Shown here: piece by piece, positions 1 to 64,000 of the stretch
Layout of the letters: the number at the start of each line of letters is the position of its first letter
Position numbering within the stretch: the first letter of the stretch is position 1
NCBI RefSeq assembly: GCF_002899715.1
Contig: NZ_PPEK01000005.1
Span: forward strand, 1 to 64,000
DNA from: Enteroscipio rubneri
GTDB taxonomy: Bacteria; Actinomycetota; Coriobacteriia; Coriobacteriales; Eggerthellaceae
Length of the DNA: 64,000 nucleotides
Direction of reading: 5' to 3'
Notes under the pieces: model-generated
What the model saw: the letters and a program-made list of their open reading frames with translations, nothing else
What the model was told of the DNA's origin: nothing
Database searches by the model: none
Made by a program: the position numbers and the translations under genes

Positions 1-731
1 ACGTAGAACCCGCCGAAGCTGCTCTGCGCCTTGTGGTTCGGGTTGCTTACCGAAAAGTACACCTCCGCCTCTCCGTCAGGGTGTTTGAGCACTTTAGCGC
101 CGGCCATTTCGATGTGGGATACGGAATCCCAAGCTGCTTCCAAATCGGTAATGCGGCTTACGAAATCGTTGCTGAGATCGTTGGCGGTGATGGTGCCGTT
201 CGCGATCTTCTCCGTAGTGATTGCATTGTCTGCGATTTGATCACCGCGAAGCAGGTACTTTGAAAAAAGCGGAACCGGATCCTTCACCGTGAGGCCGTCG
301 AGCGATATGCGGAACAAGGGCATCTCGTTGATGAGTGCTCCTCCGTTGAGCAGATCCCCAGATATGCAGCTCGGATCGACAGCTGTTTCTCCCGGCGTTC
401 CTTTGATCACATTGAGCGAAGCGGTTTCGACTCCCGTCGAGGCATTCTTTTCGTACCTGCAGACGATGAGATCATTACGCTTAAGGGTTTGGCTTCCGTT
501 CTCGATGGAAAGATCCTGCGCTGAATCGATGACGACGTGGCGGCCTTTCATCATGATGTCTCCAGGCATGACCCTGACGACGTTCGCGGACTGCAGGGCG
601 GCGGAAATGGTCTTGCCCGCCCCGGTGGTCACGTATTCGCCTGATCCGAATACGGATGCGTTGAATCGGGCGATCTGCTCCGAGGTGATATGGGATTCGC
701 CTGCGAAACCAGTGACGAGACTGACGCTCAT
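1..731 (-). CDS. Phage tail tip / receptor-binding protein, N-terminal part (partial)
   Basis: The frame is open from the ATG at 731 to the window edge (about 243 residues), so the protein is truncated at its C-terminus by the window. It begins MSVSLVTGFAGESHITSEQ and contains GEYVTTGAGKTISAALQSAN and MPGDIMMKGRHVVID, a pattern known from N-terminal domains of siphophage baseplate or receptor-binding proteins. An AGGAG site sits about 11 bases before the ATG. It lies downstream of the Gp37-like hub in the tail operon, as expected for a distal tail-tip component that contacts the host. The specific receptor cannot be inferred. Confidence 0.75.
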   Translation of the reverse strand, partial: MSVSLVTGFAGESHITSEQIARFNASVFGSGEYVTTGAGKTISAALQSANVVRVMPGDIMMKGRHVVIDSAQDLSIENGSQTLKRNDLIVCRYEKNASTGVETASLNVIKGTPGETAVDPSCISGDLLNGGALINEMPLFRISLDGLTVKDPVPLFSKYLLRGDQIADNAITTEKIANGTITANDLSNDFVSRITDLEAAWDSVSHIEMAGAKVLKHPDGEAEVYFSVSNPNHKAQSSFGGFY

Positions 732-826
732 CGATCATCAACTCCTAAGTCGTGTTCTGGGCGGTTTGCGGCCGCCGATTCCTTATCGGATTCCCGATCG
801 TTTGTTCTTGCGGTCAGGAGGGTCAT
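728..826 (-). CDS. Possible 32-residue phage protein translationally coupled on both sides
   Basis: A short frame starts at an ATG that overlaps the stop of the Gp37-like gene (ATGA at 826-823). It ends in a TGA that overlaps the ATG of the receptor-binding gene (ATGA at 731-728). It fills exactly the 91-base space between the two genes. The product would begin MTLLTARTNDRESDKESAAA; it is charged and has no membrane segment. Small genes occupy this position in many siphophages. The ribosome site is weak, so coding is inferred mainly from the double overlap. Confidence 0.4.
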   Translation of the reverse strand: MTLLTARTNDRESDKESAAANRPEHDLGVDDR

Positions 827-2457
827 TGCATTCGTTTCCATCGAAAACCTCCGAGCGAAGGCACCCGCGCCCACACGCCTCCGTAGCTCATGGCGGGATC
901 GTCCGGATGGGAGGACTCGAACACACTTCCGACGGGATGAGAATTCAGAAAAGCTGCGGAGCCCCCGCTTTGTGCAGTGATGGTCCCCTCGTCTGTAACG
1001 GTGATCGTCACTCCGTCGGGCTTCAATACGCCGGGCACGGATGCCGTGCCGATGGGCAGTGTCGGAAACGAGACGGTTCGCTCTTCGGCGGATGTGACGT
1101 GCCCCATCGCATCCAAAATCAATTGTGGGCCGACTGTCACTTGAGCACCCCAAGAGGGAGCCGCATCGGCGACAGGGCCGTATGTTCCTTCGATCACGCC
1201 GCTAGCCGTGTGCGAAAGCAGGACGTCGCCTGCGTTTCGCGAAACGGTTAAGGGTGCGGAGCCGACGACGCTTTTCACGGAAGCATTGGCGGCGCGCTGC
1301 GCTGCGCTTGCAAGTTCGCTTGCGTTGGAAGAGGCCACCACCGCGTTGTTTGCAAGCGCTTCAATCGACGCGACGTCTTCAGCGTCGACTTCTGCGCTGA
1401 TGGCCATCCCTTCGATGCGGATGCCTTTGCCGGCCGTGTATGCGGTCCCTGTGGCGTAAGACCCACCTGTCTCAAGTTGTTTTGATGCGGCGACGATCTC
1501 GCCGATCTCGTATGAAACGGACGCTCCATGACGATCGATGGTCGCGGTTTTCTGGATGACCGAGGCGCTTACTTGCAGTCCGAGATCGTTTTGGTAGACG
1601 CTGACGACGTCGTCGACATCGTAGGGCTGGGCTCCGGTGTCGGAAGCATCGCACTCTACGGCGTTTTGGCATTCAGCCAATTTCTCCGTGCCCTTTTCTA
1701 CGAGCTCCTCCTGCTGTGCGTTCGAGAACTCGAGAACGGCGGAAACTTCGTCCACACCAGCAAGCGATTTGCTTTGCGTCACGTTTCCCTCATCGTCCGC
1801 GTAGAGGTGCACGACGGCGCGCTCGGCACCGTTGCCGGATCCGAGGCAGATAAGGTGATTGATGGGTCGGTGATTGCGCGAGACCTTGAAGGAGAGCAGG
1901 TCGGAGTCAAGCTCCTCGTTGGAAGTGTGGTTTGCAATCCGCTTTGCGGAAAGCACCACGTTCAATCCGTTGTATGCAACGACGAGCTTAGCCGACGACG
2001 ATCCGAGCATGCTCCGCAGTCCTGTGTACGCATCGGTGAAGCTCGGGATGCTGGACGACACCGTGATACCGCTCGGGTCTGCGGATGCGGCGAAGATGTC
2101 TTCGAGCCCGGCGAGAGACACGATTGTCTGGATGACAGCGTGGGCGTCGCCGGCTAACACGATGTCGGAACCGTCCTCGCGGTATAGCGTCTTCCCGGCC
2201 AGGATGCCGTGCCATGTGCGACCTCGGTACAGCTTGACCGGGCGCTTAGAGGTTCTATCGGCTCCCTCCTCGTCGACGATGCCGCCGTATTCGGTTCCCT
2301 CGAGGTACACGAACCCGCCGATAGGAATCGATTGATCGCTTTCGACAGGCAGCTTGAGTTCGAAGTCGTTCCCCTTGTTCCCGTAGGTGATGTCGATCTC
2401 CGCTTCTCGGAGTACTCCGAGGTCGTGTCCGGAGGTATCGGTGAAGACTACGTCCAT
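823..2457 (-). CDS. Phage tail hub protein, Gp37-like (ReqiPepy6 type)
   Basis: This 544-residue protein has an N-terminal beta-rich hub region (about 1-330, start MDVVFTDTSGHDLGVLREAE) of the type found in siphophage tail-associated hub proteins. A short Ala-rich coiled segment follows (about 355-395). The C-terminal region contains HPVGSVFESSHPDDPAMSYG, a motif common at the ends of phage tail-fibre and baseplate proteins. The start overlaps the previous gene by 10 bases, indicating translational coupling. It probably forms the distal hub and carries the receptor-binding protein encoded just downstream. Confidence 0.8.
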   Translation of the reverse strand: MDVVFTDTSGHDLGVLREAEIDITYGNKGNDFELKLPVESDQSIPIGGFVYLEGTEYGGIVDEEGADRTSKRPVKLYRGRTWHGILAGKTLYREDGSDIVLAGDAHAVIQTIVSLAGLEDIFAASADPSGITVSSSIPSFTDAYTGLRSMLGSSSAKLVVAYNGLNVVLSAKRIANHTSNEELDSDLLSFKVSRNHRPINHLICLGSGNGAERAVVHLYADDEGNVTQSKSLAGVDEVSAVLEFSNAQQEELVEKGTEKLAECQNAVECDASDTGAQPYDVDDVVSVYQNDLGLQVSASVIQKTATIDRHGASVSYEIGEIVAASKQLETGGSYATGTAYTAGKGIRIEGMAISAEVDAEDVASIEALANNAVVASSNASELASAAQRAANASVKSVVGSAPLTVSRNAGDVLLSHTASGVIEGTYGPVADAAPSWGAQVTVGPQLILDAMGHVTSAEERTVSFPTLPIGTASVPGVLKPDGVTITVTDEGTITAQSGGSAAFLNSHPVGSVFESSHPDDPAMSYGGVWARVPSLGGFRWKRMQ

Positions 2458-3293
2458 TCCGGCTCGTTTCTCTCGTCGAAGATCGTGAGGTTGAATCCGA
2501 AGGTGTTGTTCCAGGAGATGATGGACTCGCCGGTCGGAACCGGTTCGAAGACGTACGTTCCTGAGCCCTTGGCGCCGCGGAGCCGCTTTGAGAACGCGCT
2601 TTCGGTTTTTCCGCCAGCGTCGACGAGGAGGATGCTTTTGTCACGGCTGTCGATCGTCAGAAGACAGCCGGGCGGCACGTTGACATCGACCTGATGAAGG
2701 TTGTTTCCAACCCACACGAAGGGCGACGATACCGGTCCGAACACCACGAGCCTAAATGGCGAAGGCGCCGCCGAGGGGTTGTTGAAGCGCTTCGCAGCCC
2801 TGTTCGGCGCGTAGTCGTAAGGGAAGTCGTAGGGGAAGTCGAGGGCGCCCGGCCCAAGGGGGCCGGCTGTCTGATCGATGACGAACGAGACAGTGGTCTC
2901 CCTTGTCCACGCACCCGTGACGGGCACGATATCGAGCGTCGTTTCCATGATGCCGTCATCGAACCACCAGTTGTCCTTCGAGCTGCCAACGATGAAGGCG
3001 TCTAGGGAGAATGCACCGATGCGTATCGTGCCGGGTTCGCCGCCGGCGGCGTCGGCTTCTATGATCTTGGCGAGACGATTGCGCGCGGCTATGCCGTCTT
3101 CCTTTTTGCAGCAAAGCGCGATGGGAATTGACATGGCCTTCGGTGTGCGCGCTATCGATGTCACGCGTCCATTTTCGATGGAGGCGTCAAGCGACCAATT
3201 CCTGAGCGCATGCGCTCCGTAATGGTAGATAGACTGAGGTCCGAATTCGAGAACCTCTCCATTGCGATTCGTGTATGTGATGGTCATATCCAT
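2448..3293 (-). CDS. Phage distal tail protein (Dit-like)
   Basis: This 281-residue protein begins MDMTITYTNRNGEVLEFGP. It lies between tape measure and hub, the fixed position of the distal tail protein that closes the tail tube and anchors the baseplate. It has an N-terminal beta-sandwich-like part and a C-terminal galectin-like part ending in INGRV- and FGFNLTIF-like beta strands. Only 4 bases separate it from the tape-measure stop. The identity rests on position, size and general sequence character, since Dit proteins are poorly conserved. Confidence 0.75.
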   Translation of the reverse strand: MDMTITYTNRNGEVLEFGPQSIYHYGAHALRNWSLDASIENGRVTSIARTPKAMSIPIALCCKKEDGIAARNRLAKIIEADAAGGEPGTIRIGAFSLDAFIVGSSKDNWWFDDGIMETTLDIVPVTGAWTRETTVSFVIDQTAGPLGPGALDFPYDFPYDYAPNRAAKRFNNPSAAPSPFRLVVFGPVSSPFVWVGNNLHQVDVNVPPGCLLTIDSRDKSILLVDAGGKTESAFSKRLRGAKGSGTYVFEPVPTGESIISWNNTFGFNLTIFDERNEPEWT

Positions 3294-3297
3294 AAGG

Positions 3298-5649
3298 CTA
3301 CCTGTTCAGTGCGCGGGCAAAGGCGCGCGGATTGGCGATGGTCGCTTCGATTTCCGCAGGGGCATTGGCGGCGATTTCGCGGCCGATGCCAGCTCGGAAT
3401 CCCTCGATGCTCTCTTTGACTTCGCGCAAGGCGGAGATTACGGCGCTGTTTCCAGCCGAGCCTCCGAGGTTTGCCGCACCAGGGGAGGCTGTTCCCCTTC
3501 GAAACGCCGCTTCGAATTCGAATCCTCCGAGCAGGTCGGCGATCCTGTCCATGGAATCATCGAAGGGCAATGGGATTTGCGAGAGCCCGGAACGGGCGGC
3601 CGCGGTCATATCCTTCACCATCGATCGTGCCGCGCCGATGGCTGCAGACGCTTTTTCGTCGATACCTTGGGCCAGCCCCTGGGAGACGAATCGTCCGAAC
3701 TCGGCGAAGACTTTTGAAGGGGAAGCTATTCCGAGCAGGCGCTTGGCGCCCTCGATGGCGTCGTTGACGACTCCTCCTATCGCGTCGAGCACCGATTGCG
3801 CAGCGCCTTCAATGCCGTCTACGAGACCCTGGATGAGCTGACCGCCTGCGTCGCCCATTTCGGAAATGCTGGAACCTACTTTGTCGATTCCCTGGTCGAT
3901 GAGCGATTTCACCGCGCTCAGCAAATCGTCGAGAACTTTCGGCACGGCGTCCGCGATGGCCATGAAGAGCGTGACCGCCGCGGCGAGCAGAATGGGGATG
4001 AGGGTGGGAAGCTGGGAGACGACCGCGTCGATGACCGCCGGTATGGCAGCGAGCAGCTGGGGCAGTATCAAGGGAAGGGCATCGACCAGCGCCGTGAACA
4101 GCTGCACCGCCGCACTGCATAGCAACGGTATGAGCGTCGGCAGTACGGCGACAAGCGAGCTGATAACGGTGGGGAGCGCTTCCAAAAGCATGGGGATGAT
4201 CTGGGGAAGCGCCTGGACGATACCCATGAACAGAGCGAGCGCGCTCTCGATCAACAGGGGGAGGAACGTGATCAGCATGTCAACGATGCCTTCGACGAGC
4301 ATGGGAAGCTGTTCGATGACAGCGGGTAGCACCATGGGCAGTGCTTGGACGATGCCCATGAACAAGGAAAATGCGCCCTGGATTAACATAGGGAGAAACG
4401 TGATCAATATGCTTCCGATGCCTTCAATGAGAGGGGGAAGCTGCTCGATGATCGCGGGCAGCACCATAGGAATCGCTTGGGCGATGCTCATGAAAAGCTG
4501 CATCCCTGCTTGCAGCAGCAATGGGAGCGCGAAAAGAAGGGCCTCGCCTATCGCAGAGATGAAATCGGGAATACTTGCCGCGACGATTGGGACAACACCC
4601 GCGAATGCTTGCGCGAGACCCGTGAAGAGTTGAACTCCTGCCGCAATGATCAGGGGGAGAGCTGCTATGATCGCGCTGCATGTAGCGGCTACGATACCGG
4701 GTAATCTCTCTGCGACAATGGGTCCGATGCTGCCAAGAGCTTGTACGAGTCCCACGAAAAGCTGAATTCCCGCTTCCACAATCATGGGGAGTGCGCTTGC
4801 AAGGCCTTTGCACAAGGTGGCCACGAGCGGAGGAATGCTCGTGGCAATAATGGGGGCGACTGCGTTAAATGCTTGCGAAAGCCCGAGGAACAATTGCATT
4901 GCCGCTTGAGCAAGCGCAGGGGCGGCAGATGTGATTGCATTTACTAACGACAGCAAGATTCCTGGCAATATGCCAAGAACAATGGGTGCAAGCTGGGGTA
5001 AGGTTGTGGCAAGTTGAGCGATCAGGCCGGAGATAGCGGTTGCGATGCCCGGCGCTGCAGCGGCCACGTCCTCTACAAGCTTAGGGAATACCGTTGCTAC
5101 CTGCGTCTCCATGGCTGGTATGGTAGTTGCGAGACTCGACATGGTTTTCATAGCATCTGTGGCCATTTTATTGAACCCGTCGCCGCTTTTTGCGGCATCG
5201 TAGCCGAGCTTTACAAGCTTGATCGAGGTGGTTCCGATCGATTTCAAGGCGCCTGATAGGCCGGCGCCTAGCTTCGACGCCGCGCTTTTGAGCCGTTCGA
5301 AGGATGCTGCCGGCTTTTCAGCTGCCGCTTCGAGCTGTCCGCTCGACGCTTGCGTCGATGCATCGGACAGGCTGGAGGAGATTCCTTCGCCAGCTTGTTT
5401 TGCGCTGCCCGCAAGCTTGGCGAAACTCAACGCGCCTTTTATCATCTGGCCTGCGACGACTCCCATCGCAACCTTCGAAGCGGTTGAAAGGCCTGAACAT
5501 GCGGATGCGAATAAGCTTTTCGTCGTCGAAAGCTGATTGCCGATCGTGTTCACGAAGGACGAGATCGCCGCTTGGACGTGTGAGATGTCGATATTGATAT
5601 TCACGTCGATGTCGTGTACGTCGACCGTTATCTTGCCCGTGTCGGTCAT
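3298..5649 (-). CDS. Phage tail tape measure protein
   Basis: The protein (783 residues from the chosen start) sets tail length and is threaded through the tail tube. Residues about 210-570 form roughly ten hydrophobic repeats of about 40 residues, each resembling LFMGIVQALPMVLPAVIEQL. The C-terminus has a glycine-rich region and the SPSKVFAEFGRFVSQGLAQG motif typical of tape-measure C-termini. An ATG 12 bases upstream (5661) is possible. The ATG at 5649 is preferred because it overlaps the Gp15-like stop as ATGA and has GGGAG at good spacing. It is the largest gene of the tail operon, and the tape would correspond to a moderate tail length. Confidence 0.9.
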   Translation of the reverse strand: MTDTGKITVDVHDIDVNINIDISHVQAAISSFVNTIGNQLSTTKSLFASACSGLSTASKVAMGVVAGQMIKGALSFAKLAGSAKQAGEGISSSLSDASTQASSGQLEAAAEKPAASFERLKSAASKLGAGLSGALKSIGTTSIKLVKLGYDAAKSGDGFNKMATDAMKTMSSLATTIPAMETQVATVFPKLVEDVAAAAPGIATAISGLIAQLATTLPQLAPIVLGILPGILLSLVNAITSAAPALAQAAMQLFLGLSQAFNAVAPIIATSIPPLVATLCKGLASALPMIVEAGIQLFVGLVQALGSIGPIVAERLPGIVAATCSAIIAALPLIIAAGVQLFTGLAQAFAGVVPIVAASIPDFISAIGEALLFALPLLLQAGMQLFMSIAQAIPMVLPAIIEQLPPLIEGIGSILITFLPMLIQGAFSLFMGIVQALPMVLPAVIEQLPMLVEGIVDMLITFLPLLIESALALFMGIVQALPQIIPMLLEALPTVISSLVAVLPTLIPLLCSAAVQLFTALVDALPLILPQLLAAIPAVIDAVVSQLPTLIPILLAAAVTLFMAIADAVPKVLDDLLSAVKSLIDQGIDKVGSSISEMGDAGGQLIQGLVDGIEGAAQSVLDAIGGVVNDAIEGAKRLLGIASPSKVFAEFGRFVSQGLAQGIDEKASAAIGAARSMVKDMTAAARSGLSQIPLPFDDSMDRIADLLGGFEFEAAFRRGTASPGAANLGGSAGNSAVISALREVKESIEGFRAGIGREIAANAPAEIEATIANPRAFARALNR

Positions 5650-6257
5650 GCGATCTCCCATATCATGTTCGTGAGCTTGAGCGCCTCGTCTTCGGTTCGG
5701 GCTGGGAGCGCCAGCTCCCGCTGGCGCTCGAGGAGCTGTTTCTTCTCGTTCTCTCCCATGTTCCTGGAGGGCCGAGCTCCTCGGATGCCGATGGCTTGCA
5801 TCGTCTTAGACGTGTCACTCAATTCTCTAAAGAGCGACCAGAACCGCCACCAATGCATATCCAGCTTGGGCTCCGTGAGGTCGATGCCGTATTCTCGTTG
5901 AAAATCGGCTATGACGCGAGGTGCATCGAAATCCCAATCCCAGAGGCGCGCTCGGCTCGCCGCCCGCGATCCTGGTGCGCCTTCCGGTTTTCTCGGCTCA
6001 CAGAGCGCGAAGAAGCGAACGGCGCTTTCCATGGCCGCGGCTGTTCTCGCAGCTTCTGGAACCATGAATATTCCCTTGTCCCACCTGCCGTAATACAAAG
6101 CGATGATGACCCGCGCTTTGTCGTTTCGACCGAGGCGCGGATCGTCCATGGCCTGCATGGCCCGTATCCCCGTCCGCCAATCGCAGTTGATGGGGACGGG
6201 AGCGCCGTCGACCTCGACGGTCGACGGCGCTCCCTGAAGAAGGATGTTGGGCTGCAT
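5646..6257 (-). CDS. Phage Gp15-like protein (second tail assembly chaperone)
   Basis: This 203-residue protein resembles the bacteriophage Gp15 family, with MDDPRLGRNDKARVIIALYY, the aromatic WWRFWSLFRELSD segment and a C-terminal ENEKKQLLERQRELALP helix. These proteins lie directly upstream of the tape measure and are thought to act with the preceding small protein as tail assembly chaperones. Its ATG follows the stop of the upstream chaperone gene with no gap. No slippery sequence is needed to reach it, so a frameshift fusion is not suggested. Confidence 0.8.
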   Translation of the reverse strand: MQPNILLQGAPSTVEVDGAPVPINCDWRTGIRAMQAMDDPRLGRNDKARVIIALYYGRWDKGIFMVPEAARTAAAMESAVRFFALCEPRKPEGAPGSRAASRARLWDWDFDAPRVIADFQREYGIDLTEPKLDMHWWRFWSLFRELSDTSKTMQAIGIRGARPSRNMGENEKKQLLERQRELALPARTEDEALKLTNMIWEIA

Positions 6258-6620
6258 TTACGCCTCGGGCATGTCCGGTACGTACCAGGCGATCGCCTCG
6301 TCGAACCGATCGCCGATCTGCGCTTCGGCGATCTTGGAGTACAGGTAGGCGAAAAGTTCGAGGCCGTCGAGCATGCTCCAGGGACGGCTTTCGAAGATGT
6401 CCTCGAACTGCTCTTGCCCAAGCAAGATTTTCAGGTAGCCTTTCACATCGGCTGAAAGCGCTTGCGCCTGGCCTTCGGTCGCGTCGGCGTAGTCCTCGTT
6501 CTGGATTCGCTCGCCCCAAGAGGCTATGTTGTCGAAGACCTCGGCGTCGCCCAGGTCGATGACGTAGTCTTTGCCTTCGATCTCAACGCTGACGATATGC
6601 TTCTGAAACGAAAAACCCAT
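6258..6620 (-). CDS. Phage tail assembly chaperone
   Basis: This 120-residue acidic protein begins MGFSFQKHIVSVEIEGKDYV and has a helical C-terminus ending IAWYVPDMPEA. Position (major tail protein, then this, then Gp15-like, then tape measure), size and composition fit the first tail assembly chaperone of siphophages, which coats the tape measure before tube polymerisation. A strong GAGGAGG site precedes the ATG. It abuts the Gp15-like gene. Family assignment is mainly positional. Confidence 0.7.
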   Translation of the reverse strand: MGFSFQKHIVSVEIEGKDYVIDLGDAEVFDNIASWGERIQNEDYADATEGQAQALSADVKGYLKILLGQEQFEDIFESRPWSMLDGLELFAYLYSKIAEAQIGDRFDEAIAWYVPDMPEA

Positions 6621-6640
6621 ATTCTCGCCCTCCTCGATTT

Positions 6641-6659
6641 CGCCATCGGTCCGATGGCG
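6641..6659 (-). other. Perfect hairpin between major tail and chaperone genes
   Basis: CGCCATCG and CGATGGCG pair perfectly around a 3-base loop, in the 100-base gap just after the major tail protein gene. There is no T-run on the minus-strand side, so it is more likely an RNA-processing or attenuating hairpin than a complete terminator. Such a site could lower chaperone expression relative to the abundant tube protein. Confidence 0.5.
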
Positions 6660-6720
6660 GCTTGCAGTCTACATGCGCGGGTCATCCACGGTTTTCCAAT
6701 GAGCTCTGATGCATCGGCCC

Positions 6721-7221
6721 TTATGCCGCCGGTGCGGGTTCCTGTCCGTCGGAGAAAACCTTCGTAGCGGGGTTCCACGTTCCTTCCGTCCACGTTTCGT
6801 CGACCATGTTGAACGTGCCGGAGCCCGTCACCGGTTGCCCCTGGTTGTTGTTGTGTGGGGCGTTCGGAGTGAACAGGAACGACGCTTTATCGGCAGTCTT
6901 TGCATTCTCCGAACCGAGCCACGTGAATACGCGCACGATTTCGCAAGGGAGGTCGGTTTCGTTGCGGTGCTCCATGATCCATGCGTCGAAAGCGTTGCCG
7001 ATGACGGTGTCCTTTTCGAAATTGATCACGCAGGCGCGGGCGTAGGTGAACACAGGAGGGTTCTTGTGGTCGATCCATGCCGCCTCGTAGGTTTTCGCGT
7101 CTCCCGCCATCTCCCACGACAGAAGCTCGGTCGCCTTGACCCATTCCGAGGTATCGGCCTTCCCGACGTTGACGTAGTACTCCAGTTGGTATCCCCATGC
7201 AGGGACGGTGCTTTCGGGCAT
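6721..7221 (-). CDS. Phage major tail (tube) protein
   Basis: This 166-residue protein begins MPESTVPAWGYQLEYYVNVG. It contains a conserved-looking core (ATELLSWEMAGDAKTYEAAW, CEIVRVFTWLG) and ends in an Ala/Pro tail. Size, beta-rich composition and position before the chaperones and tape measure fit the tube subunit. AAAGGAG precedes the ATG at good spacing. The gap that follows holds a hairpin that may allow higher expression of this gene than of downstream genes. Confidence 0.8.
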   Translation of the reverse strand: MPESTVPAWGYQLEYYVNVGKADTSEWVKATELLSWEMAGDAKTYEAAWIDHKNPPVFTYARACVINFEKDTVIGNAFDAWIMEHRNETDLPCEIVRVFTWLGSENAKTADKASFLFTPNAPHNNNQGQPVTGSGTFNMVDETWTEGTWNPATKVFSDGQEPAPAA

Positions 7222-7233
7222 TGCTGCTCCTTT

Positions 7234-7671
7234 CTAGAGGTGTGTTCGATACGTTACGGTGAGTGTCACCCGGTAATCCGAACGGCCCGCAGCCGATTCT
7301 GAGAAGTAGGGCTGGGAATGGTCTTCAATGCGCCAATCGACCCCCGTTCCGGTTCCGCCGCCCGTCGCGTTCGACAGTGCGGACGCGATCGAGTTCAAAA
7401 GCTCGCACGCCTCGATCCTGCTGGCTGCATCGTCTCCCGTGCGGCGCAGCGCAAGCGCTATCTGGCAGCGCGATACGCTTCCGCCGTCCACGTAGGGCCG
7501 CCCGCTCGGCTTTTCCTGTAATGTCTGCACGGCGACGACGGGCAATTGGGACTGATCGTCTGGAAGATGGTCGAAATCGCAAACGAAAGCATTCGGGAGC
7601 CTTCCGACAAGCGTTTCGAGGGCCTCGAAGACACTGACAGCCACGCTCGAGCGACCGGTTGATTCTGCCAC
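7234..7671 (-). CDS. Phage tail completion / minor capsid-type protein
   Basis: The 145-residue product begins at a GTG (VAESTGRSSVAVSVFEALET) with GAAAGGA 7 bases upstream. A longer frame lacks a better site. The central NAFVCDFDHLPDDQSQLPVV and the C-terminal GRSDYRVTLTVTYRTHL fit the tail terminator or neck class (phage minor capsid family) that joins tail to head. It is the first gene of the tail module and immediately precedes the major tail protein, as is usual. The genes expected before it (head-tail connectors, capsid) are absent. Confidence 0.7.
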   Translation of the reverse strand: MAESTGRSSVAVSVFEALETLVGRLPNAFVCDFDHLPDDQSQLPVVAVQTLQEKPSGRPYVDGGSVSRCQIALALRRTGDDAASRIEACELLNSIASALSNATGGGTGTGVDWRIEDHSQPYFSESAAGRSDYRVTLTVTYRTHL

Positions 7672-8054
7672 GGTGGTTCCTTTCGCCAAAGGTACGGGCC
7701 GTGCGGCAAGACGGTGCCACACGGCCCGCGAGGAGGACCGGCATTATGCCGGCTGGATGCATGATGGGGTATCTGTCACTCGTCCATCAGGTTGCTTGCG
7801 CCCGCGCTCGGATTGCGCGGCGCGGGGCGAGCACGGCTGCGCATGTGAGCATTTCGCCATAGTTATATGGGCATCCTGACAGGGGGTGGCTGTAAGGCTA
7901 AAGCTCTTCGACAGGGTTCGAGTTCGCATGTCGAACTGTGAGAACGGGAAGGGAAGCGGTTCCTGTCAACGTGTCATTGACGGGCTGATAGGCTGCGGAT
8001 CACGCGATGGGCGCGCGCCGCCGATGGGAAGCCCGGGTCAGCGTCTCAGGTCGA
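7672..8054. other. 383-base gap where the head module would be expected
   Basis: No convincing gene is visible on either strand. There is a 9-bp stem (7695-7703 with 7720-7728, CGGGCCGTG/CACGGCCCG) just upstream of the tail completion gene. The longest minus-strand frames (for example 61 codons at 7744-7929) have no ribosome site. In siphophages this junction between replication and tail genes normally holds terminase, portal, protease, capsid and connectors, so the gap may be a deletion scar. Confidence 0.6.
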
Positions 8055-10097
8055 TCAGCCGCATTTCTGCACGATGGTCGTGTTCTCGTTGAGCTCGATC
8101 CTCTTCCAGCCTTCAGCAGCGTCGAGGTGCTTCTTAACCGTGTTGCGCGACCATCCGAGCCGGCTTATGAGGTCTCCTATCATAAAGGGTTCCCCGTTCT
8201 TCTCCGCATGGAGCTGCTCGCAGACGCGTGCAACCTCGCGGGCCTTCGTCTCGTTTTCCCGCTCGTGCCTCGCCTTCGTGGAGCGGCCTCCTTTGTAGTG
8301 GGGCGGAAGGGACTCTTTCGGAAGGCAGGCGGCGAGCTCCCCCGACTCGTCGAGGCGATGGAGGGGATGATCGAACCATACGTTCAAAGGAGGATGGGCG
8401 GGGAATTCCCGCAGAGTACTCTCGATGCGCCATGCCGTCGCCTCCCGATTTCCGGTGCCGTGCATGCGGCGGATCTCGTCGGGTATGTCGAGCTCGAGCA
8501 GGTCGAGCAAGGCATCCGCATCGCGCGCGAGCACGCCCGATCCGCTCGCGCGATCGGCCGCCGCCTTCCACCCTTGGCTGCCTTTGCTATGGTGATGGCA
8601 GCAGACGATGGCGGCACCGAGGGCGGATGAGGCCCGATCGAATAAACTGCAAAGGTCGGCCATATCGTGGGCGCTGTTCTCATCCCCGGTGAGCAGCTTG
8701 TAGAGGGGATCGATCACGACGGCGCAATACCCGTTGCCGGCCGCGCGCTCGACGAGGGCATGAATGAGCTCATGGGGAGCGTACGATCGCCCGCGCAGAT
8801 TCCAGACGTCGATCCCGTCGAGCGCGTCGTCTTCGAAGCCGTTTGCCCTGCGGACTTCTTCCATGCGATGAAGACAGCTCGCTCGATCGACTTCCAGGTT
8901 CACGTACAGAACTCGGCCGCGTGCGCAGGACGCTCCAAGCCATGCGGTACCAGTCGAGAGCGCCATGCAGAGTTCGATGAGCGCGAAGCTCTTTCCCGCT
9001 TTGCTTGGGCCGGCAAGGAGCATCTTATGACCTTGCCGGAGCACGCCCTCTATCAGCGGCGGAGAGAGCGGGGGAATATCGTGTACGGCGTGACGGGCTT
9101 GCTCGATGGGCGGGAACGACGTGCGGGATGCTTTTCTGACTGGATTCTGCGACAGAATCCAGTCGTCCCATGAGGGGCATCCTCCGTCCACGCATATCAG
9201 GGTCTGTTGGCGATCGCCCCGTTTCGCGCCGGGGAGACGCGAAAGCCGAGAGGGGTTGCGATTCTGCTGGTCGACTGCAAGGCCTGCTTTAACGCACGTG
9301 TCGTATAACGTAGCCACCCGTGTTCGATACTCTTCCGCGGTTCGGGCATCTATCTTCACGACGGCATGCACGCTCTTGCCTCCGCTGTGCACGACGGCTG
9401 CGACGGGGAGCCCCAAGTTCTCTATAGTCGACAGCTGCCGTTCTGCGGATCCTTCGTCCGATTCCACGAGTGCATGCCGGAAGGCGGACACGTTCGCGTC
9501 ACGTGCGCCCTTGCCGTCGAGGGGGTTGATGCGTATCCAGGCTCCTGCGCGGGCGTCGTAGGCCCCAACGGCTTCTTCCAGGGAGGAGCTCGCAAGCCGC
9601 CGCATCAAGTCGCCTGCCGTGCTCGAGGTGACGCCGCATGAGGCGGGCCGGTATTTTACCGTGCCGTCCCGAAACCGAACAGGGCGGCTGTCGCACACGT
9701 AGCCAATGAACTCGTCGTGCCGGAAGAGGGCGGAGAGGTAGGTTCTCAGTTGGGCTTCAGGGGTGCCTTCGGTATCGGGGAGGCCGGTCGTGCACTTGGT
9801 TTCGAACGCGTTGCACATCTTGTCGGAAGCAGGCCCGCGCTTGGCCTTTCGGGCGAGCGCGAAGATCGTTGCGCCCGTCACGCCTCCTGCGACGGGGGAG
9901 AACCCGGCCCATTTCCGAGCGCACTCGCCTTGACGGTAGCGAGCGACATCTCGCCGGCTCCAGGCGTCCCAGAGTTCGAAGGGGGCCTGTTCGGCATGCA
10001 GACCCATGCCGATGCGTAGCCAGGCGCCGTAATCGCATAGAGACGGATCGATCGCGTCGAGGGCTTGGGCGAGGGACTCGAGCATCGTTCTTTCCAT
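8055..10097 (-). CDS. Phage primase/helicase (PriCT-2, primase-like core, RepA/AAA_25 ATPase)
   Basis: The protein is 680 residues from the ATG at 10097 (AAAGGGA upstream); a longer frame would overlap the previous gene. Residues about 3-83 resemble the primase C-terminal 2 domain. Residues about 190-290 contain ALVESDEGS and GGKSVHAVVKID, as in archaeo-eukaryotic-type primases. A RepA-like ATPase follows with Walker A AGPSKAGKS (about 362-370), VIDPLYKLL and an HHHSKGSQG stretch. The C-terminus is a winged-helix-like DNA-binding region (IGDLISRLGWSRNTVKKHL). It would start and unwind phage DNA replication. It is the last early gene before the tail module. Confidence 0.85.
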   Translation of the reverse strand: MERTMLESLAQALDAIDPSLCDYGAWLRIGMGLHAEQAPFELWDAWSRRDVARYRQGECARKWAGFSPVAGGVTGATIFALARKAKRGPASDKMCNAFETKCTTGLPDTEGTPEAQLRTYLSALFRHDEFIGYVCDSRPVRFRDGTVKYRPASCGVTSSTAGDLMRRLASSSLEEAVGAYDARAGAWIRINPLDGKGARDANVSAFRHALVESDEGSAERQLSTIENLGLPVAAVVHSGGKSVHAVVKIDARTAEEYRTRVATLYDTCVKAGLAVDQQNRNPSRLSRLPGAKRGDRQQTLICVDGGCPSWDDWILSQNPVRKASRTSFPPIEQARHAVHDIPPLSPPLIEGVLRQGHKMLLAGPSKAGKSFALIELCMALSTGTAWLGASCARGRVLYVNLEVDRASCLHRMEEVRRANGFEDDALDGIDVWNLRGRSYAPHELIHALVERAAGNGYCAVVIDPLYKLLTGDENSAHDMADLCSLFDRASSALGAAIVCCHHHSKGSQGWKAAADRASGSGVLARDADALLDLLELDIPDEIRRMHGTGNREATAWRIESTLREFPAHPPLNVWFDHPLHRLDESGELAACLPKESLPPHYKGGRSTKARHERENETKAREVARVCEQLHAEKNGEPFMIGDLISRLGWSRNTVKKHLDAAEGWKRIELNENTTIVQKCG

Positions 10098-10119
10098 TGC
10101 GCGTCCCTTTCCCCGGGTG

Positions 10120-10716
10120 TCATATTCTGCTTTCGCTCGGCGACGGAGGTCTTCCTTTTCGAGGGTTTCTGCCGGTTTTTTCGCGCATGCGGCGCAGCCT
10201 TGTTTTCGCCGCGTCGTAGCGCAATCTGAGCGTACGGTACTCCCATTCTTCAAGGTCGATCAGGTAGCGTTCCTCGGCTTTCGATCGCTCGTAGCGGCTC
10301 ATAGGACAGCTTCCCCGTTTCTGCGGGCGCTCGAGCGCTTTGCGCGTCCGTCTTTGCGCTTCGGTCCGCTCATAGACGAGCCGCTGTTCAGGAGTCATAA
10401 TCGCCAGTTCGCGCGAGCATGCGTCTTCGCGTCCTCGCAGCTGCTCGCGCATCGTGCAGACGCGGCATCGTCCTGTCTTGTCATCGATGCCGGTGCGCCA
10501 GGTAGCGCATTCGTTGCACCAGACCAATCGAGACGACCAGCATTTGAGCGTCAAATGCTCGCCCGATCGGTTCAGCTTTGACGCCATGGATTCCACAGCG
10601 CTCTCGCTTCTCCCGAGCCTTTTGCAGATGGTGCGCAGAGGAAGCCTTCCCGCCGCATCGATCAAGAAGGCCACTTCCCGCGTGGTCCATGCACGATGTC
10701 TTCCGCCGCGGGTCAT
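10120..10716 (-). CDS. Phage DNA-binding protein with HTH and zinc ribbon, unknown function
   Basis: This 198-residue basic protein starts at an ATG overlapping the previous stop (ATGA, 10716-10713) with AAGGAG upstream. The N-terminal 15-60 region (WTTREVAFLIDAAGRLPLRT...LGRSESAVESMASKLN) is an SPW/homeodomain-like helix-turn-helix as in many phage early proteins. CNEC and CRVC pairs about 20 residues apart suggest a zinc ribbon. The C-terminal half is Arg/Lys/Glu-rich and helical. It is probably a DNA- or RNA-binding early regulator. I do not recognise a specific family. Confidence 0.65.
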   Translation of the reverse strand: MTRGGRHRAWTTREVAFLIDAAGRLPLRTICKRLGRSESAVESMASKLNRSGEHLTLKCWSSRLVWCNECATWRTGIDDKTGRCRVCTMREQLRGREDACSRELAIMTPEQRLVYERTEAQRRTRKALERPQKRGSCPMSRYERSKAEERYLIDLEEWEYRTLRLRYDAAKTRLRRMREKTGRNPRKGRPPSPSESRI

Positions 10717-11129
10717 GTGTCCGACTCCTTGCGCGCATGTCGCCAAGTCCGTGCAGCGGGGGTTCGGCCTGTTATGCGACGGAACCAGATCCGGACGAGG
10801 GCGGCGCCGGAGGGGGAGTCGAGATCGCGCTGGTAATGAGGCGTGCCGATAGCTTCGGCGAGTTCGGGTTCGTCCATGAGGAGCAGGCGAGACAAACAAG
10901 GCCACCAAACCGGCTTTGCGCCACATGCGAGCGCCGCTCTTCGGATGCGCTCGGCGTTTGCCGATTCCGGCCGAGAGGAGATCCTGCAGACTTGTTCGAG
11001 CAGCTGGGCGTAATTCGTCCGCAAGAGGAAGGGACTTTGGCTTGCAGCCCAGCGGACGGCTTCCTCCGCGTCGTCCAGGTGCGATGTCGAGACGATCTCC
11101 GCGACGAGCGCGGCTTTTCCGGGCATCAT
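10713..11129 (-). CDS. Hypothetical phage early protein
   Basis: This 138-residue protein begins MMPGKAALVAEIVSTSHLDD. It is Ala/Arg-rich and mostly helical, with WAASQSPFLLRTNYAQLLEQ and GAKPVWWPCLSRLLLMDE segments. Its start overlaps the excisionase-like gene stop and its stop overlaps the next start, so it sits inside a tightly coupled early operon. No known domain is recognised. Confidence 0.65.
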   Translation of the reverse strand: MMPGKAALVAEIVSTSHLDDAEEAVRWAASQSPFLLRTNYAQLLEQVCRISSRPESANAERIRRAALACGAKPVWWPCLSRLLLMDEPELAEAIGTPHYQRDLDSPSGAALVRIWFRRITGRTPAARTWRHARKESDT

Positions 11130-11368
11130 ACCGATGTTCCGATGTCTGAGGCGTGCATTGCATCGAACACGTCGACCATGCTGTTCTCAATCCAGTCGTC
11201 CATGATCGCCTCGGTCACGAAGTATCCCCGCACAGCCCCTCTTCTCATCTTGGCGTGGAGTCGGCCCGCTTTTATCTCGGTGTACAGCACGGTTTCGGGC
11301 ACGTCCCAGAGCCGAGCAGCCTCCGGAATGCGGTACAGCTTGTTTCTCACGGGCGGCTTTGCCGTCAT
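11126..11368 (-). CDS. Excisionase-like small DNA-binding protein
   Basis: This 80-residue protein starts at MTAKPPVRNKLYRIPEAARL with AAGGAGAG upstream; a longer frame back to 11437 lacks a ribosome site. The region RIPEAARLWDVPETVLYTEIKAGRLHAKMRRG is a MerR/Xis-type winged helix fold as in phage excisionases and helix-turn-helix domain 17 proteins. It is the second gene after the Cro-like repressor. It likely assists the integrase in excision or acts as an early regulator. Confidence 0.7.
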   Translation of the reverse strand: MTAKPPVRNKLYRIPEAARLWDVPETVLYTEIKAGRLHAKMRRGAVRGYFVTEAIMDDWIENSMVDVFDAMHASDIGTSV

Positions 11369-11402
11369 AGGTTCTCTCCTTGCATATAAGACAAATATAA
11401 AT

Positions 11403-11624
11403 TTACTCAAAGGGTAAAAAAATATCATCGACGGCATCGTGGATTATGCGCACGCTATATCGGTTCAGATTCGGCAGAATCAACTCGATCATATGCAGGT
11501 TAATGCGGTCTGGATGAAGCTCGAGTTGTCGGTACGTATAGGGGTCAAGGCCGATGATCCGCGCGATGTCAGTGCTTTGATAACCGGAGACGCTACGAGC
11601 TATCTTTAAAAAATCTTGTCCCAT
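11403..11624 (-). CDS. Cro-like phage repressor (small HTH protein)
   Basis: This 73-residue protein begins MGQDFLKIARSVSGYQSTDI, with a compact helix-turn-helix (STDIARIIGLDPYTYRQLEL). It is the first gene of the leftward early operon and divergent from the CI-like repressor, the position of Cro in lambdoid switches. AGGAGGTGAGG precedes the ATG. The gene is more AT-rich than its neighbours, in line with the AT-rich switch region next to it. Confidence 0.7.
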   Translation of the reverse strand: MGQDFLKIARSVSGYQSTDIARIIGLDPYTYRQLELHPDRINLHMIELILPNLNRYSVRIIHDAVDDIFLPFE

Positions 11625-11639
11625 ACCTCACCTCCTCGC

Positions 11640-11700
11640 TTACAGACAATAATAAATTTACACTATAGCAAAGTCAATAAGACGTATATAATAAATTGCC
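11640..11700. promoter_or_regulatory. Lysogeny switch region: divergent promoters and operator-like repeats
   Basis: For the leftward (cro) operon a near-consensus promoter is visible on the minus strand: TTGACT at 11677-11672 and TATTAT at 11654-11649, 17 bases apart. A plus-strand TATAAT lies at 11687-11692 for the repressor gene; its -35 is weak. The 10-mer ATAATAAATT occurs twice in direct orientation (11649-11658 and 11688-11697), one copy over each -10, which suits operators for CI and Cro. Operator assignment is inference. Confidence 0.65.
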
Positions 11701-11732
11701 AGACAGATTGAAATGTACCGATGGAGTCAGTT

Positions 11733-12434
11733 ATGAAGCCTTTGTCCGAAGCGGAGATACAGGATGTGCTCATTGAAAATCTGAAGGCGCTGATGAGCTT
11801 CGAGAACGTATCCCAAGCCGAGATCGCTCGAAGATCGAGCATCGAGAAACAGACGGTTTCGTCTTGGATGCGGGGCGTGTCGTTCCCGTCGGCCAGGAAC
11901 ATCAAGAGCCTGACCGAGGCCTTCGGTCTCACCACCGACGATCTGCTCAGCAACGAATGCGGCCTGGCCTCCCGCAGGGGTAAGGAGCGACCGATTCGCG
12001 AGTACGAATACGCCGTGATGTCGACAATGGCACCGGTATACGGGCGTATTGCGGCAGGCGACCCTCTGGAGATGATGGTCGACCACGACGAGGTGGCCTA
12101 TTTGCATCCTGACGTGGCACAGCGGCATCCCGACGGCTTTTTCTTGACGGTGTCGGGCGATTCCATGGACAAGATCATGCCAGACGGGTCCCTCGCATTC
12201 GTCGATCCCCGCGCAGCTGTGGCGAACGGAGATGTCGCGGCGATAACGGTGAACGGGGACGATGCCACGATAAAGCGCATCTTCTTCGCCGGCGACACGG
12301 TGGTTCTCCATCCGGAGAGCTCGAATCCGGCCCACAGGGATCGCGCGATCGATTCCAACGACCCGGACGCGCCCGCCGTGCGCATTATCGGAAAAGTCGT
12401 CTGGCACTACCTCGTCGACGACGATCGTCTGTAG
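11733..12434 (+). CDS. CI/LexA-like phage repressor (XRE HTH plus S24 peptidase)
   Basis: The protein is 233 residues from the ATG at 11733 (GGAG 7 bases upstream); an ATG at 11721 in frame has no site. The N-terminal helix-turn-helix is SQAEIARRSSIEKQTVSSWM. The C-terminal S24 domain has catalytic Ser in VSGDSMDKIMPDG and Lys in DDATIKRIFF, and a likely Ala-Gly self-cleavage site in GRIAAGDPLE. It should maintain lysogeny and be inactivated by RecA-stimulated self-cleavage after DNA damage. All key residues are present, so the switch appears intact. Confidence 0.9.
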   Translation: MKPLSEAEIQDVLIENLKALMSFENVSQAEIARRSSIEKQTVSSWMRGVSFPSARNIKSLTEAFGLTTDDLLSNECGLASRRGKERPIREYEYAVMSTMAPVYGRIAAGDPLEMMVDHDEVAYLHPDVAQRHPDGFFLTVSGDSMDKIMPDGSLAFVDPRAAVANGDVAAITVNGDDATIKRIFFAGDTVVLHPESSNPAHRDRAIDSNDPDAPAVRIIGKVVWHYLVDDDRL

Positions 12435-12453
12435 CGGCTAGGGGCTGAGCGCG

Positions 12454-13545
12454 ATGGCTCGCAGCACATGGGGTAGCATCAGGCAGAAGGATCGCGGCGT
12501 CTGGGAAGTGCGCTATCCTCTTCCACGCGACCCTTCGACGGGGAAACGGCGCCAGGGCAGCAAAACGGTGCGCGGCACGCGGAAGGCTGCCGAGCAGCTG
12601 CTGGCCGAGCTCAGGGCCGAGCATGGCGCGGATGGGGATTCGGTGGGCCCCTGCATGACGGTTCGGCGTTGCTGGACGCGGCACTACCGCCCCTATATCG
12701 GCGACCTCTCTCCTTCGACCGTCAAAGGATATGAAAGCGCCTACGCATCGCATATCGAGCCGACGTTCGGCTGCCGCATTATGGAGGATATCGGACCTGC
12801 CGAGGTTCAGCGCTGGTTGGATGAGATGTCGTACGGTGCCGCGAAGAAGAGCTTCGCGGTTATGCGCGCCCTCTTCAATTTCGCAGCCGATCAGGAACTT
12901 CTAGTGAGAAACGTAATGGATCGCCGCTTCAAGCTTCCGAGGAGATCTTCTGCGGCGCGCATGGTTTGCGAAGACATCCACGATCTCGGCACGTTGAAAG
13001 CCGTGCTCGCGGACTGTCGGGGAGAGGTGTGGGAGCCGGGGTTCATCTTCTCAGCGTTCGGGGGGCTGCGCCGTTCGGAGGCGTGCGGGGTGCAGCGGCC
13101 CGATGTGGAGTTCGCCGAGGGGTATGCGATTGTGCGGGTTCGCCGAGGGGTGCAGTGTATCGACGGGGTTGTGCGCGAGACGAGTGTGAAGACGGAGGCG
13201 AGCGAGCGCATGGCGATCATCCCTCGGCCGTTTTCCGACCGGCTGCTCGAACTCGTCCGATCACGCCCCGGCGAACTCTGGATGCTCGATGACGGTTTCG
13301 GCAATCCGCTGAATCCGGACACGCTCGCGAAGGCGTACCAGCGCTGGTTCCAGCAAAGCGCGCACCGGTACATACCGTGGAAGAATCTGCGGAACAGCTA
13401 CGCGACGATGCTGCACGAGGCGGGCGTGGAGCTGGGCATGATCGCCAAGCTTCTCGGGCATTCAACGCCCGTCACCACGTTCAAACACTACGACAAACCG
13501 AGCGCGGAGGCATTGGCGGCCATAGTCAGCAGACTCGGTGACTGA
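12454..13545 (+). CDS. Phage tyrosine integrase
   Basis: This 363-residue site-specific recombinase has an N-terminal arm-binding part (SIRQKDRGVWEVRYP), a SAM-like core-binding domain (about 75-160) and a catalytic domain. The first catalytic Arg is in FGGLRRSEACG, the Lys in SVKTEASER, the second Arg in WKNLRNSY, and the His and Tyr in LLGHSTPVTTFKHYD. The usual His of the HxxR box is replaced by Lys (KNLR), which occurs in some active family members. It starts 19 bases after the repressor gene and ends near tRNA-Lys, its likely target. Confidence 0.92.
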   Translation: MARSTWGSIRQKDRGVWEVRYPLPRDPSTGKRRQGSKTVRGTRKAAEQLLAELRAEHGADGDSVGPCMTVRRCWTRHYRPYIGDLSPSTVKGYESAYASHIEPTFGCRIMEDIGPAEVQRWLDEMSYGAAKKSFAVMRALFNFAADQELLVRNVMDRRFKLPRRSSAARMVCEDIHDLGTLKAVLADCRGEVWEPGFIFSAFGGLRRSEACGVQRPDVEFAEGYAIVRVRRGVQCIDGVVRETSVKTEASERMAIIPRPFSDRLLELVRSRPGELWMLDDGFGNPLNPDTLAKAYQRWFQQSAHRYIPWKNLRNSYATMLHEAGVELGMIAKLLGHSTPVTTFKHYDKPSAEALAAIVSRLGD

Positions 13546-13667
13546 GTATTGCGAGGGGCGGCCCGTTCAGGCGAGGTCGGGGAAGGCGCCCGGATGCGTC
13601 GTAGAACTTTGCCTGATCGGTGGGATCGCGTGGAATGGGGACTGTCGGCGGCGATCCGCCACACAAC

Positions 13668-13695
13668 AAAAAAGCCAGAGGTTCAACCCTCTGGC
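13668..13695 (-). terminator. Rho-independent terminator after tRNA-Lys
   Basis: On the minus strand GCCAGAGG and CCTCTGGC pair around a 6-base loop and are followed by six T residues. It lies 12 bases beyond the CCA end of tRNA-Lys. If the attachment core is within the tRNA, this terminator lies on the phage side of the junction. Confidence 0.85.
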
Positions 13696-13707
13696 CTGCG
13701 GTTTCGA

Positions 13708-13783
13708 TGGTGGACCGTGTAGGATTCGAACCTACGACCTTGGGATTAAGAGTCCCCTGCTCTACCAACTAAGCTAACGGTCC
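13708..13783 (-). tRNA. tRNA-Lys (anticodon CTT)
   Basis: A complete cloverleaf is visible. The 7-bp acceptor GGACCGT/ACGGTCC and anticodon stem GGGGA/TCCC enclose loop CTCTTAA, giving anticodon CTT. The T loop is TTCGAAT and the 3' end CCA is encoded. The 3' end faces the prophage integrase, so the 3' half is the likely attachment core. Confidence 0.95.
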
Positions 13784-13869
13784 ATATCAAGCTGCCTTCG
13801 ACACGCAAAGCGATTTGATATGTTAATCGATGCCTTCTGCCTTTGCAAGCATTTTTTCAAAATTCGCGC

Positions 13870-13947
13870 TGGGGTGGATGATGGGACTCGAACCCACGAC
13901 CTCCAGAGCCACAATCTGGCGTTCTAGCCAACTGAACTACACCCACC
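13870..13947 (-). tRNA. tRNA-His (anticodon GTG)
   Basis: The anticodon stem CCAGA/TCTGG encloses loop TTGTGGC, giving anticodon GTG. The extra 5' G(-1) opposite C73 is encoded, as is CCA. It lies about 87 bases upstream of tRNA-Lys on the same strand, and the two could be co-transcribed. Confidence 0.95.
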
Positions 13948-14173
13948 AAGGCGCAAGGTGGAAGTATACGGATTTTTATGTGCGAGTGCAAGAGGATTAT
14001 GGACAAATTGTATCAGCCATCCTGCAAATAGGCGTCGACGTGCGGCTATCGAGTAGTATGGGATCGTAAACGATGTCGAAGCGGCTCGTCGAGATGCCTG
14101 CGAATGCAGGGTCTTCGGCATCTTCCAGGGCAGGCGCAAAGCTTTCCCGTGCAAAAACCGAGGAGCGACAAAA

Positions 14174-15718
14174 GTGGATACTAAGCAATCGTCTGAGAAG
14201 CGGTTCGCCCTCTTGATCGATGCCGACAACGTGTCGGCCAAGTACATAAAGCCCATCACCGACGAGCTGTCGAAGTACGGCACCGTCACCTACAAGCGCA
14301 TCTACGGCGATTGGACGCTCACGCTCCACGCTAAATGGAAGGACGCGTTGCTGGAGAACTCCATCACGCCCATCCAGCAGTTCGGCTACACGCAGGGCAA
14401 GAACGCCACCGACTCGGCCATGATCATCGACGCGATGGACATCCTGTACACGCGCTCGGTAGAGGGCTTCTGCATCGTGTCGAGCGACAGCGATTTCACG
14501 CGCCTGGCCAGCCGCATCCGCGAGAGCGGCCTCACGGTCATCGGCATGGGGGAGAAGAAGACGCCCACGCCGTTCCGCAAGGCGTGCGACATCTTCACCA
14601 CGCTCGAGCTGCTGCTGCCGAATGCGGGGTCGAAGCCGAACGGGCGCTCCAAAGGCGGTCGCTCGGAACAGTCCGGTGCAGGGAGCGTGCAGAATGCGGG
14701 CCCGTCGATCGAGGAGATCGAACAAGCCGTGGCGAACATCGTCACGGACAATCAGAACAACGGCAAATCCACGGGCCTCGGCGAGGTGGGCAGCCGCCTC
14801 TTGAAGCGCTATCCCGACTTCGACGTACGCAGCTACGGGACGAACCAGCTGAAGAAGCTCCTCGACGAGTTCGCCGGCATTGTTGTCATCAAGGATGGCA
14901 GCAACGTGTCTGTGGAGCTCGCCGAGGACAAGGACCAGACAAAGGACGCACGCGAGAAACGCATCGAATCGTCCGCACGCGATAAAGGCGAGCGCGATGC
15001 CGACCGGCGTCCGGAGCGCGAGGCCAGACCATTGCGGAACTCCCGAACTGTTGGGCGGGATGTGCCGAGGAGCGCACCGTTCGTACCGGATACGACGCAG
15101 ACCGACGAGGACGCGCCCGATGATGCGTCGAAGGAGGATCTGCTGAAGCAAGGCGGCCAAAATGCGATCCCCGAAGGCACGGCTCCGGTTTCTCGGCCGT
15201 CGAAGGGAAGGCGCGCTCCGCGAGGCCGTTCCGCGCGCATCGAGCGAAAAGAAGAAGGAGCTCTCGAGCGCGAGCAGTCGGTGGAACCTGCTTTCGAGCA
15301 GGATACGGGATCTGAACAGCCTGAGCTTGCAGCTGAGCCTTCGACCTCGGCATCGCAGCACGGAGCGGTCGGGTCGAGCGAACAGCGCGCCGTCGACAAT
15401 AGGCCGGGCCGAGCGGTTCGGAGAAAGACAGCGGCGAAGCGAGTTCCGCCTGCCGGCGAAGAAAGCGTCGCGGATCCTCAGAAGATGCTGCAGCCTGCCG
15501 TTTCCGACGGCCCTGAGAGTTTCATTCGCCAAATCGTTGACGGTGCAGGTGAAGAGGGAGTGGAGCTTTCGGTGCTCGGCAAGCGGGTTCGCGGGAAGTT
15601 CCGCGCGTTCAAGCTGCGCGACCTCGGTTACACGCAGTTTCGCTCCTATGTCGGCGATTTGGATGGCATCGAACTCGACCAGCGTGGCAAAGTCTTTTTC
15701 GCTTGCGTCGCGCGCTGA
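14174..15718 (+). CDS. NYN-domain nuclease with two LOTUS/OST-HTH domains
   Basis: This 514-residue protein starts at GTG 14174 with AGGAG 8 bases upstream. Residues about 10-150 form a NYN (PIN-like) domain with the acidic pattern LLIDADNVS, TDSAMIIDAMDIL and SSDSDFTRLASRI, as in the LabA/Limkain family; these Asp residues would bind the metal. A LOTUS domain follows at about 178-252 (SYGTNQLKKLLDEF). After a charged low-complexity linker (253-435) a second LOTUS-like domain closes the protein (about 436-514, LGYTQFRSYVGDLDGIEL). LOTUS domains bind RNA, including G-quadruplexes, so an RNA-directed nuclease or regulator is likely. It stands alone between the tRNAs and a DUF4230 gene. Confidence 0.88.
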   Translation: MDTKQSSEKRFALLIDADNVSAKYIKPITDELSKYGTVTYKRIYGDWTLTLHAKWKDALLENSITPIQQFGYTQGKNATDSAMIIDAMDILYTRSVEGFCIVSSDSDFTRLASRIRESGLTVIGMGEKKTPTPFRKACDIFTTLELLLPNAGSKPNGRSKGGRSEQSGAGSVQNAGPSIEEIEQAVANIVTDNQNNGKSTGLGEVGSRLLKRYPDFDVRSYGTNQLKKLLDEFAGIVVIKDGSNVSVELAEDKDQTKDAREKRIESSARDKGERDADRRPEREARPLRNSRTVGRDVPRSAPFVPDTTQTDEDAPDDASKEDLLKQGGQNAIPEGTAPVSRPSKGRRAPRGRSARIERKEEGALEREQSVEPAFEQDTGSEQPELAAEPSTSASQHGAVGSSEQRAVDNRPGRAVRRKTAAKRVPPAGEESVADPQKMLQPAVSDGPESFIRQIVDGAGEEGVELSVLGKRVRGKFRAFKLRDLGYTQFRSYVGDLDGIELDQRGKVFFACVAR

Positions 15719-15914
15719 AAACTTCCTGCTTGCCGGGCGGTTGAGGAACTCCGCCGAGCGTCTCGTTCGTTCAGCTGTTCGTTGATGTAGAGGGAAGGCG
15801 CAAAGCGAACGGCCAGGTGGGATCCCTCCGAGCTGGTGTGAGCGTCGATCGGCGAAGTCGCCCCACCTTTGCCGTGCTATGCTGGCCCGGCAACCGAATC
15901 GATCGAGGAGGATC

Positions 15915-16493
15915 ATGAAAAAGTTCGTCATGGGCATCGTTGCTGTCGCGCTTGTGGCGCTCGGCGCGTTGGGTGCGTTGGGCTTCCAGCGATTTTTCGA
16001 ACCAAGCGTCGCATTGTCTTCGACGTCCATACAGGAGCAGCTTTCTAACTGCAGTGAGCTTGCTACGGCGAAGCTCGAATACCGAGGGCTTGTGCGCTAC
16101 GAGGATGGCGACATCGATTTCATCAACAAGAAGCGCTTCTCGATGGTCTATGATGCCGAGGTGCGCGCCGGCGTCGATCTGTCTCAGGCGGACGTCAAAG
16201 TGAACGGACATAACGTTACCGTGACCCTGCCGGCGCCTCAGCTGTTCGGTATCGAGATCGATCCGAACTCCATCGAGTTCTACGACTCTTCGTTCGCTTT
16301 GTTCAATTGGGAGAACAAAGATGATACCGCGAAGGCCCTCGTTGTCGCCCAGCAGGACGCCGAGGGTAAGGTGAGCCAGTCGAACTTGCTTTCCGAGGCA
16401 CGTGGTCAGGCCCATGCGCTTGTGGAGAGCTTGCTCTCTCCGTTCGAGGAGGGCGACAACGCCTACGTCGTGAGCATCGTGGATGCCGCCTGA
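15915..16493 (+). CDS. DUF4230 family membrane-anchored protein
   Basis: The protein is 192 residues from the ATG at 15915, chosen because GAGGAGG lies just upstream. An N-terminal membrane segment (about 4-22, FVMGIVAVALVALGALGALG) is followed by a DUF4230-type domain with SIQEQLSNCSELATAKLEY and VNGHNVTVTLPAPQLFGIEI. The bulk should face outside the membrane. The family has no established function. It is a single gene followed by a bidirectional terminator. Confidence 0.8.
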   Translation: MKKFVMGIVAVALVALGALGALGFQRFFEPSVALSSTSIQEQLSNCSELATAKLEYRGLVRYEDGDIDFINKKRFSMVYDAEVRAGVDLSQADVKVNGHNVTVTLPAPQLFGIEIDPNSIEFYDSSFALFNWENKDDTAKALVVAQQDAEGKVSQSNLLSEARGQAHALVESLLSPFEEGDNAYVVSIVDAA

Positions 16494-16674
16494 TTCCCCG
16501 GCCTGCAAGTTGGCCGCTCCCTGTTCCCGGCTTTCCGCTGCGGCAGACTAACGGGTACGAACTTGCGGGTGGATAGCCGTTGCCGGCGCGATAGTGGCTC
16601 GTGGACGCGCCGATTTTGCGCAATGGGCCGTCTTCTGGACTGGTCCATCACGGTGCTTCGCGCTATCCATCAGC

Positions 16675-16715
16675 AAGAACGCCACCCGTACCTCGAAGGG
16701 GCGGGTGGCGTTCTT
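16675..16715. terminator. Bidirectional terminator between DUF4230 gene and sstT
   Basis: AAGAACGCCACCCG (16675-16688) pairs perfectly with CGGGTGGCGTTCTT (16702-16715). The A-rich and T-rich ends give short U-runs in both directions. It separates two convergent genes. Confidence 0.8.
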
Positions 16716-16767
16716 GCAGGTTTGAAGATCCCTGCTCGCAGCGGAGGCAGGGGGTTTCGGTTGTTTG

Positions 16768-18054
16768 TTAGGCCAGCTCGTTCTCGCTGAAGGTGTCCTT
16801 GCCTAGCTTGAAGTCCTCGCCATCCGCGTTCATGCGGCGATATTCGGCTGTGGCGGTGAACAGCACGTCGGAGGACGAGTTGAGCGCTGTTTCGCACGAG
16901 TCCTGGATCACGCCGATGATAAAGCCGATGGCTACCACCTGCATGGCCACGTCGTTGCCGATGCCGAACAGCGAGCAGGCCAACGGGATGAGCAGCAGCG
17001 ACCCCCCGGCGACGCCCGATGCCCCGCATGCCGACACCGCGGCGAGGACGCACAGGATGACGGCCGTGATCGGATCGACTGAAATGTCGAGCGTATGCGC
17101 GGCGGCCATGGTCATGACGGCAATGGTGACGGCCGCCCCAGCCATGTTGATGGTTGCGCCGAGCGGGATGGACACCGAGTAGTTGTCCTTGTCCAGACCC
17201 AGTTTGCGGCACAATTCCATGTTCACGGGGATGTTCGCGGCGGAGCTTCGGGTGAAGAAGGCGGTAAGGCCGCTATCCTTCAGACAGCGGAAGACGAGCG
17301 GGTAGGGGTTTTTCCGAACGCACGCAAACACGAGCAGCGGGTTCGTGATAAGCGCGATGACGAGCATGCAGCCTACGAGCAGCAGGATGAGCGAGCCGTA
17401 CTCGGCGAATATCTCAGGACCGTTCTGCGATACCGACGTGTATACGAGTCCCAGGATGCCGAACGGCGCAAGGCTGATTACCCAGCGCACCACTTTCGAC
17501 ACGGCATCGGCCACATTGGTGAACACCTCTTTGGTGGATTCGCCGGCTGCTCTGAGCGCGATGCCCAGCACGAGCGCCCACGCCAAGATGCCGATGTAGT
17601 TCGCATTAATAAGGGCGTCGACTGGATTTGAGACGATATTCATGACGAGCGTGGTCAGCACGTCGGCCACGCCGGTGGGCGAAGATTGCTCGACTGCGGG
17701 TTCAACGAGCGTAATGGTCATGGGGAACAGGAAGCTGCCGATCACGGCGACGAGTGCCGCTATGAGCGTGCTCACTATGTAGAGCAGCACTACCGTCTTC
17801 ATGGATCCGGCGGCTTTCGCGTTAGCAAGTGCGCTGATGACGAGGAAGAACACGAGGATAGGCGCCACCGCCTTCAGCGCCGAGACGAACAAAGTGCCCA
17901 AAAGCTCGACGAACTCGATTCCGGCTGGCGCGAATAGGCCCAGCGCGCCGCCGATGACGAGGCCGATCACGATTCGTTTAATCAGGCTGATGCTGTTCCA
18001 TGCTCGGCCGGCTCTCTTGACGAGCTCCCAAATCTTGTTCCCTTGATTCTCCAT
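16768..18054 (-). CDS. sstT: Serine/threonine:sodium symporter
   Basis: The protein is 428 residues from the ATG at 18054 ([20 protein letters not shown]), chosen for the GAGG-containing leader; the frame extends upstream without a better site. It is a dicarboxylate/amino acid:cation symporter family member with about eight membrane segments and re-entrant loops. The conserved [11 protein letters not shown]-like element appears as [17 protein letters not shown], and [18 protein letters not shown] is the family signature. The pattern matches SstT, which imports serine and threonine with Na+. It is monocistronic. Confidence 0.92.
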
Positions 18055-18285
18055 GCGGTCCTCGTTTCTCCTGTGCGCGGACGCTCGCGCGAGCATGCTC
18101 CGATCGAGAAGCGCGGTCGTGCGGGCGTGCATGCGTCGTTCTGCACTGCCTGGCTCATGGTAGCAGAAACTTTACGTTGTCGGGAGTCCGGCTGGGCAAA
18201 GCGGTCGGAGCGCACGGGTGATGCTGGTGAACGTTCATGGGGGCGGCGGAGAGCTTTCACGCTGTGCGTTCCCGTCTTTTTTTGG

Positions 18286-18291
18286 TATGAT
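18286..18291 (+). promoter_or_regulatory. Likely -10 element for tRNA-Leu
   Basis: TATGAT lies 29 bases before the 5' end of tRNA-Leu and is preceded by a T-rich stretch. No clear -35 is seen. Assignment is by position only. Confidence 0.4.
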
Positions 18292-18319
18292 GGTCGCCGC
18301 GTCGAACCGACGTGAGCGT

Positions 18320-18404
18320 GCGGGCGTGGCGGAATTGGCAGACGCGCCAGATTTAGGTTCTGGTACCGAGAGGTGTGAAGGTTCAAGTCCTTTCGCCCGC
18401 ACCA
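18320..18404 (+). tRNA. tRNA-Leu (anticodon TAG)
   Basis: Acceptor GCGGGCG/CGCCCGC and anticodon stem CCAGA/TCTGG with loop TTTAGGT give anticodon TAG. A long variable arm (TACCGAGAGGTGT) and T loop TTCAAGT are present, with encoded CCA. The 85-base length fits a class II tRNA. Confidence 0.95.
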
Positions 18405-18553
18405 TGAAAAGAACGAGGCCGGGATCGTGTAAAGCGTCCTGGCTTTTTTACGTCTTGCTGCCTGGATCCGGTCGCGCCTCCGTGGTGATCCGCGCAGGTT
18501 CGCCTGCCCTCGAATTATCCGAATCGGAGAGCGGCGAGGTGCGCTCGTGCGCC

Positions 18554-18916
18554 TTAGGCGACGAACCGCCCGAGAAGGAAGCCCGCGACGGTGCAGGCGG
18601 CGGCGAACAGCGCTGACAGTGCGACGAGGCGCGCATCGCGGCGCTGTTCGCGCAGGCGCTCTGCTTCTGCGCGTCTCAGCTCGGGAAAATACGAACGGCC
18701 GTCGGAGGTTATGGTCACCACGACCCCTCGTTTGTCGTCCTGCTTTGCGGCAAGGGCTCCGTTCTCGATGAGCTCGCGTTGCAGGTCGTCATCGGGCCGG
18801 TAAGGGAAGGCGCAGCGGTACACCAGCTCGCCGCCGACGCTGCACGTGGCGTGCTCGTAGTCAAGCAGACGCGCCAACTCGCGTTCCTGCAGTAAGTTGA
18901 GGGACAGATTCGACAT
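18554..18916 (-). CDS. Small C-terminally anchored membrane protein, unknown
   Basis: This 120-residue protein begins MSNLSLNLLQERELARLLDY, with GAAGGATG before the ATG. Residues about 1-90 are soluble and charged; a single membrane segment near the C-terminus (about 97-117, LVALSALFAAACTVAGFLLG) would anchor it. The ELIENGALAAKQDDKRGVVVTITSDGRSYFP region resembles a small winged-helix wing. I do not recognise a family. It is monocistronic and points away from tRNA-Leu. Confidence 0.65.
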   Translation of the reverse strand: MSNLSLNLLQERELARLLDYEHATCSVGGELVYRCAFPYRPDDDLQRELIENGALAAKQDDKRGVVVTITSDGRSYFPELRRAEAERLREQRRDARLVALSALFAAACTVAGFLLGRFVA

Positions 18917-19206
18917 GACATCCTTCGTTTGAGCTTCGTTTTTTGTCGACCTTCATGATACCGTGACTCGCCGATCAATGGTAGCGGGAAAACCAATATC
19001 TACGAGGCGGCCTGCCGACGGGAAAGGACGAACGGTCGTACGCCCGGATGCCGCTCTTGCAGCCGGCGCGATGCCATGCATGCTGCCCGTACCGTGCGGC
19101 TGGCGCTGCCTTGTAGCAGCTCGTCGCGTTCGACGGACCTCGGGCCCTCGGCTTTCGGCCGGGAAGAGTTATTCATGGCATCCCGAAGGGCCATCCCGAA
19201 GGGCCT

Positions 19207-20961
19207 TAATTGAATTCGCAAGCTGGACACCTGTCCAGTTTGAACTTGCAATCGGATAGCGTAAGCCCTTGCCCTGTGCGAAGGCCTTCTGGCCCGAGCA
19301 TGGGGCGCTTTTCTTCTTCGAGCTGTTTCTCTACCATGGACAAGCCCTTCTCCCGGCCCAGGGAAGGAGGATGCCATGCCCAAGAAGAAGGGAGCGCACC
19401 TGGGTTTCGACGACAGGTGCGAGATAGAGGACATGCTCAAAGAGGGCGCGTCCTTTCGGGAGATCGCCCGGAAGCTCGAGGTGTCGCCCACGACGGTATC
19501 CAACGAGGTGAGGCTCAACAGGGTGCTCTTCAAGCCCAAGGCGATGCCGCAGAAGGCCCAGGCAAGGTGTGCGAAGTACCGCGGCTGCACCAAGGTCGCG
19601 CTCTGCCCCTTGTGCTCCTCCCGCGCCGCAGCCTGCAAGCGCTGCGGCATGAAGCGCTGCTGGGACATCTGCAGGGAGTTCGACCCGCACACCTGCAAGC
19701 GCCGCGAGCGCGCGCCGTTCGTCTGCTCGAAGTGCGACAAACGCGCCTACTGCACCTTTGAGAAAGCGCGCTACGTCGCCTCGAAGGCACAGGCAGCCCA
19801 CGACGCCCGCTTGAGCGCGGCCCATGCCGGCATCGCCTGCGAGCCGGGCGAGTTGGAAGACATGGTGGGCAAGGTGAAGGGGCTCCTTTCCCAAGGGCAG
19901 AGCCTTCAGGCCATCTGGCTCACCCATAGATCCGAGTTCCCGGTGTGCGAGCGCACCTTCTACAACTACATGGACAAGGGCGTGATGGGGCTAGCCAACA
20001 TCGAGCTGCCCAAGAAGGTCAAGCACGCCCCTCGCAAGGAGTGGGCGGACGGCAAGCCCAAGATGGACCTTGCCGGCAGGACCTACGCCGACTGGCTCGC
20101 CCTGCCCGACGACCTCAAGCTGCTCACCGTCCAGGTGGACTGCGTGGAAGGCCTCCGCCGCAACTCGAAGTGCATCCTCACGCTCCACTTCGTCCGCCTG
20201 TTCTTCCAGCTTTTCATCCTGCTCGAGAACAAGGACCAGGCCCACGTGAAGGCCGCCCTCGACGCGGTGGAGGCCTATTGCGAAGGCGTTTTCGAAGACG
20301 TCTTCCCGGTGATGCTGGGAGATCGCGGCTCGGAGTTCCTGGACTTCGCGAAGATCGAGACCGGCGCGGGCGGATCGCGCCGCACCCGGATGTTCTACTG
20401 CGATCCGGTGAAGCCGGGCCAGAAGGGGGCGTGCGAGAAGAACCATGTGGAGCTGAGGAAGATACTGCCGAAGGGGACCGACTTCGATGCCCTCACGTTC
20501 AACGACGTTGCCGAGGCGTGCTCGCACGTGAACTCGTATCCCAGGCCCGGCCAGGGGGCGGCGCCCATTCGGCTCGCCTCCCTGACCCTGCCTGCAAACC
20601 TGCTCGAGAGCCTCGGTGTCCATGCCGTCCCGCCAGACGACGTGATCATGACGCCCAGGCTGCTCGGGCTTTAGCGATTCCATTCTAATTGATTCATCAG
20701 GGCCGGGGCGAGGGTCTGCATATCTATTTGTATCGGGCGTCCGGATTGCTTTTGCAAAACTTGTACGGAGGCCTGCGCCAGCATGCCCTCGTTCGACCGC
20801 CTGCCCGAATCATCCGTTCAGAGCGCCCTCGAACCGACCCTTCGATTGCAAAATTGAAAGCAAACTGGACGGCCTAAGGACTATTCTCATTCATGATGTG
20901 CTTTGATACCCCGAACGTCCAGCTTGCTATTGCAGTGTCCAGGTTGCGAATGCAATCAACT
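19207..20961 (+). mobile_element. IS30-family insertion sequence with extra end-like repeats
   Basis: The transposase gene is bracketed by inverted ends. The left end is TGTCCAGTTTGAACTTGC (from 19232); the right end (20842-20870) reads inward GTCCAGTTTGCTTTC...TTGCAATCG. Outside these are further related motifs: an oppositely oriented copy ending at 19229, separated from the left end by only 2 bases (CC), and two copies at 20917 and 20936. The 14-mer GCATCCCGAAGGGC occurs at 19178-19191 and again at 20962-20975. The core element would be 19232-20870 (1639 bases); the wider span includes the nested or abutting ends. Confidence 0.75.
19376..20674 (+). CDS. IS30-family transposase
   Basis: The protein has 432 residues. 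The N-terminal helix-turn-helix (IEDMLKEGASFREIARKLEV SPTTVSNEV region, about 17-45) is IS30-like. A Cys-rich zinc-binding insert follows (about 63-125, several CxxC pairs). The DDE catalytic core has Asp in VQVDCVEG, Asp in MLGDRGSEF and Glu in KGACEKNHVELRK. The reading frame is intact with GGAGG before the ATG, so the element may be active. It is the only gene of the IS. Confidence 0.93.
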   Translation: MPKKKGAHLGFDDRCEIEDMLKEGASFREIARKLEVSPTTVSNEVRLNRVLFKPKAMPQKAQARCAKYRGCTKVALCPLCSSRAAACKRCGMKRCWDICREFDPHTCKRRERAPFVCSKCDKRAYCTFEKARYVASKAQAAHDARLSAAHAGIACEPGELEDMVGKVKGLLSQGQSLQAIWLTHRSEFPVCERTFYNYMDKGVMGLANIELPKKVKHAPRKEWADGKPKMDLAGRTYADWLALPDDLKLLTVQVDCVEGLRRNSKCILTLHFVRLFFQLFILLENKDQAHVKAALDAVEAYCEGVFEDVFPVMLGDRGSEFLDFAKIETGAGGSRRTRMFYCDPVKPGQKGACEKNHVELRKILPKGTDFDALTFNDVAEACSHVNSYPRPGQGAAPIRLASLTLPANLLESLGVHAVPPDDVIMTPRLLGL

Positions 20962-21167
20962 GCATCCCGAAGGGCGTGATCCGTTCGTCAGTTCTTCGTG
21001 AACGATCTTCCTCATCCGTACTATATATGCGATAATTCCGTTTTGGTGTGCTCAGAGCGCGATCCGGCAGTCGAGTCTGCGGGCCGCTGCGGGCCGCGCA
21101 TCCGAGCGGGGGCGAGCGCGCCGCAAGATGCCGCAAGGCGACCATAGAAACGATGGAGGATAGTTAC
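20871..21167. other. IS flank and trigger factor upstream region
   Basis: About 300 bases between the IS right end and tig. The first 105 bases hold two GTCCAG(N)TTG end-like motifs and the GCATCCCGAAGGGC repeat. After these, an AT-rich patch near 21020-21036 (ACTATATATGCGATAATTCC) offers TGCGATAAT as a possible extended -10 for tig. Nothing else is recognisable. Confidence 0.45.
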
Positions 21168-22658
21168 GTGGAAACAAAAGTTGAGGCATTGCAGGATAAC
21201 CGCACGAAAGTGACCGTTACTGTCGATGCCAAGGATATCGACGCCCGCATCAAGAAGACCTACAAGGATTTCGCGCACAAGTACAATTTCCCCGGGTTCC
21301 GCAAAGGCAAGGCCCCGCGCCCGATCATCGACAACGCCCTGGGCAAGGATGCTGTCCTTGCGACGGTGACCGACGACCTCGTCAACGGATCTTATCCTCT
21401 CGCCATCGACGACTGCGGCCTGTACCCTGTGTCCAAGCCTGAATTCGACGAGACCGACCTCGTCGAGGGCGGCAAGCCTTTCTCGTTCTCCTTCACCGTG
21501 GCTGTCAAGCCGGAGCTTGAACTGTCCGGCTACGATCCGGTCGAGATCAAGCTGCCCGCCGAGGGCGCATCCGATAAGGACGTCGACGATCAGATCGACG
21601 CGCTGCGCGAGCACTACTACTCGTTCGAGGACTGCTCGGCCGCTACGAAGGTGAAGGCCGACAGCCATATCGATCTGGCTATGAAGGCGACAGACGACAA
21701 GGGCGAGGAGATCCCCTCGCTCACGACCGAGAACCGTCCCTACAGCCTGGGCGGCAACCTGTTTCCGTCCGAGTTCGACGAGCAGCTCGTCGGCCTGAAA
21801 AAGGGCCAGACGACGACGTTCTCCATCGATATGCCCGACGATCCTCCTATCATGCTGGCGGCTCTCTCCGGCAAGACCTCGAAGATCGATTTCGAGGTCG
21901 AGGTGAAGGTTGTCAAGAAGAAGATCCTTCCTGAAGTTACCGACGAGTGGGTGAAGGAGACGATCGGCTTCGACGATGTCGCGTCCATGCGCTCCACCAT
22001 CGCCGATTCCATCGCCCAGCAGAAGTCCGCCATGATGCCGCGCATCAAGGAGAACGCGGTCCTGGTAGCGGTTGCCGAGCGCCTCGAAGGGGAGGCCCCC
22101 GAGAGCATGCGCGAGGAGGCCGAATCCACGCTCATCCAGGACTTCTTCCAGCAGCTTCAGAGTCAGAACATGTCCTTCGATCTGTACCTAGCCCAGCAAG
22201 GTATGACGCCTGACCAGTTCAAAGAGGATGTTAAGCTCCAGGCGGCCGATATTGCCGCCCAGGATCTTGCGCTCGACGCCTGGGCTCGTCACTTCGGTCT
22301 GGAAGCCACGGAGGAGGACGTGCTTGCGGAGTTTGCCAAGAGCGGCGCGGAGAAGCCCGAGGCTCTCAAGGCGGAGTGGCGCGAGAACGGCCAGCTGCAT
22401 CTGGTACGTCAAGGCGTGAGCCGCACGAAAGCGGTCATGGACCTGATGGAGAAGGCCGTTGTCACGGAGGTCGAGCCCGGAGCCCAAGACGAAAAAAAGA
22501 AGCCCGCGAAAAAGGCTTCTTCCAAGAAAGCCGCGAAGGCCGACGAGGCCCAGGATAACGGCGACAAGAAACCTGCTGCGAAGAAGGCCTCCTCGAAGAA
22601 GGCTACGGAGAAGAAACAGCCCGAAAAGCAGGAGGAGGGCTCCGAAGCCGCAGAATAG
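21168..22658 (+). CDS. tig: Trigger factor (ribosome-associated chaperone and prolyl isomerase)
   Basis: The protein is 496 residues from GTG 21168, chosen because GGAGG lies 8 bases upstream; the in-frame ATG at 21153 has none. The N-terminal ribosome-binding domain carries the signature FPGFRKGKAPRPIID. The FKBP-type domain follows, then the helical chaperone domain. The last 55 or so residues are an unusual Lys/Ala/Glu-rich tail (KKPAKKASSKKAAKADEAQ repeated), resembling histone-H1-like tails. It precedes clpP and clpX, a conserved tig-clpP-clpX order linking nascent-chain folding to proteolysis. Confidence 0.95.
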   Translation: METKVEALQDNRTKVTVTVDAKDIDARIKKTYKDFAHKYNFPGFRKGKAPRPIIDNALGKDAVLATVTDDLVNGSYPLAIDDCGLYPVSKPEFDETDLVEGGKPFSFSFTVAVKPELELSGYDPVEIKLPAEGASDKDVDDQIDALREHYYSFEDCSAATKVKADSHIDLAMKATDDKGEEIPSLTTENRPYSLGGNLFPSEFDEQLVGLKKGQTTTFSIDMPDDPPIMLAALSGKTSKIDFEVEVKVVKKKILPEVTDEWVKETIGFDDVASMRSTIADSIAQQKSAMMPRIKENAVLVAVAERLEGEAPESMREEAESTLIQDFFQQLQSQNMSFDLYLAQQGMTPDQFKEDVKLQAADIAAQDLALDAWARHFGLEATEEDVLAEFAKSGAEKPEALKAEWRENGQLHLVRQGVSRTKAVMDLMEKAVVTEVEPGAQDEKKKPAKKASSKKAAKADEAQDNGDKKPAAKKASSKKATEKKQPEKQEEGSEAAE

Positions 22659-22671
22659 CATCTGCACCACG

Positions 22672-22711
22672 CCTGTCCCCGACGCGCCTTCTCCGGCGCG
22701 TCGGGGACAGG
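22672..22711. terminator. Strong hairpin after tig
   Basis: CCTGTCCCCGACGCGCC pairs perfectly over 17 bases with GGCGCGTCGGGGACAGG around a 6-base loop. There is no T-run, so it may act as a Rho-dependent or stabilising structure, or set clpP levels. Confidence 0.65.
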
Positions 22712-22815
22712 TAACGATACGGTTCCCGGGCCTTGCGCAGCGCGACGTTTAACCGCACTATGACAGAGATGCAAGCAGGCCGCCGAGCGGCCGCAAGAGA
22801 TAAGCGAGGCATACC

Positions 22816-23436
22816 ATGTTTGACACGAAATCGGCATTGATTCCCTACGTCATCGAGCAGTCGCCGCGCGGCGAGCGCAGTTACGACATCTATTCTCGCC
22901 TGCTCAACGATCGTATCGTGTTCCTCGGCGAGGCTATCGACGACCATGTCGCCAACTCGGTGGTAGCACAGCTGCTGCACCTGGAGAGCGCCGACCCCGA
23001 TAAGGACATTTCTCTTTATATCAACTCGCCGGGCGGCTCGGTCACGGCGGGGCTCGCCATCCTCGACACCATGGACTTCATCAAGTGCGACGTGTCCACG
23101 ATCTGCTTGGGCGAGTGCGCTTCCATGGCTGCGGTGCTGTTGTCCAACGGTGCCAAGGGCAAGCGCTTGTGTCTGCCGAACTCGATGGTGCTCATCCATC
23201 AGCCGTCGGGCGGCGCCCAGGGCCAGCAGACCGAGATCGCCATCGTGGCCGACTTCATGCTGAAGACCCGCAACCGCCTGAACAAGATCTTGGCGGACAA
23301 TACCGGCCAGACGCTCGAGACCATCCAGAACGACACCGAGCGCGACAACTACATGACCGCAGAAGAGGCCGTCGCCTACGGATTGGTCGATCGCATCACT
23401 TCTTCGCGCGCTCTCACTGCTAGCTCCAACGAGTAG
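22816..23436 (+). CDS. clpP: ATP-dependent Clp protease proteolytic subunit
   Basis: This 206-residue protein ([20 protein letters not shown]) is the usual ClpP length. The catalytic triad is Ser103 in GECASMAAV, His128 in LIHQPSGG and Asp177 in NDTERDNYM. The serine motif differs from the common GxxASMGA in having Ala where the second Gly usually stands. It forms the peptidase chamber fed by ClpX, encoded immediately downstream (17-base gap), so co-expression is expected. Confidence 0.95.
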
Positions 23437-23453
23437 AGAAACGAATAGGATAC

Positions 23454-24833
23454 ATGAACGATAGACGCGACGAGTTCGGAAGCCGAGGCGACGAAATCGT
23501 CTGCGCCTTCTGCGGCAAGCAGCCGCACCAGGTGGCGGCGATGATATCGGGGCCGAACGGCATATTCATCTGCGACGAGTGCATATCGGTGTGCGCCGAC
23601 GCCATGATGCGCGACTTGGGGCTGAGCGTGCCCGGCTCCGACGATGGGGATGCAGGGCAGGATGCGCGGTCCGAGGCGGGGCGCCATGCGCGCGGGTACG
23701 CAGCCGAAGCCGCATCGACGGCGGAGCCTGCGCCGGAGGACGTACTGGCCGAGCTTCCTACGCCGCACGAGTTATACGCCGAGCTCTCCGAGCATGTGGT
23801 GGGCCAGGAGCAGGCCAAGCGCGCGCTCTCCGTGGCCGTATACAACCACTACAAGCGCATCAGCCTGGGTGCAGATGCCGAGGACGGCGACGTAGAGTTG
23901 GCCAAGAGCAACATCATGCTCTTGGGTCCCACGGGTTCCGGCAAGACGCTTTTGGCCCAAACACTTGCGCGCACGCTGAAAGTCCCGTTTGCCATCGCCG
24001 ATGCAACGACGCTCACCGAGGCCGGCTACGTGGGTGAGGACGTTGAGAACATCCTGCTCAAGCTCATGACGGCGGCCGACTTCGACATCCCGCGCGCCGA
24101 GATAGGCATCATCTACATCGACGAGATCGACAAGGTGGCACGCAAGGCCGAGAACCTGTCCATCACGCGCGACGTGTCGGGCGAAGGCGTGCAGCAAGCG
24201 CTGCTCAAGATCGTCGAGGGTGCGGAGGCGAGCGTCCCGCCGCAAGGCGGCCGCAAGCATCCCCAGCAGGAGCTGCTGCACATCGACACCACGAACATCC
24301 TGTTCATTCTTGGCGGCGCCTTCGTGGGATTAGCCGATATCATCGCCGCACGCGTCGGCAAGAGTGGTCTCGGCTTCACCGCCGAGCTGCCGGAAAGCCA
24401 GAAGCAGGCCGAAGCGGAACTGCTCGCTCAAGTGCTGCCGGAGGATCTCAACAAGTACGGTATGATTCCCGAGTTTGTGGGCCGCATCCCCGTGGTAACG
24501 TCGCTGAACGAGCTGTCGGAGGAGGATCTTGTGCGTATCCTCACCGAGCCGAGGAACGCGCTCGTGAAGCAGTACACGAAGATGTTCGAGTTCGAAGATT
24601 CTGAGCTTTCCTTCGAACCCGATGCTCTGCGCGCCATTGCACACGAGGCAGTGGAGCACGGCACGGGTGCGCGCGGCTTGCGCTCGATCTGCGAACGCGT
24701 TCTCATGGATGTGATGTACGACTTACCGGAACACGAGGGCGCAACTGTCGTCACGGTGCGGGCGAGCGACATCGAGGGCGAGACGCAGCCGGAAATCGTT
24801 TCGGCGGAGGAGAGCGTGAACAAGAGCGCATAG
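23454..24833 (+). CDS. clpX: Clp protease ATPase/unfoldase subunit
   Basis: This 459-residue protein has an N-terminal zinc-binding domain (CAFC and CDEC, about 17-43). A variable Ala/Asp-rich linker follows (about 60-100), longer than in Escherichia coli. The AAA+ module has Walker A GPTGSGKT (158-165), the pore loop GYVGED, Walker B IIYIDEID and sensor-2 GARGLRS. It recognises and unfolds substrates for ClpP. It is the last gene of the tig-clpP-clpX group. Confidence 0.95.
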
Positions 24834-24940
24834 CGGGCTTCACGCAGTTGGGCAGAAGGCAGGATTTCGCAGGGCGCTCTTTCATGAGCGCCCGTTCGCG
24901 CATAAGCGCAAAGCAGGCAAGCGAGACGAGAGAGCGGACC

Positions 24941-27607
24941 ATGGCAGAAAAGAAGATCGACTATGATTTCGCGGCGCACGAGCGGCCGCTGTTCGACGCG
25001 TGGAAGGACGCCGGCTACTTCCAGCGCGGCGAGGGCTTCGGCGCCAAGAAGGGGCAGCCCTACACCATCGTCATCCCGCCGCCGAACATCACGGGCGTGC
25101 TGCACATGGGCCATGCCCTCAACGACACCATCCAGGACACGTGCATCCGCCGCGCCCGCATGCAGGGCCGTCCCACGCGCTGGATCCTCGGCACCGACCA
25201 CGCCGGCATCTCCACGCAGACGAAGGTGGACAAGAAGCTGGCCGACCAGGGCATCAGCCGTTTGGAGATCGGTCGCGAGGCGTTCATCGAGGCGTGCTAC
25301 GACTGGTACAAGGAGTACGGCACCACCATCGTGAACCAGATCAAGGGCATGGGCTGCTCGTGCGACTACGACGACGAGCACTTCACGCTAGAGCCGGCCT
25401 ACGTGAAGGCGGTGCGCAAGCTGTTCGTGGACTGGTATCACGACGACCTCATCTACAAGGGCAAGCGCATCGTGAACTGGTGCCCGCACTGCACCACGTC
25501 CATCTCCGACGACGAGGCCGAGTACGTGGACGAGGCGGGGCACCTGTGGTACTTGCGCTACCCGCTAACCGAGCCGGTGGACGGCTTGGAGTACCTCGTG
25601 GTGGCCACGACGCGCCCCGAGACGATGCTCGGCGACACGGGCGTGGCGGTGAACCCGAAGGACGAGCGCTTCAAACACCTCGTGGGCAAGACGGTGACGC
25701 TGCCGCTCGTCGACCGCGAGATCCCCATCTTCGCCGATTGGCACGTGGACAGGGAGTTCGGTACCGGCTGCGTGAAGACCACGCCCGCGCACGACCCGAA
25801 TGACTGGGCCATGGGCGAGCGCAACGGACTCGAGCGCATCAACATCTTCGACGAGACGGCGCACGTTGTGGACGGCTACGGGAAGTTCTCGGGCATGGAC
25901 CGCGATGAGGCTCGTGAGGCCGTCGTGGCCGCGTTCGACGAGCTCGGGCTGCTCGACCACGTGGAGGACCATGACCACTCCGTCATGACGTGCTACCGCT
26001 GCCACACGAAGCTCGAGCCCTGGGAGTCGGAGCAGTGGTTCGTGGCCGTGGACGGCCTCAAGCTGGACGCGGCGCGCGTGGTGGAGGACGGCTCCATCCA
26101 GTTCCACCCCGAGCGCTGGAAGCAGGTCTACCTCGACTGGCTGGCCAACCTCAAGGACTGGTGCATCTCGCGCCAGCTGTGGTGGGGCCACCGCATTCCC
26201 ATGTTCTACTGCGACGCGTGCGGCTGGGAGGATGCGTCGGTGGAGGACGTCGAGGTGTGCCCCGTGTGCGGTGCTCCCGTGCGCCAAGACGAGGACGTGC
26301 TGGACACGTGGTTCTCGTCGCAGCTGTGGCCGTTCGCCACGATGGGCTGGACCGAGGAGGGGGTGGACGCGCCCGAGATGCGCGCCGCATACCCCACGCA
26401 GGTGCTGTCCACGGCGCGCGACATCATGGGGCTGTGGGTGGCGCGCATGGTGATGGCGTCCATGTACTGCACGGATCAGATCCCGTTCGAGCACGTCATC
26501 ATCCACCCGACGGTGATGGCAGCTGACGGCAAGCCTATGTCCAAGAGTCGCGGCAACGGTGTGGACCCCTTGCGCCTCATGGAAGACTACGGCGCCGACG
26601 GCATGCGCTTCGGCCTGCTCATGCAGGTGACGGGCGCGCAGGACCTCAAGTTCAACGAGGCGAAGCTGGAAAGCTCGCGCAACTTCGCGAACAAGATCCG
26701 CAATGCGGCGCGCTTCGCCATGATGAACCTGGACGACTATGAGCCGGGCGAGCCCGCGCCCGTGACGCCGGTAGACCGTTGGATATTCTCGCGGCTGGCG
26801 GGCCTGGTCGCGCGCCTTGACGCCGCGTTCGACGGCTTCGAGTTCGGCGAGGCCACGCGCGAGCTGTACGCGTTCTTCTGGAACGAGTTCTGCGACTGGT
26901 ACATCGAATTCTCAAAGGCGCGCCTGGGCGCCGGATCCGATGCAGCCGACCGCCTGGCGTGCCAGCGCAACCTGGTGTTCGTGCTCGACCAGGCGCTGCG
27001 CCTGCTGCACCCCATCATGCCGTTCGTGACCGAGGAGATCTACCAGGAGCTGCCCATCGACCGCAGCGGCTCACCGTACCTCATCGGGGCCGCCTGGCCC
27101 GACGCGCAGGGGCTGGCGAAGTATGTGGATCCCGAGGCTGAGCGCGCCATCGAGATGGTGTGCGAGACGGTGTCGGCCATCCGCAGCACGCGTGCCCGTT
27201 ACGGCATATCGCCGAAGTCCCAGCTGGCCGTGGTCGTAAAGGCCGACGAGACGGACGCGGCCCTGCTCGAGGCTCAGCGGGGGCTCATCGAGGGCATGGG
27301 CAACACGGTGTCGCTCGTCATCGGCGCGCAGGTGGAGAAGCCGGCCGAGTCCAGCGCCGTGCTGGGCGCGGGGCTGGAGGTGTACCTGGTGCTGTCGGGT
27401 CTCGTGGACCTCGGCGCCGAGCGCGAGCGCCTCGCGAAGGAGCAGGCCAAACTCGCCGCCGATGCGGGCAAGCTGGAGAAGAAGCTCTCCAACCCGGGTT
27501 TCCTGGCCAAGGCCGCGCCCGAGATCGTGGAGAAGGACCGCGCCAAGCACGCCGAGCTTGCCGACAAGCTCGCCCGCGTGGAGGCTCAGCTGGCGGAGTT
27601 AAGGTAG
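24941..27607 (+). CDS. valS: Valyl-tRNA synthetase
   Basis: This 888-residue class I synthetase starts at [20 protein letters not shown]. The HIGH-type motif is in [11 protein letters not shown] and the KMSKS-type loop appears as [10 protein letters not shown] large editing domain lies between ([17 protein letters not shown]), and the C-terminus is a coiled coil (about 830-888) typical of ValRS. It charges tRNA-Val. It follows clpX by about 107 bases. No T-box stem or antiterminator was recognised in that gap. Confidence 0.95.
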
Positions 27608-27625
27608 ACGTCCCTTTCGATGGTT

Positions 27626-27664
27626 GCGGGCCCTGTCTCTGTTTGGAGGCGGGGCCCGCGGCGT
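27626..27664 (+). terminator. Likely terminator after valS
   Basis: GCGGGCCC (27626-27633) and GGGCCCGC (27652-27659) form an 8-bp GC stem, followed by GGCGTTTT. The loop is long (18 bases) and the T-run short, so efficiency is uncertain. Confidence 0.55.
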
Positions 27665-27769
27665 TTTCGGGGTGTGGTGGCAAGCTGCATGTTCGGATGG
27701 CGGCATCCTTCCGCTTGTTTTCTCGCCGTATACATTGCATAGCTCCTCGGTAGAAGATAGGATGAGCAT

Positions 27770-28471
27770 ATGGGTTCGATTTTACGTGAGAAAGGGCGAA
27801 CCGTGGCGAAAATCAGCATGTTGATCTACGACCTCACCGGCAAGACCGAGGAGGAGATCCGCATGAGGGAACAGTACAGCTTCCTTCAGAAGATGGCCAG
27901 CGCGAAGTCGGAGACGTTCGAGAACCGACTTAAGCTCATGCTGAGCAATAAAGAATCGGTGGGCGAGCTGGAGATCGTGGGCGACAAGGCCTTCGAGTAC
28001 CGCAACGGGCAGCACGTCAACATCTCGCGAACATGCGACGATGCCATCATGAGGGCGATCGACGAGTACTTCAAGGGTGGCAAGGAGGTCAAAGCGGCCT
28101 TTCAGAAGCTTGTCAAACAGGGCCTTTCCGGCTTGATCCGCGACATGTCCATCGGCGAGACCGAGGAGAAGCTGGTACTCGTGTACCCGGAGAACTACTC
28201 CATCGTGCGCGTGGACGTGATGGCCTACAAGTACACGTTCTCGTCGAAGGGCGTGCTCGCGAAAGACGTGGAGAACCTGTTCGTATACACCATGTCGAAA
28301 TCCATTGTCGACCATAGGAAGGTGGGGATCGACTTCCTCATGCACGCCGTGGTGGACATGATGCGCGGCGGTTTCGACGAGGAGCCGTCGCTTGACGAGG
28401 TGATGCCGCTCATCAAGGGCTTGCAGATGTGCTGGAAATTACTCGACGCGGGTCCGGTGTCGTTTCGATGA
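27770..28471 (+). CDS. Uncharacterised conserved-looking protein
   Basis: The protein has 233 residues from ATG 27770 (AGGAT upstream). A GTG at 27803 with AAGGG also fits and would give MAKISMLIYDLTGKTEEEIR. It is soluble, alpha/beta, with no signal peptide. Stretches such as VYPENYSIVRVDVMAYKYTF and KSIVDHRKVGIDFLMHAVVD look like a folded core. I recognise no domain. It is monocistronic between valS and a zinc-ribbon protein gene, with a codon use like its neighbours, so it is likely a real chromosomal gene. Confidence 0.75.
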   Translation: MGSILREKGRTVAKISMLIYDLTGKTEEEIRMREQYSFLQKMASAKSETFENRLKLMLSNKESVGELEIVGDKAFEYRNGQHVNISRTCDDAIMRAIDEYFKGGKEVKAAFQKLVKQGLSGLIRDMSIGETEEKLVLVYPENYSIVRVDVMAYKYTFSSKGVLAKDVENLFVYTMSKSIVDHRKVGIDFLMHAVVDMMRGGFDEEPSLDEVMPLIKGLQMCWKLLDAGPVSFR

Positions 28472-28556
28472 CGGAGGCTCATCGGGTATTTCTTTGCGGA
28501 TCGATCACAAGTTCCTGAGATGGGTCTGAACCTCCATGGTGGACCGGGTACTCTTA

Positions 28557-28602
28557 ATTAGCCTCCCGCAATTTCTACAGCTTGAGGAAATTGCCTGCTA
28601 AT
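28557..28602 (+). other. Two-part inverted repeat upstream of zinc-ribbon gene
   Basis: ATTAGC (28557) pairs with GCTAAT (28597-28602), and inside it GCAATTTC pairs with GAAATTGC around an 11-base loop. No T-run follows. A TATAAT at 28629-28634 lies just downstream, before the next gene, so the repeat could be either a weak terminator or an operator for that gene. Confidence 0.45.
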
Positions 28603-28716
28603 CCATACGCTCCCGCGCTTCTTTGCTATAATCTTTGATCGTGTGCATGATGGAAGTCGTCCGCTGGCGGCTTACGTGCGCAAAGCTCGAAGCTTACACT
28701 AGAAAACGAGGTTATC

Positions 28717-29259
28717 ATGAGCGAACTGCTGGCCCAGTTATGGACCCCCGAGCTGCAAGCCGCTTTCACGGCAGTCGTCGTGCTGCTTGTCATTCTGTAC
28801 GTGCTGTCTATCGTCTGGGTGGTTCGCGATGCGTATCTGCGCGGATCGTATTGGTATGTCTGGGCGATCGTCTCGCTCGTCCCACTGGTTGGCGTCATAG
28901 CATACTGCTTGCTGCGTCCGCCTCTGCTGCAGATCGATCGCGACGAGCAGGAGCTCGAAATCGCACTTAAGCAGCGTGAGCTCATGAAGTTCGGCGAATG
29001 CGCAAACTGCGGCTATCCTGTGGAAGCCGACTTCGTGCTGTGCCCGAACTGTCATCAGCGACTGAAGAACCTCTGCGGCACCTGCAACCATGCGCTCGAT
29101 CCCACCTGGACCGTCTGCCCCTACTGCGCCACGCCCGTTACGGCGGCGGGACCGCGTCCGCGCCGCGCCCCCCAGCGTGGCCGAACGCAGCAGCCGCAAC
29201 CGCCGGCGGCTCAGCAGAAGAGGCAGGCTCGCGGCGCGCAGCCCGATCGCGCCCAATAG
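28717..29259 (+). CDS. Membrane protein with double zinc ribbon
   Basis: This 180-residue protein has two N-terminal membrane segments (about 15-37 and 46-66, including a PLDc_N-like WVVRDAYLRGSYWYVWAIVS). A short coil follows, then four CxxC pairs: CANC, CPNC, CGTC and CPYC (about 94-141), forming two zinc ribbons of the DZANK type. The C-terminus is a disordered Gln/Pro/Arg tail. The ribbons would be cytoplasmic. Function is unknown; such proteins often act as adaptors. A strong terminator follows. Confidence 0.75.
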   Translation: MSELLAQLWTPELQAAFTAVVVLLVILYVLSIVWVVRDAYLRGSYWYVWAIVSLVPLVGVIAYCLLRPPLLQIDRDEQELEIALKQRELMKFGECANCGYPVEADFVLCPNCHQRLKNLCGTCNHALDPTWTVCPYCATPVTAAGPRPRRAPQRGRTQQPQPPAAQQKRQARGAQPDRAQ

Positions 29260-29273
29260 CATCGTTTTCATGC

Positions 29274-29298
29274 AAAGCCGCCGAAAGGCGGCTTTTTT
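29274..29298 (+). terminator. Rho-independent terminator
   Basis: AAGCCGCC, a GAAA tetraloop and GGCGGCTT are followed by TTTT (total six T). It is a textbook terminator after the zinc-ribbon gene. Confidence 0.92.
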
Positions 29299-29501
29299 GC
29301 GTTCGGATATGGGGTCACGGAGTGGGGTCGGCCTTCGCATAAGCCTAAACTGAGAACTCGGTCTGGCATTTTGTTGAAACCGTGTGCGCGTGCGGCACTG
29401 CAGTCGTTCGTGTCATACTTGACAACGGTTGCGCACTCAAGACGCGGCCGAACCGATCGTGCAGGTGCTTTGTGCGCACCCGGCACAGGAAAGGAACTGT
29501 T

Positions 29502-31415
29502 ATGAATATCGTACTTCCCGACGGCTCGACCAAAGATGTGGCGGAAGGCGCCACCGTCGCCGACGTGGCGGCCGCCATCGGCGCGGGCTTGGCGAAGGCC
29601 GCGCTCGCCGGCATCGTGAACGACCAGCCGGTCGACCTCTCCGCTCCCGTGCAGGAGGGCGACGCGGTGGCCATCGTCACGGCCAAGAGCGACGAGGGCC
29701 TCGAGCTTTTGCGCCACTCCACGGCGCACGTCATGGCCGCCGCGCTCGTCGACCTCTACGGTGACGTGCAGTTCGGCGTGGGCCCTGCCATCGAGGACGG
29801 CTTCTACTATGACGTCAAGCTCGACCGCGCGCTGTCGCCTGACGACTTCGCCGCCATCGAGGCCCGCATGGCCGAGATCGCGCGTGCCGACGAGCCCTTC
29901 GAGCGCCGCGTGGTCACGCGTGCCGAGGCCGAGGAGATCTTCGCGAACCAGCCGTTCAAGCTGGAGCTCATCTCCGAGCTTCCCGAGGACGCGACCATTA
30001 CCACGTACACCATCGGCAAGTTCACCGACCTGTGCCGCGGGCCGCACCTGCCCTCCACCGGCAAGCTGGGCGCGTACAAGCTGACCAAGCTGGCCGGCGC
30101 CTACTGGCGCGGCGACGCGGAGCGCGAGATGCTCACCCGCATCTACGGCACCGCGTTCTTCAAGAAGGCGGAGCTCGAGGAGCACCTGCACAACCTGGCC
30201 GAGGCCGAGAAGCGTGACCACCGCAAGCTCGGCCGCGAGCTGGGCATCTACATGATGGACCCCATGGCGGGCGTGGGCCTTCCCATGTATCTTCCCAAGG
30301 GCGCGCGCGTCATCCGCACCCTGCAGGAGTGGCTGCGCCGCGACTTGTACGAGCGCGGCTACGAAGAGGTCATCACCCCGCACATCTACAACGCCGACGT
30401 GTGGAAGACCTCGGGGCACTACGGCTTCTACAAGGAGAACATGTACTTCTTCGAGATCAACGAGGGAGACGACGAGAACCCGCGCATGAGCGAGTACGGC
30501 GTGAAGCCCATGAACTGCCCGGGCCACGTCATGCTGTACAAGAACGAGCTGCACTCCTACCGCGACCTGCCGCTGCGCTACTTCGAATTCGGCACGGTGT
30601 ATCGCCACGAGATGTCGGGCGTGGTGCACGGCCTGCTGCGCGCCCGCGGCTTCACCCAGGATGACGCGCACGTGTTCTGCACGAAAGACCAGGTCGTCGA
30701 CGAAGTGGTGGCTATCCTCGACCTCGTGGACCACATCATGTCCACCTTCGGCTTCCAGTACGAGGCCGAGATCTCCACGCGTCCCGAGAAGTCCATCGGC
30801 ACCGACGAGATGTGGGACCATGCCACGAGCTCGCTCAAGCAAGCCTGCGAGCGCCATGGCCTCGCCTACGAGATCAACGAGGGCGACGGCGCGTTCTACG
30901 GCCCGAAGATCGACATCAAGGTGAAGGACGCCATCGGCCGCACCTGGCAGTGCTCCACCGTGCAGGTCGACTTCAACATGCCCGAGCGCTTCGAGCTGAC
31001 CTACCGCACCGAGGACAACACCGAGGAGCGCCCCTGGATGCTCCACCGCGCCATCTTCGGCTCCATCGAGCGCTTCTTAGGGATTCTCATCGAGCATTAC
31101 GCCGGCGCGCTGCCGCTGTGGCTGGCTCCCGTGCAGGTGGCCGTGCTGCCGCTGGCCGACCGCCACAACGACGCCGCGGCTGGGCTGGCCGCGCAGATCA
31201 AGGCCGCGGGCGGGCGCGTGGAGGTGTACGATCAGAACGAGCCCATGCGCGTGAAGATCGCGAAGGCCCAGAGCCAGAAGATCCCGTACATGGTGGTGCT
31301 CGGCGACAAGGAGATCGAGAACGGCACCGTGTCCGTGCGCGACCGCCACGAGGGCGACCTGGGCGCCTGGCCGATTGACCAGCTGCTCGAGAAGATCCGC
31401 GAAGCTGCGCTGTAG
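29502..31415 (+). CDS. thrS: Threonyl-tRNA synthetase
   Basis: The protein is 637 residues from the ATG at 29502 (AGGAAAGGA upstream). It has an N-terminal TGS domain (1-63), an editing domain with HSTAHVMAAAL, the class II catalytic core (CPGHVMLYK, the GRTWQCSTVQVDF motif-3 region) and a C-terminal anticodon-binding domain (PVQVAVLPLADRHN). It charges tRNA-Thr. The leader has a TTGACA at 29420-29425 but no clear -10, and no T-box was recognised. Confidence 0.95.
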   Translation: MNIVLPDGSTKDVAEGATVADVAAAIGAGLAKAALAGIVNDQPVDLSAPVQEGDAVAIVTAKSDEGLELLRHSTAHVMAAALVDLYGDVQFGVGPAIEDGFYYDVKLDRALSPDDFAAIEARMAEIARADEPFERRVVTRAEAEEIFANQPFKLELISELPEDATITTYTIGKFTDLCRGPHLPSTGKLGAYKLTKLAGAYWRGDAEREMLTRIYGTAFFKKAELEEHLHNLAEAEKRDHRKLGRELGIYMMDPMAGVGLPMYLPKGARVIRTLQEWLRRDLYERGYEEVITPHIYNADVWKTSGHYGFYKENMYFFEINEGDDENPRMSEYGVKPMNCPGHVMLYKNELHSYRDLPLRYFEFGTVYRHEMSGVVHGLLRARGFTQDDAHVFCTKDQVVDEVVAILDLVDHIMSTFGFQYEAEISTRPEKSIGTDEMWDHATSSLKQACERHGLAYEINEGDGAFYGPKIDIKVKDAIGRTWQCSTVQVDFNMPERFELTYRTEDNTEERPWMLHRAIFGSIERFLGILIEHYAGALPLWLAPVQVAVLPLADRHNDAAAGLAAQIKAAGGRVEVYDQNEPMRVKIAKAQSQKIPYMVVLGDKEIENGTVSVRDRHEGDLGAWPIDQLLEKIREAAL

Positions 31416-31440
31416 GACGCTCCGGCATATCCGGCATTGC

Positions 31441-31479
31441 GATGATGACCCCGGCCTGCAGCACCGGGGTCGTCATCGC
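31441..31479. terminator. Bidirectional terminator between thrS and antiporter
   Basis: CGATGATGACCCCGG (31441-31455) pairs with CCGGGGTCGTCATCG (31465-31479) with a single G-T mismatch. It lies between two convergent genes. T-runs are short. Confidence 0.7.
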
Positions 31480-31530
31480 CAAGCGTCGCGCAAACGAAGG
31501 CAAGGGGAGTCTGAACGCGATCGGCTCCGA

Positions 31531-33174
31531 CTAGTGTCGTCGCTCCTTGCGCGCATCCTCGAACATCCGTCGCGCGTCCTCCTCGTCGAGTCCCATGCGC
31601 TCGGCGACCCGTCCCATCTCCGTCATGCGGCGGCTGTACTCGCGCACGACATGCTCGGCCACGCGGCGGCGGCGATCCTCGCGGTGTTGCTGGGCCTGCG
31701 AAAGCAGCGGTCCATCGCCGTCGGGATCGGCATCGGGGGCGGGGTGGCGGCGCGCCATCTCCTGCGCCGCTAAGTCGAGCGCCTCGTCGAAAGCGCGCTT
31801 GCGGGCCGAGCGCCGCTGCAAGATCGCAGCACGATCCTGCCAGTCCAAGTCGTCGAAGCTCCGGCCCACACGCCGCGCCGCCAGCCGTTCGAGGGCCTCC
31901 TTGCGGGTGAGCATCCGCTCGAGCTCCCAGTGCTCGCGCAGGATGTCGCCGATATCGCGCGGATTGTGAACGATCTCGCGCGCAGCCTCGATGGGCTTCG
32001 CGTCGGCCACGCGATAGGTGAGCATGCCCAATAGCGGCATGAGGAACACGGTAATGGCACCGGCAGCCACCAGCACGCTGGCCGTCTCCTGCGGCATGGC
32101 CCCCGAGCTCACGGCCACCGACGTCACGGCCACGATGATGGGCAGCGCCGTCGTGCAGTACAGCGCGACGGTCAAGCGGTTGTGCGTGGAGATATCGCGT
32201 GTGTCTTTGCCCGTGGAAAGCGCGATGAAGATGGGAACCGCTCGAACAAGCAGCAAAAGCACGATAAAGCCTACGAGCATGGCGGGCTGTGCGAACACGG
32301 CCAGAAGATCGATCTTCGCACCGGACACCGTGAAGAATATGGGAATGAGGAACCCGTAGGCCACGCCGTCGAGCTTATGCTCAAGCGCATGGTCTCCTTC
32401 GGGCACAATATAGCGTAGGACGAAGCCCGCTGCGAAGGCGCCGAGTACGATGTCGAGATCGAACACCGCCGAGACGGCTACGAGCCCCACGAGCAGGAGT
32501 ACCACGCAGCGCATCATGGTCTGCGAGGTGCCCTCGGCGTTCTCGGTGAGGAAACGGAACAGCCGATGCCCCGCCCTCTTCGCCTTGGCAGGTACGATGG
32601 CCATGATCACGCACAGGGCGACGAAGGCAATGAGGATAAGCGCGGTTTGCCATTCGGCACGCGTCGAAAGCAGGAGCGCCATGGCCAGCACCGGGCACAA
32701 TTCGCCCCAGGTGCCGTAAGCGAGGATCGAGTCTCCCACGCGCGTGCCCATGAGCTCGCGTTCTTTCATGATGGGCATGAGCGTGCCAAGCGCCGTTGTG
32801 GTGAGCGCGATGGCCACGGCCACGGCTTCGAGCTCGTTGGTTTTCATGAGCCCGGCTGCGATGACGACCGCGAACGCGAGCGCGATGGACACGGCCCAGG
32901 TGGCAAGACCTCGCTTGCCCTGAGAGCCCGTGAGGCTCTTCGGGTTTATCTCGTAACCTGCGAGTAAGAACAAAAAGCCGAGACCCAGATCCGACAGAAG
33001 ACCAACCGAGTCGGTAAGATCGATCACGCCGAACAGGTTTGGCCCAAGCACCGCACCGGCGATGAGCAAGAACACCGTCTCAGGGACGAGTTTGTTGGGG
33101 ATGAGCTTTGCGACGATAGGGCTAACCGCCGCGACGAGGGCGATGATGGCGAGCGAAACGAGATCGACGGTCAT
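31531..33174 (-). CDS. CPA2-type monovalent cation:proton antiporter
   Basis: The protein is 547 residues from the ATG at 33174 (AAAGG upstream, MTVDLVSLAIIALVAAVSPI). About twelve membrane segments lie in residues 1-390, typical of the Na+/H+ exchanger domain, with conserved-looking GPNLFGVIDL and LDIVLGAFAAGFVLRYIVPE. The C-terminal 150 residues are a charged cytoplasmic helical tail rich in Arg/Glu, without an evident TrkA-N domain. It would exchange Na+ or K+ for protons. It is monocistronic. Confidence 0.85.
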   Translation of the reverse strand: MTVDLVSLAIIALVAAVSPIVAKLIPNKLVPETVFLLIAGAVLGPNLFGVIDLTDSVGLLSDLGLGFLFLLAGYEINPKSLTGSQGKRGLATWAVSIALAFAVVIAAGLMKTNELEAVAVAIALTTTALGTLMPIMKERELMGTRVGDSILAYGTWGELCPVLAMALLLSTRAEWQTALILIAFVALCVIMAIVPAKAKRAGHRLFRFLTENAEGTSQTMMRCVVLLLVGLVAVSAVFDLDIVLGAFAAGFVLRYIVPEGDHALEHKLDGVAYGFLIPIFFTVSGAKIDLLAVFAQPAMLVGFIVLLLLVRAVPIFIALSTGKDTRDISTHNRLTVALYCTTALPIIVAVTSVAVSSGAMPQETASVLVAAGAITVFLMPLLGMLTYRVADAKPIEAAREIVHNPRDIGDILREHWELERMLTRKEALERLAARRVGRSFDDLDWQDRAAILQRRSARKRAFDEALDLAAQEMARRHPAPDADPDGDGPLLSQAQQHREDRRRRVAEHVVREYSRRMTEMGRVAERMGLDEEDARRMFEDARKERRH

Positions 33175-33420
33175 AGAAGCCTTTCGGACGTGCGGTTTCT
33201 CTCGAACAAACCGTATCATTGTATACCTTTGCTTTGAACGCTCAGGCGTTTCGCGCGATAACTCCCGGCCAATTCCAGCACTTCTGGCCTCGTTTGAACC
33301 TGTGCTTGAACCAGCGCCTTGCATCGATGCGGGTTGGAATCGGCTCGTCATGGTAGACTGTGCAGAAGGCGTGTTTCGGTTGCCCTGCACGCCTCCTGCA
33401 AAACGGAAGGAGCATGCACC

Positions 33421-33744
33421 ATGATCATCACCACGACGCCCACCGTCGACGGATACTGTGTATCGGGCTATTACGGCATCGTATTCGGTGAGGTTATAAC
33501 CGGCATCAACCTTGTCCGCGATTTTGGCGCCGGCATACGCAACCTGGTGGGCGGACGAAGCGCCGGCTACGAGGAAGAGCTCCTGCAAGCGCGCTCCGAA
33601 GCGCTAGCCGAGATGGAGCAGCGTGCGCAAGAGCTGGGCGCGCATGCTGTTATCGGCGTCGATTTGGACTACGAGGTGCTCGGCCAGGGCAATATGCTCA
33701 TGGTGACGGCTTCCGGCACCGCCGTAACCCTTGAACAGGCGTAG
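33421..33744 (+). CDS. YbjQ/UPF0145 family protein
   Basis: This 107-residue protein starts [20 protein letters not shown] at an ATG with AAGGAG upstream. It has the family pattern [40 protein letters not shown] and [16 protein letters not shown]. The length equals the family norm. The fold is a small pentamer-forming alpha/beta domain (heavy-metal-binding family in databases) without proven function. It stands alone. Confidence 0.88.
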
Positions 33745-33889
33745 AAAAGCGCGTTCTTGCGGAGTTCAAGGAGCCATGCCGTCATGCGCATGGTGCTTTC
33801 GGCTATGATTCGGCCCTTATGCGTTCGCCGGATCGCCTGGCCGATCGCGAGCGTGCCAGCCGAGGTGCGGAAACAGCGGAAGGTACGGT

Positions 33890-34750
33890 ATGACCGGTAG
33901 GGAAGAGAGCGGGATGGGGCGGGTTTCGGCCGGCAAGCGCCGGACGTATCTCGCGCTCGAGGACGTGCGCTGCGCGCACGGGGCGGCGCGGGCGGTGAGC
34001 ATCGCGCTGTTCATCCTCATCGTTGCAAATGCGCTGCTCGTTTTTGCGGAGCCTCAAATCAACGCGTCGTCGGCCTTGGCTGCGGGATTCGTGACGTTCG
34101 GTCTTGCTTCGAGCGTCGCGTTCGGCGTCGAATACGTCGCCCGCCTGTGGATAGCCGATCTCGTATACCCCGGTCGTTCGCCCTTGCGCGCGCGCCTTCG
34201 CTACATGTTCTCGCCCATGGGCATCGTCGACCTGCTCGCATTCTTGCCAGGCCTACTTGTGCTCGTGGTCCCAGTCTCGCCGTCCGCGCTCAACGCTGCC
34301 CGCGTCATCCGGCTCGTGCGGCTCTTCAAGCTATCGCGCTACATGCGCGGGCTGCACTCCATTGCGCGCGTGTTCGAGAAGCGCCGGCCGGAGATCGTCG
34401 CAGCGTTCGCAGTGCTCGCGCTGCTCACCGTTACGGCGAGCGTGCTCATGTACGAGATGGAGCATCCTGTACAGCCCGACAAGTTCGACAGCGTGCTCAC
34501 GGGCATGTACTGGGCCATGACCACCATCACCACCACGGGCTACGGCGACCTCGTGCCGGTGACGGCTGCGGGACGGCTCATCGGCTTCGCCACCATGCTA
34601 CTGTCTATCGCCGTGGTTGCCATACCGGCCGGCATCTTCTCGGCCGGCTTCGTGGCGGAATTCCGCGCCCAGGATGCTCGCGTGCAGGCGCATTCGAAAG
34701 GCTCTGAAAGCCTGGAAAGCGAAACCTCAGACGCGAGCCCAGGCGAGTGA
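33890..34750 (+). CDS. Voltage-gated-like potassium channel
   Basis: This 286-residue protein has six membrane segments. The S4-like helix (about 137-153) has regularly spaced Arg/Lys (ARVIRLVRLFKLSRYMRGL), and the selectivity filter is TTTGYGD (about 214-220) between S5 and S6. The C-terminus is a short charged tail. This is the Kv architecture of bacterial K+ channels such as KvAP. The ATG has GGAAGG upstream. It converges with a diguanylate cyclase gene 19 bases away. Confidence 0.9.
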   Translation: MTGREESGMGRVSAGKRRTYLALEDVRCAHGAARAVSIALFILIVANALLVFAEPQINASSALAAGFVTFGLASSVAFGVEYVARLWIADLVYPGRSPLRARLRYMFSPMGIVDLLAFLPGLLVLVVPVSPSALNAARVIRLVRLFKLSRYMRGLHSIARVFEKRRPEIVAAFAVLALLTVTASVLMYEMEHPVQPDKFDSVLTGMYWAMTTITTTGYGDLVPVTAAGRLIGFATMLLSIAVVAIPAGIFSAGFVAEFRAQDARVQAHSKGSESLESETSDASPGE

Positions 34751-34769
34751 GCGCGGACGACCCTGGTCT

Positions 34770-36671
34770 CTAAGCGCCGTCTACGGCGTAGCGATTCTTG
34801 CCGCAGGCTTTGGCATGGTAGAGCGCCCGGTCCGCGCGTCGGTACAGCGTTTCGAAATCGCGCCCGCTTTCGGGGGCGAACGCCACGCCCACGCTAGCTG
34901 ACAAGCTGCACGTTCCCGCATCGGTTTCGACATCCATGCGCAGGGCCTCGACGAGATCGGCGGCCTTCTTCTCGGCGGATGCGGCGTCGTCCATGGGCAG
35001 GAACACCACGAATTCGTCGCCGCCTATGCGCCCGACGACGTCCTCGCGGCGGAAATGCCCTTCCACCGTCTGGGCGAACCGTGCGAGCACCGTATCCCCC
35101 GCGCTGTGACCGAAACAGTCGTTGACCGCTTTGAAATTGTCGATATCGAGAATGAGGAATGCGAATGACGCTTCAGGAGCCGAGGCTAGCTTCGCGCGTA
35201 TGTGCTCCTGAGTCGCCGCCTTGTTGTACAGGCCGGTGAGCGAGTCGCGTTGCATCTGCTCGATCAGGGCATGCTCGCGACGTTTCTCTTCGTCGATGTT
35301 CTGTCGGTAGACCAGCATGCGCACCGACCCGTCCTGGCTCCATGTGAACAGGTGCGCATTGATCCTCATCCAGGTATACGTCTTGCCGTCCACCGTGCTC
35401 ATGAAGTCGTACGTCAGCTCGTCCTCGCCGCGTGCGTACGCTTCGAGCACCGACGCGGGGGTGAACATCTCGAGATAGCGCTGGCGGAATTCATCCTTGA
35501 TCTGCTTCTCGGCAATGATGGAAAGCGCCTTGACGAACGGTGTGCCCGGCGGCGCGCCCAGACTTCTGAAGTACTGCTCGGTCTCCTCGCTCGCAGCGCG
35601 GTTGTGTGTGACGTCGATCTCGTAGATGTTGTCGTAGACCTGCTCGGCCGCCTCCTGGAACATGGATTTGCGCTCCTGTTCGGCCGCGGTCGCCTGCATC
35701 GCGATGAGCCTGTTGTAGCGTCGGAAGATACTCGTCGTGGCCAGCAGCACGAGGACGATCACGATCGCTATGACGACGACGGCCAACGCGAATTGGAATG
35801 CGATCTGGGCGTCCAGTTCTGACGTGTCGTGATCGACGACAAGGAACCAGTCGAGGTGGGGGATGAACTGCGTCACGAGGTAGCCGGATCCGCCTGATGA
35901 CGAGTACCAAAGGCTGCTCGGATCATCTCGATCGCGAAGCGCCTGGCTCTCCAATCCGTCGAGCGCCCCTGCGTCGAACAGATCTGCACGGCCGTCCTGG
36001 GCGCTATCGGCGGAAACCTCGATCATTCCTTCGCCGTCGACAAGGTATGCGCTCGTGCCAGTCTGCTCCTCGTATTCGGCGAACATCTCGCGCAGGTCGT
36101 CGATCCGAAATCCGACGCCCACGATGCCAAGGGTCTCGCCTTCGTCGTCGAGTATGCGGCCGTTTATGAAGACGGTGATCTCATTATCGGTGGCTTCGTC
36201 GTTGTCGATGTTGATCGAATATTCCTCGCTGCTCTCAAGGAAGGCGTAAAACCAGTCGTTCTCCGGGTTGTCGGCCTCGAGCATGCGGTCGATGCCGTTG
36301 AAATGATAGTAACGGTTTGTCGCGGCGGAAGCGAGGAAGACGGAATCGTAACCGTACTTCTCACGGTAGGCGTCCAGGTATGAGCGCAGCGATTCCTCGT
36401 AAGCGCCTTCGTCGAAATGGTCGAGTTCCGAGGCGAGGCGTTCTTTGAGCAGGCTGTCGTTGGCCATCGTGAGCGACACGTCGATAGGCTGCGTGAACCG
36501 CGCATCGATATCGCGCGCTATGCTATCTGACGTGAGCATAGACACGCGCTCGGCATCCTCTTCGAACGCCTCGCGATTAGAATGGTAGCTGATATAGGAG
36601 GTGAGCGCGAAGCCCAGCACGATGATGGCACAGATCAACGCATTCGCATGCCAGGTGATTCGCTTGCTCAT
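34770..36671 (-). CDS. Diguanylate cyclase with Cache sensor and PAS domain
   Basis: The protein is 633 residues from the ATG at 36671 (AGGAAAAGAG upstream). It has membrane segment 1 (about 10-27) and a periplasmic double-Cache domain (about 28-285, with YLDAYREKYGYDSVFLAS and INGRILDDEGETLGIVGVGF). Membrane segment 2 (about 293-316), a PAS-like region (about 335-455) and a GGDEF domain (about 470-633) follow. The active site GGDEF is intact and RRED five residues before it is an inhibitory I-site. It should make cyclic di-GMP in response to an extracellular ligand. Monocistronic. Confidence 0.92.
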   Translation of the reverse strand: MSKRITWHANALICAIIVLGFALTSYISYHSNREAFEEDAERVSMLTSDSIARDIDARFTQPIDVSLTMANDSLLKERLASELDHFDEGAYEESLRSYLDAYREKYGYDSVFLASAATNRYYHFNGIDRMLEADNPENDWFYAFLESSEEYSINIDNDEATDNEITVFINGRILDDEGETLGIVGVGFRIDDLREMFAEYEEQTGTSAYLVDGEGMIEVSADSAQDGRADLFDAGALDGLESQALRDRDDPSSLWYSSSGGSGYLVTQFIPHLDWFLVVDHDTSELDAQIAFQFALAVVVIAIVIVLVLLATTSIFRRYNRLIAMQATAAEQERKSMFQEAAEQVYDNIYEIDVTHNRAASEETEQYFRSLGAPPGTPFVKALSIIAEKQIKDEFRQRYLEMFTPASVLEAYARGEDELTYDFMSTVDGKTYTWMRINAHLFTWSQDGSVRMLVYRQNIDEEKRREHALIEQMQRDSLTGLYNKAATQEHIRAKLASAPEASFAFLILDIDNFKAVNDCFGHSAGDTVLARFAQTVEGHFRREDVVGRIGGDEFVVFLPMDDAASAEKKAADLVEALRMDVETDAGTCSLSASVGVAFAPESGRDFETLYRRADRALYHAKACGKNRYAVDGA

Positions 36672-36889
36672 ACGTCTCTTTTCCTGAAGCAGGTTCCCGT
36701 GTAGCGCGAACCTGGGCATCACGTCGTGCTTCGAACGAATACTATGATAGCATGCCCGCTTTCTTGAGTTCAGGTGTTAAACGGACGGTTGACCGTGCCG
36801 GGCTCCATCGCCGCGAAATCGCGCGCGGCTCTCCTGTGGCGCTTCGTCTCCACCGAGTTTGCACGGGCCGTGCCTCGCGGTATGGCGGC

Positions 36890-37834
36890 TCACTCAGAAA
36901 GGTATCGTTCGAGGGCTGGCCACATGCGCGCAGCTTCGGCGTAGCCCTGCTCGTAGAGGGCGAACAGCTTGCTGGGATCCTTTTCCATGCTGCCGACGGT
37001 CACCGGTTCAGGCGGGCGGATGAGGAACAGCCGGCCTTCGTCGTGAAGGCTCGGCAGCGCGCGGTACAGGCGATTGTATTCGTAATGGCGATGCTGGAGC
37101 CGCTCGAGATAGAAGGGGTAGTCGCCATAGCGTTGGCGCAGAAGGGCCATGAGCTTGTTGGGACCCTTCACGTAGTCTGCTGCTTGAGTGAGCACCACGA
37201 TGTGCTTCTTCGCGCCGGTCAGCCACGAATGCACGATGGGCACGCTGTCGCACGTGCCGCCGTCGAGCAGATGCTTGCCGTCCACGTCGACGATCTGGCT
37301 GACGAGGGGCATGGAGGACGATGCGATGAGATAGGGAAGGTCGGCGACGGAATCCGACACGTCGTGGTAGTCTGCCTCTCCGGTCACGAGGTTGCTCGAA
37401 ACCGCCACGAGCTTCATAGGCGATTCATCGAAAGCGCGGTAGTTGAACGGCTCGAGCGCGTTAGGCACCTCGTCGAAGGCGAAGTCGCGCCCGAAGGCGT
37501 TTCCCGTGCGTACAAAGCTCTTCAAAGACAGGTAGCGCCAATCGGCGCTGTACTTCGTGTTGACATAGCAGGTGCGTCCGTCTTCGCCGGCAACATAGTT
37601 GTACCCGCAGAGCGCTCCCGCGGATACGCCGATGACAAGCTCACAGAACAGCTTGCGATCCATGAAGCAGTCGAGGACGCCCGCCGTGAACTGACCGCGC
37701 ATCGCGCCGCCTTCGAGCACGAGGTTTGCCGGATATGCGTCGTGACCGTTCCAGGCAGGTTCGTGGAAGCTCGTTTCAGGTGCAGTCGATCCGATGGGGT
37801 TCGAAGCGCCTTGCGTTCGAAATACCGTGCTCAT
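36890..37834 (-). CDS. Patatin-like phospholipase (YjjU-type)
   Basis: This 314-residue protein has the oxyanion motif LVLEGGAMRGQFTAGVLD, nucleophile GVSAG (about residues 69-73) and catalytic Asp in LLDGGTCDSVP, the Ser-Asp dyad of patatin hydrolases. No signal peptide or membrane segment is seen, so it acts in the cytoplasm or at the inner membrane face. The ATG lies at 37834 with AAAGGAT upstream. Substrate is unknown. Monocistronic. Confidence 0.9.
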   Translation of the reverse strand: MSTVFRTQGASNPIGSTAPETSFHEPAWNGHDAYPANLVLEGGAMRGQFTAGVLDCFMDRKLFCELVIGVSAGALCGYNYVAGEDGRTCYVNTKYSADWRYLSLKSFVRTGNAFGRDFAFDEVPNALEPFNYRAFDESPMKLVAVSSNLVTGEADYHDVSDSVADLPYLIASSSMPLVSQIVDVDGKHLLDGGTCDSVPIVHSWLTGAKKHIVVLTQAADYVKGPNKLMALLRQRYGDYPFYLERLQHRHYEYNRLYRALPSLHDEGRLFLIRPPEPVTVGSMEKDPSKLFALYEQGYAEAARMWPALERYLSE

Positions 37835-37965
37835 GCGGAGATCCTTTCTTCGATCGTCGTCAATTATAGCCTTCGGAGTGGAATGCCTCCTCGCAGAATA
37901 TGTCAGCTTTTTCTAGATTTATCTCCTTTTTGGTAACATTTGATGCAGGCGCTCGCGAGAGCGGA

Positions 37966-37971
37966 TACAAT
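37966..37971 (+). promoter_or_regulatory. Likely -10 element for trxA
   Basis: GGATACAAT (TACAAT at 37966-37971) lies 91 bases before the trxA start. No convincing -35 is seen at 17 bases. Confidence 0.4.
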
Positions 37972-38061
37972 AGTCCGAGAAAAAGCAGGCCGACATTGTG
38001 AACCGGCTTCGTGGCGTCCGGCCCATCTCGGTTCCGGGTGCACTGTCAAAGGAGGCAGCAC

Positions 38062-38370
38062 ATGAGCGAGATCGTAACCTCTTCGGATTTTCAGTCCAAA
38101 GTGCTCGACGCGCAAGGCCCCGTGCTTGTGGACTTCTTCGCAACATGGTGCGGACCATGCAAAATGCTCGCTCCGACCATCGACGAGGTGGCCGGCGAGA
38201 CGGCGGGCAAAGCGGCCGTGTACAAGCTCGATATCGACCAGAGCCCCGACATTGCTCAGCGCTACGGCGTGATGAGCGTGCCGACTCTGATGGTGTTCGA
38301 GAATGGCCAGGTGAAGAAGCAGGCCGTGGGCGTGCAACCCAAGCAGAACATCCTCTCGATGTTGGCGTAG
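38062..38370 (+). CDS. trxA: Thioredoxin
   Basis: This 102-residue protein has the active site WCGPC (29-33) in FFATWCGPCKM and the cis-proline in MSVPTLMVFENG. AAAGGAGG sits 7 bases before the ATG at 38062. It donates electrons to reductases such as the MsrAB encoded at 46.1-47.3 kb and is recycled by the thioredoxin reductase at 47.7 kb. Single gene with its own terminator. Confidence 0.95.
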   Translation: MSEIVTSSDFQSKVLDAQGPVLVDFFATWCGPCKMLAPTIDEVAGETAGKAAVYKLDIDQSPDIAQRYGVMSVPTLMVFENGQVKKQAVGVQPKQNILSMLA

Positions 38371-38413
38371 CGCGCACGCGCTCGAAAGCCTGCAAGAGCG
38401 CACGAGCGTGCAG

Positions 38414-38447
38414 GAAGAAGCCGGTCGCGGTGGCGCCGGCTTCTTCT
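38414..38447 (+). terminator. Terminator after trxA
   Basis: GAAGAAGCCGG (38414-38424) pairs with CCGGCTTCTTC (38436-38446) around an 11-base loop; the closing TTCTTCT acts as a weak U-run. Confidence 0.75.
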
Positions 38448-38499
38448 ATGCTCGAGGGCTGTGCCGGCCTTTCATCGGCGGGATTTCGGCAGACGAAAC

Positions 38500-38523
38500 G
38501 CCGGGGATCGAGTGATCCCCGGC
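38500..38523 (-). terminator. Hairpin terminator after the ferredoxin gene
   Basis: GCCGGGGATC and GATCCCCGGC pair perfectly around GAGT. On the minus strand it lies 62 bases beyond the ferredoxin stop and is followed by GTTTCGTCT. It probably ends the oxidoreductase operon. Confidence 0.65.
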
Positions 38524-38585
38524 GTCGGGAGGGGGCGATGCCGCTGCCGGGCATGCGGCCCGGCAGCTGGTTGGGGGGGCGGCCG

Positions 38586-39194
38586 TTAGGCTTTTACCAC
38601 CGGCAGGTAGAAGACGCGCGGAGAGTTTCCGCTTTCGGGAAGGTAGACGTCGCCGCCCCGCTTCTCCACCATCTTCTTGATCTCGTCCAAGTCGCCGAAC
38701 ACGCGCGCCTCAGCCATGCAGGCCCGCACGCACGCCGGCTGGTCGTTTCCGGCTTCGCGATACTTGACGCACAGGTCGCACTTATCGACGCATTTCTCGG
38801 GCATGTCGGCGTAGGCCACCTGCTCGTACTCGTTCAGCTCGTCGCCGAAGTAGCCTCGCTTATCCTCGACGGCATAGCGGGCGCCATAGGGGCAGGCTTC
38901 CACGCAGAGTTTGCAGCCGATGCATTTCTCCTTGTCGATCACCACGATGCCGTCCTCTTCGCGACGGTAGGTGGCGCCTTCCTGAGGGCACGCTTCGACG
39001 CAGGAGGGGTTCTCGCACATCATGCACAGCATGGGGCGGATGGTGCGAACCGCATTGGGATAGGTGCCTTCGCTGCCGCGCTCCACATGGGACCGCGTGA
39101 CGCCGGGAGGCGTGCCATTAGCCTGCTTGCAAGCCACCGAGCAGCCGTGGCAACCGACGCATTTCTCCAGATCGATAACGAATCCGTAATCCAT
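38586..39194 (-). CDS. 4Fe-4S ferredoxin subunit of a molybdopterin oxidoreductase (DmsB-like)
   Basis: This 202-residue protein (ATG at 39194, AGGAGG upstream) has four Cys clusters: CVGCHGCSVAC, CMMCENPSCVEAC, CIGCKLCVEACPYGARY and CVDKCDLC...CVRAC. This is the four-cubane layout of DMSO-reductase-family electron-transfer subunits. It passes electrons between the quinone pool side and the catalytic subunit encoded 13 bases upstream. No membrane anchor (DmsC/NrfD type) gene follows, so the electron donor is not evident here. Confidence 0.93.
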   Translation of the reverse strand: MDYGFVIDLEKCVGCHGCSVACKQANGTPPGVTRSHVERGSEGTYPNAVRTIRPMLCMMCENPSCVEACPQEGATYRREEDGIVVIDKEKCIGCKLCVEACPYGARYAVEDKRGYFGDELNEYEQVAYADMPEKCVDKCDLCVKYREAGNDQPACVRACMAEARVFGDLDEIKKMVEKRGGDVYLPESGNSPRVFYLPVVKA

Positions 39195-39207
39195 GGATAC
39201 CAGCCTC

Positions 39208-41982
39208 CTAGCCGATCTTCTCAAGCTTGCAGCGGACACACTGTTCCACGCCGGAGCACAGATGGTCCATGCGCTCGGGGACGCCGGCGGGGACGAGATG
39301 GTTCACAGCCGTGCCCTTGCTCTTGCCGATGGGCTGGAACTCGCTCTTCGCGTTGAGGTGCCCGCCCACGGAAGCGACGCATTCGGGATGCACGAGCCCG
39401 GTGACCACGGCGATGCCCTCAACCGTGGCGCCTTCGCGGTTGGACAGACGCACCTTATCACCGGATGCGATGCCCTTTGCGGCGGCCGTCTGTTCGTTGA
39501 TCTCGAGCAGATAGGTGGTGTCGTCCATCTCGTTGATCTCGTTGATCCAGGCGTTCTCCACCTGCCAAGTGTCGGTGTTGATGGCGTTGGTCCAGTACAC
39601 CGGGAACATGTCGAAACCCTCTTCTTCGACCTCGTGGTCGATGCAGGCCTTCCATTCCGGTAGCGGTACGTAGTCGTCGGTCTCCCAGGGGATGCCGAGC
39701 TTGGCAACTTCAGCCTCCACCTTCTCCTTCGCTTCGAACATGAAGTCAAAGTACAGCGGAATGCGGCCTTCCTGGCCGGCGGCGAATACGTACACCTCCT
39801 CGGGGGTGCGCTCGCGCGTCAGCACGCCGTGCTCGCGGAACCACTCGACGCCGCGGCCTTCGCCGGCTAGCGACTTGAGGGCGGCGTCGCACACCTTTTC
39901 GGCGGTGATCTGCTCGGATTCGCTCAGCTTGTTCTCGTCGGTGAGGCGGTAGTAGTCGTTGAGTGCACCGGCGAACGCTGCGGTCGAACCGGACTTTTCG
40001 GCCATTGCACCGAACGAATCGAGCGCGGAGGGGCAGCCGTCCTTCGCCTCAACAATGGGCATGCGGCCGGCCACGATGTAGGGAACCTCGAGCGCGCCAG
40101 GCACGCGGTGGTTGTTGAACGACAGCGGCAGGGGATCGAAGCGCTCCAGATAGCATGGCTCCGGGATGATGAGGTCGTAGTAGTACGACGAGTCGTTCAG
40201 GTAGATGTCCATGGCGAAGATCCAGTTGAACGATTCGAGCACCTTGGCCTGGTAATCATGGTTGCACCAGTTCTTCAGCGGGTTCGACGCCATGCAGAAC
40301 GCCACTTCGGAAGGCTTGGTCTTGTAAATGTCGGGCTGCACTTGGGATATGTAGCCGAAGTGCTGGTCCATGGTGAGGGGCTGCAGCTCCTCGAGCGCCA
40401 GGGTGGTGGGCGTGTAGCTCATCTCGCGGACCTTCTTGTAGTGCGAGCCCTGGTCGGGATACCCATGCGCCATACCAAGCTCTTCGATGAGGCCGTCTTC
40501 CTCCCACACGGAGAACTCCCAAGAGTGGACGTTGTCGCCCTCGTAGAAGCCGTGGGCGTTCTTGGTGTAGTAGCCCAGGTAGCCGCCGCGCGAGAACGTG
40601 GAGCCCACGAGCGTGTTCAGCTGCAGGATGGCCCAATGGGACAGAAAGCCGTGCTTGTGGCGGGCGATGCCGGAGAACGTGTCCACCGCGACAGGGCGGT
40701 AGGGCACGGTCAATCCGTCGACCTCGACCGTCTCGCCGATGCAAGCGGCCTCACCGAACTCCTTGGCCAGGCGACGGATGGTGTCGGCCGGGACCGTGGA
40801 TACCTGCTCGGCGTATTCGGGCGTGTAGGTGGCGACATGCTCCTTGAACACGCTGAAAGCGGTGCGGACCTTCTTGCCGTCAACGTCGAACTCGCCTTCC
40901 AGGGCCGGTGCGGCGGCTTTGTCGTAGGTTGCGGGAGCGTTCGCATCGCCATCCCAGTACAGAGCCTTGTTGCCGTTGGCGGCGTCGCGCATGACGCGAC
41001 CGGTGTCCGGGTCGATGAGCGAGGGGGCGTTCGTGCGGTTCGTCAGGAACTCGGCGTCGTAGATGCCGTACTCGTTGACGAGCAGGTTCGCCATGGCGAG
41101 CGCTACCGCGGCGTCCGTGCCGGGGCGGATGGGCACCCATTCGTCGGCTTTCTCCGCCGAGCCCGACATGTGCGGGTCGAAGTTCACGAGCTTGCAGCCG
41201 TTCTTGCGGCTCTCGGCGAAGATCTTGGCGGTGATGCTCGTCCCGTGGCGCGTGGCCACGCCGGCCTGCGTGCCGAACTGCATGAGGTACTTGCAGCTGC
41301 CGTAGTCGGGCATGGCGTTACCGCAGCCTGTGAGCAGCGACGAGATGGTGTGCGTGGGCGCGCCGCAGATGTCGGCCTTGAACGGCACGGGGATGTTGCC
41401 CCGGCTGCCGAGCCAGTTCATGGAGTCGATCCACGAGATAATGCTCGTGATGAGGGCGAACACGATAACGGGGTTGCCCTTCTCCTTCTGCTCGTCGAGC
41501 TTCTCGTTGATGAGGTCGTACGCCTCGTCCCAGCTGATCTCCTCCCAGCCGGGATCGATGCCGACGCCCTTCTCGGGATTGGTGCGCTTGAGTGGCTTGG
41601 TGATGCGGTTCTCATCGTAGAGCTGCATGATGCCCGCGGTTCCCTTGCCGCACAGGTGGCCCCAGCCAGCCGGGCTGCGGTCGTCGCCCTTGATCTCCAC
41701 GAGCTTGCCGTCGACGACGTGCCCGAGAATGCTGCAAGCGTTGAAGCACATGTTGCACTGCGACGGCAGCCATTCGCCTTCGTCAGCCGTTTTATCGGTA
41801 CCGGCTTTGCCGGACTCCTCCGACGCGCAGGCGCCGAGCGTTCCTGCAACGCCGAGCGCGCCGACGCTCAGTGCGCCGGCTTTGACGAAGCTGCGGCGGC
41901 TGAGGTTGGCGTGTCCCTGTGCGCGCTCCGCCGCCGCGTTCTCCGCGTCGGCGATCACGTGCGTGCTGCTCTCTTTGCTCAT
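39208..41982 (-). CDS. Tat-exported molybdopterin oxidoreductase, DMSO reductase family
   Basis: This 924-residue protein begins with a twin-arginine signal (SRRSFVK, residues 28-34) and an ACASEES lipobox-like cleavage region. A [4Fe-4S] motif Cys76-x2-Cys79-x3-Cys83-x27-Cys111 precedes the molybdopterin-binding domains. Family signatures include WDEAYDLINEKL, DICGAPTHTISSLLTGCG and NPLKNWCN, and the C-terminal dinucleotide-binding domain. It works outside the membrane with the ferredoxin subunit. Related gut Eggerthellaceae enzymes reduce or dehydroxylate dietary and host compounds. The substrate of this one cannot be read from sequence. A LuxR-type membrane regulator is divergent from it. 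Confidence 0.92.
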   Translation of the reverse strand: MSKESSTHVIADAENAAAERAQGHANLSRRSFVKAGALSVGALGVAGTLGACASEESGKAGTDKTADEGEWLPSQCNMCFNACSILGHVVDGKLVEIKGDDRSPAGWGHLCGKGTAGIMQLYDENRITKPLKRTNPEKGVGIDPGWEEISWDEAYDLINEKLDEQKEKGNPVIVFALITSIISWIDSMNWLGSRGNIPVPFKADICGAPTHTISSLLTGCGNAMPDYGSCKYLMQFGTQAGVATRHGTSITAKIFAESRKNGCKLVNFDPHMSGSAEKADEWVPIRPGTDAAVALAMANLLVNEYGIYDAEFLTNRTNAPSLIDPDTGRVMRDAANGNKALYWDGDANAPATYDKAAAPALEGEFDVDGKKVRTAFSVFKEHVATYTPEYAEQVSTVPADTIRRLAKEFGEAACIGETVEVDGLTVPYRPVAVDTFSGIARHKHGFLSHWAILQLNTLVGSTFSRGGYLGYYTKNAHGFYEGDNVHSWEFSVWEEDGLIEELGMAHGYPDQGSHYKKVREMSYTPTTLALEELQPLTMDQHFGYISQVQPDIYKTKPSEVAFCMASNPLKNWCNHDYQAKVLESFNWIFAMDIYLNDSSYYYDLIIPEPCYLERFDPLPLSFNNHRVPGALEVPYIVAGRMPIVEAKDGCPSALDSFGAMAEKSGSTAAFAGALNDYYRLTDENKLSESEQITAEKVCDAALKSLAGEGRGVEWFREHGVLTRERTPEEVYVFAAGQEGRIPLYFDFMFEAKEKVEAEVAKLGIPWETDDYVPLPEWKACIDHEVEEEGFDMFPVYWTNAINTDTWQVENAWINEINEMDDTTYLLEINEQTAAAKGIASGDKVRLSNREGATVEGIAVVTGLVHPECVASVGGHLNAKSEFQPIGKSKGTAVNHLVPAGVPERMDHLCSGVEQCVRCKLEKIG

Positions 41983-42123
41983 ATCCTCTCCTCTTTGATC
42001 GAAGTGCTCTTCTCTCGTCCTTGCCCCTGCATCGGCTTTTGGGCACCACCTCCCCCGCGTATCGCAGCCCTTGTCCGATGCTCGAAGACTAGCATCTTGC
42101 GCGGCACGGTTTCGAATACGCAG

Positions 42124-42157
42124 GGATGATTCGGTGAAATCATCCTTCTGGGATGAT
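42124..42157. promoter_or_regulatory. Operator-like inverted repeat between oxidoreductase and LuxR genes
   Basis: GGATGATT (42124-42131) and AATCATCC (42138-42145) form a perfect 8-bp inverted repeat with a 6-base spacer. A third half-site GGATGAT follows at 42151-42157. It sits in the 257-base divergent region about 140 bases from the oxidoreductase start. It is a good candidate binding site for the LuxR regulator. A TACAAT at 42190-42195 could be the regulator's -10. Confidence 0.5.
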
Positions 42158-42239
42158 GCCCCTCAGATGCGCTATCCTGTGTTTGCGATTACAATGGGCG
42201 AGCCAGGGGGGCCGCCAAAGGGGGGTGGGAGCCGTGCCC

Positions 42240-43736
42240 GTGCTTCAGAAAGTCAAGAAGATGTTCGACTTCGACGTGCGTCCAGCCATCGTCGTCGGCC
42301 TTGCTCTGCACTGGTCGTGGATTTGGATACTTTTCTGGAGCTCGTCGTTCTACCCCGTGTTCGAGTCTGCGGGATTGCAGCACGGCGGCGCGCTACTCGT
42401 AGACCCGCTGTGGTTCTTCTCGCTTCTGTCGAACTTCGCGACGCCTATCGTGTTGTTTTTCCTCGGCAAGCGCCTTGGCTCGGTTGGGTGGAGGGTGCCG
42501 CTTATGGTGGCCGCCGCCGTACTCACATCGCTGGGCACGTTTATGGTGGCCTATCCCGATGCATTGTTCGCGCCGGGCGCACGATTCGCGGGCTATGTGG
42601 CAGGCGCGGTGCTCACCGGAGCAGGATCGGCTATTGAGTTTGTGCTCTGGGGCGAACTGCTCGCCATCCTCGGAATGCGCCAAACGGTGGTGTACGGCGT
42701 GGCGGCCACCATCGTCGGCGGCCTTTTCTATATGGTTTCGATATTCTTCGCCCCTTCGGTCGTACAGTTCGCGGTGGCGTTGTTCCCTCTGTTGGAAATG
42801 GGCCTGTTCTGGTTCCAGCGCGACGTCGTCCTCCGCTACCGCGCGGGCACGTCCCAGCTTGCGCGTGAGGAGCCGGGCTCGGTGGGCAAGCCGGCGCGCG
42901 TCAAGTACCGCAAGGATCTGATCGGGCTTATCGTGATCTCGATGTTCTTCGCTACGTCGTACGGCGTGATGAAGGGCATGTTCGTCTTCGCGGGTGCCGA
43001 TCTGCTGGCGTTGCGCGACATCATCAACATCGTTGCTCTCGTCTTGGGGGCGCTGACCATCTTGCTGACCATGAGCGTGTTCAAGATGGACTTCAACCAT
43101 CTGACCTACCAGGTGGCGTTGCCTCTCATGGCCATGGGCTTCGTTTGCGTGGCGTTGCCCGGATCGTTCGAGGTTCTGGGATTCTTCTTCCACCAGCTGG
43201 GCTACGAGTATTTCTATATCATCCTTTGGGCGCTTTGGCCCGCGCTCGCGCGCAAGAACAAACATGTGCCCGCCATGAAGTTTTGCGCTGCAGGCATCGC
43301 CTCCATCCAGGCGGGCCAGCTCGTGGGCTCGACCATCGGCGCTTCGCTCATGGAAGCCGCTGCCAGCCGCTACGAGGTGGCGATGATATCGGTGGTCGCG
43401 GTGTTCGTCATTCTCCTCGTTGCGCTGTTCGCGTTCGGCAATTCGCTGTCCCAGGTGGGATGGGGCGTGTTGCGACCGTGGGGCGATGTGGTGGCGCCAG
43501 AATCCAAGTTCCGTAAGGTGTGTGACGCCATTGCCTCGACGCGCGGCCTGTCGCCGCGCGAGGCGGAAGTATTCCACCTGCTGGCCAAGGGACGCAACTG
43601 CGAGTACATCAGCACCCAGCTCGTTGTGACCGAGGCGACTACCAAGACGCATATCCGCAAGGTGTACCGCAAGCTTGGCGTACACTCTCAGCAGGCGCTG
43701 CTCGACATCATCGAATACGAACGCAAGAACATGTGA
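42240..43736 (+). CDS. Membrane LuxR-family regulator (multi-pass membrane domain plus LuxR HTH)
   Basis: The protein is about 498 residues. GTG 42240 is chosen because GGGAG lies 8 bases upstream; ATG 42261 is also possible. About twelve membrane segments (residues 15-420), resembling an MFS transporter, are followed by a LuxR-type helix-turn-helix at the C-terminus (about 440-498, GLSPREAEVFHLLAKGRNCE, TTKTHIRKVYRKLGVHS). This fusion is abundant in Eggerthella relatives, where it is commonly adjacent to reductase genes. It probably senses a substrate at the membrane and controls the divergent molybdopterin oxidoreductase operon. Confidence 0.88.
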   Translation: MLQKVKKMFDFDVRPAIVVGLALHWSWIWILFWSSSFYPVFESAGLQHGGALLVDPLWFFSLLSNFATPIVLFFLGKRLGSVGWRVPLMVAAAVLTSLGTFMVAYPDALFAPGARFAGYVAGAVLTGAGSAIEFVLWGELLAILGMRQTVVYGVAATIVGGLFYMVSIFFAPSVVQFAVALFPLLEMGLFWFQRDVVLRYRAGTSQLAREEPGSVGKPARVKYRKDLIGLIVISMFFATSYGVMKGMFVFAGADLLALRDIINIVALVLGALTILLTMSVFKMDFNHLTYQVALPLMAMGFVCVALPGSFEVLGFFFHQLGYEYFYIILWALWPALARKNKHVPAMKFCAAGIASIQAGQLVGSTIGASLMEAAASRYEVAMISVVAVFVILLVALFAFGNSLSQVGWGVLRPWGDVVAPESKFRKVCDAIASTRGLSPREAEVFHLLAKGRNCEYISTQLVVTEATTKTHIRKVYRKLGVHSQQALLDIIEYERKNM

Positions 43737-43751
43737 CGTGCGAAGGAAAGC

Positions 43752-44531
43752 TTAGCAGCTCGCCGTCGGCTGCGTGCGCATTCCTCCAATCCATGCGCGA
43801 TAGAAGTCCCAGCGGCCTTCATCATCGGTCGCGGTGAGAAGATAGGTGCCCGCGACGTTTTCCGGCTCAACCCCGCTGGCGCGCGCCCGGTCTAGGAGCT
43901 CGTCGACGTTGCTTGCATCCATGGAAGGTGCAACCTTGAGCAGGCATTCGAGGCAGCCCGTATTGTGCTCAGCCTCGATGCGTTGCCAAAGAACGGTTTC
44001 TTTGCCGGGGTGGGCGTCGGCCACTGCTTCATGCACGAGGGCGGGATTACGCGCGTCGATGAACACACCGTAGCGCCAGGGCTCCTCGACAAGAACCTTC
44101 CAAGGCTCGGGAGCATCGTAGTCGATGGCGCTGAGGCGGGCGATGGCGGGTCGGGCAGGGCGCATGCCCGAGTGCCGCAGCTGCTCAGCGGCGGCGTTGA
44201 GCGCGCGCTGCTGGGCAAGCCTGGCGCGCATGGCTTCCAGCTCGGCAATGCGTTGCTCGATGTTCGCCTCGGTAAGGGCGAGCGCGGCATCGAGGCCCTT
44301 CGCGCTCAGCGTGCGATAGGATTCGAGCTCCTTCGCAGGAACGCCGAGTTTGCGGTAGAATGCGATCTCGCTCGCATGGATGAGGTCGTGAACCGTATAC
44401 CGGCGGTAATCGTTCGCCGCGTTGCGCCCGGCGCTTATCAAGCCGCGGCTCTCCCAGTACCGCAGCGTGGAAGGAGCGACGCCAAGATAGCGCGCCGCGT
44501 CTTTGATGTCGTAGAACCTGGGCTCTCCCAT
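43752..44531 (-). CDS. MerR-family regulator, likely multidrug-responsive
   Basis: This 259-residue protein starts at ATG 44531 (AGGAG upstream). The N-terminal MerR helix-turn-helix is YDIKDAARYLGVAPSTLRYW ESRGLI; a coiled dimerisation helix follows (about 85-130). The C-terminal part (about 140-259, EPWKVLVEEPWRYGVFIDAR) resembles GyrI/BmrR-type ligand-binding domains. It is divergent from a MATE efflux gene across a MerR-type promoter, so it likely activates that pump when a drug or metabolite binds. Confidence 0.85.
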   Translation of the reverse strand: MGEPRFYDIKDAARYLGVAPSTLRYWESRGLISAGRNAANDYRRYTVHDLIHASEIAFYRKLGVPAKELESYRTLSAKGLDAALALTEANIEQRIAELEAMRARLAQQRALNAAAEQLRHSGMRPARPAIARLSAIDYDAPEPWKVLVEEPWRYGVFIDARNPALVHEAVADAHPGKETVLWQRIEAEHNTGCLECLLKVAPSMDASNVDELLDRARASGVEPENVAGTYLLTATDDEGRWDFYRAWIGGMRTQPTASC

Positions 44532-44628
44532 GGGCGCTCCTGATGCGAGGGGCTGTGATCCGGAAGGCCCTTTCCTGATCGCACCCGTCCTCTTTTTGAA
44601 GATTAGAAGAAGGATCGGATAGGACATC

Positions 44629-44659
44629 TTTACCTTCAAGCGACTTTAAGGTTTAGAGT
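44629..44659 (+). promoter_or_regulatory. MerR-type promoter/operator driving the MATE gene
   Basis: TTTACC (44629-44634) and TAGAGT (44654-44659) are separated by 19 bases, the elongated spacer typical of MerR-regulated promoters. Between them ACCTTCAAG (44632-44640) and CTTTAAGGT (44644-44652) form an inverted repeat with one mismatch and a 3-base centre. It lies 49 bases before the MATE start. Confidence 0.8.
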
Positions 44660-44707
44660 ACCATCCGGTCGAATCAAGGGCAAGGTCCAAGACGGAGTCG
44701 AATACTT

Positions 44708-46048
44708 ATGATCAAGAGAAGCATGCTTAAAGAGTACCTGCGCTACATCCTGCCCACGATGCTCACGTTCACGCTGGCAAGCGTCTACAGCATCGTGGAC
44801 GGCATGTTCGTGGGGCACGCGGTGGGTGACGCGGGCGTCGCCGGCATCAATGTGGCGTTCCCGCTCGTGGCCTTCGTGATGGCCGTGGGCACGGGCATCG
44901 GCATGGGCGGCGGCGTGATCTCGTCCATCGCGCGCGGCGCGGGCGACGAGGCGAAGTCGCGGCGCGCCGTGGGCACGACGTTCATCATGCTGCTCTTGGC
45001 GGCGCTGCCCGTCATGGCGTTGCTGCTGTTCGCGGCCGAGCCTATCTGCCGACTCCTGGGAGGCCAGGGCGGCACGCTCGCGCAGGCTGTGGCGTACACG
45101 AGCGTCATCGCATGGGGCGTCCCGTTCCAGATATTCGTCACGGGCTGTACGCCCCTCATCCGCAACCAGGGGCGCGTGGGCTTCGCCATGGCGGTGCAGG
45201 TGTTCGCGGGCCTGATGAACGTGGCATTGGACTATGCGTTCGTCATGCTGCTGGGCTGGGGCACAGCCGGCGCCGCCGCGGCCACGGCGGTGTCGCAGGC
45301 TGCGGCGTTCGTGCCGGTGCTCGCGTTCTTCCTGCTGAAGAAGAACCGCATTGCGCGGGCCGACCTGCGTCCCGACGGCAAAATCGCAGCCCATGCGCTG
45401 AAGCTGGGCATGGCGCCGTTCGGCCTGACGCTTTTGCCCGAGGCCACGGTCGTGGCCATCAATATCAACCTGTCGATCTACGGCGGCGAGACGGCTCTCG
45501 CGGCCTACGCCGTGGTGTCCTACACCGCCTGCGTCATCCAGATGCTCATCCAGGGCGTGGGCGACGGCTCGCAACCGCTCATCTCCAAGCACTACGGCGC
45601 GGGCGACGCCGACGGCGTGCGGCGGTTTAGGAACACGAACTACCTCATTACCATCAGCTTGGGCGCGCTGGGGCTCTTGGCCATGTACCTGCTGCGCAAC
45701 CAAGTGCCGCTTCTGTTCGGCTCGTCGGCGGAGACGGCCGCCATCGTGGCCTGGGCGCTGCCGATTTTCTCTACGGCCTATGTGTTTTACGGTTTTACGC
45801 ATGCATCCACCTCGTACTTCTATGCGGTGGACGATGCGAAGGCCTCGAGCGCCATCGTGTACGGTGAGGCGGTGCTCGTCGTGCTGGTGGTGTTCGGTAT
45901 CGCCCAGGTGGCCGGCGTGGACGGCATCTGGCTCTCCGTGACCATCGTGCAGACGGTGCTGGCCTGCGCGGCTGGCGCGCTTCTGCGCTTCCGCCATCGC
46001 CGTAGGGCTGCCGCGACGGCTCCTCGTCCTGCGGGCGAGGCCTGCTAG
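44708..46048 (+). CDS. MATE-family multidrug efflux transporter
   Basis: This 446-residue protein has twelve predicted membrane segments in two MatE halves (about 10-170 and 235-400). It begins MIKRSMLKEYLRYILPTMLT, with SVYSIVDGMFVGHAVGDAGV in the first half and IQGVGDGSQPLISKHYGAGD in the second. These match MepA-like MATE exporters, which expel cationic drugs or metabolites using Na+ or H+. The C-terminus ends in an Arg/Ala/Pro tail. Expression is probably controlled by the divergent MerR protein. Confidence 0.92.
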   Translation: MIKRSMLKEYLRYILPTMLTFTLASVYSIVDGMFVGHAVGDAGVAGINVAFPLVAFVMAVGTGIGMGGGVISSIARGAGDEAKSRRAVGTTFIMLLLAALPVMALLLFAAEPICRLLGGQGGTLAQAVAYTSVIAWGVPFQIFVTGCTPLIRNQGRVGFAMAVQVFAGLMNVALDYAFVMLLGWGTAGAAAATAVSQAAAFVPVLAFFLLKKNRIARADLRPDGKIAAHALKLGMAPFGLTLLPEATVVAININLSIYGGETALAAYAVVSYTACVIQMLIQGVGDGSQPLISKHYGAGDADGVRRFRNTNYLITISLGALGLLAMYLLRNQVPLLFGSSAETAAIVAWALPIFSTAYVFYGFTHASTSYFYAVDDAKASSAIVYGEAVLVVLVVFGIAQVAGVDGIWLSVTIVQTVLACAAGALLRFRHRRRAAATAPRPAGEAC

Positions 46049-46148
46049 CTCCGAGCGTTCGAAGCGGAGCCGTCGAGCATCGGTTTCAGCCTTCGTTGCG
46101 TGCGGGATGGCGCAACGGGATAGAGGGGGCCCTCCATCTGCTCACGCG

Positions 46149-47342
46149 TCAGCGCATGACGGGCTCCTGCTCCACGAGAGGCTTCAGATATCCGTAGCCC
46201 TCTTCGTCCATGCGCGCGAGCGGCACGAATCGCAGTGCGGCACCGTTGATGCAGTAGCGCAGACCGCCCGCATCGGCGGGACCGTCGGTGAAAACATGGC
46301 CCAGGTGGGCGTCTCCCGCACGGCTGCGCACTTCGGTGCGCAGCGTGCCGAAGCTGCGGTCGAGGCGTTCGGCCACCACGTCGGATGCGATAGGGCGTGA
46401 AAACGCGGGCCAGCCGCAGCCCGAATCGTACTTGTCGGAGCTTGCAAACAGCGGCTCGCCGCTCGTGACGTCCACGTAAATGCCCGGCTCGAACAGGCGG
46501 TCGTAAGGGCTTGAGAAGGGGCGCTCGGTGGCGTTTTCGCGCACGACGCGGTACTGCTGGTCGCTCAGCGAACGGCGGAGTTCGGCGTCGTCGGGCGCCG
46601 CGTAGACGCGCGAGGCAATGGCCGCGGCCGCTTCCTCGGCAGTGGTCGCCGCTGCGGGCTCCTTGGCGCCCGCCGGCATCGCAGCCCCGTCCGAACGGCT
46701 GCTCGGATGCTCGGATTCCGCTGGGTGCAGACCGCCGTCGACGGCTTCGCAGAGCCCGTCGTATTGTACGCAGGCGCGTCCCTCGGCAAGGCCCATGCGC
46801 TTGACGAATGCATCGGCTGCGCGCATGTCGATGTGACAGTATCCCCCAGGGTTCTTCGTGAGGTAATCCTGATGGTATTCTTCGGCCGGGTAAAATCCGT
46901 CGAGCGGCTCCACTTCGGTCACGACGGGGTCAGTGTAGCGCGCCTGCTGCCGGCGCACGGCCGATTCGATGGCAGGTAGGTCGGTCTCGTCCTGCCAGAA
47001 GATGCCGCTGCGGTACTGCGTGCCGCAATCGTTGCCCTGGCGATTGACACTCGTGGGATCGATGGCTTCGAAAAAGCCATCGAGGAGCATTTCGGTGGGC
47101 ATGATGCGACGGTCGTAGGTGACCGCGACCGTTTCGGCGTGCCCGGTGTTCCATCGGCACACGTCCCGGTAGGTGGGATTCTCGGTCGATCCGTTTGCGT
47201 AGCCGACTATTGTCTCACGGACGCCGGGCAGCCGCCTCAAGAAGGCTTCAAGCCCCCAGAAGCAGCCGCCGGCCAGGTAGATGGTATGCAGGTCGGCGCC
47301 TCTCGCGTCGTCGCGCCGTTCGGCGTCGTTGGCAGGGTCCAT
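46149..47342 (-). CDS. msrAB: Bifunctional peptide methionine sulfoxide reductase MsrA/MsrB
   Basis: The protein has 397 residues. The N-terminal MsrA domain (about 17-185) has catalytic Cys27 in [13 protein letters not shown] and [10 protein letters not shown] low-complexity linker (about 205-245) leads to the MsrB domain (about 250-385) with [24 protein letters not shown] and [11 protein letters not shown]. It repairs both S and R epimers of methionine sulfoxide using thioredoxin. No signal peptide is seen, so it is cytoplasmic. AAAGGAG precedes the ATG. It is divergent from thioredoxin reductase, its electron supply. Confidence 0.93.
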
Positions 47343-47663
47343 GGTTGAGCTCCTTTCGATGGGGACATCGTACCGCGCAAAGCGCTATCCGCCTTCCCCT
47401 CATCCGATCCGTCACGTGCGCGTTGTCGGTTTGCCCTGCGCGCTCGTACTCCTCTGGCGTGCGGCGGAGGCAAGCGCGCGAGCCGGGCGAGGTGGCGTCT
47501 TCAAGCTCGAGGGTTCAGCTCGGTATCGGCTCGTCGCCCTTTTGCTGCTTTTCCGGTAACCTTTTCCCGAAGATTCTGCGCAGAATAGCAGCGGCGACCT
47601 ACGCACGGCTCCATGCGCCCTATACTGCGACGAAACATCGGGCTTTCACAGGAGGCTTGCACC
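47343..47663. promoter_or_regulatory. Divergent msrAB/trxB intergenic region with a perfect palindrome
   Basis: The 321-base region holds ATTCTGCGCAGAAT (47573-47586), a perfect 14-base palindrome. It lies 35 bases upstream of TATACT (47621-47626), a plausible -10 for trxB. The palindrome is a candidate site for a redox or stress regulator shared by the two genes. No other feature is visible. Confidence 0.45.
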
Positions 47664-48620
47664 ATGGATACTGCACACCAGCAGGCTGCGACAGACGGAC
47701 AGGACCCCGTCATCGATCTTGCTGTCATCGGCGCAGGGCCGGCGGGTATGACTGCAGGGCTCTACGCTGCGCGGGCGGGACTCGACGTCGTGCTGTTCGA
47801 GCGCATATCGCCGGGCGGGCAACTTGCTCAGACCGAGCACATGGAGAACTATCCCGGCTTTCCCGACGGCGCGAACGGCTTCGAATTGGCGTTCTCGATG
47901 AAGCAGCAGGCCGATCGCTTCGGATGCCGTCATATCGGCGAGGAGGTGCTCTCCGTCGATTTCACCGTGAATCCCAAGGTGCTCAGGACCGCGTTCGGCG
48001 AATACCGGGCGAAAAGTGTCATTATCGCCACGGGCGCCCGCCCGCGCAAACTGGGCCTCGAATTGGAAGAAGAGCTGCAGGGCCGCGGCGTTTCGTACTG
48101 CGCCACCTGCGACGGTAACTTCTTCCGCGACAAGACGGCCATGGTGGTGGGCGGCGGTAACACGGCTGCAGGCGATGCCATCTACCTGTCGCGCATCTGC
48201 AAGAAGGTGTACCTCGTGCATCGGCGCGACAAGCTGCGCGCCACCGCCATCTATCACAAGCGCCTGGAGGATCTGCCAAACCTCGAGTTCGTATGGAACG
48301 CCGTTCCGCGCAAGCTCGTGGCCGAAGAGGGCGCGCTCGCTGGCGTGCGGGTGGAAATGCTTGCGACGGGCGAGGAACGCGACATCGCGGTTGACGGCCT
48401 GTTCGTTGCCGTGGGCACCGAGCCTAATACCGAGTTTCTGGACGACGCTCTCATGCGCGATGAGACCGGCTACATCGTGGCCGATGAGTCGGGTGCGACC
48501 GAGGTGCCCGGCGTGTACGCCGCCGGCGACGTGCGCACGAAGAGCCTGCGCCAGGTGGTCACCGCCGTGGCCGATGGCGCGCTGTGCGCCGAGGAGGCGG
48601 CCGAGTACTTGGCCATCTAG
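47664..48620 (+). CDS. trxB: Thioredoxin reductase
   Basis: This 318-residue protein starts at ATG 47664 (AGGAGG upstream). It has the FAD-binding GAGPAG motif near the N-terminus, the redox-active CATC in VSYCATCDGNFF, the NADPH-binding GGGNTAAGDA and the C-terminal FAD motif GVYAAGDVRTKSLRQVVTA. It is the low-molecular-weight bacterial type. It reduces TrxA with NADPH, feeding MsrAB and ribonucleotide reduction. Confidence 0.95.
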   Translation: MDTAHQQAATDGQDPVIDLAVIGAGPAGMTAGLYAARAGLDVVLFERISPGGQLAQTEHMENYPGFPDGANGFELAFSMKQQADRFGCRHIGEEVLSVDFTVNPKVLRTAFGEYRAKSVIIATGARPRKLGLELEEELQGRGVSYCATCDGNFFRDKTAMVVGGGNTAAGDAIYLSRICKKVYLVHRRDKLRATAIYHKRLEDLPNLEFVWNAVPRKLVAEEGALAGVRVEMLATGEERDIAVDGLFVAVGTEPNTEFLDDALMRDETGYIVADESGATEVPGVYAAGDVRTKSLRQVVTAVADGALCAEEAAEYLAI

Positions 48621-48687
48621 GGGACGTTTCCCGGCGGGATGCTGCGCGGCGTCATTCGATCTGGTATCATATTCCGGTTAACAGCAC

Positions 48688-48749
48688 GAGCGCCCATTTG
48701 CGCGAGCAGAGTGGGCGCTCTCCGCGCACTCGGCCTGCCGAGTGCGCGG
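48688..48749 (+). other. Tandem hairpins in the prfA leader
   Basis: GAGCGCCCA (48688-48696) pairs with TGGGCGCTC (48712-48720). Immediately after, CCGCGCACTCGGC (48722-48734) pairs with GCCGAGTGCGCGG (48737-48749). The second stem ends 19 bases before the prfA start. Neither has a T-run. A TATCAT at 48665-48670 could be a -10, placing both hairpins in the 5' leader. Confidence 0.55.
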
Positions 48750-48768
48750 CCACGTGGTGAAGGGCAGC

Positions 48769-49848
48769 ATGCACATGCAAGAAACCGATATGCGAGAAAA
48801 GCTTATCAAGATCATCCAGGCCTACGAGGACCTGCAGGGGCGCATGGGCGATCCCGCCGTGCTCGCAGACCAGAAGGAATACAACCGCCTGGCAAAGGAG
48901 TATGCGAGCCAGGGGCCGCTCGCGCACAAGGCGTCCGAGTACGTGCAGGCAGCCGACGATTTGGCTGCGGCAAAGGAGATGCTCGCCGACGCGGACATGA
49001 AGGAGTTCGCGCAGGAGGAAATCGCCGAGATCGAGGCTAAGCTGCCTGCGCTCGAAGAGGATATCAAGTTCATGCTCATTCCGGCCGACCCAGCCGACGA
49101 CAAGGACATCATCGTGGAGATCCGCGCAGCAGCCGGCGGCGACGAGGCAGCCCTCTTTGCAGGCGACCTCTACAAGATGTACGAACGTTTCGCAGGCGCG
49201 CAGGGCTGGAAGACCGAGACGATGGACGTGTCGCCTTCCGAAGCCGGCGGCTTCAAGGAGATCCAGTTCAAAGTCAAGGGCGACAAGGTGTACTCGGTCA
49301 TGAAATTCGAGAGCGGCGTGCACCGCGTGCAGCGCGTACCGAAAACCGAGAGCCAGGGCCGCATCCACACGTCCACGGCAACGGTGGCCGTGCTGCCTGA
49401 AGCGGACGAGGTGGAGGTCGACATCAACGAGAACGACCTGCGCATCGACGTGTACCGCGCCGGCGGCCCGGGCGGCCAGTGCGTGAACACCACCGACTCG
49501 GCCGTGCGCATCACGCACCTGCCGAGCGGGCTGGTGGTGCAGTCGCAGGACCAGAAGTCGCAGCTGCAGAACAAGATCGCGGCCATGGCCGTGCTGCGCG
49601 CGCGCCTGTACGAGAAGATGCTCGCCGAGCAGCAGGCCGCCGAAGGCGCCAAGCGCCTCGCGCAGATCGGCTCGGGCGACCGCTCGGAGAAGATCCGCAC
49701 GTACAACGGTCCGCAGGACCGCGTGACCGACCACCGCATCGGCTTCAACGGCACCTACAACGGCGTGCTGCTGGGCGACGGCCTGGGCGACGTCATCACC
49801 GCCCTGCAAGCAGCCGATCGCGCGCAGAAGCTGGAAGCGGCCGTGTAA
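48769..49848 (+). CDS. prfA: Peptide chain release factor 1
   Basis: This 359-residue protein starts at ATG 48769 (AAGGG upstream). It has the stop-codon recognition region including [20 protein letters not shown] and the catalytic GGQ in [16 protein letters not shown]. It releases peptides at UAA and UAG. It is followed by prmC, which methylates the GGQ glutamine, a conserved pair. A tandem-hairpin leader precedes it. Confidence 0.95.
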
Positions 49849-50085
49849 CTCCGAATATTTCGTCGATCGGCCCCGAGGTGGTCGGCATGCGGCGAAACGG
49901 GCTCTGAAGTACGAAAAGTCGAAGGCTCGTGCCGGAGAGGGCTTGGTCGCGCCCCTTTTCGCACCTGCGAGATGCGTCGGTCCGAAGATGACAGGCTTCG
50001 CCTTGTGGAAGTGCGCGAACAGGCATGTTGGGTGCGGGAGTGCCGAATCCGTCGTCTCGTGCGGGCGGTTTGCAGAGGAAGCGAT

Positions 50086-51108
50086 ATGGAAAACGATATC
50101 TGGACCATTCAGGCCGCCCTCGATTGGACGGTGGGCTATCTTGAGCGCAAGGGCGACGAGAACCCGCGCCTCTCCGCGCAGTGGCTGCTGTCCGAGGCAA
50201 CAGGCCTTTCTCGCATCGAGCTGTATGCAAACTTCGAGCGTCCGCTGTCGATGGACGAACGCGATGTGCTGCGCGGCTACGTCACCCGCCGCGGCACGGG
50301 CGAGCCGTTGCAGTACATCACGGGCGATGTGGGATTTCGGCACATCACGCTGCGCGTGCGTACAGGCGTGCTCATTCCGCGTCCCGAAACCGAGGTGCTG
50401 GTGAGCGAGGCTTTGACGCTCCTGCCGCCCGTGCCGAAGCGGATTGCGATGGATTCCGCCCCCGAGGCGTCACCGGATGATGCGCTCGGAGCCCAACGTC
50501 CCTTGCGAGCGCCCGATCGGGGTGAGGTTCAGCCTGCCACCGAGGTTCAGCTGGCACCTGCGTCCTCCATGCCTTCCGAGTTATCCGGGCCGCTTCGTGT
50601 GGCCGATCTCTGTACGGGCTCGGGCTGCATCGCCTGTTCGATCGCCTACGAGCATCCGCTCGTGCATGTCATTGCCACTGACATCGAGCCTGAGGCCATC
50701 GCCCTTGCCCGCGAGAACGTTGCCACCCTCAACCTGGATAAGCGCGTACAGGTAGTTCAGTGCGACTTGGGGGAGGGTATCGACGCCAAGCTTATGGGCA
50801 CCTTCGACCTCGTGGTGTCGAATCCTCCTTACGTGCCGACGTCGGTGTTGGCCGAGCTTCCGCGCGCTGTGGCCGACTTCGAGCCGACGCTCGCGCTCGA
50901 CGGCGGTGCGGATGGCCTGGATGTGCTGCGCCGCCTGCTGCCCTGGTGCGCCCGCGCCCTTAGGTCCGACGGCGCCTTCGCCTTCGAGCTGCATGAAACC
51001 TGCTTGGGTGAGGCTGCGGCCCTCGCCCGCGATGCCGGCTTCACGGATATCCGCATCGCACATGACCTCGCCGGACGTCCCCGCATTCTGACCGCGCGCC
51101 GCCCGTAG
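50086..51108 (+). CDS. prmC: Release factor glutamine methyltransferase
   Basis: This 340-residue protein starts at ATG 50086 (AGAGGAAG upstream). It has the N-terminal helical domain, GEPLQYITGDVGF, IPRPETEVLV, the SAM-binding ADLCTGSGCIACS and the catalytic SNPPYVP. Residues about 112-167, between IPRPETE and the SAM motif, form a Pro/Ala-rich linker roughly 45 residues longer than usual. It methylates the GGQ glutamine of release factors. It lies 237 bases after prfA. Confidence 0.93.
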   Translation: MENDIWTIQAALDWTVGYLERKGDENPRLSAQWLLSEATGLSRIELYANFERPLSMDERDVLRGYVTRRGTGEPLQYITGDVGFRHITLRVRTGVLIPRPETEVLVSEALTLLPPVPKRIAMDSAPEASPDDALGAQRPLRAPDRGEVQPATEVQLAPASSMPSELSGPLRVADLCTGSGCIACSIAYEHPLVHVIATDIEPEAIALARENVATLNLDKRVQVVQCDLGEGIDAKLMGTFDLVVSNPPYVPTSVLAELPRAVADFEPTLALDGGADGLDVLRRLLPWCARALRSDGAFAFELHETCLGEAAALARDAGFTDIRIAHDLAGRPRILTARRP

Positions 51109-51257
51109 GCGCGCCGTCCCGCGTCGCTTCGCGTCGGCGCGGGTCAAAAACGGCAATCGCAGACGCCGGTTTCACGTTCCGCGGCGAACCTTGGGGCCAT
51201 GCGGGGCACGGAGGGGTTCGCTATAATGAGGTGAACGCGCGAACAAGGGAGGGCCCT

Positions 51258-52091
51258 ATGCTGGAACGCAACATCCTTGATGACAATCTCACACTTTCGG
51301 CGTACACCATGCGCCAGCGCCTGGATGGCCGCGATCCGAGGATCGGTCTGGTGCTGGGTTCGGGTTTGAATCCGCTCGCGAATGAGATCGAAGATGCCGT
51401 GCGCATACCCTATGTGGAGATTCCGCGCATGAACATGTCGACGGCCAAGGGGCATGTGGGCCGCTTCGTGTGCGGCACGCTCGGCGGCAAATGCGTGCTG
51501 GCCATGCAGGGCCGCCTGCACGCCTACGAGGGCAACAGCGCGCAGGAGGTGGCGTACCCCGTGTGGCTCATGGAGCGCCTCGGCGTGCGCACGCTCATCA
51601 CCACGAACGCGGCTGGCGCGCTCAATCCGAACTACGAGGTAGGCGACTTCTGCATCATGAGCGACCAGATCAACTTCACGGGGCGCAACCCCATCGCCGC
51701 GCCCGACCCGGCGAACCTGTCCGACCGCTTCTTCTCCATGGCGGACGCGTTCGACCCCGAGCTGCGCGCCATCGCGCACGACGTTGCCGCCGAGCGCGGC
51801 GTGCGCGTGCAGGAGGGCGTGTACCTCGGGGCGCTCGGCCCCAGCTTCGAGACGCCGGCCGAGATCCGCATGTTCCGCTCGTGGGGTGCCGACACGGTGG
51901 CCATGAGCGTGTGCGAGGAGGTCATCGCCGCGCGGCACGTGGGGATGCGCGTGCTCGGCATCTCGCTCGTGTCGAACATGGGCTGCGGCATCGAGGGCGC
52001 GAGCCCCACCGGCCTCGAAGTGCTCGACGTGGCGAAGACGCGCGAGGCGGACTTCGCGCGTCTAATCACGGGTATCGTCGAGCAGCTGTAG
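51258..52091 (+). CDS. Purine nucleoside phosphorylase
   Basis: This 277-residue protein starts at ATG 51258 with GGGAGGG upstream. Family signatures are GLVLGSGLNPLANEI (phosphate binding), MQGRLHAYEGNSAQEVAYPV, TTNAAGALNP and GPSFETPAEIRMFRSWGADT. It is the trimeric (type II, PunA-like) form that cleaves inosine and guanosine for purine salvage. Monocistronic. Confidence 0.93.
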   Translation: MLERNILDDNLTLSAYTMRQRLDGRDPRIGLVLGSGLNPLANEIEDAVRIPYVEIPRMNMSTAKGHVGRFVCGTLGGKCVLAMQGRLHAYEGNSAQEVAYPVWLMERLGVRTLITTNAAGALNPNYEVGDFCIMSDQINFTGRNPIAAPDPANLSDRFFSMADAFDPELRAIAHDVAAERGVRVQEGVYLGALGPSFETPAEIRMFRSWGADTVAMSVCEEVIAARHVGMRVLGISLVSNMGCGIEGASPTGLEVLDVAKTREADFARLITGIVEQL

Positions 52092-52112
52092 GCGCGTCCG
52101 TCGGCCTGCGCT

Positions 52113-53324
52113 TCAGCGAAGTGGGGTGAGCCAGTCGCTATCCGGACGGCAGATAAGACGCGCATTCATGTACGCCTGCTCCATCGTCAGGACGGTTTGC
52201 CCCTGGTAGTTGCCCGATTCGACAAGCTGCACGACAAGGGCGGCGTCCACCTGATCGTCGTCGGTAAGGCACAGGGGGAGCAGCAGGCTCATCGCATTCG
52301 CGCGCGGGTAGTATGACGGGATGGCCGTCTTGAAGTTCCAACGCACGCGCTTGCGCGCCATGTCGACGGCGTCCTTCAGACGGGAGCGTAGTCGGCGGAA
52401 CAGTCGCGCATCGTTCTCGACGATGCGACCCACCCGTTCGAAGCAGGCCGCCCGCTCGGTCGGGTCTGCCGCCCGTGCCGTTTCGAGCAGAGTCTGTGCC
52501 TCGTCGTTGCCATGGAGTTCGTCTTCGAGGAAGTCCATGGGGAGCCGTGCCAGGTTGTCGACGAGCACGTGATCGAAGTCGATGATCAGCTCCCTCTCCG
52601 CATCGAATAGCAGATCCTCCTTGCGTTCGAAGTAGGAGGCGGGTTCGGGCAGTGGGTTGAACAAGCTTACGAGCCGCTTGCCGAGGCCGCGCGAACCACG
52701 CGTGCAGAACCCGGTAAAGCGCCATGGAATGCCGCTCGTGCTCGGCTCGAAGCAGGCGAAGATATCGTCGTAGCGCCTATCGACAAGGCCGGTGTTGAAC
52801 GCGGCGAATCCGGCTTCCGCATCGACGAACACCTTGCCCTCGAGCTTCAGCCGATAGAACGTTGTGCAGATGTAGCTTTTCAAGATCACGTTGCGATGTC
52901 CGTTCGGATCCGGCGTGCCGAAGTCCCAGGACTCGGGCAATGCAAGTGATGCGAGCTTGGGCAAAAAGACGTCCCAAGGTCCTAGCCAGGCGAATCGCTC
53001 GAGTTCTTTGCTTGGCGCAACGGGGCGTGGGGAGAGGGTGGGCTTGCTGCTGGCGGCTGTCCAGCCGTCGCGCTCCACGATGGTGACGAGGCGCTGAGGA
53101 ACGCCGTTGGCCACGATGTCCGTGAAGGTGAGGAAGCCGCCAAGGTCGGATAGGAACGCCTTGAGCTTCGAGTACCCATAATCCTCTTTGTCGATGCCCG
53201 CGCTCAGAAGCGCGGCGCCCACCTTCGCCATGGGAACGTCGGTTGCAAACCCGAATTCATCGACGAGGACGCGGTAGACGAGCTGTCTGGTTTCAAGAGG
53301 GATGCCTGTTTCGGAAGGGGCCAT
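52113..53324 (-). CDS. LOTUS/OST-HTH plus DUF3825 protein
   Basis: This 403-residue protein has an N-terminal LOTUS domain (about 12-85, KEDYGYSKLKAFLSDLGGFL). A DUF3825 domain fills the rest (about 130-400), with LKSYICTTFYRLKLEGKVFV, AAFNTGLVDRRYDDIFACFE and the characteristic end AYMNARLICRPDSDWL. DUF3825 has no known biochemical function. LOTUS domains bind RNA, which suggests a role in RNA metabolism. It is the second LOTUS protein of this window. Monocistronic, convergent with purine nucleoside phosphorylase. Confidence 0.85.
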   Translation of the reverse strand: MAPSETGIPLETRQLVYRVLVDEFGFATDVPMAKVGAALLSAGIDKEDYGYSKLKAFLSDLGGFLTFTDIVANGVPQRLVTIVERDGWTAASSKPTLSPRPVAPSKELERFAWLGPWDVFLPKLASLALPESWDFGTPDPNGHRNVILKSYICTTFYRLKLEGKVFVDAEAGFAAFNTGLVDRRYDDIFACFEPSTSGIPWRFTGFCTRGSRGLGKRLVSLFNPLPEPASYFERKEDLLFDAERELIIDFDHVLVDNLARLPMDFLEDELHGNDEAQTLLETARAADPTERAACFERVGRIVENDARLFRRLRSRLKDAVDMARKRVRWNFKTAIPSYYPRANAMSLLLPLCLTDDDQVDAALVVQLVESGNYQGQTVLTMEQAYMNARLICRPDSDWLTPLR

Positions 53325-53479
53325 GAGCTGTCACCTGCTTTCTGCTTCGGCGATCCAGTATAGCCGAACGCGCGGTCCGTCGGCAGCGCCCGGTTATCGA
53401 TGGACCGCGCTACGCGCCCTCGATAGACTGCTTATCTTGTGCGATCCGTCGACAGGCATTCCATCGTCTCGCCGCGGGG

Positions 53480-54544
53480 CTAGTCTTCCAGCTTCAGGTC
53501 TCCCTCGTCGATGGCGCCCGCTTTTCGCATGAGCGCGCAGACGGCCCAGCTGATGACAGCCGGCAGGATGAAGCAGATCGCGATCAGCCCGATCCACTCG
53601 AACGCGCCCGGTCCGGCGGCGCCTGCCGCCGCGTCTGCAACCCATCCGGTGTACACGCCGATAGGGCCGACAAGCCCGCATGTTCCCATGCCCGAGGCGA
53701 TGGCGGGGCCGTTTTGCTGCAGCTGGAACAGGCACGTGGCCACGGGGCCGGTGACGGCCGAGGCGACGATGGGCGGGATCCAGACCAGCGGCTTGCGCAT
53801 GATGTTGCTCATCTGGAGCATCGACGTGCCTATGCCCTGCGACAGGACGCCGCCCCAGCCGTTCTCGCGGAAGCTCATCACGGCGAACCCTACCATCTGG
53901 GCGCAGCAGCCGGCCAGGGCTGCACCGCCTGCCAGGCCCGTGAGTCCGAGCGCTGCGCAGATGGCGGCCGACGATATGGGCAGCGTGAGGGCGATGCCTA
54001 CAACGACGGAGACGATGATGCCCATGAACAGTGGCTGGAGCTCGGTCGCCCACATAATGAACCCGCCAATGGACGAGGCGACCGCCCCGATCCACGGTGC
54101 AAGAGCCAGCGAGAGCCCGCAGCCGCACATAATAGTGACGGCCGGGGTGACGATGATATCGACTTTCGTCTCCTTCGAAACGGCTTTGCCCAACTCGGAA
54201 GCGACGATGGCGATGACGAGCACGGCCAGAGGACCGCCTGCCCCGCCAGCGTCGTTGGCGGCGTAGCCCACTGCGGCGAGCGAGAACAGCACGAGCGGCG
54301 GGGTTTTCAAGGCGTAGCCGATGGCGATAGCCATGGCCGGTCCGGCCACGCTCTTGGCGAATGCGCCGATCTCGCCGAAAAAGGCGATGCCTGAAAGATC
54401 GCCCGCAGTTCCGAATATGGTACCGATCAAAAGCGATGCGAACAGGCCTTGCGCCATGGCCGCCAGCGCGTCGATGGCGTAGCGCTGAAACGATATCACG
54501 ATATCCTTGCGCTGCAAAAAGCTAGAAAACGACCCTGCCCCCAT
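53480..54544 (-). CDS. PTS EIIC type-2-like membrane permease
   Basis: The protein is 354 residues from ATG 54544 (AGGGGAG upstream). About nine to ten membrane segments and Gly/Ala-rich repeats such as IGAFAKSVAGPAMAIAIGYA and GPLAVLVIAIVASELGKAVS match the PTS_EIIC_2 family, which is found without EIIA/EIIB partners. No PTS phosphorylation domain is encoded nearby, so sugar transport by phosphotransfer is doubtful. Substrate unknown. It is divergent from a P-type ATPase. Confidence 0.8.
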   Translation of the reverse strand: MGAGSFSSFLQRKDIVISFQRYAIDALAAMAQGLFASLLIGTIFGTAGDLSGIAFFGEIGAFAKSVAGPAMAIAIGYALKTPPLVLFSLAAVGYAANDAGGAGGPLAVLVIAIVASELGKAVSKETKVDIIVTPAVTIMCGCGLSLALAPWIGAVASSIGGFIMWATELQPLFMGIIVSVVVGIALTLPISSAAICAALGLTGLAGGAALAGCCAQMVGFAVMSFRENGWGGVLSQGIGTSMLQMSNIMRKPLVWIPPIVASAVTGPVATCLFQLQQNGPAIASGMGTCGLVGPIGVYTGWVADAAAGAAGPGAFEWIGLIAICFILPAVISWAVCALMRKAGAIDEGDLKLED

Positions 54545-54740
54545 GATGTCTCCCCTGCATCGGTCTTCTCGTTGAGCCACTTATGATAGCGGAAACGGGT
54601 CGCGAGGGGATGAACTGCTCGGCAAACGTCGGTGAATCGGGAGCGGTGCCGCGTGACGGCAGGGTAACGGTGTTCCATGCCCTTGAGCGACGCGTGATTA
54701 AATGAGGGTGCGAACGTGGGCTTTCAGGAAGGGGCGGGCG

Positions 54741-57377
54741 ATGGAAGGAAAGGCGTACAGCTTGACGGCTGAGGAGGCGCTGGCCAAGTTGCATGCGGAT
54801 AGGCAGGGTCTTACGGCCGCGGAGGCGGCTGCGCGGCTCGAACGCGACGGCGCGAACGAGCTGGAGGACTCCGGTCGCAAGAGCGTCGCCGCTGTTTTTC
54901 TCAGCCAGTTCAAGGACCTGCTTGTGGCTATTCTTGCCGTTGCCGCGCTGGTCTCGGCCGTCTCGGGCAACGTTGAGAGCACGGTCGTCATCCTGGTCGT
55001 CCTCGTGCTGAACGCCGTGCTGGGCACGGTGCAGACGGTGAAGGCGGAGCAGTCGCTGGCCAGCCTCAAGGCCATGAGCGCACCCGTAGCCAAGGTGCGC
55101 CGCGATGGCGAGCTGGTCGAGGTGCCCGCGCGCGATGTGGTGCCGGGCGACATCCTTGTGCTGGAGGCGGGCGACCTCGTGCCGGCCGATGGACGCGTGC
55201 TGGAGAGCTTTTCGCTCAAAGTGAACGAGAGCGCGCTGACGGGGGAGAGCGAGGCGGTGGAGAAGTCCGCCGACGCCATCGAGGAGGGCCAGGTGGGCAT
55301 CGGCGATCAGGCGAACATGGTGTTTTCGGGGTCGCTCGTCACGTACGGGCGCGCCGAGGCGGTGGTTGCGGCCACGGGCATGAGAACTGAGATCGGCCGC
55401 ATTGCGTCGCTCATGAACGAGACCGAGCAGCGTAAGACCCCGCTCCAGATAAGCCTTGACGAATTCTCGAAAAAACTCGCGGTGGGCGTCATGGCCGTTT
55501 GCGTGCTCGTGTTCGTGCTGTCGGTGGTTCGCAGCGGCACGGGCGTGCTCGATGCGCTCATGTTCGCCGTGGCGCTGGCGGTGGCGGCCATCCCTGAGGC
55601 GCTCAGCTCCATCGTGACCATCGTGCTGGCCATCGGCACGCAGAAAATGGCACGCCAGCATGCCATCATCAAGGACCTCAAAGCCGTCGAATCGCTCGGC
55701 AGCGTGTCGGTGATCTGCTCGGACAAGACCGGTACCCTCACGCAGAACCGCATGACCGTGCAGAAGCTCTATGCGGCTGGCAGGTTGGTGGATACAGCGG
55801 ATGTCGATTACGGCGACGGCCCGCAGCACGAGCTCGTTCGCATTGGCCTTCTGGCCAGCGACGCGATCACCGACGAGAACGCGGGCACGTCCATCGGAGA
55901 CCCCACCGAGGTGGCGCTCGTGCAGATAGGCGACGCCCTCGGCATCGACGAGGTGTCTTACCGCTCGGAGCATCCTCGAACGAGCGAGCTTGCGTTTGAT
56001 TCCGATCGCAAGCTCATGAGCACGCTGCACGTGCTCGACGGCGTGCCCACCATGCTCACCAAAGGCGCGCTCGACGTGCTACTCGACCGCTCGGACGCGG
56101 TGCTCTCGGATGCGGGCCCTGTCCCTCTGGACGAGACTGCGAAAAAAGCCGTTCTACGCGTGAACGAGCGTCTGTCCGAGGAAGGACTGCGCGTGCTCGC
56201 CTTCGCGAAGCGGGAGCTTGCCGAAGCGCGTCCGCTCACGCTCGACGACGAGTACGGCTTCACATTCGTCGGGCTCGCGGCGATGATGGACCCGCCTCGG
56301 CCTGAATCGGTGCAGGCGGTTGCGGATGCGAAGGAGGGAGGCATCCGTACCATCATGATCACAGGGGACCATAAGGTCACGGCCACCGCCATTGCGCGCC
56401 AGATCGGCATCTTCGAGGAGGGGGATCGCGCCATCGCTGGCGTGGAGCTCGACGAGATGGACGATGCGGAGCTCGATCGGATTCTGCCGAACGTCTCGGT
56501 GTACGCGCGCGTGTCGCCTGAGCATAAAATACGCATCGTGGACGCGTGGCAGCGCCGCGGTTGCATCGTGTCGATGACAGGCGACGGCGTGAACGACGCG
56601 CCTGCGCTCAAAAAGGCCGACATCGGAGTTGCCATGGGCATCACCGGAACCGAGGTCAGCAAAGATGCGGCTTCGATGATCCTCGCGGACGACAACTTCG
56701 CCACCATCGTGAAGGCCGTCGTGAACGGTCGCAGCGTGTACGCCAATATCAAGAACACCGTGCACTTTCTGCTGTCGGGCAACATGGCAGGCATCATGTG
56801 TGTACTGTTCGCCTCGATCGCGGGATTGGCTGCGCCCTTTGCGCCGGTGCATCTGCTGTTCATCAACCTGCTCACCGACAGTCTGCCCGCTGTGGCTATC
56901 GGCATGGAGCCCGCGCGCCACGATCTTCTGCGCCAGAAGCCGCGCGATCCGAAAGCGCCGCTGCTCGACCGGCGGTTGATCGGGCAGATCGTCGTCGAAG
57001 GTGCGCTCATCGCCGTGCCCACGATGGCCGCGTTCTTTATTGGGCAACGCGACGCGGGTCTTCCGCTTGCCATGACCATGGCGTTCGCCACGCTCTCGCT
57101 TGCGCGGCTGTTCCACGGGTTCAACTGCCGCGCCGATGCGCCGCTTCCCAAACTGGGATTGTTCACGAACCGCTTTACGCTCCTTGCCTTCGCCGGCGGT
57201 GCTGCGCTGCTGGCGGCGGTTCTATTCGTCCCCGCATTGCATCCTCTGCTGCTAGTGGCCGACGTAACGCTTGCGCATGCGGGCCAGATCGTCCTGCTCG
57301 CCTTCGCGCCGACGCTCGTCATCCAGTTGTACCGGATCGTGCGAGATCGGGTACACAAGGCTGCCGTCCTGTCGTAG
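54741..57377 (+). CDS. Cation-transporting P-type ATPase (P2, Ca2+-like)
   Basis: This 878-residue protein starts at ATG 54741 (AGGAAGGGG upstream). It has the N-terminal cation ATPase domain, actuator motif LTGES, membrane motif PEALSS in M4, phosphorylation site DKTGTLT, hinge TGDGVNDAPALKKADIGVAM and M6 motif NLLTDSLPA. This combination fits P2-type pumps. PEAL instead of PEGL and the Asp in NLLTD agree with Ca2+ transport, although Mn2+ or other cations are possible. It pumps cations out using ATP. Monocistronic. Confidence 0.92.
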   Translation: MEGKAYSLTAEEALAKLHADRQGLTAAEAAARLERDGANELEDSGRKSVAAVFLSQFKDLLVAILAVAALVSAVSGNVESTVVILVVLVLNAVLGTVQTVKAEQSLASLKAMSAPVAKVRRDGELVEVPARDVVPGDILVLEAGDLVPADGRVLESFSLKVNESALTGESEAVEKSADAIEEGQVGIGDQANMVFSGSLVTYGRAEAVVAATGMRTEIGRIASLMNETEQRKTPLQISLDEFSKKLAVGVMAVCVLVFVLSVVRSGTGVLDALMFAVALAVAAIPEALSSIVTIVLAIGTQKMARQHAIIKDLKAVESLGSVSVICSDKTGTLTQNRMTVQKLYAAGRLVDTADVDYGDGPQHELVRIGLLASDAITDENAGTSIGDPTEVALVQIGDALGIDEVSYRSEHPRTSELAFDSDRKLMSTLHVLDGVPTMLTKGALDVLLDRSDAVLSDAGPVPLDETAKKAVLRVNERLSEEGLRVLAFAKRELAEARPLTLDDEYGFTFVGLAAMMDPPRPESVQAVADAKEGGIRTIMITGDHKVTATAIARQIGIFEEGDRAIAGVELDEMDDAELDRILPNVSVYARVSPEHKIRIVDAWQRRGCIVSMTGDGVNDAPALKKADIGVAMGITGTEVSKDAASMILADDNFATIVKAVVNGRSVYANIKNTVHFLLSGNMAGIMCVLFASIAGLAAPFAPVHLLFINLLTDSLPAVAIGMEPARHDLLRQKPRDPKAPLLDRRLIGQIVVEGALIAVPTMAAFFIGQRDAGLPLAMTMAFATLSLARLFHGFNCRADAPLPKLGLFTNRFTLLAFAGGAALLAAVLFVPALHPLLLVADVTLAHAGQIVLLAFAPTLVIQLYRIVRDRVHKAAVLS

Positions 57378-57493
57378 CGAGTATCGGCAGACGTCGAAGG
57401 AGTTGCGTCGTTCTTGGCGAACGGCCCGATTTCGCACCCGCTTTCGGGTACAATCGAAGCCGCATCGAGAAGCGGTGAAAGACGGGGTGGAGC

Positions 57494-58414
57494 GTGCAGC
57501 TTTCCTTTGAAGGGACGGTATCACGAGAAGCGGTGGTCGCTTGCAGACGGGCGGACGCCTGCGCGGCGGCATGGACGGAGGCCGACGGCGCCGACGGCTC
57601 CTGCGCCATGGGCGCTGGCGGCTTGCGCCTGCACGTGCTGGCCAGCGGCAGCCGCGGCAATGCGGCCATCGTGGAAAACACCGTCACGGGTGCGGGCGTG
57701 CTTGTGGACTGCGGTATCTGCAAGCGCGATTTCCTTGCCCGCTGCGACGAGGCGGGCTTCGATCCTGCCAAGCTTGCGGCTATTCTCGTCACGCACGACC
57801 ACACCGATCACACCAAGGGCGTTGGTGTGGTGCTCCGGGGCTTGGCGAAGCAGGGCGTCGAGCCGACGGTGTACGTGGACGATGCCGTGCGGGCCGCCAG
57901 CAAGGAGATCGAATCTGTTGAAGACGCCTGCGATCTGCGAGCCCTGCCCATTGGCGGCATGCTTTCGGTGGCCGGCATGGCGGTGCACGTATTCGGTACC
58001 TCGCACGACGCTGCATCATCGTGCGGCTTCCGCTTCGAAGGCGGTGACGACGCGGTAGGGTTCATGACCGACACCGGTAGGGTGACGGGCGCGGCTCATG
58101 AGGCTCTCACGAACGTGCGCATACTCGCGCTCGAGAGCAACCACGACGTGCAGATGCTCGCCGACGGTCCGTATCCCTACCCGGTCAAGCGTCGAGTGGG
58201 ATCGGATGCAGGGCACCTGTCAAACGATCAGGCTGCCGCCGAGCTGGAGACGCTGCTGTCGGACCGCCTCGAGCAGGTGGTGGCTATGCACATCTCGCAG
58301 AACAACAACACCTATCGCCTTCCCGTCGATGCGCTGGCTGCGGCGTGCGCCCGGATGAGCCACGGCGCGCGCGTGCAGGCGGCCTATCAGTCTATGCTCG
58401 TGAGCATTCGGTAG
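57494..58414 (+). CDS. MBL-fold metallo-hydrolase, YycJ/WalJ-like
   Basis: The protein is 306 residues from GTG 57494. The conserved domain begins at MGAGGLRLHVLASGSRGNAA (ATG 57608), so the first 38 residues may not be translated; neither start has an ideal site. Metal-binding motifs are THDHTDHTKG, FGTSHDAASS and FMTDTGRV, then ALESNHDVQML and SDAGHLSNDQAA. It is a cytoplasmic nuclease-like MBL protein related to the double-stranded-DNA exonuclease WalJ. It is convergent with cysteine synthase. Confidence 0.85.
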   Translation: MQLSFEGTVSREAVVACRRADACAAAWTEADGADGSCAMGAGGLRLHVLASGSRGNAAIVENTVTGAGVLVDCGICKRDFLARCDEAGFDPAKLAAILVTHDHTDHTKGVGVVLRGLAKQGVEPTVYVDDAVRAASKEIESVEDACDLRALPIGGMLSVAGMAVHVFGTSHDAASSCGFRFEGGDDAVGFMTDTGRVTGAAHEALTNVRILALESNHDVQMLADGPYPYPVKRRVGSDAGHLSNDQAAAELETLLSDRLEQVVAMHISQNNNTYRLPVDALAAACARMSHGARVQAAYQSMLVSIR

Positions 58415-58441
58415 TTCACGCTCGGCTACGCGCTGCCCTCG

Positions 58442-59374
58442 CTATTCGCCGTCGAACAGCGCGGTCGAAAAGTAGCGCTCGCCGGTGTCGGGCAGCAGCG
58501 TGACCACCGTCTTGCCAGGACCGAGTGTGCGCGCCAGACGGCGTGCGGCCGCCACGTTCGTGCCGCTTGATACGCCGCAGAGCAGGCCCTCCTCGCGTGC
58601 GAGCGCACGAGCAGTGTCAATGGCCTCCTCGTCGGAGACGATACAGATGTCGTCATAGATATGCTGATCGAGTATGTCAGGGATCAGGCCATCGCCGATG
58701 CCCATCTGCAAATGCGTTCCGATGCCCCCTCCCGAGAGAATGGCTGCATTCTCGGGTTCGACGGCCCATATGCGCACCTCGGGGTACAGGCGCTTGAGAA
58801 TCTGGCCGACGCCCGAGATGGTGCCTCCCGTGCCGATGCCCGAGCAGAATCCGTGTACTGGACCCTCCACGTCCTCCACGATCTCGAGAGCCGTGTGGTA
58901 TTTGTGGGCGAACAGGTTGTCTTCGTTCTCGAATTGCTGGGGCACGTAGACGTGCGGATCCTCGGCCGCCATACGTTCGGCGATGGCGATGCATTCGGCG
59001 ATGCACTTGCCGATGTCGCCGTCGTCGTGCACGATGACCACCTCCGCGCCGTAATGCTGCACGAGCTTGCGACGCTCGACCGATACGCTATCGGGCATGA
59101 TGATGCGCGCGCGGTAGCCGCGCACCGCGCATACGAGCGCCAGGCCGATGCCCTGGTTGCCGCTCGTCGGCTCGACGATGATGCTGTCCGGGCCGATCTC
59201 GCCGCGCTTTTCGGCCTCTTCGATCATCTGAAAAGCCGTACGGGTCTTCACCGATCCGCCCACGTTCACGCCTTCGAACTTCACCAGTATCTCGGCGGCG
59301 CCGGGTTCGGCGAGGCGGTTAAGGCGGATGAGGGGCGTGCGCCCCATGGCTTCCAGCACATTGTTGTAGATCAC
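58442..59374 (-). CDS. cysK: Cysteine synthase (O-acetylserine sulfhydrylase)
   Basis: The protein is 310 residues. GTG 59374 is chosen (VIYNNVLEAMGRTPLIRLNR) because GAGG lies 9 bases upstream; the frame is longer but the extension is not family-like. The PLP lysine is in VGGSVKTR (commonly PGGSVKDR). The PTSGNQGIGLA and GIGTGGTISGVG motifs bind substrate and phosphate. It makes cysteine from O-acetylserine and sulfide. No cysE is adjacent. Confidence 0.93.
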   Translation of the reverse strand: MIYNNVLEAMGRTPLIRLNRLAEPGAAEILVKFEGVNVGGSVKTRTAFQMIEEAEKRGEIGPDSIIVEPTSGNQGIGLALVCAVRGYRARIIMPDSVSVERRKLVQHYGAEVVIVHDDGDIGKCIAECIAIAERMAAEDPHVYVPQQFENEDNLFAHKYHTALEIVEDVEGPVHGFCSGIGTGGTISGVGQILKRLYPEVRIWAVEPENAAILSGGGIGTHLQMGIGDGLIPDILDQHIYDDICIVSDEEAIDTARALAREEGLLCGVSSGTNVAAARRLARTLGPGKTVVTLLPDTGERYFSTALFDGE

Positions 59375-59493
59375 GGTCGCATCCTCGTTCTCGCTTGCGG
59401 TATCCCCCTGGTCGCGGCCGCAGCCGACAGGCCCCAGCGCGCAAAACGCAACGTATTGTAGCATGCGCCCGCTTGCTCGGGGCCGGCGACGGG

Positions 59494-60051
59494 CTACCTG
59501 ATGGCGATGGTCATGCTTGTGGCCGGCAGGTTCGCTCCGCTGAAGATGATGCCGTTCTCGGCGAGGTTGATTCCGTCGTCAACGTAGCCTTCAGCCGAAC
59601 GGCGGTTGGCCGCGATCTCCTGATCGGTGAGCATGCGACGCGGTTTGGCCGGCATGCCAACCACGAGCGTTCCATTGGGGATGCTCATGCCGTTGGGAAC
59701 GAGGGCGCCCGCGCCGATGAGGCAGTTGTCGCCTACCACCGCGTCGTTCATGACGATGGCGCCCATGCCTACAAGCGTGTTGTCGCCGATCGTGCAGCCG
59801 TGCAGGATGGCGCCGTGACCCACGGTCGTTCCCCGGCCGACGGTGAGGGTGCGGCCGTATTCGATGTGCAGGCAGCATTGCTCCTGGATGTTTGTTCCTT
59901 CGCCAACCACGATACGCCCGCCCTTTTCGGCGCGCAGCGTGGCGTTGAACAGAATGGTCACGTCCCTTTCAAGCGCGATATCGCCCACGAGGGTGGCGTT
60001 GGGCGCGATGCGCGCTTCGGGATCGATGCTCAGCCGGTAGTAGTCCTCCAT
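59494..60051 (-). CDS. Gamma-carbonic-anhydrase-like left-handed beta-helix protein
   Basis: This 185-residue protein shows hexapeptide repeats through most of its length (for example ATLVGDIALERDVTI, GHGAILHGCTIGDNTLVGMG, AVVGDNCLIGAGALVPNGMS). Two histidines (HIEYG and GHGAILHG) match metal ligands of the gamma-CA/YrdA family. The C-terminus is a short helical tail. Trimeric carbonic anhydrase activity is possible but unproven in this subfamily. Confidence 0.88.
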   Translation of the reverse strand: MEDYYRLSIDPEARIAPNATLVGDIALERDVTILFNATLRAEKGGRIVVGEGTNIQEQCCLHIEYGRTLTVGRGTTVGHGAILHGCTIGDNTLVGMGAIVMNDAVVGDNCLIGAGALVPNGMSIPNGTLVVGMPAKPRRMLTDQEIAANRRSAEGYVDDGINLAENGIIFSGANLPATSMTIAIR

Positions 60052-60185
60052 GCTCTCTCCTCCGTGGATGATGGCGCGCCGTGACGATCGGTCGCGGGTT
60101 TTCGACGAAGGCCATTATAGGGGCATCGCGCCGATGAGAAAGGCGAGGAACGGCGCGAGCGCGCGCACTGCGCGGTGCGGCGGGC

Positions 60186-61085
60186 CTAGGAGGCTTGATA
60201 GCACCACAGGGCTTTCGACTGCGAGCAGATCTCTTCGAACGACCAATGGCGACTCGAGCGCTCGCTGCTCAGGGGGTCGTGAACGATGAGCATGCCATGC
60301 TCGTCGATGTCGGCAAGCACGATATAGGTGCCTTCGTCCCCGAAAGCACCGGGCCCGACTGCGGCGATAACGGGCCGGCCTCCCACAAGAGCGTGCCGGA
60401 TGGAAGACTCGCTTGCCTCCACCGGTTCGACGGCCAAGCCCAGTTCAGCGGCCCCGTCGGTGAGGAGCGGTGCCGCATCGGACGAGTCGGCGAATCCGCT
60501 GCGCTGGGAGAAGGAAGCCACTTCGACCGGATCGGTCTGGACGTCCCCGGTCGATTCGATATACACCATGGCCAGGCATAACGGTGCAGCGCCTGCCGAA
60601 GCGACCGTGCCCGAACCATACGGGCGATCAGCCCACTGCGGGTCGTCCTGGTAAAGCGTGGGAACCGATCCCTTCTTCCAGGTTGACTGGGATTCGCTGA
60701 GGCTTGCGGCTCTCGTGGCATTGTCGTTGCCATAGGGATTGGCCTCTCCGCCGCCTACGAATCCGGTGATGGCCCGCGCGGCGAAGACGCCGGCGAACGC
60801 GCACGCAAGGGCGAAGAGGACGATGGCCGCAATGGCCGCGAGCGCGCGCTTGGGATTTACGCGCTCGAGCTTGAGTTCACCGCGAGAATCCGGCTCCGTT
60901 GCAAGAGGCCTTACCGTTTCGGAGGGCGTGAATGTGGCGATGCTCGGCTTGCGACGAGGGGTGGACGAGTAGCGGATGCCATGCGTGCTGCTGGGGAGGC
61001 GGCGGTGCTCGCTCGCGTACAGGTCGACGCGGCTGTTGTAGTCGGCTTTTTGGGTGACGATGTAGGGTAGGCCCCGGTACGGCAC
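60186..61085 (-). CDS. C39-like peptidase-fold membrane protein lacking catalytic residues
   Basis: This 299-residue protein has a cytoplasmic N-terminus (1-78), one membrane segment (about 82-105) and an extracytoplasmic C39_2-like domain (about 138-295). The domain has VPTLYQDDPQWADRPYGSG and DIDEHGMLIVHDPLS. Where the family has the catalytic Cys (SxGCGPT), this one has SAGAAPL (Ala166), and the His of the GH(F/Y)IV motif is Thr (EGTYIVLAD). It is therefore probably inactive as a peptidase and may bind peptides or cell-wall stems. It is divergent from the Ydh-like operon. Confidence 0.8.
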   Translation of the reverse strand: MPYRGLPYIVTQKADYNSRVDLYASEHRRLPSSTHGIRYSSTPRRKPSIATFTPSETVRPLATEPDSRGELKLERVNPKRALAAIAAIVLFALACAFAGVFAARAITGFVGGGEANPYGNDNATRAASLSESQSTWKKGSVPTLYQDDPQWADRPYGSGTVASAGAAPLCLAMVYIESTGDVQTDPVEVASFSQRSGFADSSDAAPLLTDGAAELGLAVEPVEASESSIRHALVGGRPVIAAVGPGAFGDEGTYIVLADIDEHGMLIVHDPLSSERSSRHWSFEEICSQSKALWCYQAS

Positions 61086-61294
61086 GGACGCCTCCTTCCG
61101 CTCATTCGATTATCGGTACGGTGTCGAGGCTTCGGCCCCAGAGGGGAAAGAAGCCGTTGGTTTGCATTACGTGAGTGTAGGGCGACGTGCGCTGCGCGCT
61201 CGCGGCCCCTTCGAGCCGTTTCCCCCTGTAGAGCGAGCGGTCAGGAAGCCGAAACGTTGTCGCGGGTCTGTCGGAAACCCGGCATCGACCGGAA

Positions 61295-61360
61295 AGGCTC
61301 CGGCGGAGTGCAGAGACGGCATCGCCATGCGGCGGCGCGGCGAATCCGCTCGGAGAGCCT
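61295..61360 (+). ncRNA. Nested hairpin, possible structured leader RNA
   Basis: AGGCTCCG (61295-61302) pairs with CGGAGAGCCT (61351-61360, one bulged A). Directly inside, GCGGA (61303-61307) pairs with TCCGC (61345-61349), and CGCC/GGCG form an inner ATGC-loop hairpin (61323-61334). It lies about 340 bases before the first gene of a tungsten or molybdenum enzyme operon, so a cofactor-sensing leader is conceivable. No riboswitch consensus was confirmed. Confidence 0.35.
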
Positions 61361-61512
61361 CGCATCGCGCGCGCCGACGTGGAAGGCGGCGCGCGCATGG
61401 TGGACCGCATGCCGGTGTGGACGAGCTTGTCGGGCTGCGGCTCTATCGAACGTGCGGAGAGAAAAAATCATTTGTCCAAGCGGCCGGCCGGGAAACCGAG
61501 GTGAACGGCATC

Positions 61513-61543
61513 ATGACAAACACCAGTAGTCTCCGTTTGTCAT
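61513..61543. promoter_or_regulatory. Operator-like inverted repeat upstream of the Ydh-like operon
   Basis: ATGACAAAC (61513-61521) and GTTTGTCAT (61535-61543) are perfect inverted repeats separated by 13 bases. The centre-to-centre spacing is about two helical turns, as for a dimeric regulator. The regulator is unknown. Confidence 0.5.
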
Positions 61544-61694
61544 CCGCTTACGGAAAAATCCTCAAAAAATTCACCGTTCATCATCCGATGACGTGCCGAT
61601 CAACTTCGCAAGCCTGCTAAAGAAAATCGCAGGATCGCATCATGGTCGCAGAGAAGCCGATGATCAAACGTCGGTCCGAAGGGAAGGAGCAGCT

Positions 61695-62513
61695 ATGCCT
61701 TGGTTCGACCAACTGCCGTGGCTCGTGGCATTGGCGCCGTTCGCGGGCTTTTTCTGCGCGGCGCTCGTCAAGCGGCGCGATCCGATGATTGCGGGGGATC
61801 GGGTTTACCGACACGACCCGCCGGCTCGCGTCTCGCACTGGACCCATGCACTGGGCGTTGCCGTGTGCCTCATCTCCGGCATCGTCCTGGGTCTTCGGTT
61901 TACGCCCGCGTTCGTGACCGACGGCCCCGAGGCCGTCCTTTGGATGAACGTGCACTTCGTGGCTGCCGTATCGTTTCTGTTCGGGACGTTCTTCTACCTG
62001 GGCAACACAGTCATTTCGAGTCATCGCTTCAAGGAGCACCTTCCCACGCGCGATGCCGTGGTCACCACCATCCACCACTATGGGCGCAAACTGGGCTTCA
62101 AGAAGCTCTCGCCCGTCGAGGAGGACAAGTACTTCGAGAGCGAGAAGATCGCCTACCTCATGGCGCTGGGTTGCTCGGTGCTGCTGGTGGTGTCCGGCTT
62201 AGTGAAGGCGCTCGCGCATGTGGTGCTCACGCTGCCCGATCCGTTCATGAACGTCATCACGTGGACTCACGATGTCGCTGCCGCGCTCATGCTTCTGTTC
62301 TTCCTGGCGCACGTGTTCTTCGCAGCCGTGGTGCCCTTCTCATGGAAGACGTTCCCTTCGATGATATTCGGCTGGATGCCGCGCGAGGAGGCCGAGCGCG
62401 AGCATAAGATCTGGGTGCGCCGCCTCAAGGAGTCCGGCCGCGTCATCGAGGATCCGCAGGGTGCCGAGGCGCCCGCCGTGAACACGCCCATCGAGGACGG
62501 AGGTGCACAATGA
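61695..62513 (+). CDS. Cytochrome b subunit (Ydh/Fdn-like)
   Basis: This 272-residue protein starts at ATG 61695 (AAGGAG upstream). Four to five membrane segments carry candidate haem-ligand His residues (HDPPARVSHWTHALGVAV, MNVHFVAAVSFLF, TWTHDVAAALMLLFFLAHVF), the layout of FdnI/YdhU-type cytochrome b. It exchanges electrons with the menaquinone pool and connects to the Fe-S and AOR subunits downstream. First gene of the operon; its stop overlaps the next start (ATGA). Confidence 0.88.
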   Translation: MPWFDQLPWLVALAPFAGFFCAALVKRRDPMIAGDRVYRHDPPARVSHWTHALGVAVCLISGIVLGLRFTPAFVTDGPEAVLWMNVHFVAAVSFLFGTFFYLGNTVISSHRFKEHLPTRDAVVTTIHHYGRKLGFKKLSPVEEDKYFESEKIAYLMALGCSVLLVVSGLVKALAHVVLTLPDPFMNVITWTHDVAAALMLLFFLAHVFFAAVVPFSWKTFPSMIFGWMPREEAEREHKIWVRRLKESGRVIEDPQGAEAPAVNTPIEDGGAQ

Positions 62514-63031
62514 GCACTGAGGATGCAACGGTTCCGGCCGTGGACGAGACCGGCCTGGGCGAGGATGCTTTCGAGGTTCCCGAAGCCGACCGCTTGTTCG
62601 CCCCGCCCACGCCCGAGGAGGCGGAGCATGCTCTGCGCGACCTCGTCTGGGGCGAGCATTTCGTGTGCACTCGCATGGCGGCGGCCCGTGGAAACTCGAC
62701 GATGTACCTGTACAGTCTGCGCGAGGCGGCAGCGTTCCTTCTCGACGGCAACAGCGGCAGCGCGAGCTTGGGCTCGTCGGGGTCGTTCGCGTGGGTGGAG
62801 TTCGACCGGTTCGTCGCGTGGCTGCGCGACGTTCTTGGAGACACCGCGTTCGCGAACGTGCTCGAGGAGCGCCTGGGTGGGTGCGAGACCTACAACGACA
62901 AGATAGAAGTGCTGCGCCAACTGCTCGACCTGCGCATGACGCAGTATCGGCCCTACCTGCCTTCCGACGAAGGCGAGGGCGCGGGCGACGAAGGTGCGGA
63001 CGAGGACGAAAACGAGGAGGAGCAAGCATGA
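62510..63031 (+). CDS. Unknown operon protein between cytochrome b and Fe-S subunits
   Basis: This 173-residue acidic protein begins MSTEDATVPAVDETGLGEDA. It has a helical core (about 35-145, LVWGEHFVCTRMAAARGNST, VEFDRFVAWLRDVLGDTAF) and a strongly acidic C-terminus (DEGADEDENEEEQ). It overlaps both neighbours by four bases, so it is tightly coupled. Its position matches ydhW, an uncharacterised member of ydh-type operons, but I cannot confirm homology. A chaperone or assembly role is only a guess. Confidence 0.7.
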   Translation: MSTEDATVPAVDETGLGEDAFEVPEADRLFAPPTPEEAEHALRDLVWGEHFVCTRMAAARGNSTMYLYSLREAAAFLLDGNSGSASLGSSGSFAWVEFDRFVAWLRDVLGDTAFANVLEERLGGCETYNDKIEVLRQLLDLRMTQYRPYLPSDEGEGAGDEGADEDENEEEQA

Positions 63032-63816
63032 CGAACACCGAACAGAGCGCGACCGAGGGCATGCCGCAGCCGCCCTCTCCCCAGATCGAGCCGAGCGGTC
63101 TTTCCCGCCGCCAGTTCCTCGTCGGACTGGGCGGTTTGGGCATCGGCGCCGTCATCGGCGGCAGCATCGTGGGCCTGCTGCTGCCCGACGGCGTGTACGC
63201 CATCGAGGCGTCCGATGGCTACCTGCTTGTCGACACGAAAAAATGCGCCGGCTGCCAAAGCTGCATGCTGGCCTGCTCGCTCGTGCACAGCGGCAAGGAG
63301 AACCTATCGCTGTCGCGCATCCAGGTGAGCAAGAACGTTCTGAAGGGCTTCGGCGAGGACATCTTCCAGTACCAATGCCGTCAGTGTCCCGAGCCGTCGT
63401 GTGTAAACGCCTGCCCGACGGGCGCCATGCACGTCGATCCCGATACGAACGTCCGCACCGTGAACGAGGGCAAGTGCATCGGATGCGAGCGCTGTGTGGA
63501 GGCGTGTCCGTTCACCCCTTCGCGCGTTCAGTGGAACTTCGAGGAGCGGCACGCACAGAAGTGCGACCTGTGCAAGAACACGCCGTTCTGGAACCACGAG
63601 GGCGGCCCGAAGGGCGAGCAGGCGTGTGTGAAGGTGTGCCCCATGGACGCCATCAAGTTCACCAATGATATTCCCGTGCAAACCGACCAGGGCTATGACG
63701 TGAACCTACGCACCGTTCACTATGCGAGGATGGCGTTCCCCGTCGACGACGAGGCGAAGATTCCCGCCCAAGTGTACATCGACTCGATCACGCCGAGTCC
63801 GCAACCTCAGGCCTAA
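63028..63816 (+). CDS. Tat-signal 4Fe-4S ferredoxin subunit (YdhX/YdhY-like)
   Basis: This 262-residue protein has a twin-arginine signal (SRRQFLVG, about 25-32) and a following hydrophobic segment. Four Cys clusters follow: CAGCQSCMLAC, CRQCPEPSCVNACPTGA, CIGCERCVEACPF and CDLC...CVKVCPM. It would carry electrons between the cytochrome b and the AOR subunit. The Tat signal indicates that it works on the outer face of the membrane. The start overlaps the previous stop. Strong GAGGAGGAG site. Confidence 0.9.
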   Translation: MTNTEQSATEGMPQPPSPQIEPSGLSRRQFLVGLGGLGIGAVIGGSIVGLLLPDGVYAIEASDGYLLVDTKKCAGCQSCMLACSLVHSGKENLSLSRIQVSKNVLKGFGEDIFQYQCRQCPEPSCVNACPTGAMHVDPDTNVRTVNEGKCIGCERCVEACPFTPSRVQWNFEERHAQKCDLCKNTPFWNHEGGPKGEQACVKVCPMDAIKFTNDIPVQTDQGYDVNLRTVHYARMAFPVDDEAKIPAQVYIDSITPSPQPQA

Positions 63817-63834
63817 CGGGAAGGAAGGACCACG

Positions 63835-64000
63835 ATGTCTGATACGAAATACGGTTACGCGGGGGGCATCCTCGTCATCAACCTCGCCGACGAGAGTTAC
63901 GAGATCGTCGACAGCGCCCCCTACGTCGACGAGTGGATAGGCGGGCACGGCCTGTGCTCGAAGCTGTTCTGGGACTATTGCGAGGACAAGAGCGTGCAGG
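63835..64000 (+). CDS. Aldehyde:ferredoxin oxidoreductase family protein, N-terminus (partial)
   Basis: The first 55 residues are visible (MSDTKYGYAGGILVINLADE, then WIGGHGLCSKLFWDYCED). The pattern GxxL..NL....Y....FxGGxGL.xK..WD is the conserved start of AOR proteins (tungsten or molybdenum bis-pterin enzymes, including YdhV). GGAAGGAAGG precedes the ATG. The gene runs off the right edge, so the metal-binding and cluster motifs cannot be checked. With the three upstream genes it forms a Ydh-like membrane-linked oxidoreductase. Confidence 0.82.
   Translation, partial: MSDTKYGYAGGILVINLADESYEIVDSAPYVDEWIGGHGLCSKLFWDYCEDKSVQ

Follow-up and report, generated by a model that had tools for sequence, protein, structure and literature searches.

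The Locus and Its Conservation

The window, i.e., the whole stretch of 64,000 nucleotides analysed here, belongs to a genome of 2.83 Mb in 43 contigs that shares its GTDB family with E. lenta DSM 2243 and E. sinensis, in agreement with the Eggerthellaceae origin proposed in an earlier note on this DNA. The three genes which that note described between positions 38586 and 43736 were all found in place: a molybdoenzyme catalytic subunit (MopA), a ferredoxin and a divergent membrane LuxR regulator. The features of the locus are as follows.

38586..39194, minus strand: ferredoxin subunit with four [4Fe-4S] motifs, 203 aa, frame opening at 39239 (Pfam, alignment)
39208..41982, minus strand: catalytic subunit MopA, a bis-MGD molybdoenzyme of 924 aa (Pfam, PDB matches, alignment)
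41827..41898, minus strand: predicted Tat lipoprotein signal of MopA, from RRSF (residues 29-32) to the lipobox LGAC (Cys52) (motif; Cys52 invariant in the alignment)
42086..42094, minus strand: predicted extended -10 element TGCTAGTCT of the mopA promoter (fits the consensus; position conserved in four loci)
42124..42130, minus strand: predicted third operator half-site ATCATCC (conserved)
42139..42157, no strand assigned: predicted operator dyad ATCATCC-N5-GGATGAT (conserved inverted repeat)
42234..43736, plus strand: membrane LuxR with predicted MFS-fold domain and C-terminal LuxR HTH, frame opening at 42153, likely GTG start at 42234 (Pfam, tree, AlphaFold2/Foldseek)

The start of the ferredoxin was corrected by alignment to 39194 (MDYGF...), 13 bases after MopA, and therefore the two genes do not overlap.

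The unit formed by LuxR, MopA and the ferredoxin (FeS) occurs in eight genomes in total, the window's and seven more, with MopA identities of 71-90%. MopA orthologs are present in a second species of the genus, in E. sinensis DSM 16107 and in E. lenta DSM 2243 (at 790,061-792,760), and further in two MAGs, one of a mouse Adlercreutzia and one of a Coriobacteriales member, in G160, an Eggerthellaceae genome of 2.26 Mb, and in G132, where the locus is fragmentary; with the window's genome these make eight among 395 genomes of the order, a patchy distribution. Wherever an orthologous locus includes the region, the membrane LuxR gene and the MopA-FeS operon are divergently oriented, and the three-gene unit stays constant while its outer neighbours vary outside the genus. 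A MerR-MATE pair on the LuxR side and a thioredoxin on the ferredoxin side were considered as members of the unit and set aside, because they are missing from the orthologous loci beyond the genus.

The surroundings of the window locus have some traits of their own. At 43752-46048, a MATE-like exporter and a divergently oriented MerR regulator, the latter with a large C-terminal part, form a pair kept in the second species of the genus and not found next to the remaining orthologs. Moreover, a thioredoxin, a fused MsrA-MsrB-like protein and a thioredoxin reductase-like gene flank the locus on both sides (38065-38370 and 46149-48620), and their conservation with it is lost outside the genus.

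Subunits, Probable Membrane Anchoring and Possible Maturation

MopA scores over the Pfam cut-offs for Molybdopterin, Molybdop_Fe4S4 and Molydop_binding, and the ferredoxin matches Pfam Fer4 families. The description of the pair as a Tat-exported catalytic subunit with a four-cluster ferredoxin holds: MopA carries the motif R29-R30-S-F, followed by the N-terminal [4Fe-4S] motif CNMCFNACSI and by the predicted molybdenum ligand Cys206 within DICGAPTH, and the 16 cysteines of the ferredoxin, all invariant in an alignment of nine homologs, correspond to four [4Fe-4S] sites. An AlphaFold2 model of the catalytic subunit, computed from four sequences, had a pLDDT of 31 and was set aside.

The same note had held that the pair lacks a membrane anchor. 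As regards genes this stands, for no NrfD gene lies beside the pair at any ortholog, the nearest on the window contig being about 82-87 kb away. The enzyme itself, however, carries a Tat lipobox and is probably held by a lipid. All seven complete orthologs carry RRxF and, 18-20 residues on, a lipobox (LGAC, LAGC or LVGC), and for this reason MopA is a probable lipoprotein, predicted to hold the pair on the membrane. Among six catechol dehydroxylases of E. lenta, enzymes that depend on an anchor subunit, five have no lipobox and one has a cysteine inside the hydrophobic stretch, none being convincing; the motif is also frequent in other Tat molybdoenzymes considered here, some of which have an NrfD partner.

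A further layer concerns sulfur transfer. Five of the eight orthologous loci include a linked gene for either FdhD or a NifS-type cysteine desulfurase: the desulfurase heads the operon in E. lenta, E. sinensis and G132 and lies 3′ of the ferredoxin in the Coriobacteriales MAG, and in G160 FdhD comes after the ferredoxin. The latter is the sole FdhD of its genome, where none of the ten molybdoenzymes tested exceeds a formate dehydrogenase cut-off. In the four genomes the desulfurase genes occupy two different positions (L019 8820-10019, L081 5564-7006, L085 1406-2842, L021 about 13433-14696).

FdhD and IscS place the sulfido ligand on the bis-MGD of formate dehydrogenases (PMC6239281); given this role and the gene linkage just described, a sulfido molybdenum ligand would be a reasonable guess for the present enzyme group. 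Counting against it, neither gene adjoins the pair in three loci, the window's and two others, and the FdhD proteins at 21-dehydroxylase-like clusters (L082 5841-6719, L049 11639-12415, and others) are devoid of the CxxC of E. coli FdhD, a motif reported not to be essential (PMC6239281).

The Place of the Enzyme Among Molybdoenzymes

A tree of 79 molybdoenzymes from the window genome, E. lenta and relatives was obtained by a quick maximum-likelihood search (LG+G4). The window orthologs form a single clade (SH-aLRT 100), the sister of which is a 23-member family (SH-aLRT 86), and the 30-row union of both has an SH-aLRT of 100. The 23-member family includes an E. lenta set at 2.872-2.877 Mb with the order FdhD - ferredoxin - MopA - SPFH. 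This order equals that of Elen_2451-2454, which others have shown to confer glucocorticoid 21-dehydroxylation (McCurry 2024, via PMC11835702 and PMC11748516), and the set is accordingly taken for the 21-dehydroxylase cluster, its MopA being presumably Elen_2453, as assigned from gene order and approximate position rather than from the locus tag. A single further FdhD exists in E. lenta, about 0.9 Mb from that of this set.

The window MopA is 53% identical to the presumed Elen_2453, a figure that does not fix the reaction, and the ferredoxins are 65% identical; catechol dehydroxylases of differing substrate have been split at a 72% cut-off (PMC11585353). The window enzyme and this E. lenta relative have in common the Tat lipobox, the motif CNMCFN.CSI and a molybdenum-ligand region of the form DICGAxxH (DICGAPTH in the window, DICGAGVH in the 21-dehydroxylase), as well as ArrA and PsrA as best PDB matches. 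They differ in context. SPFH and FdhD are encoded in the E. lenta cluster and NrfD upstream of it, with no adjoining membrane LuxR, whereas the window locus lacks all three of these genes but does have the divergent membrane LuxR; among its orthologs, FdhD occurs only in G160.

The catechol dehydroxylases of E. lenta at 603-664 kb sit in another clade, which includes an enzyme flanked by a LuxR and a LysR-like gene, an arrangement as at dadh. The best PDB match of one catechol dehydroxylase is acetylene hydratase (2e-42), a kinship already published (PMC7028382), and six E. lenta sequences of this type carry CKGPRH or close variants together with CRxCGKxECGV where the window enzyme has DICGAxxH and CNxCFNxCSI. 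The earlier note had associated the locus with catechol dehydroxylation and envisaged a phylogeny against characterised dehydroxylases; that phylogeny, once run, places the window MopA as sister to the 21-dehydroxylase family, outside the corticoid clade itself and well apart from the Dadh/Cadh clade. Tree, best structural matches and active-site motifs thus all favour the corticoid side, and by sequence the window enzyme is a relative of the corticoid 21-dehydroxylase, not of the catechol dehydroxylases.

Other molybdoenzyme loci of the window's genome may be recorded here. One of them (L049, G000:C1:416000-434000, genes 5525-12415) comprises NrfD, a GntR-type regulator, SPFH, MopA, FeS and FdhD, arranged as in the 21-dehydroxylase cluster of E. 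lenta, and hence the organism may convert corticoids to progestins. In another (G000:C12:13448-14965; L015, L030), the frame of a molybdopterin oxidoreductase contains a single in-frame TGA and probably encodes a selenocysteine formate dehydrogenase.

Three alternative identities must be weighed against this background. According to the first, the pair would be a respiratory reductase of the PsrA/PhsA/ArrA kind under the control of a membrane LuxR, with polysulfide, thiosulfate, arsenate or another such inorganic compound as its acceptor. The nearest solved structures are indeed PsrA (1e-39) and ArrA (9e-31), enzymes of sulfur or arsenic compounds, which counts against an organic acceptor; with these systems the window pair also shares a cysteine as molybdenum ligand and the association of a catalytic subunit with a four-cluster ferredoxin, and a cysteine desulfurase is gene-linked in some orthologs. 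PhsA is, furthermore, the best match among the curated NCBIfam families. None of these families is reached at its cut-off, however, and the distances are large (PhsA, 232 bits vs. 694; ArrA, 136 vs. 1600); the locus has no NrfD partner, a far closer relative (53%) acts on a steroid if its assignment to Elen_2453 by gene order is right, and the characterised members of the regulator family answer to organic substrates (PMC9734109). We therefore regard an inorganic acceptor as unlikely.

The second alternative stays within the substrate class of Elen_2453: the pair would either be a corticoid 21-dehydroxylase or dehydroxylate steroids with an overlapping specificity. The sister position, the 53% identity and the common motifs speak for it, but regulation and gene context differ, and both the window genome and E. 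lenta already hold a separate 21-dehydroxylase-type cluster, so that a second enzyme would more likely act on another substrate. We give this reading little credence.

As for the Dadh/Cadh/Hcdh type of catechol dehydroxylase known from Eggerthella, the resemblance lies in the bacterial family and the layout. The loci of Dadh, Cadh and eCadh in E. lenta, with their DadR/CadR-type membrane LuxRs (PMC7028382, PMC9734109, PMC11887054), likewise combine a Tat molybdoenzyme and a four-cluster ferredoxin with a divergent membrane LuxR and an intergenic dyad. Nevertheless, the catalytic subunit belongs to another clade, lacks the acetylene hydratase affinity and both CKGPRH and CRxCGKxECGV, has a lipobox and no anchor subunit gene, and, with 924 aa vs. 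969-1107 aa, is shorter than most catechol dehydroxylases; on these grounds the catechol identity was rejected and appears very improbable.

The Membrane LuxR and Its Predicted Operator

Pfam recognizes in the regulator nothing other than GerE/LuxR, with GerE at residues 466-518. The MFS-like sensor domain ascribed to it in the earlier note is nonetheless supported by modelling, as the AlphaFold2 model (mean pLDDT 75) is all-helical and gives 83 Foldseek matches to MFS transporters at E <= 0.001, e.g., MelB, FucP and VMAT2. With GerE and a predicted MFS fold, the protein corresponds to the 10-12-TM LuxRs (PMC9734109), defined by an N-terminal TM domain and a C-terminal LuxR HTH. Its start is most likely the GTG at 42234 rather than the ATG at 42153, because the latter is overlain by the predicted operator (42139-42157) and the same-genus ortholog starts at the position equivalent to 42234.

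Membrane LuxRs are an already known family (Dong 2022). They activate dehydroxylases upon exposure to the substrates of these, and E. lenta has 83 of them, 19 near molybdoenzymes (PMC9734109); both the regulator type and its layout with a molybdoenzyme being thus described, the window is one more case. The eight LuxRs of the orthologous loci constitute a single clade (SH-aLRT 100), separate from the other membrane LuxRs compared, in keeping with a dedicated regulator facing the pair, and the divergent layout fits ligand-specific induction. That the substrate is not readable from sequence, as was also anticipated, extends to the regulator: its closest paralogs in the window's genome adjoin flavoprotein genes, and their kinship therefore gives no hint.

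The intergenic regions of the eight loci are very different, yet each contains an inverted repeat (arms of 7 bp, spacer of 5 bp) and, 8 bp on, a third half-site. On the minus strand the window sequence reads ATCATCC-CAGAA-GGATGAT-TTCACCGA-ATCATCC, and that of E. lenta ATCCCCC-TGACA-GGGGTAT-TTTCGGGT-TGCCCCC. This putative operator was first spotted by eye and tested afterwards. Across the eight aligned sites, 91% of the dyad cells are paired, vs. 36-61% when the partner is slid by 1-3 bases. Two positions have been altered on both sides (A-T to C-G and T-A to C-G), and seven cells show compensatory change on both sides; none of 500 shuffles equalled the result. Scored locus by locus, the fixed architecture of dyad plus third half-site reaches significance by itself in no more than five of the eight, so that the argument depends on the dyad as aligned and on its compensatory changes. 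A predicted operator shared by all eight loci, with arms that co-vary between species, would be new: none such is reported in the founding paper on membrane LuxRs, and a literature text search retrieved none.

In the window's genus and in Eggerthella, an extended -10 element (TGCTAGTCT, TGCTATCTT or TGCTAGATT) lies 29-30 bp past the third half-site, a spacing compatible with an activator that binds immediately ahead of the mopA promoter. In turn, a recognition-helix position of the regulator is Glu in the four loci with CCCCC half-sites and Ala, Pro or Asn in the others, which is suggestive, over few sequences, of protein-DNA covariation. Against this conserved predicted operator and the one-clade divergent LuxR in eight of eight orthologous loci, the notion that the regulator is a chance neighbour without control over the pair is hardly credible, even if some adjacency is to be expected in a genome with at least 38 related LuxR regulators.

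Similar dyads exist between LuxR and several catechol dehydroxylases of E. lenta (ATCATAG..GTATGAT, ATCATGG..GCATGAT, ATCGTGC..GCACGAT). The pattern ATCAT-N9-ATGAT occurs 15 times in four genomes (G000, the window's own; G001; G031; and G096, taken to be E. lenta DSM 2243), vs. none for the reversed control pattern, and 11 of these occurrences map to the upstream end of a membrane-LuxR gene (e.g., G096:C1:635358-635376 and 642671-642689); since some are orthologous between two Eggerthella species, the independent cases are fewer, about seven. Moreover, the upstream regions of 25 other membrane LuxRs hold six perfect 7-5-7 dyads, against a mean of 0.9 and a maximum of 4 in 100 Markov controls; dyads matching at 6 of 7 positions show no excess over the Markov control in the same regions. 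ATCAT-N9-ATGAT is a candidate for a general operator of the membrane LuxR family.

A Proposed Mechanism

Taking the gene unit, clade, motifs, lipobox, MFS fold and operator covariation as computed here, we infer the ligand sensing, lipidation, sulfur transfer, electron donor and reaction type of the following succession of events. A ligand would bind the MFS-fold domain of the membrane LuxR, whose HTH would contact the three-half-site operator between the divergent genes and activate the mopA-fes promoter, a mode of action supported by the operator covariation. MopA would receive its bis-MGD, sulfur transfer being a probable part of this, and fold with the four-cluster ferredoxin before export by the Tat pathway. 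On the outer membrane face it would be kept by a lipid on Cys52, not by a membrane subunit, and there the MopA-FeS pair would receive electrons from a donor and reduce an organic acceptor, i.e., the inducer or a relative of it.

By analogy with the corticoid 21-dehydroxylase, whose kinship favours reductive dehydroxylation, the reaction is most likely the reductive removal of a hydroxyl group, or a similar C-heteroatom cleavage, on a specific non-catechol small molecule. Taken whole, a substrate-inducible terminal reductase of the membrane surface, with a LuxR switch, a lipid anchor and a non-catechol organic acceptor, is the reading that we prefer, with a confidence slightly above even. The more ambitious version, in which a LuxR-switched lipoprotein branch beside the 21-dehydroxylases would dehydroxylate a non-catechol host or dietary molecule and the operator would be a readable code for the whole family, is to be seen as tentative and, for the time being, rather doubtful.

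Significance

Eggerthellaceae possess many substrate-specific reductases that alter drugs, hormones and diet compounds. With the window enzyme ranged beside the corticoid dehydroxylases instead of in the catechol group, other compounds take priority for testing, and such testing is practicable because E. lenta DSM 2243, which is open to genetic manipulation, has an ortholog. Furthermore, an operator that can be read from sequence would link regulators to their enzymes and allow reporters to be built without guessing promoters. If a general operator code proved true, it would become possible to map from sequence what dozens of orphan regulators control in each genome.
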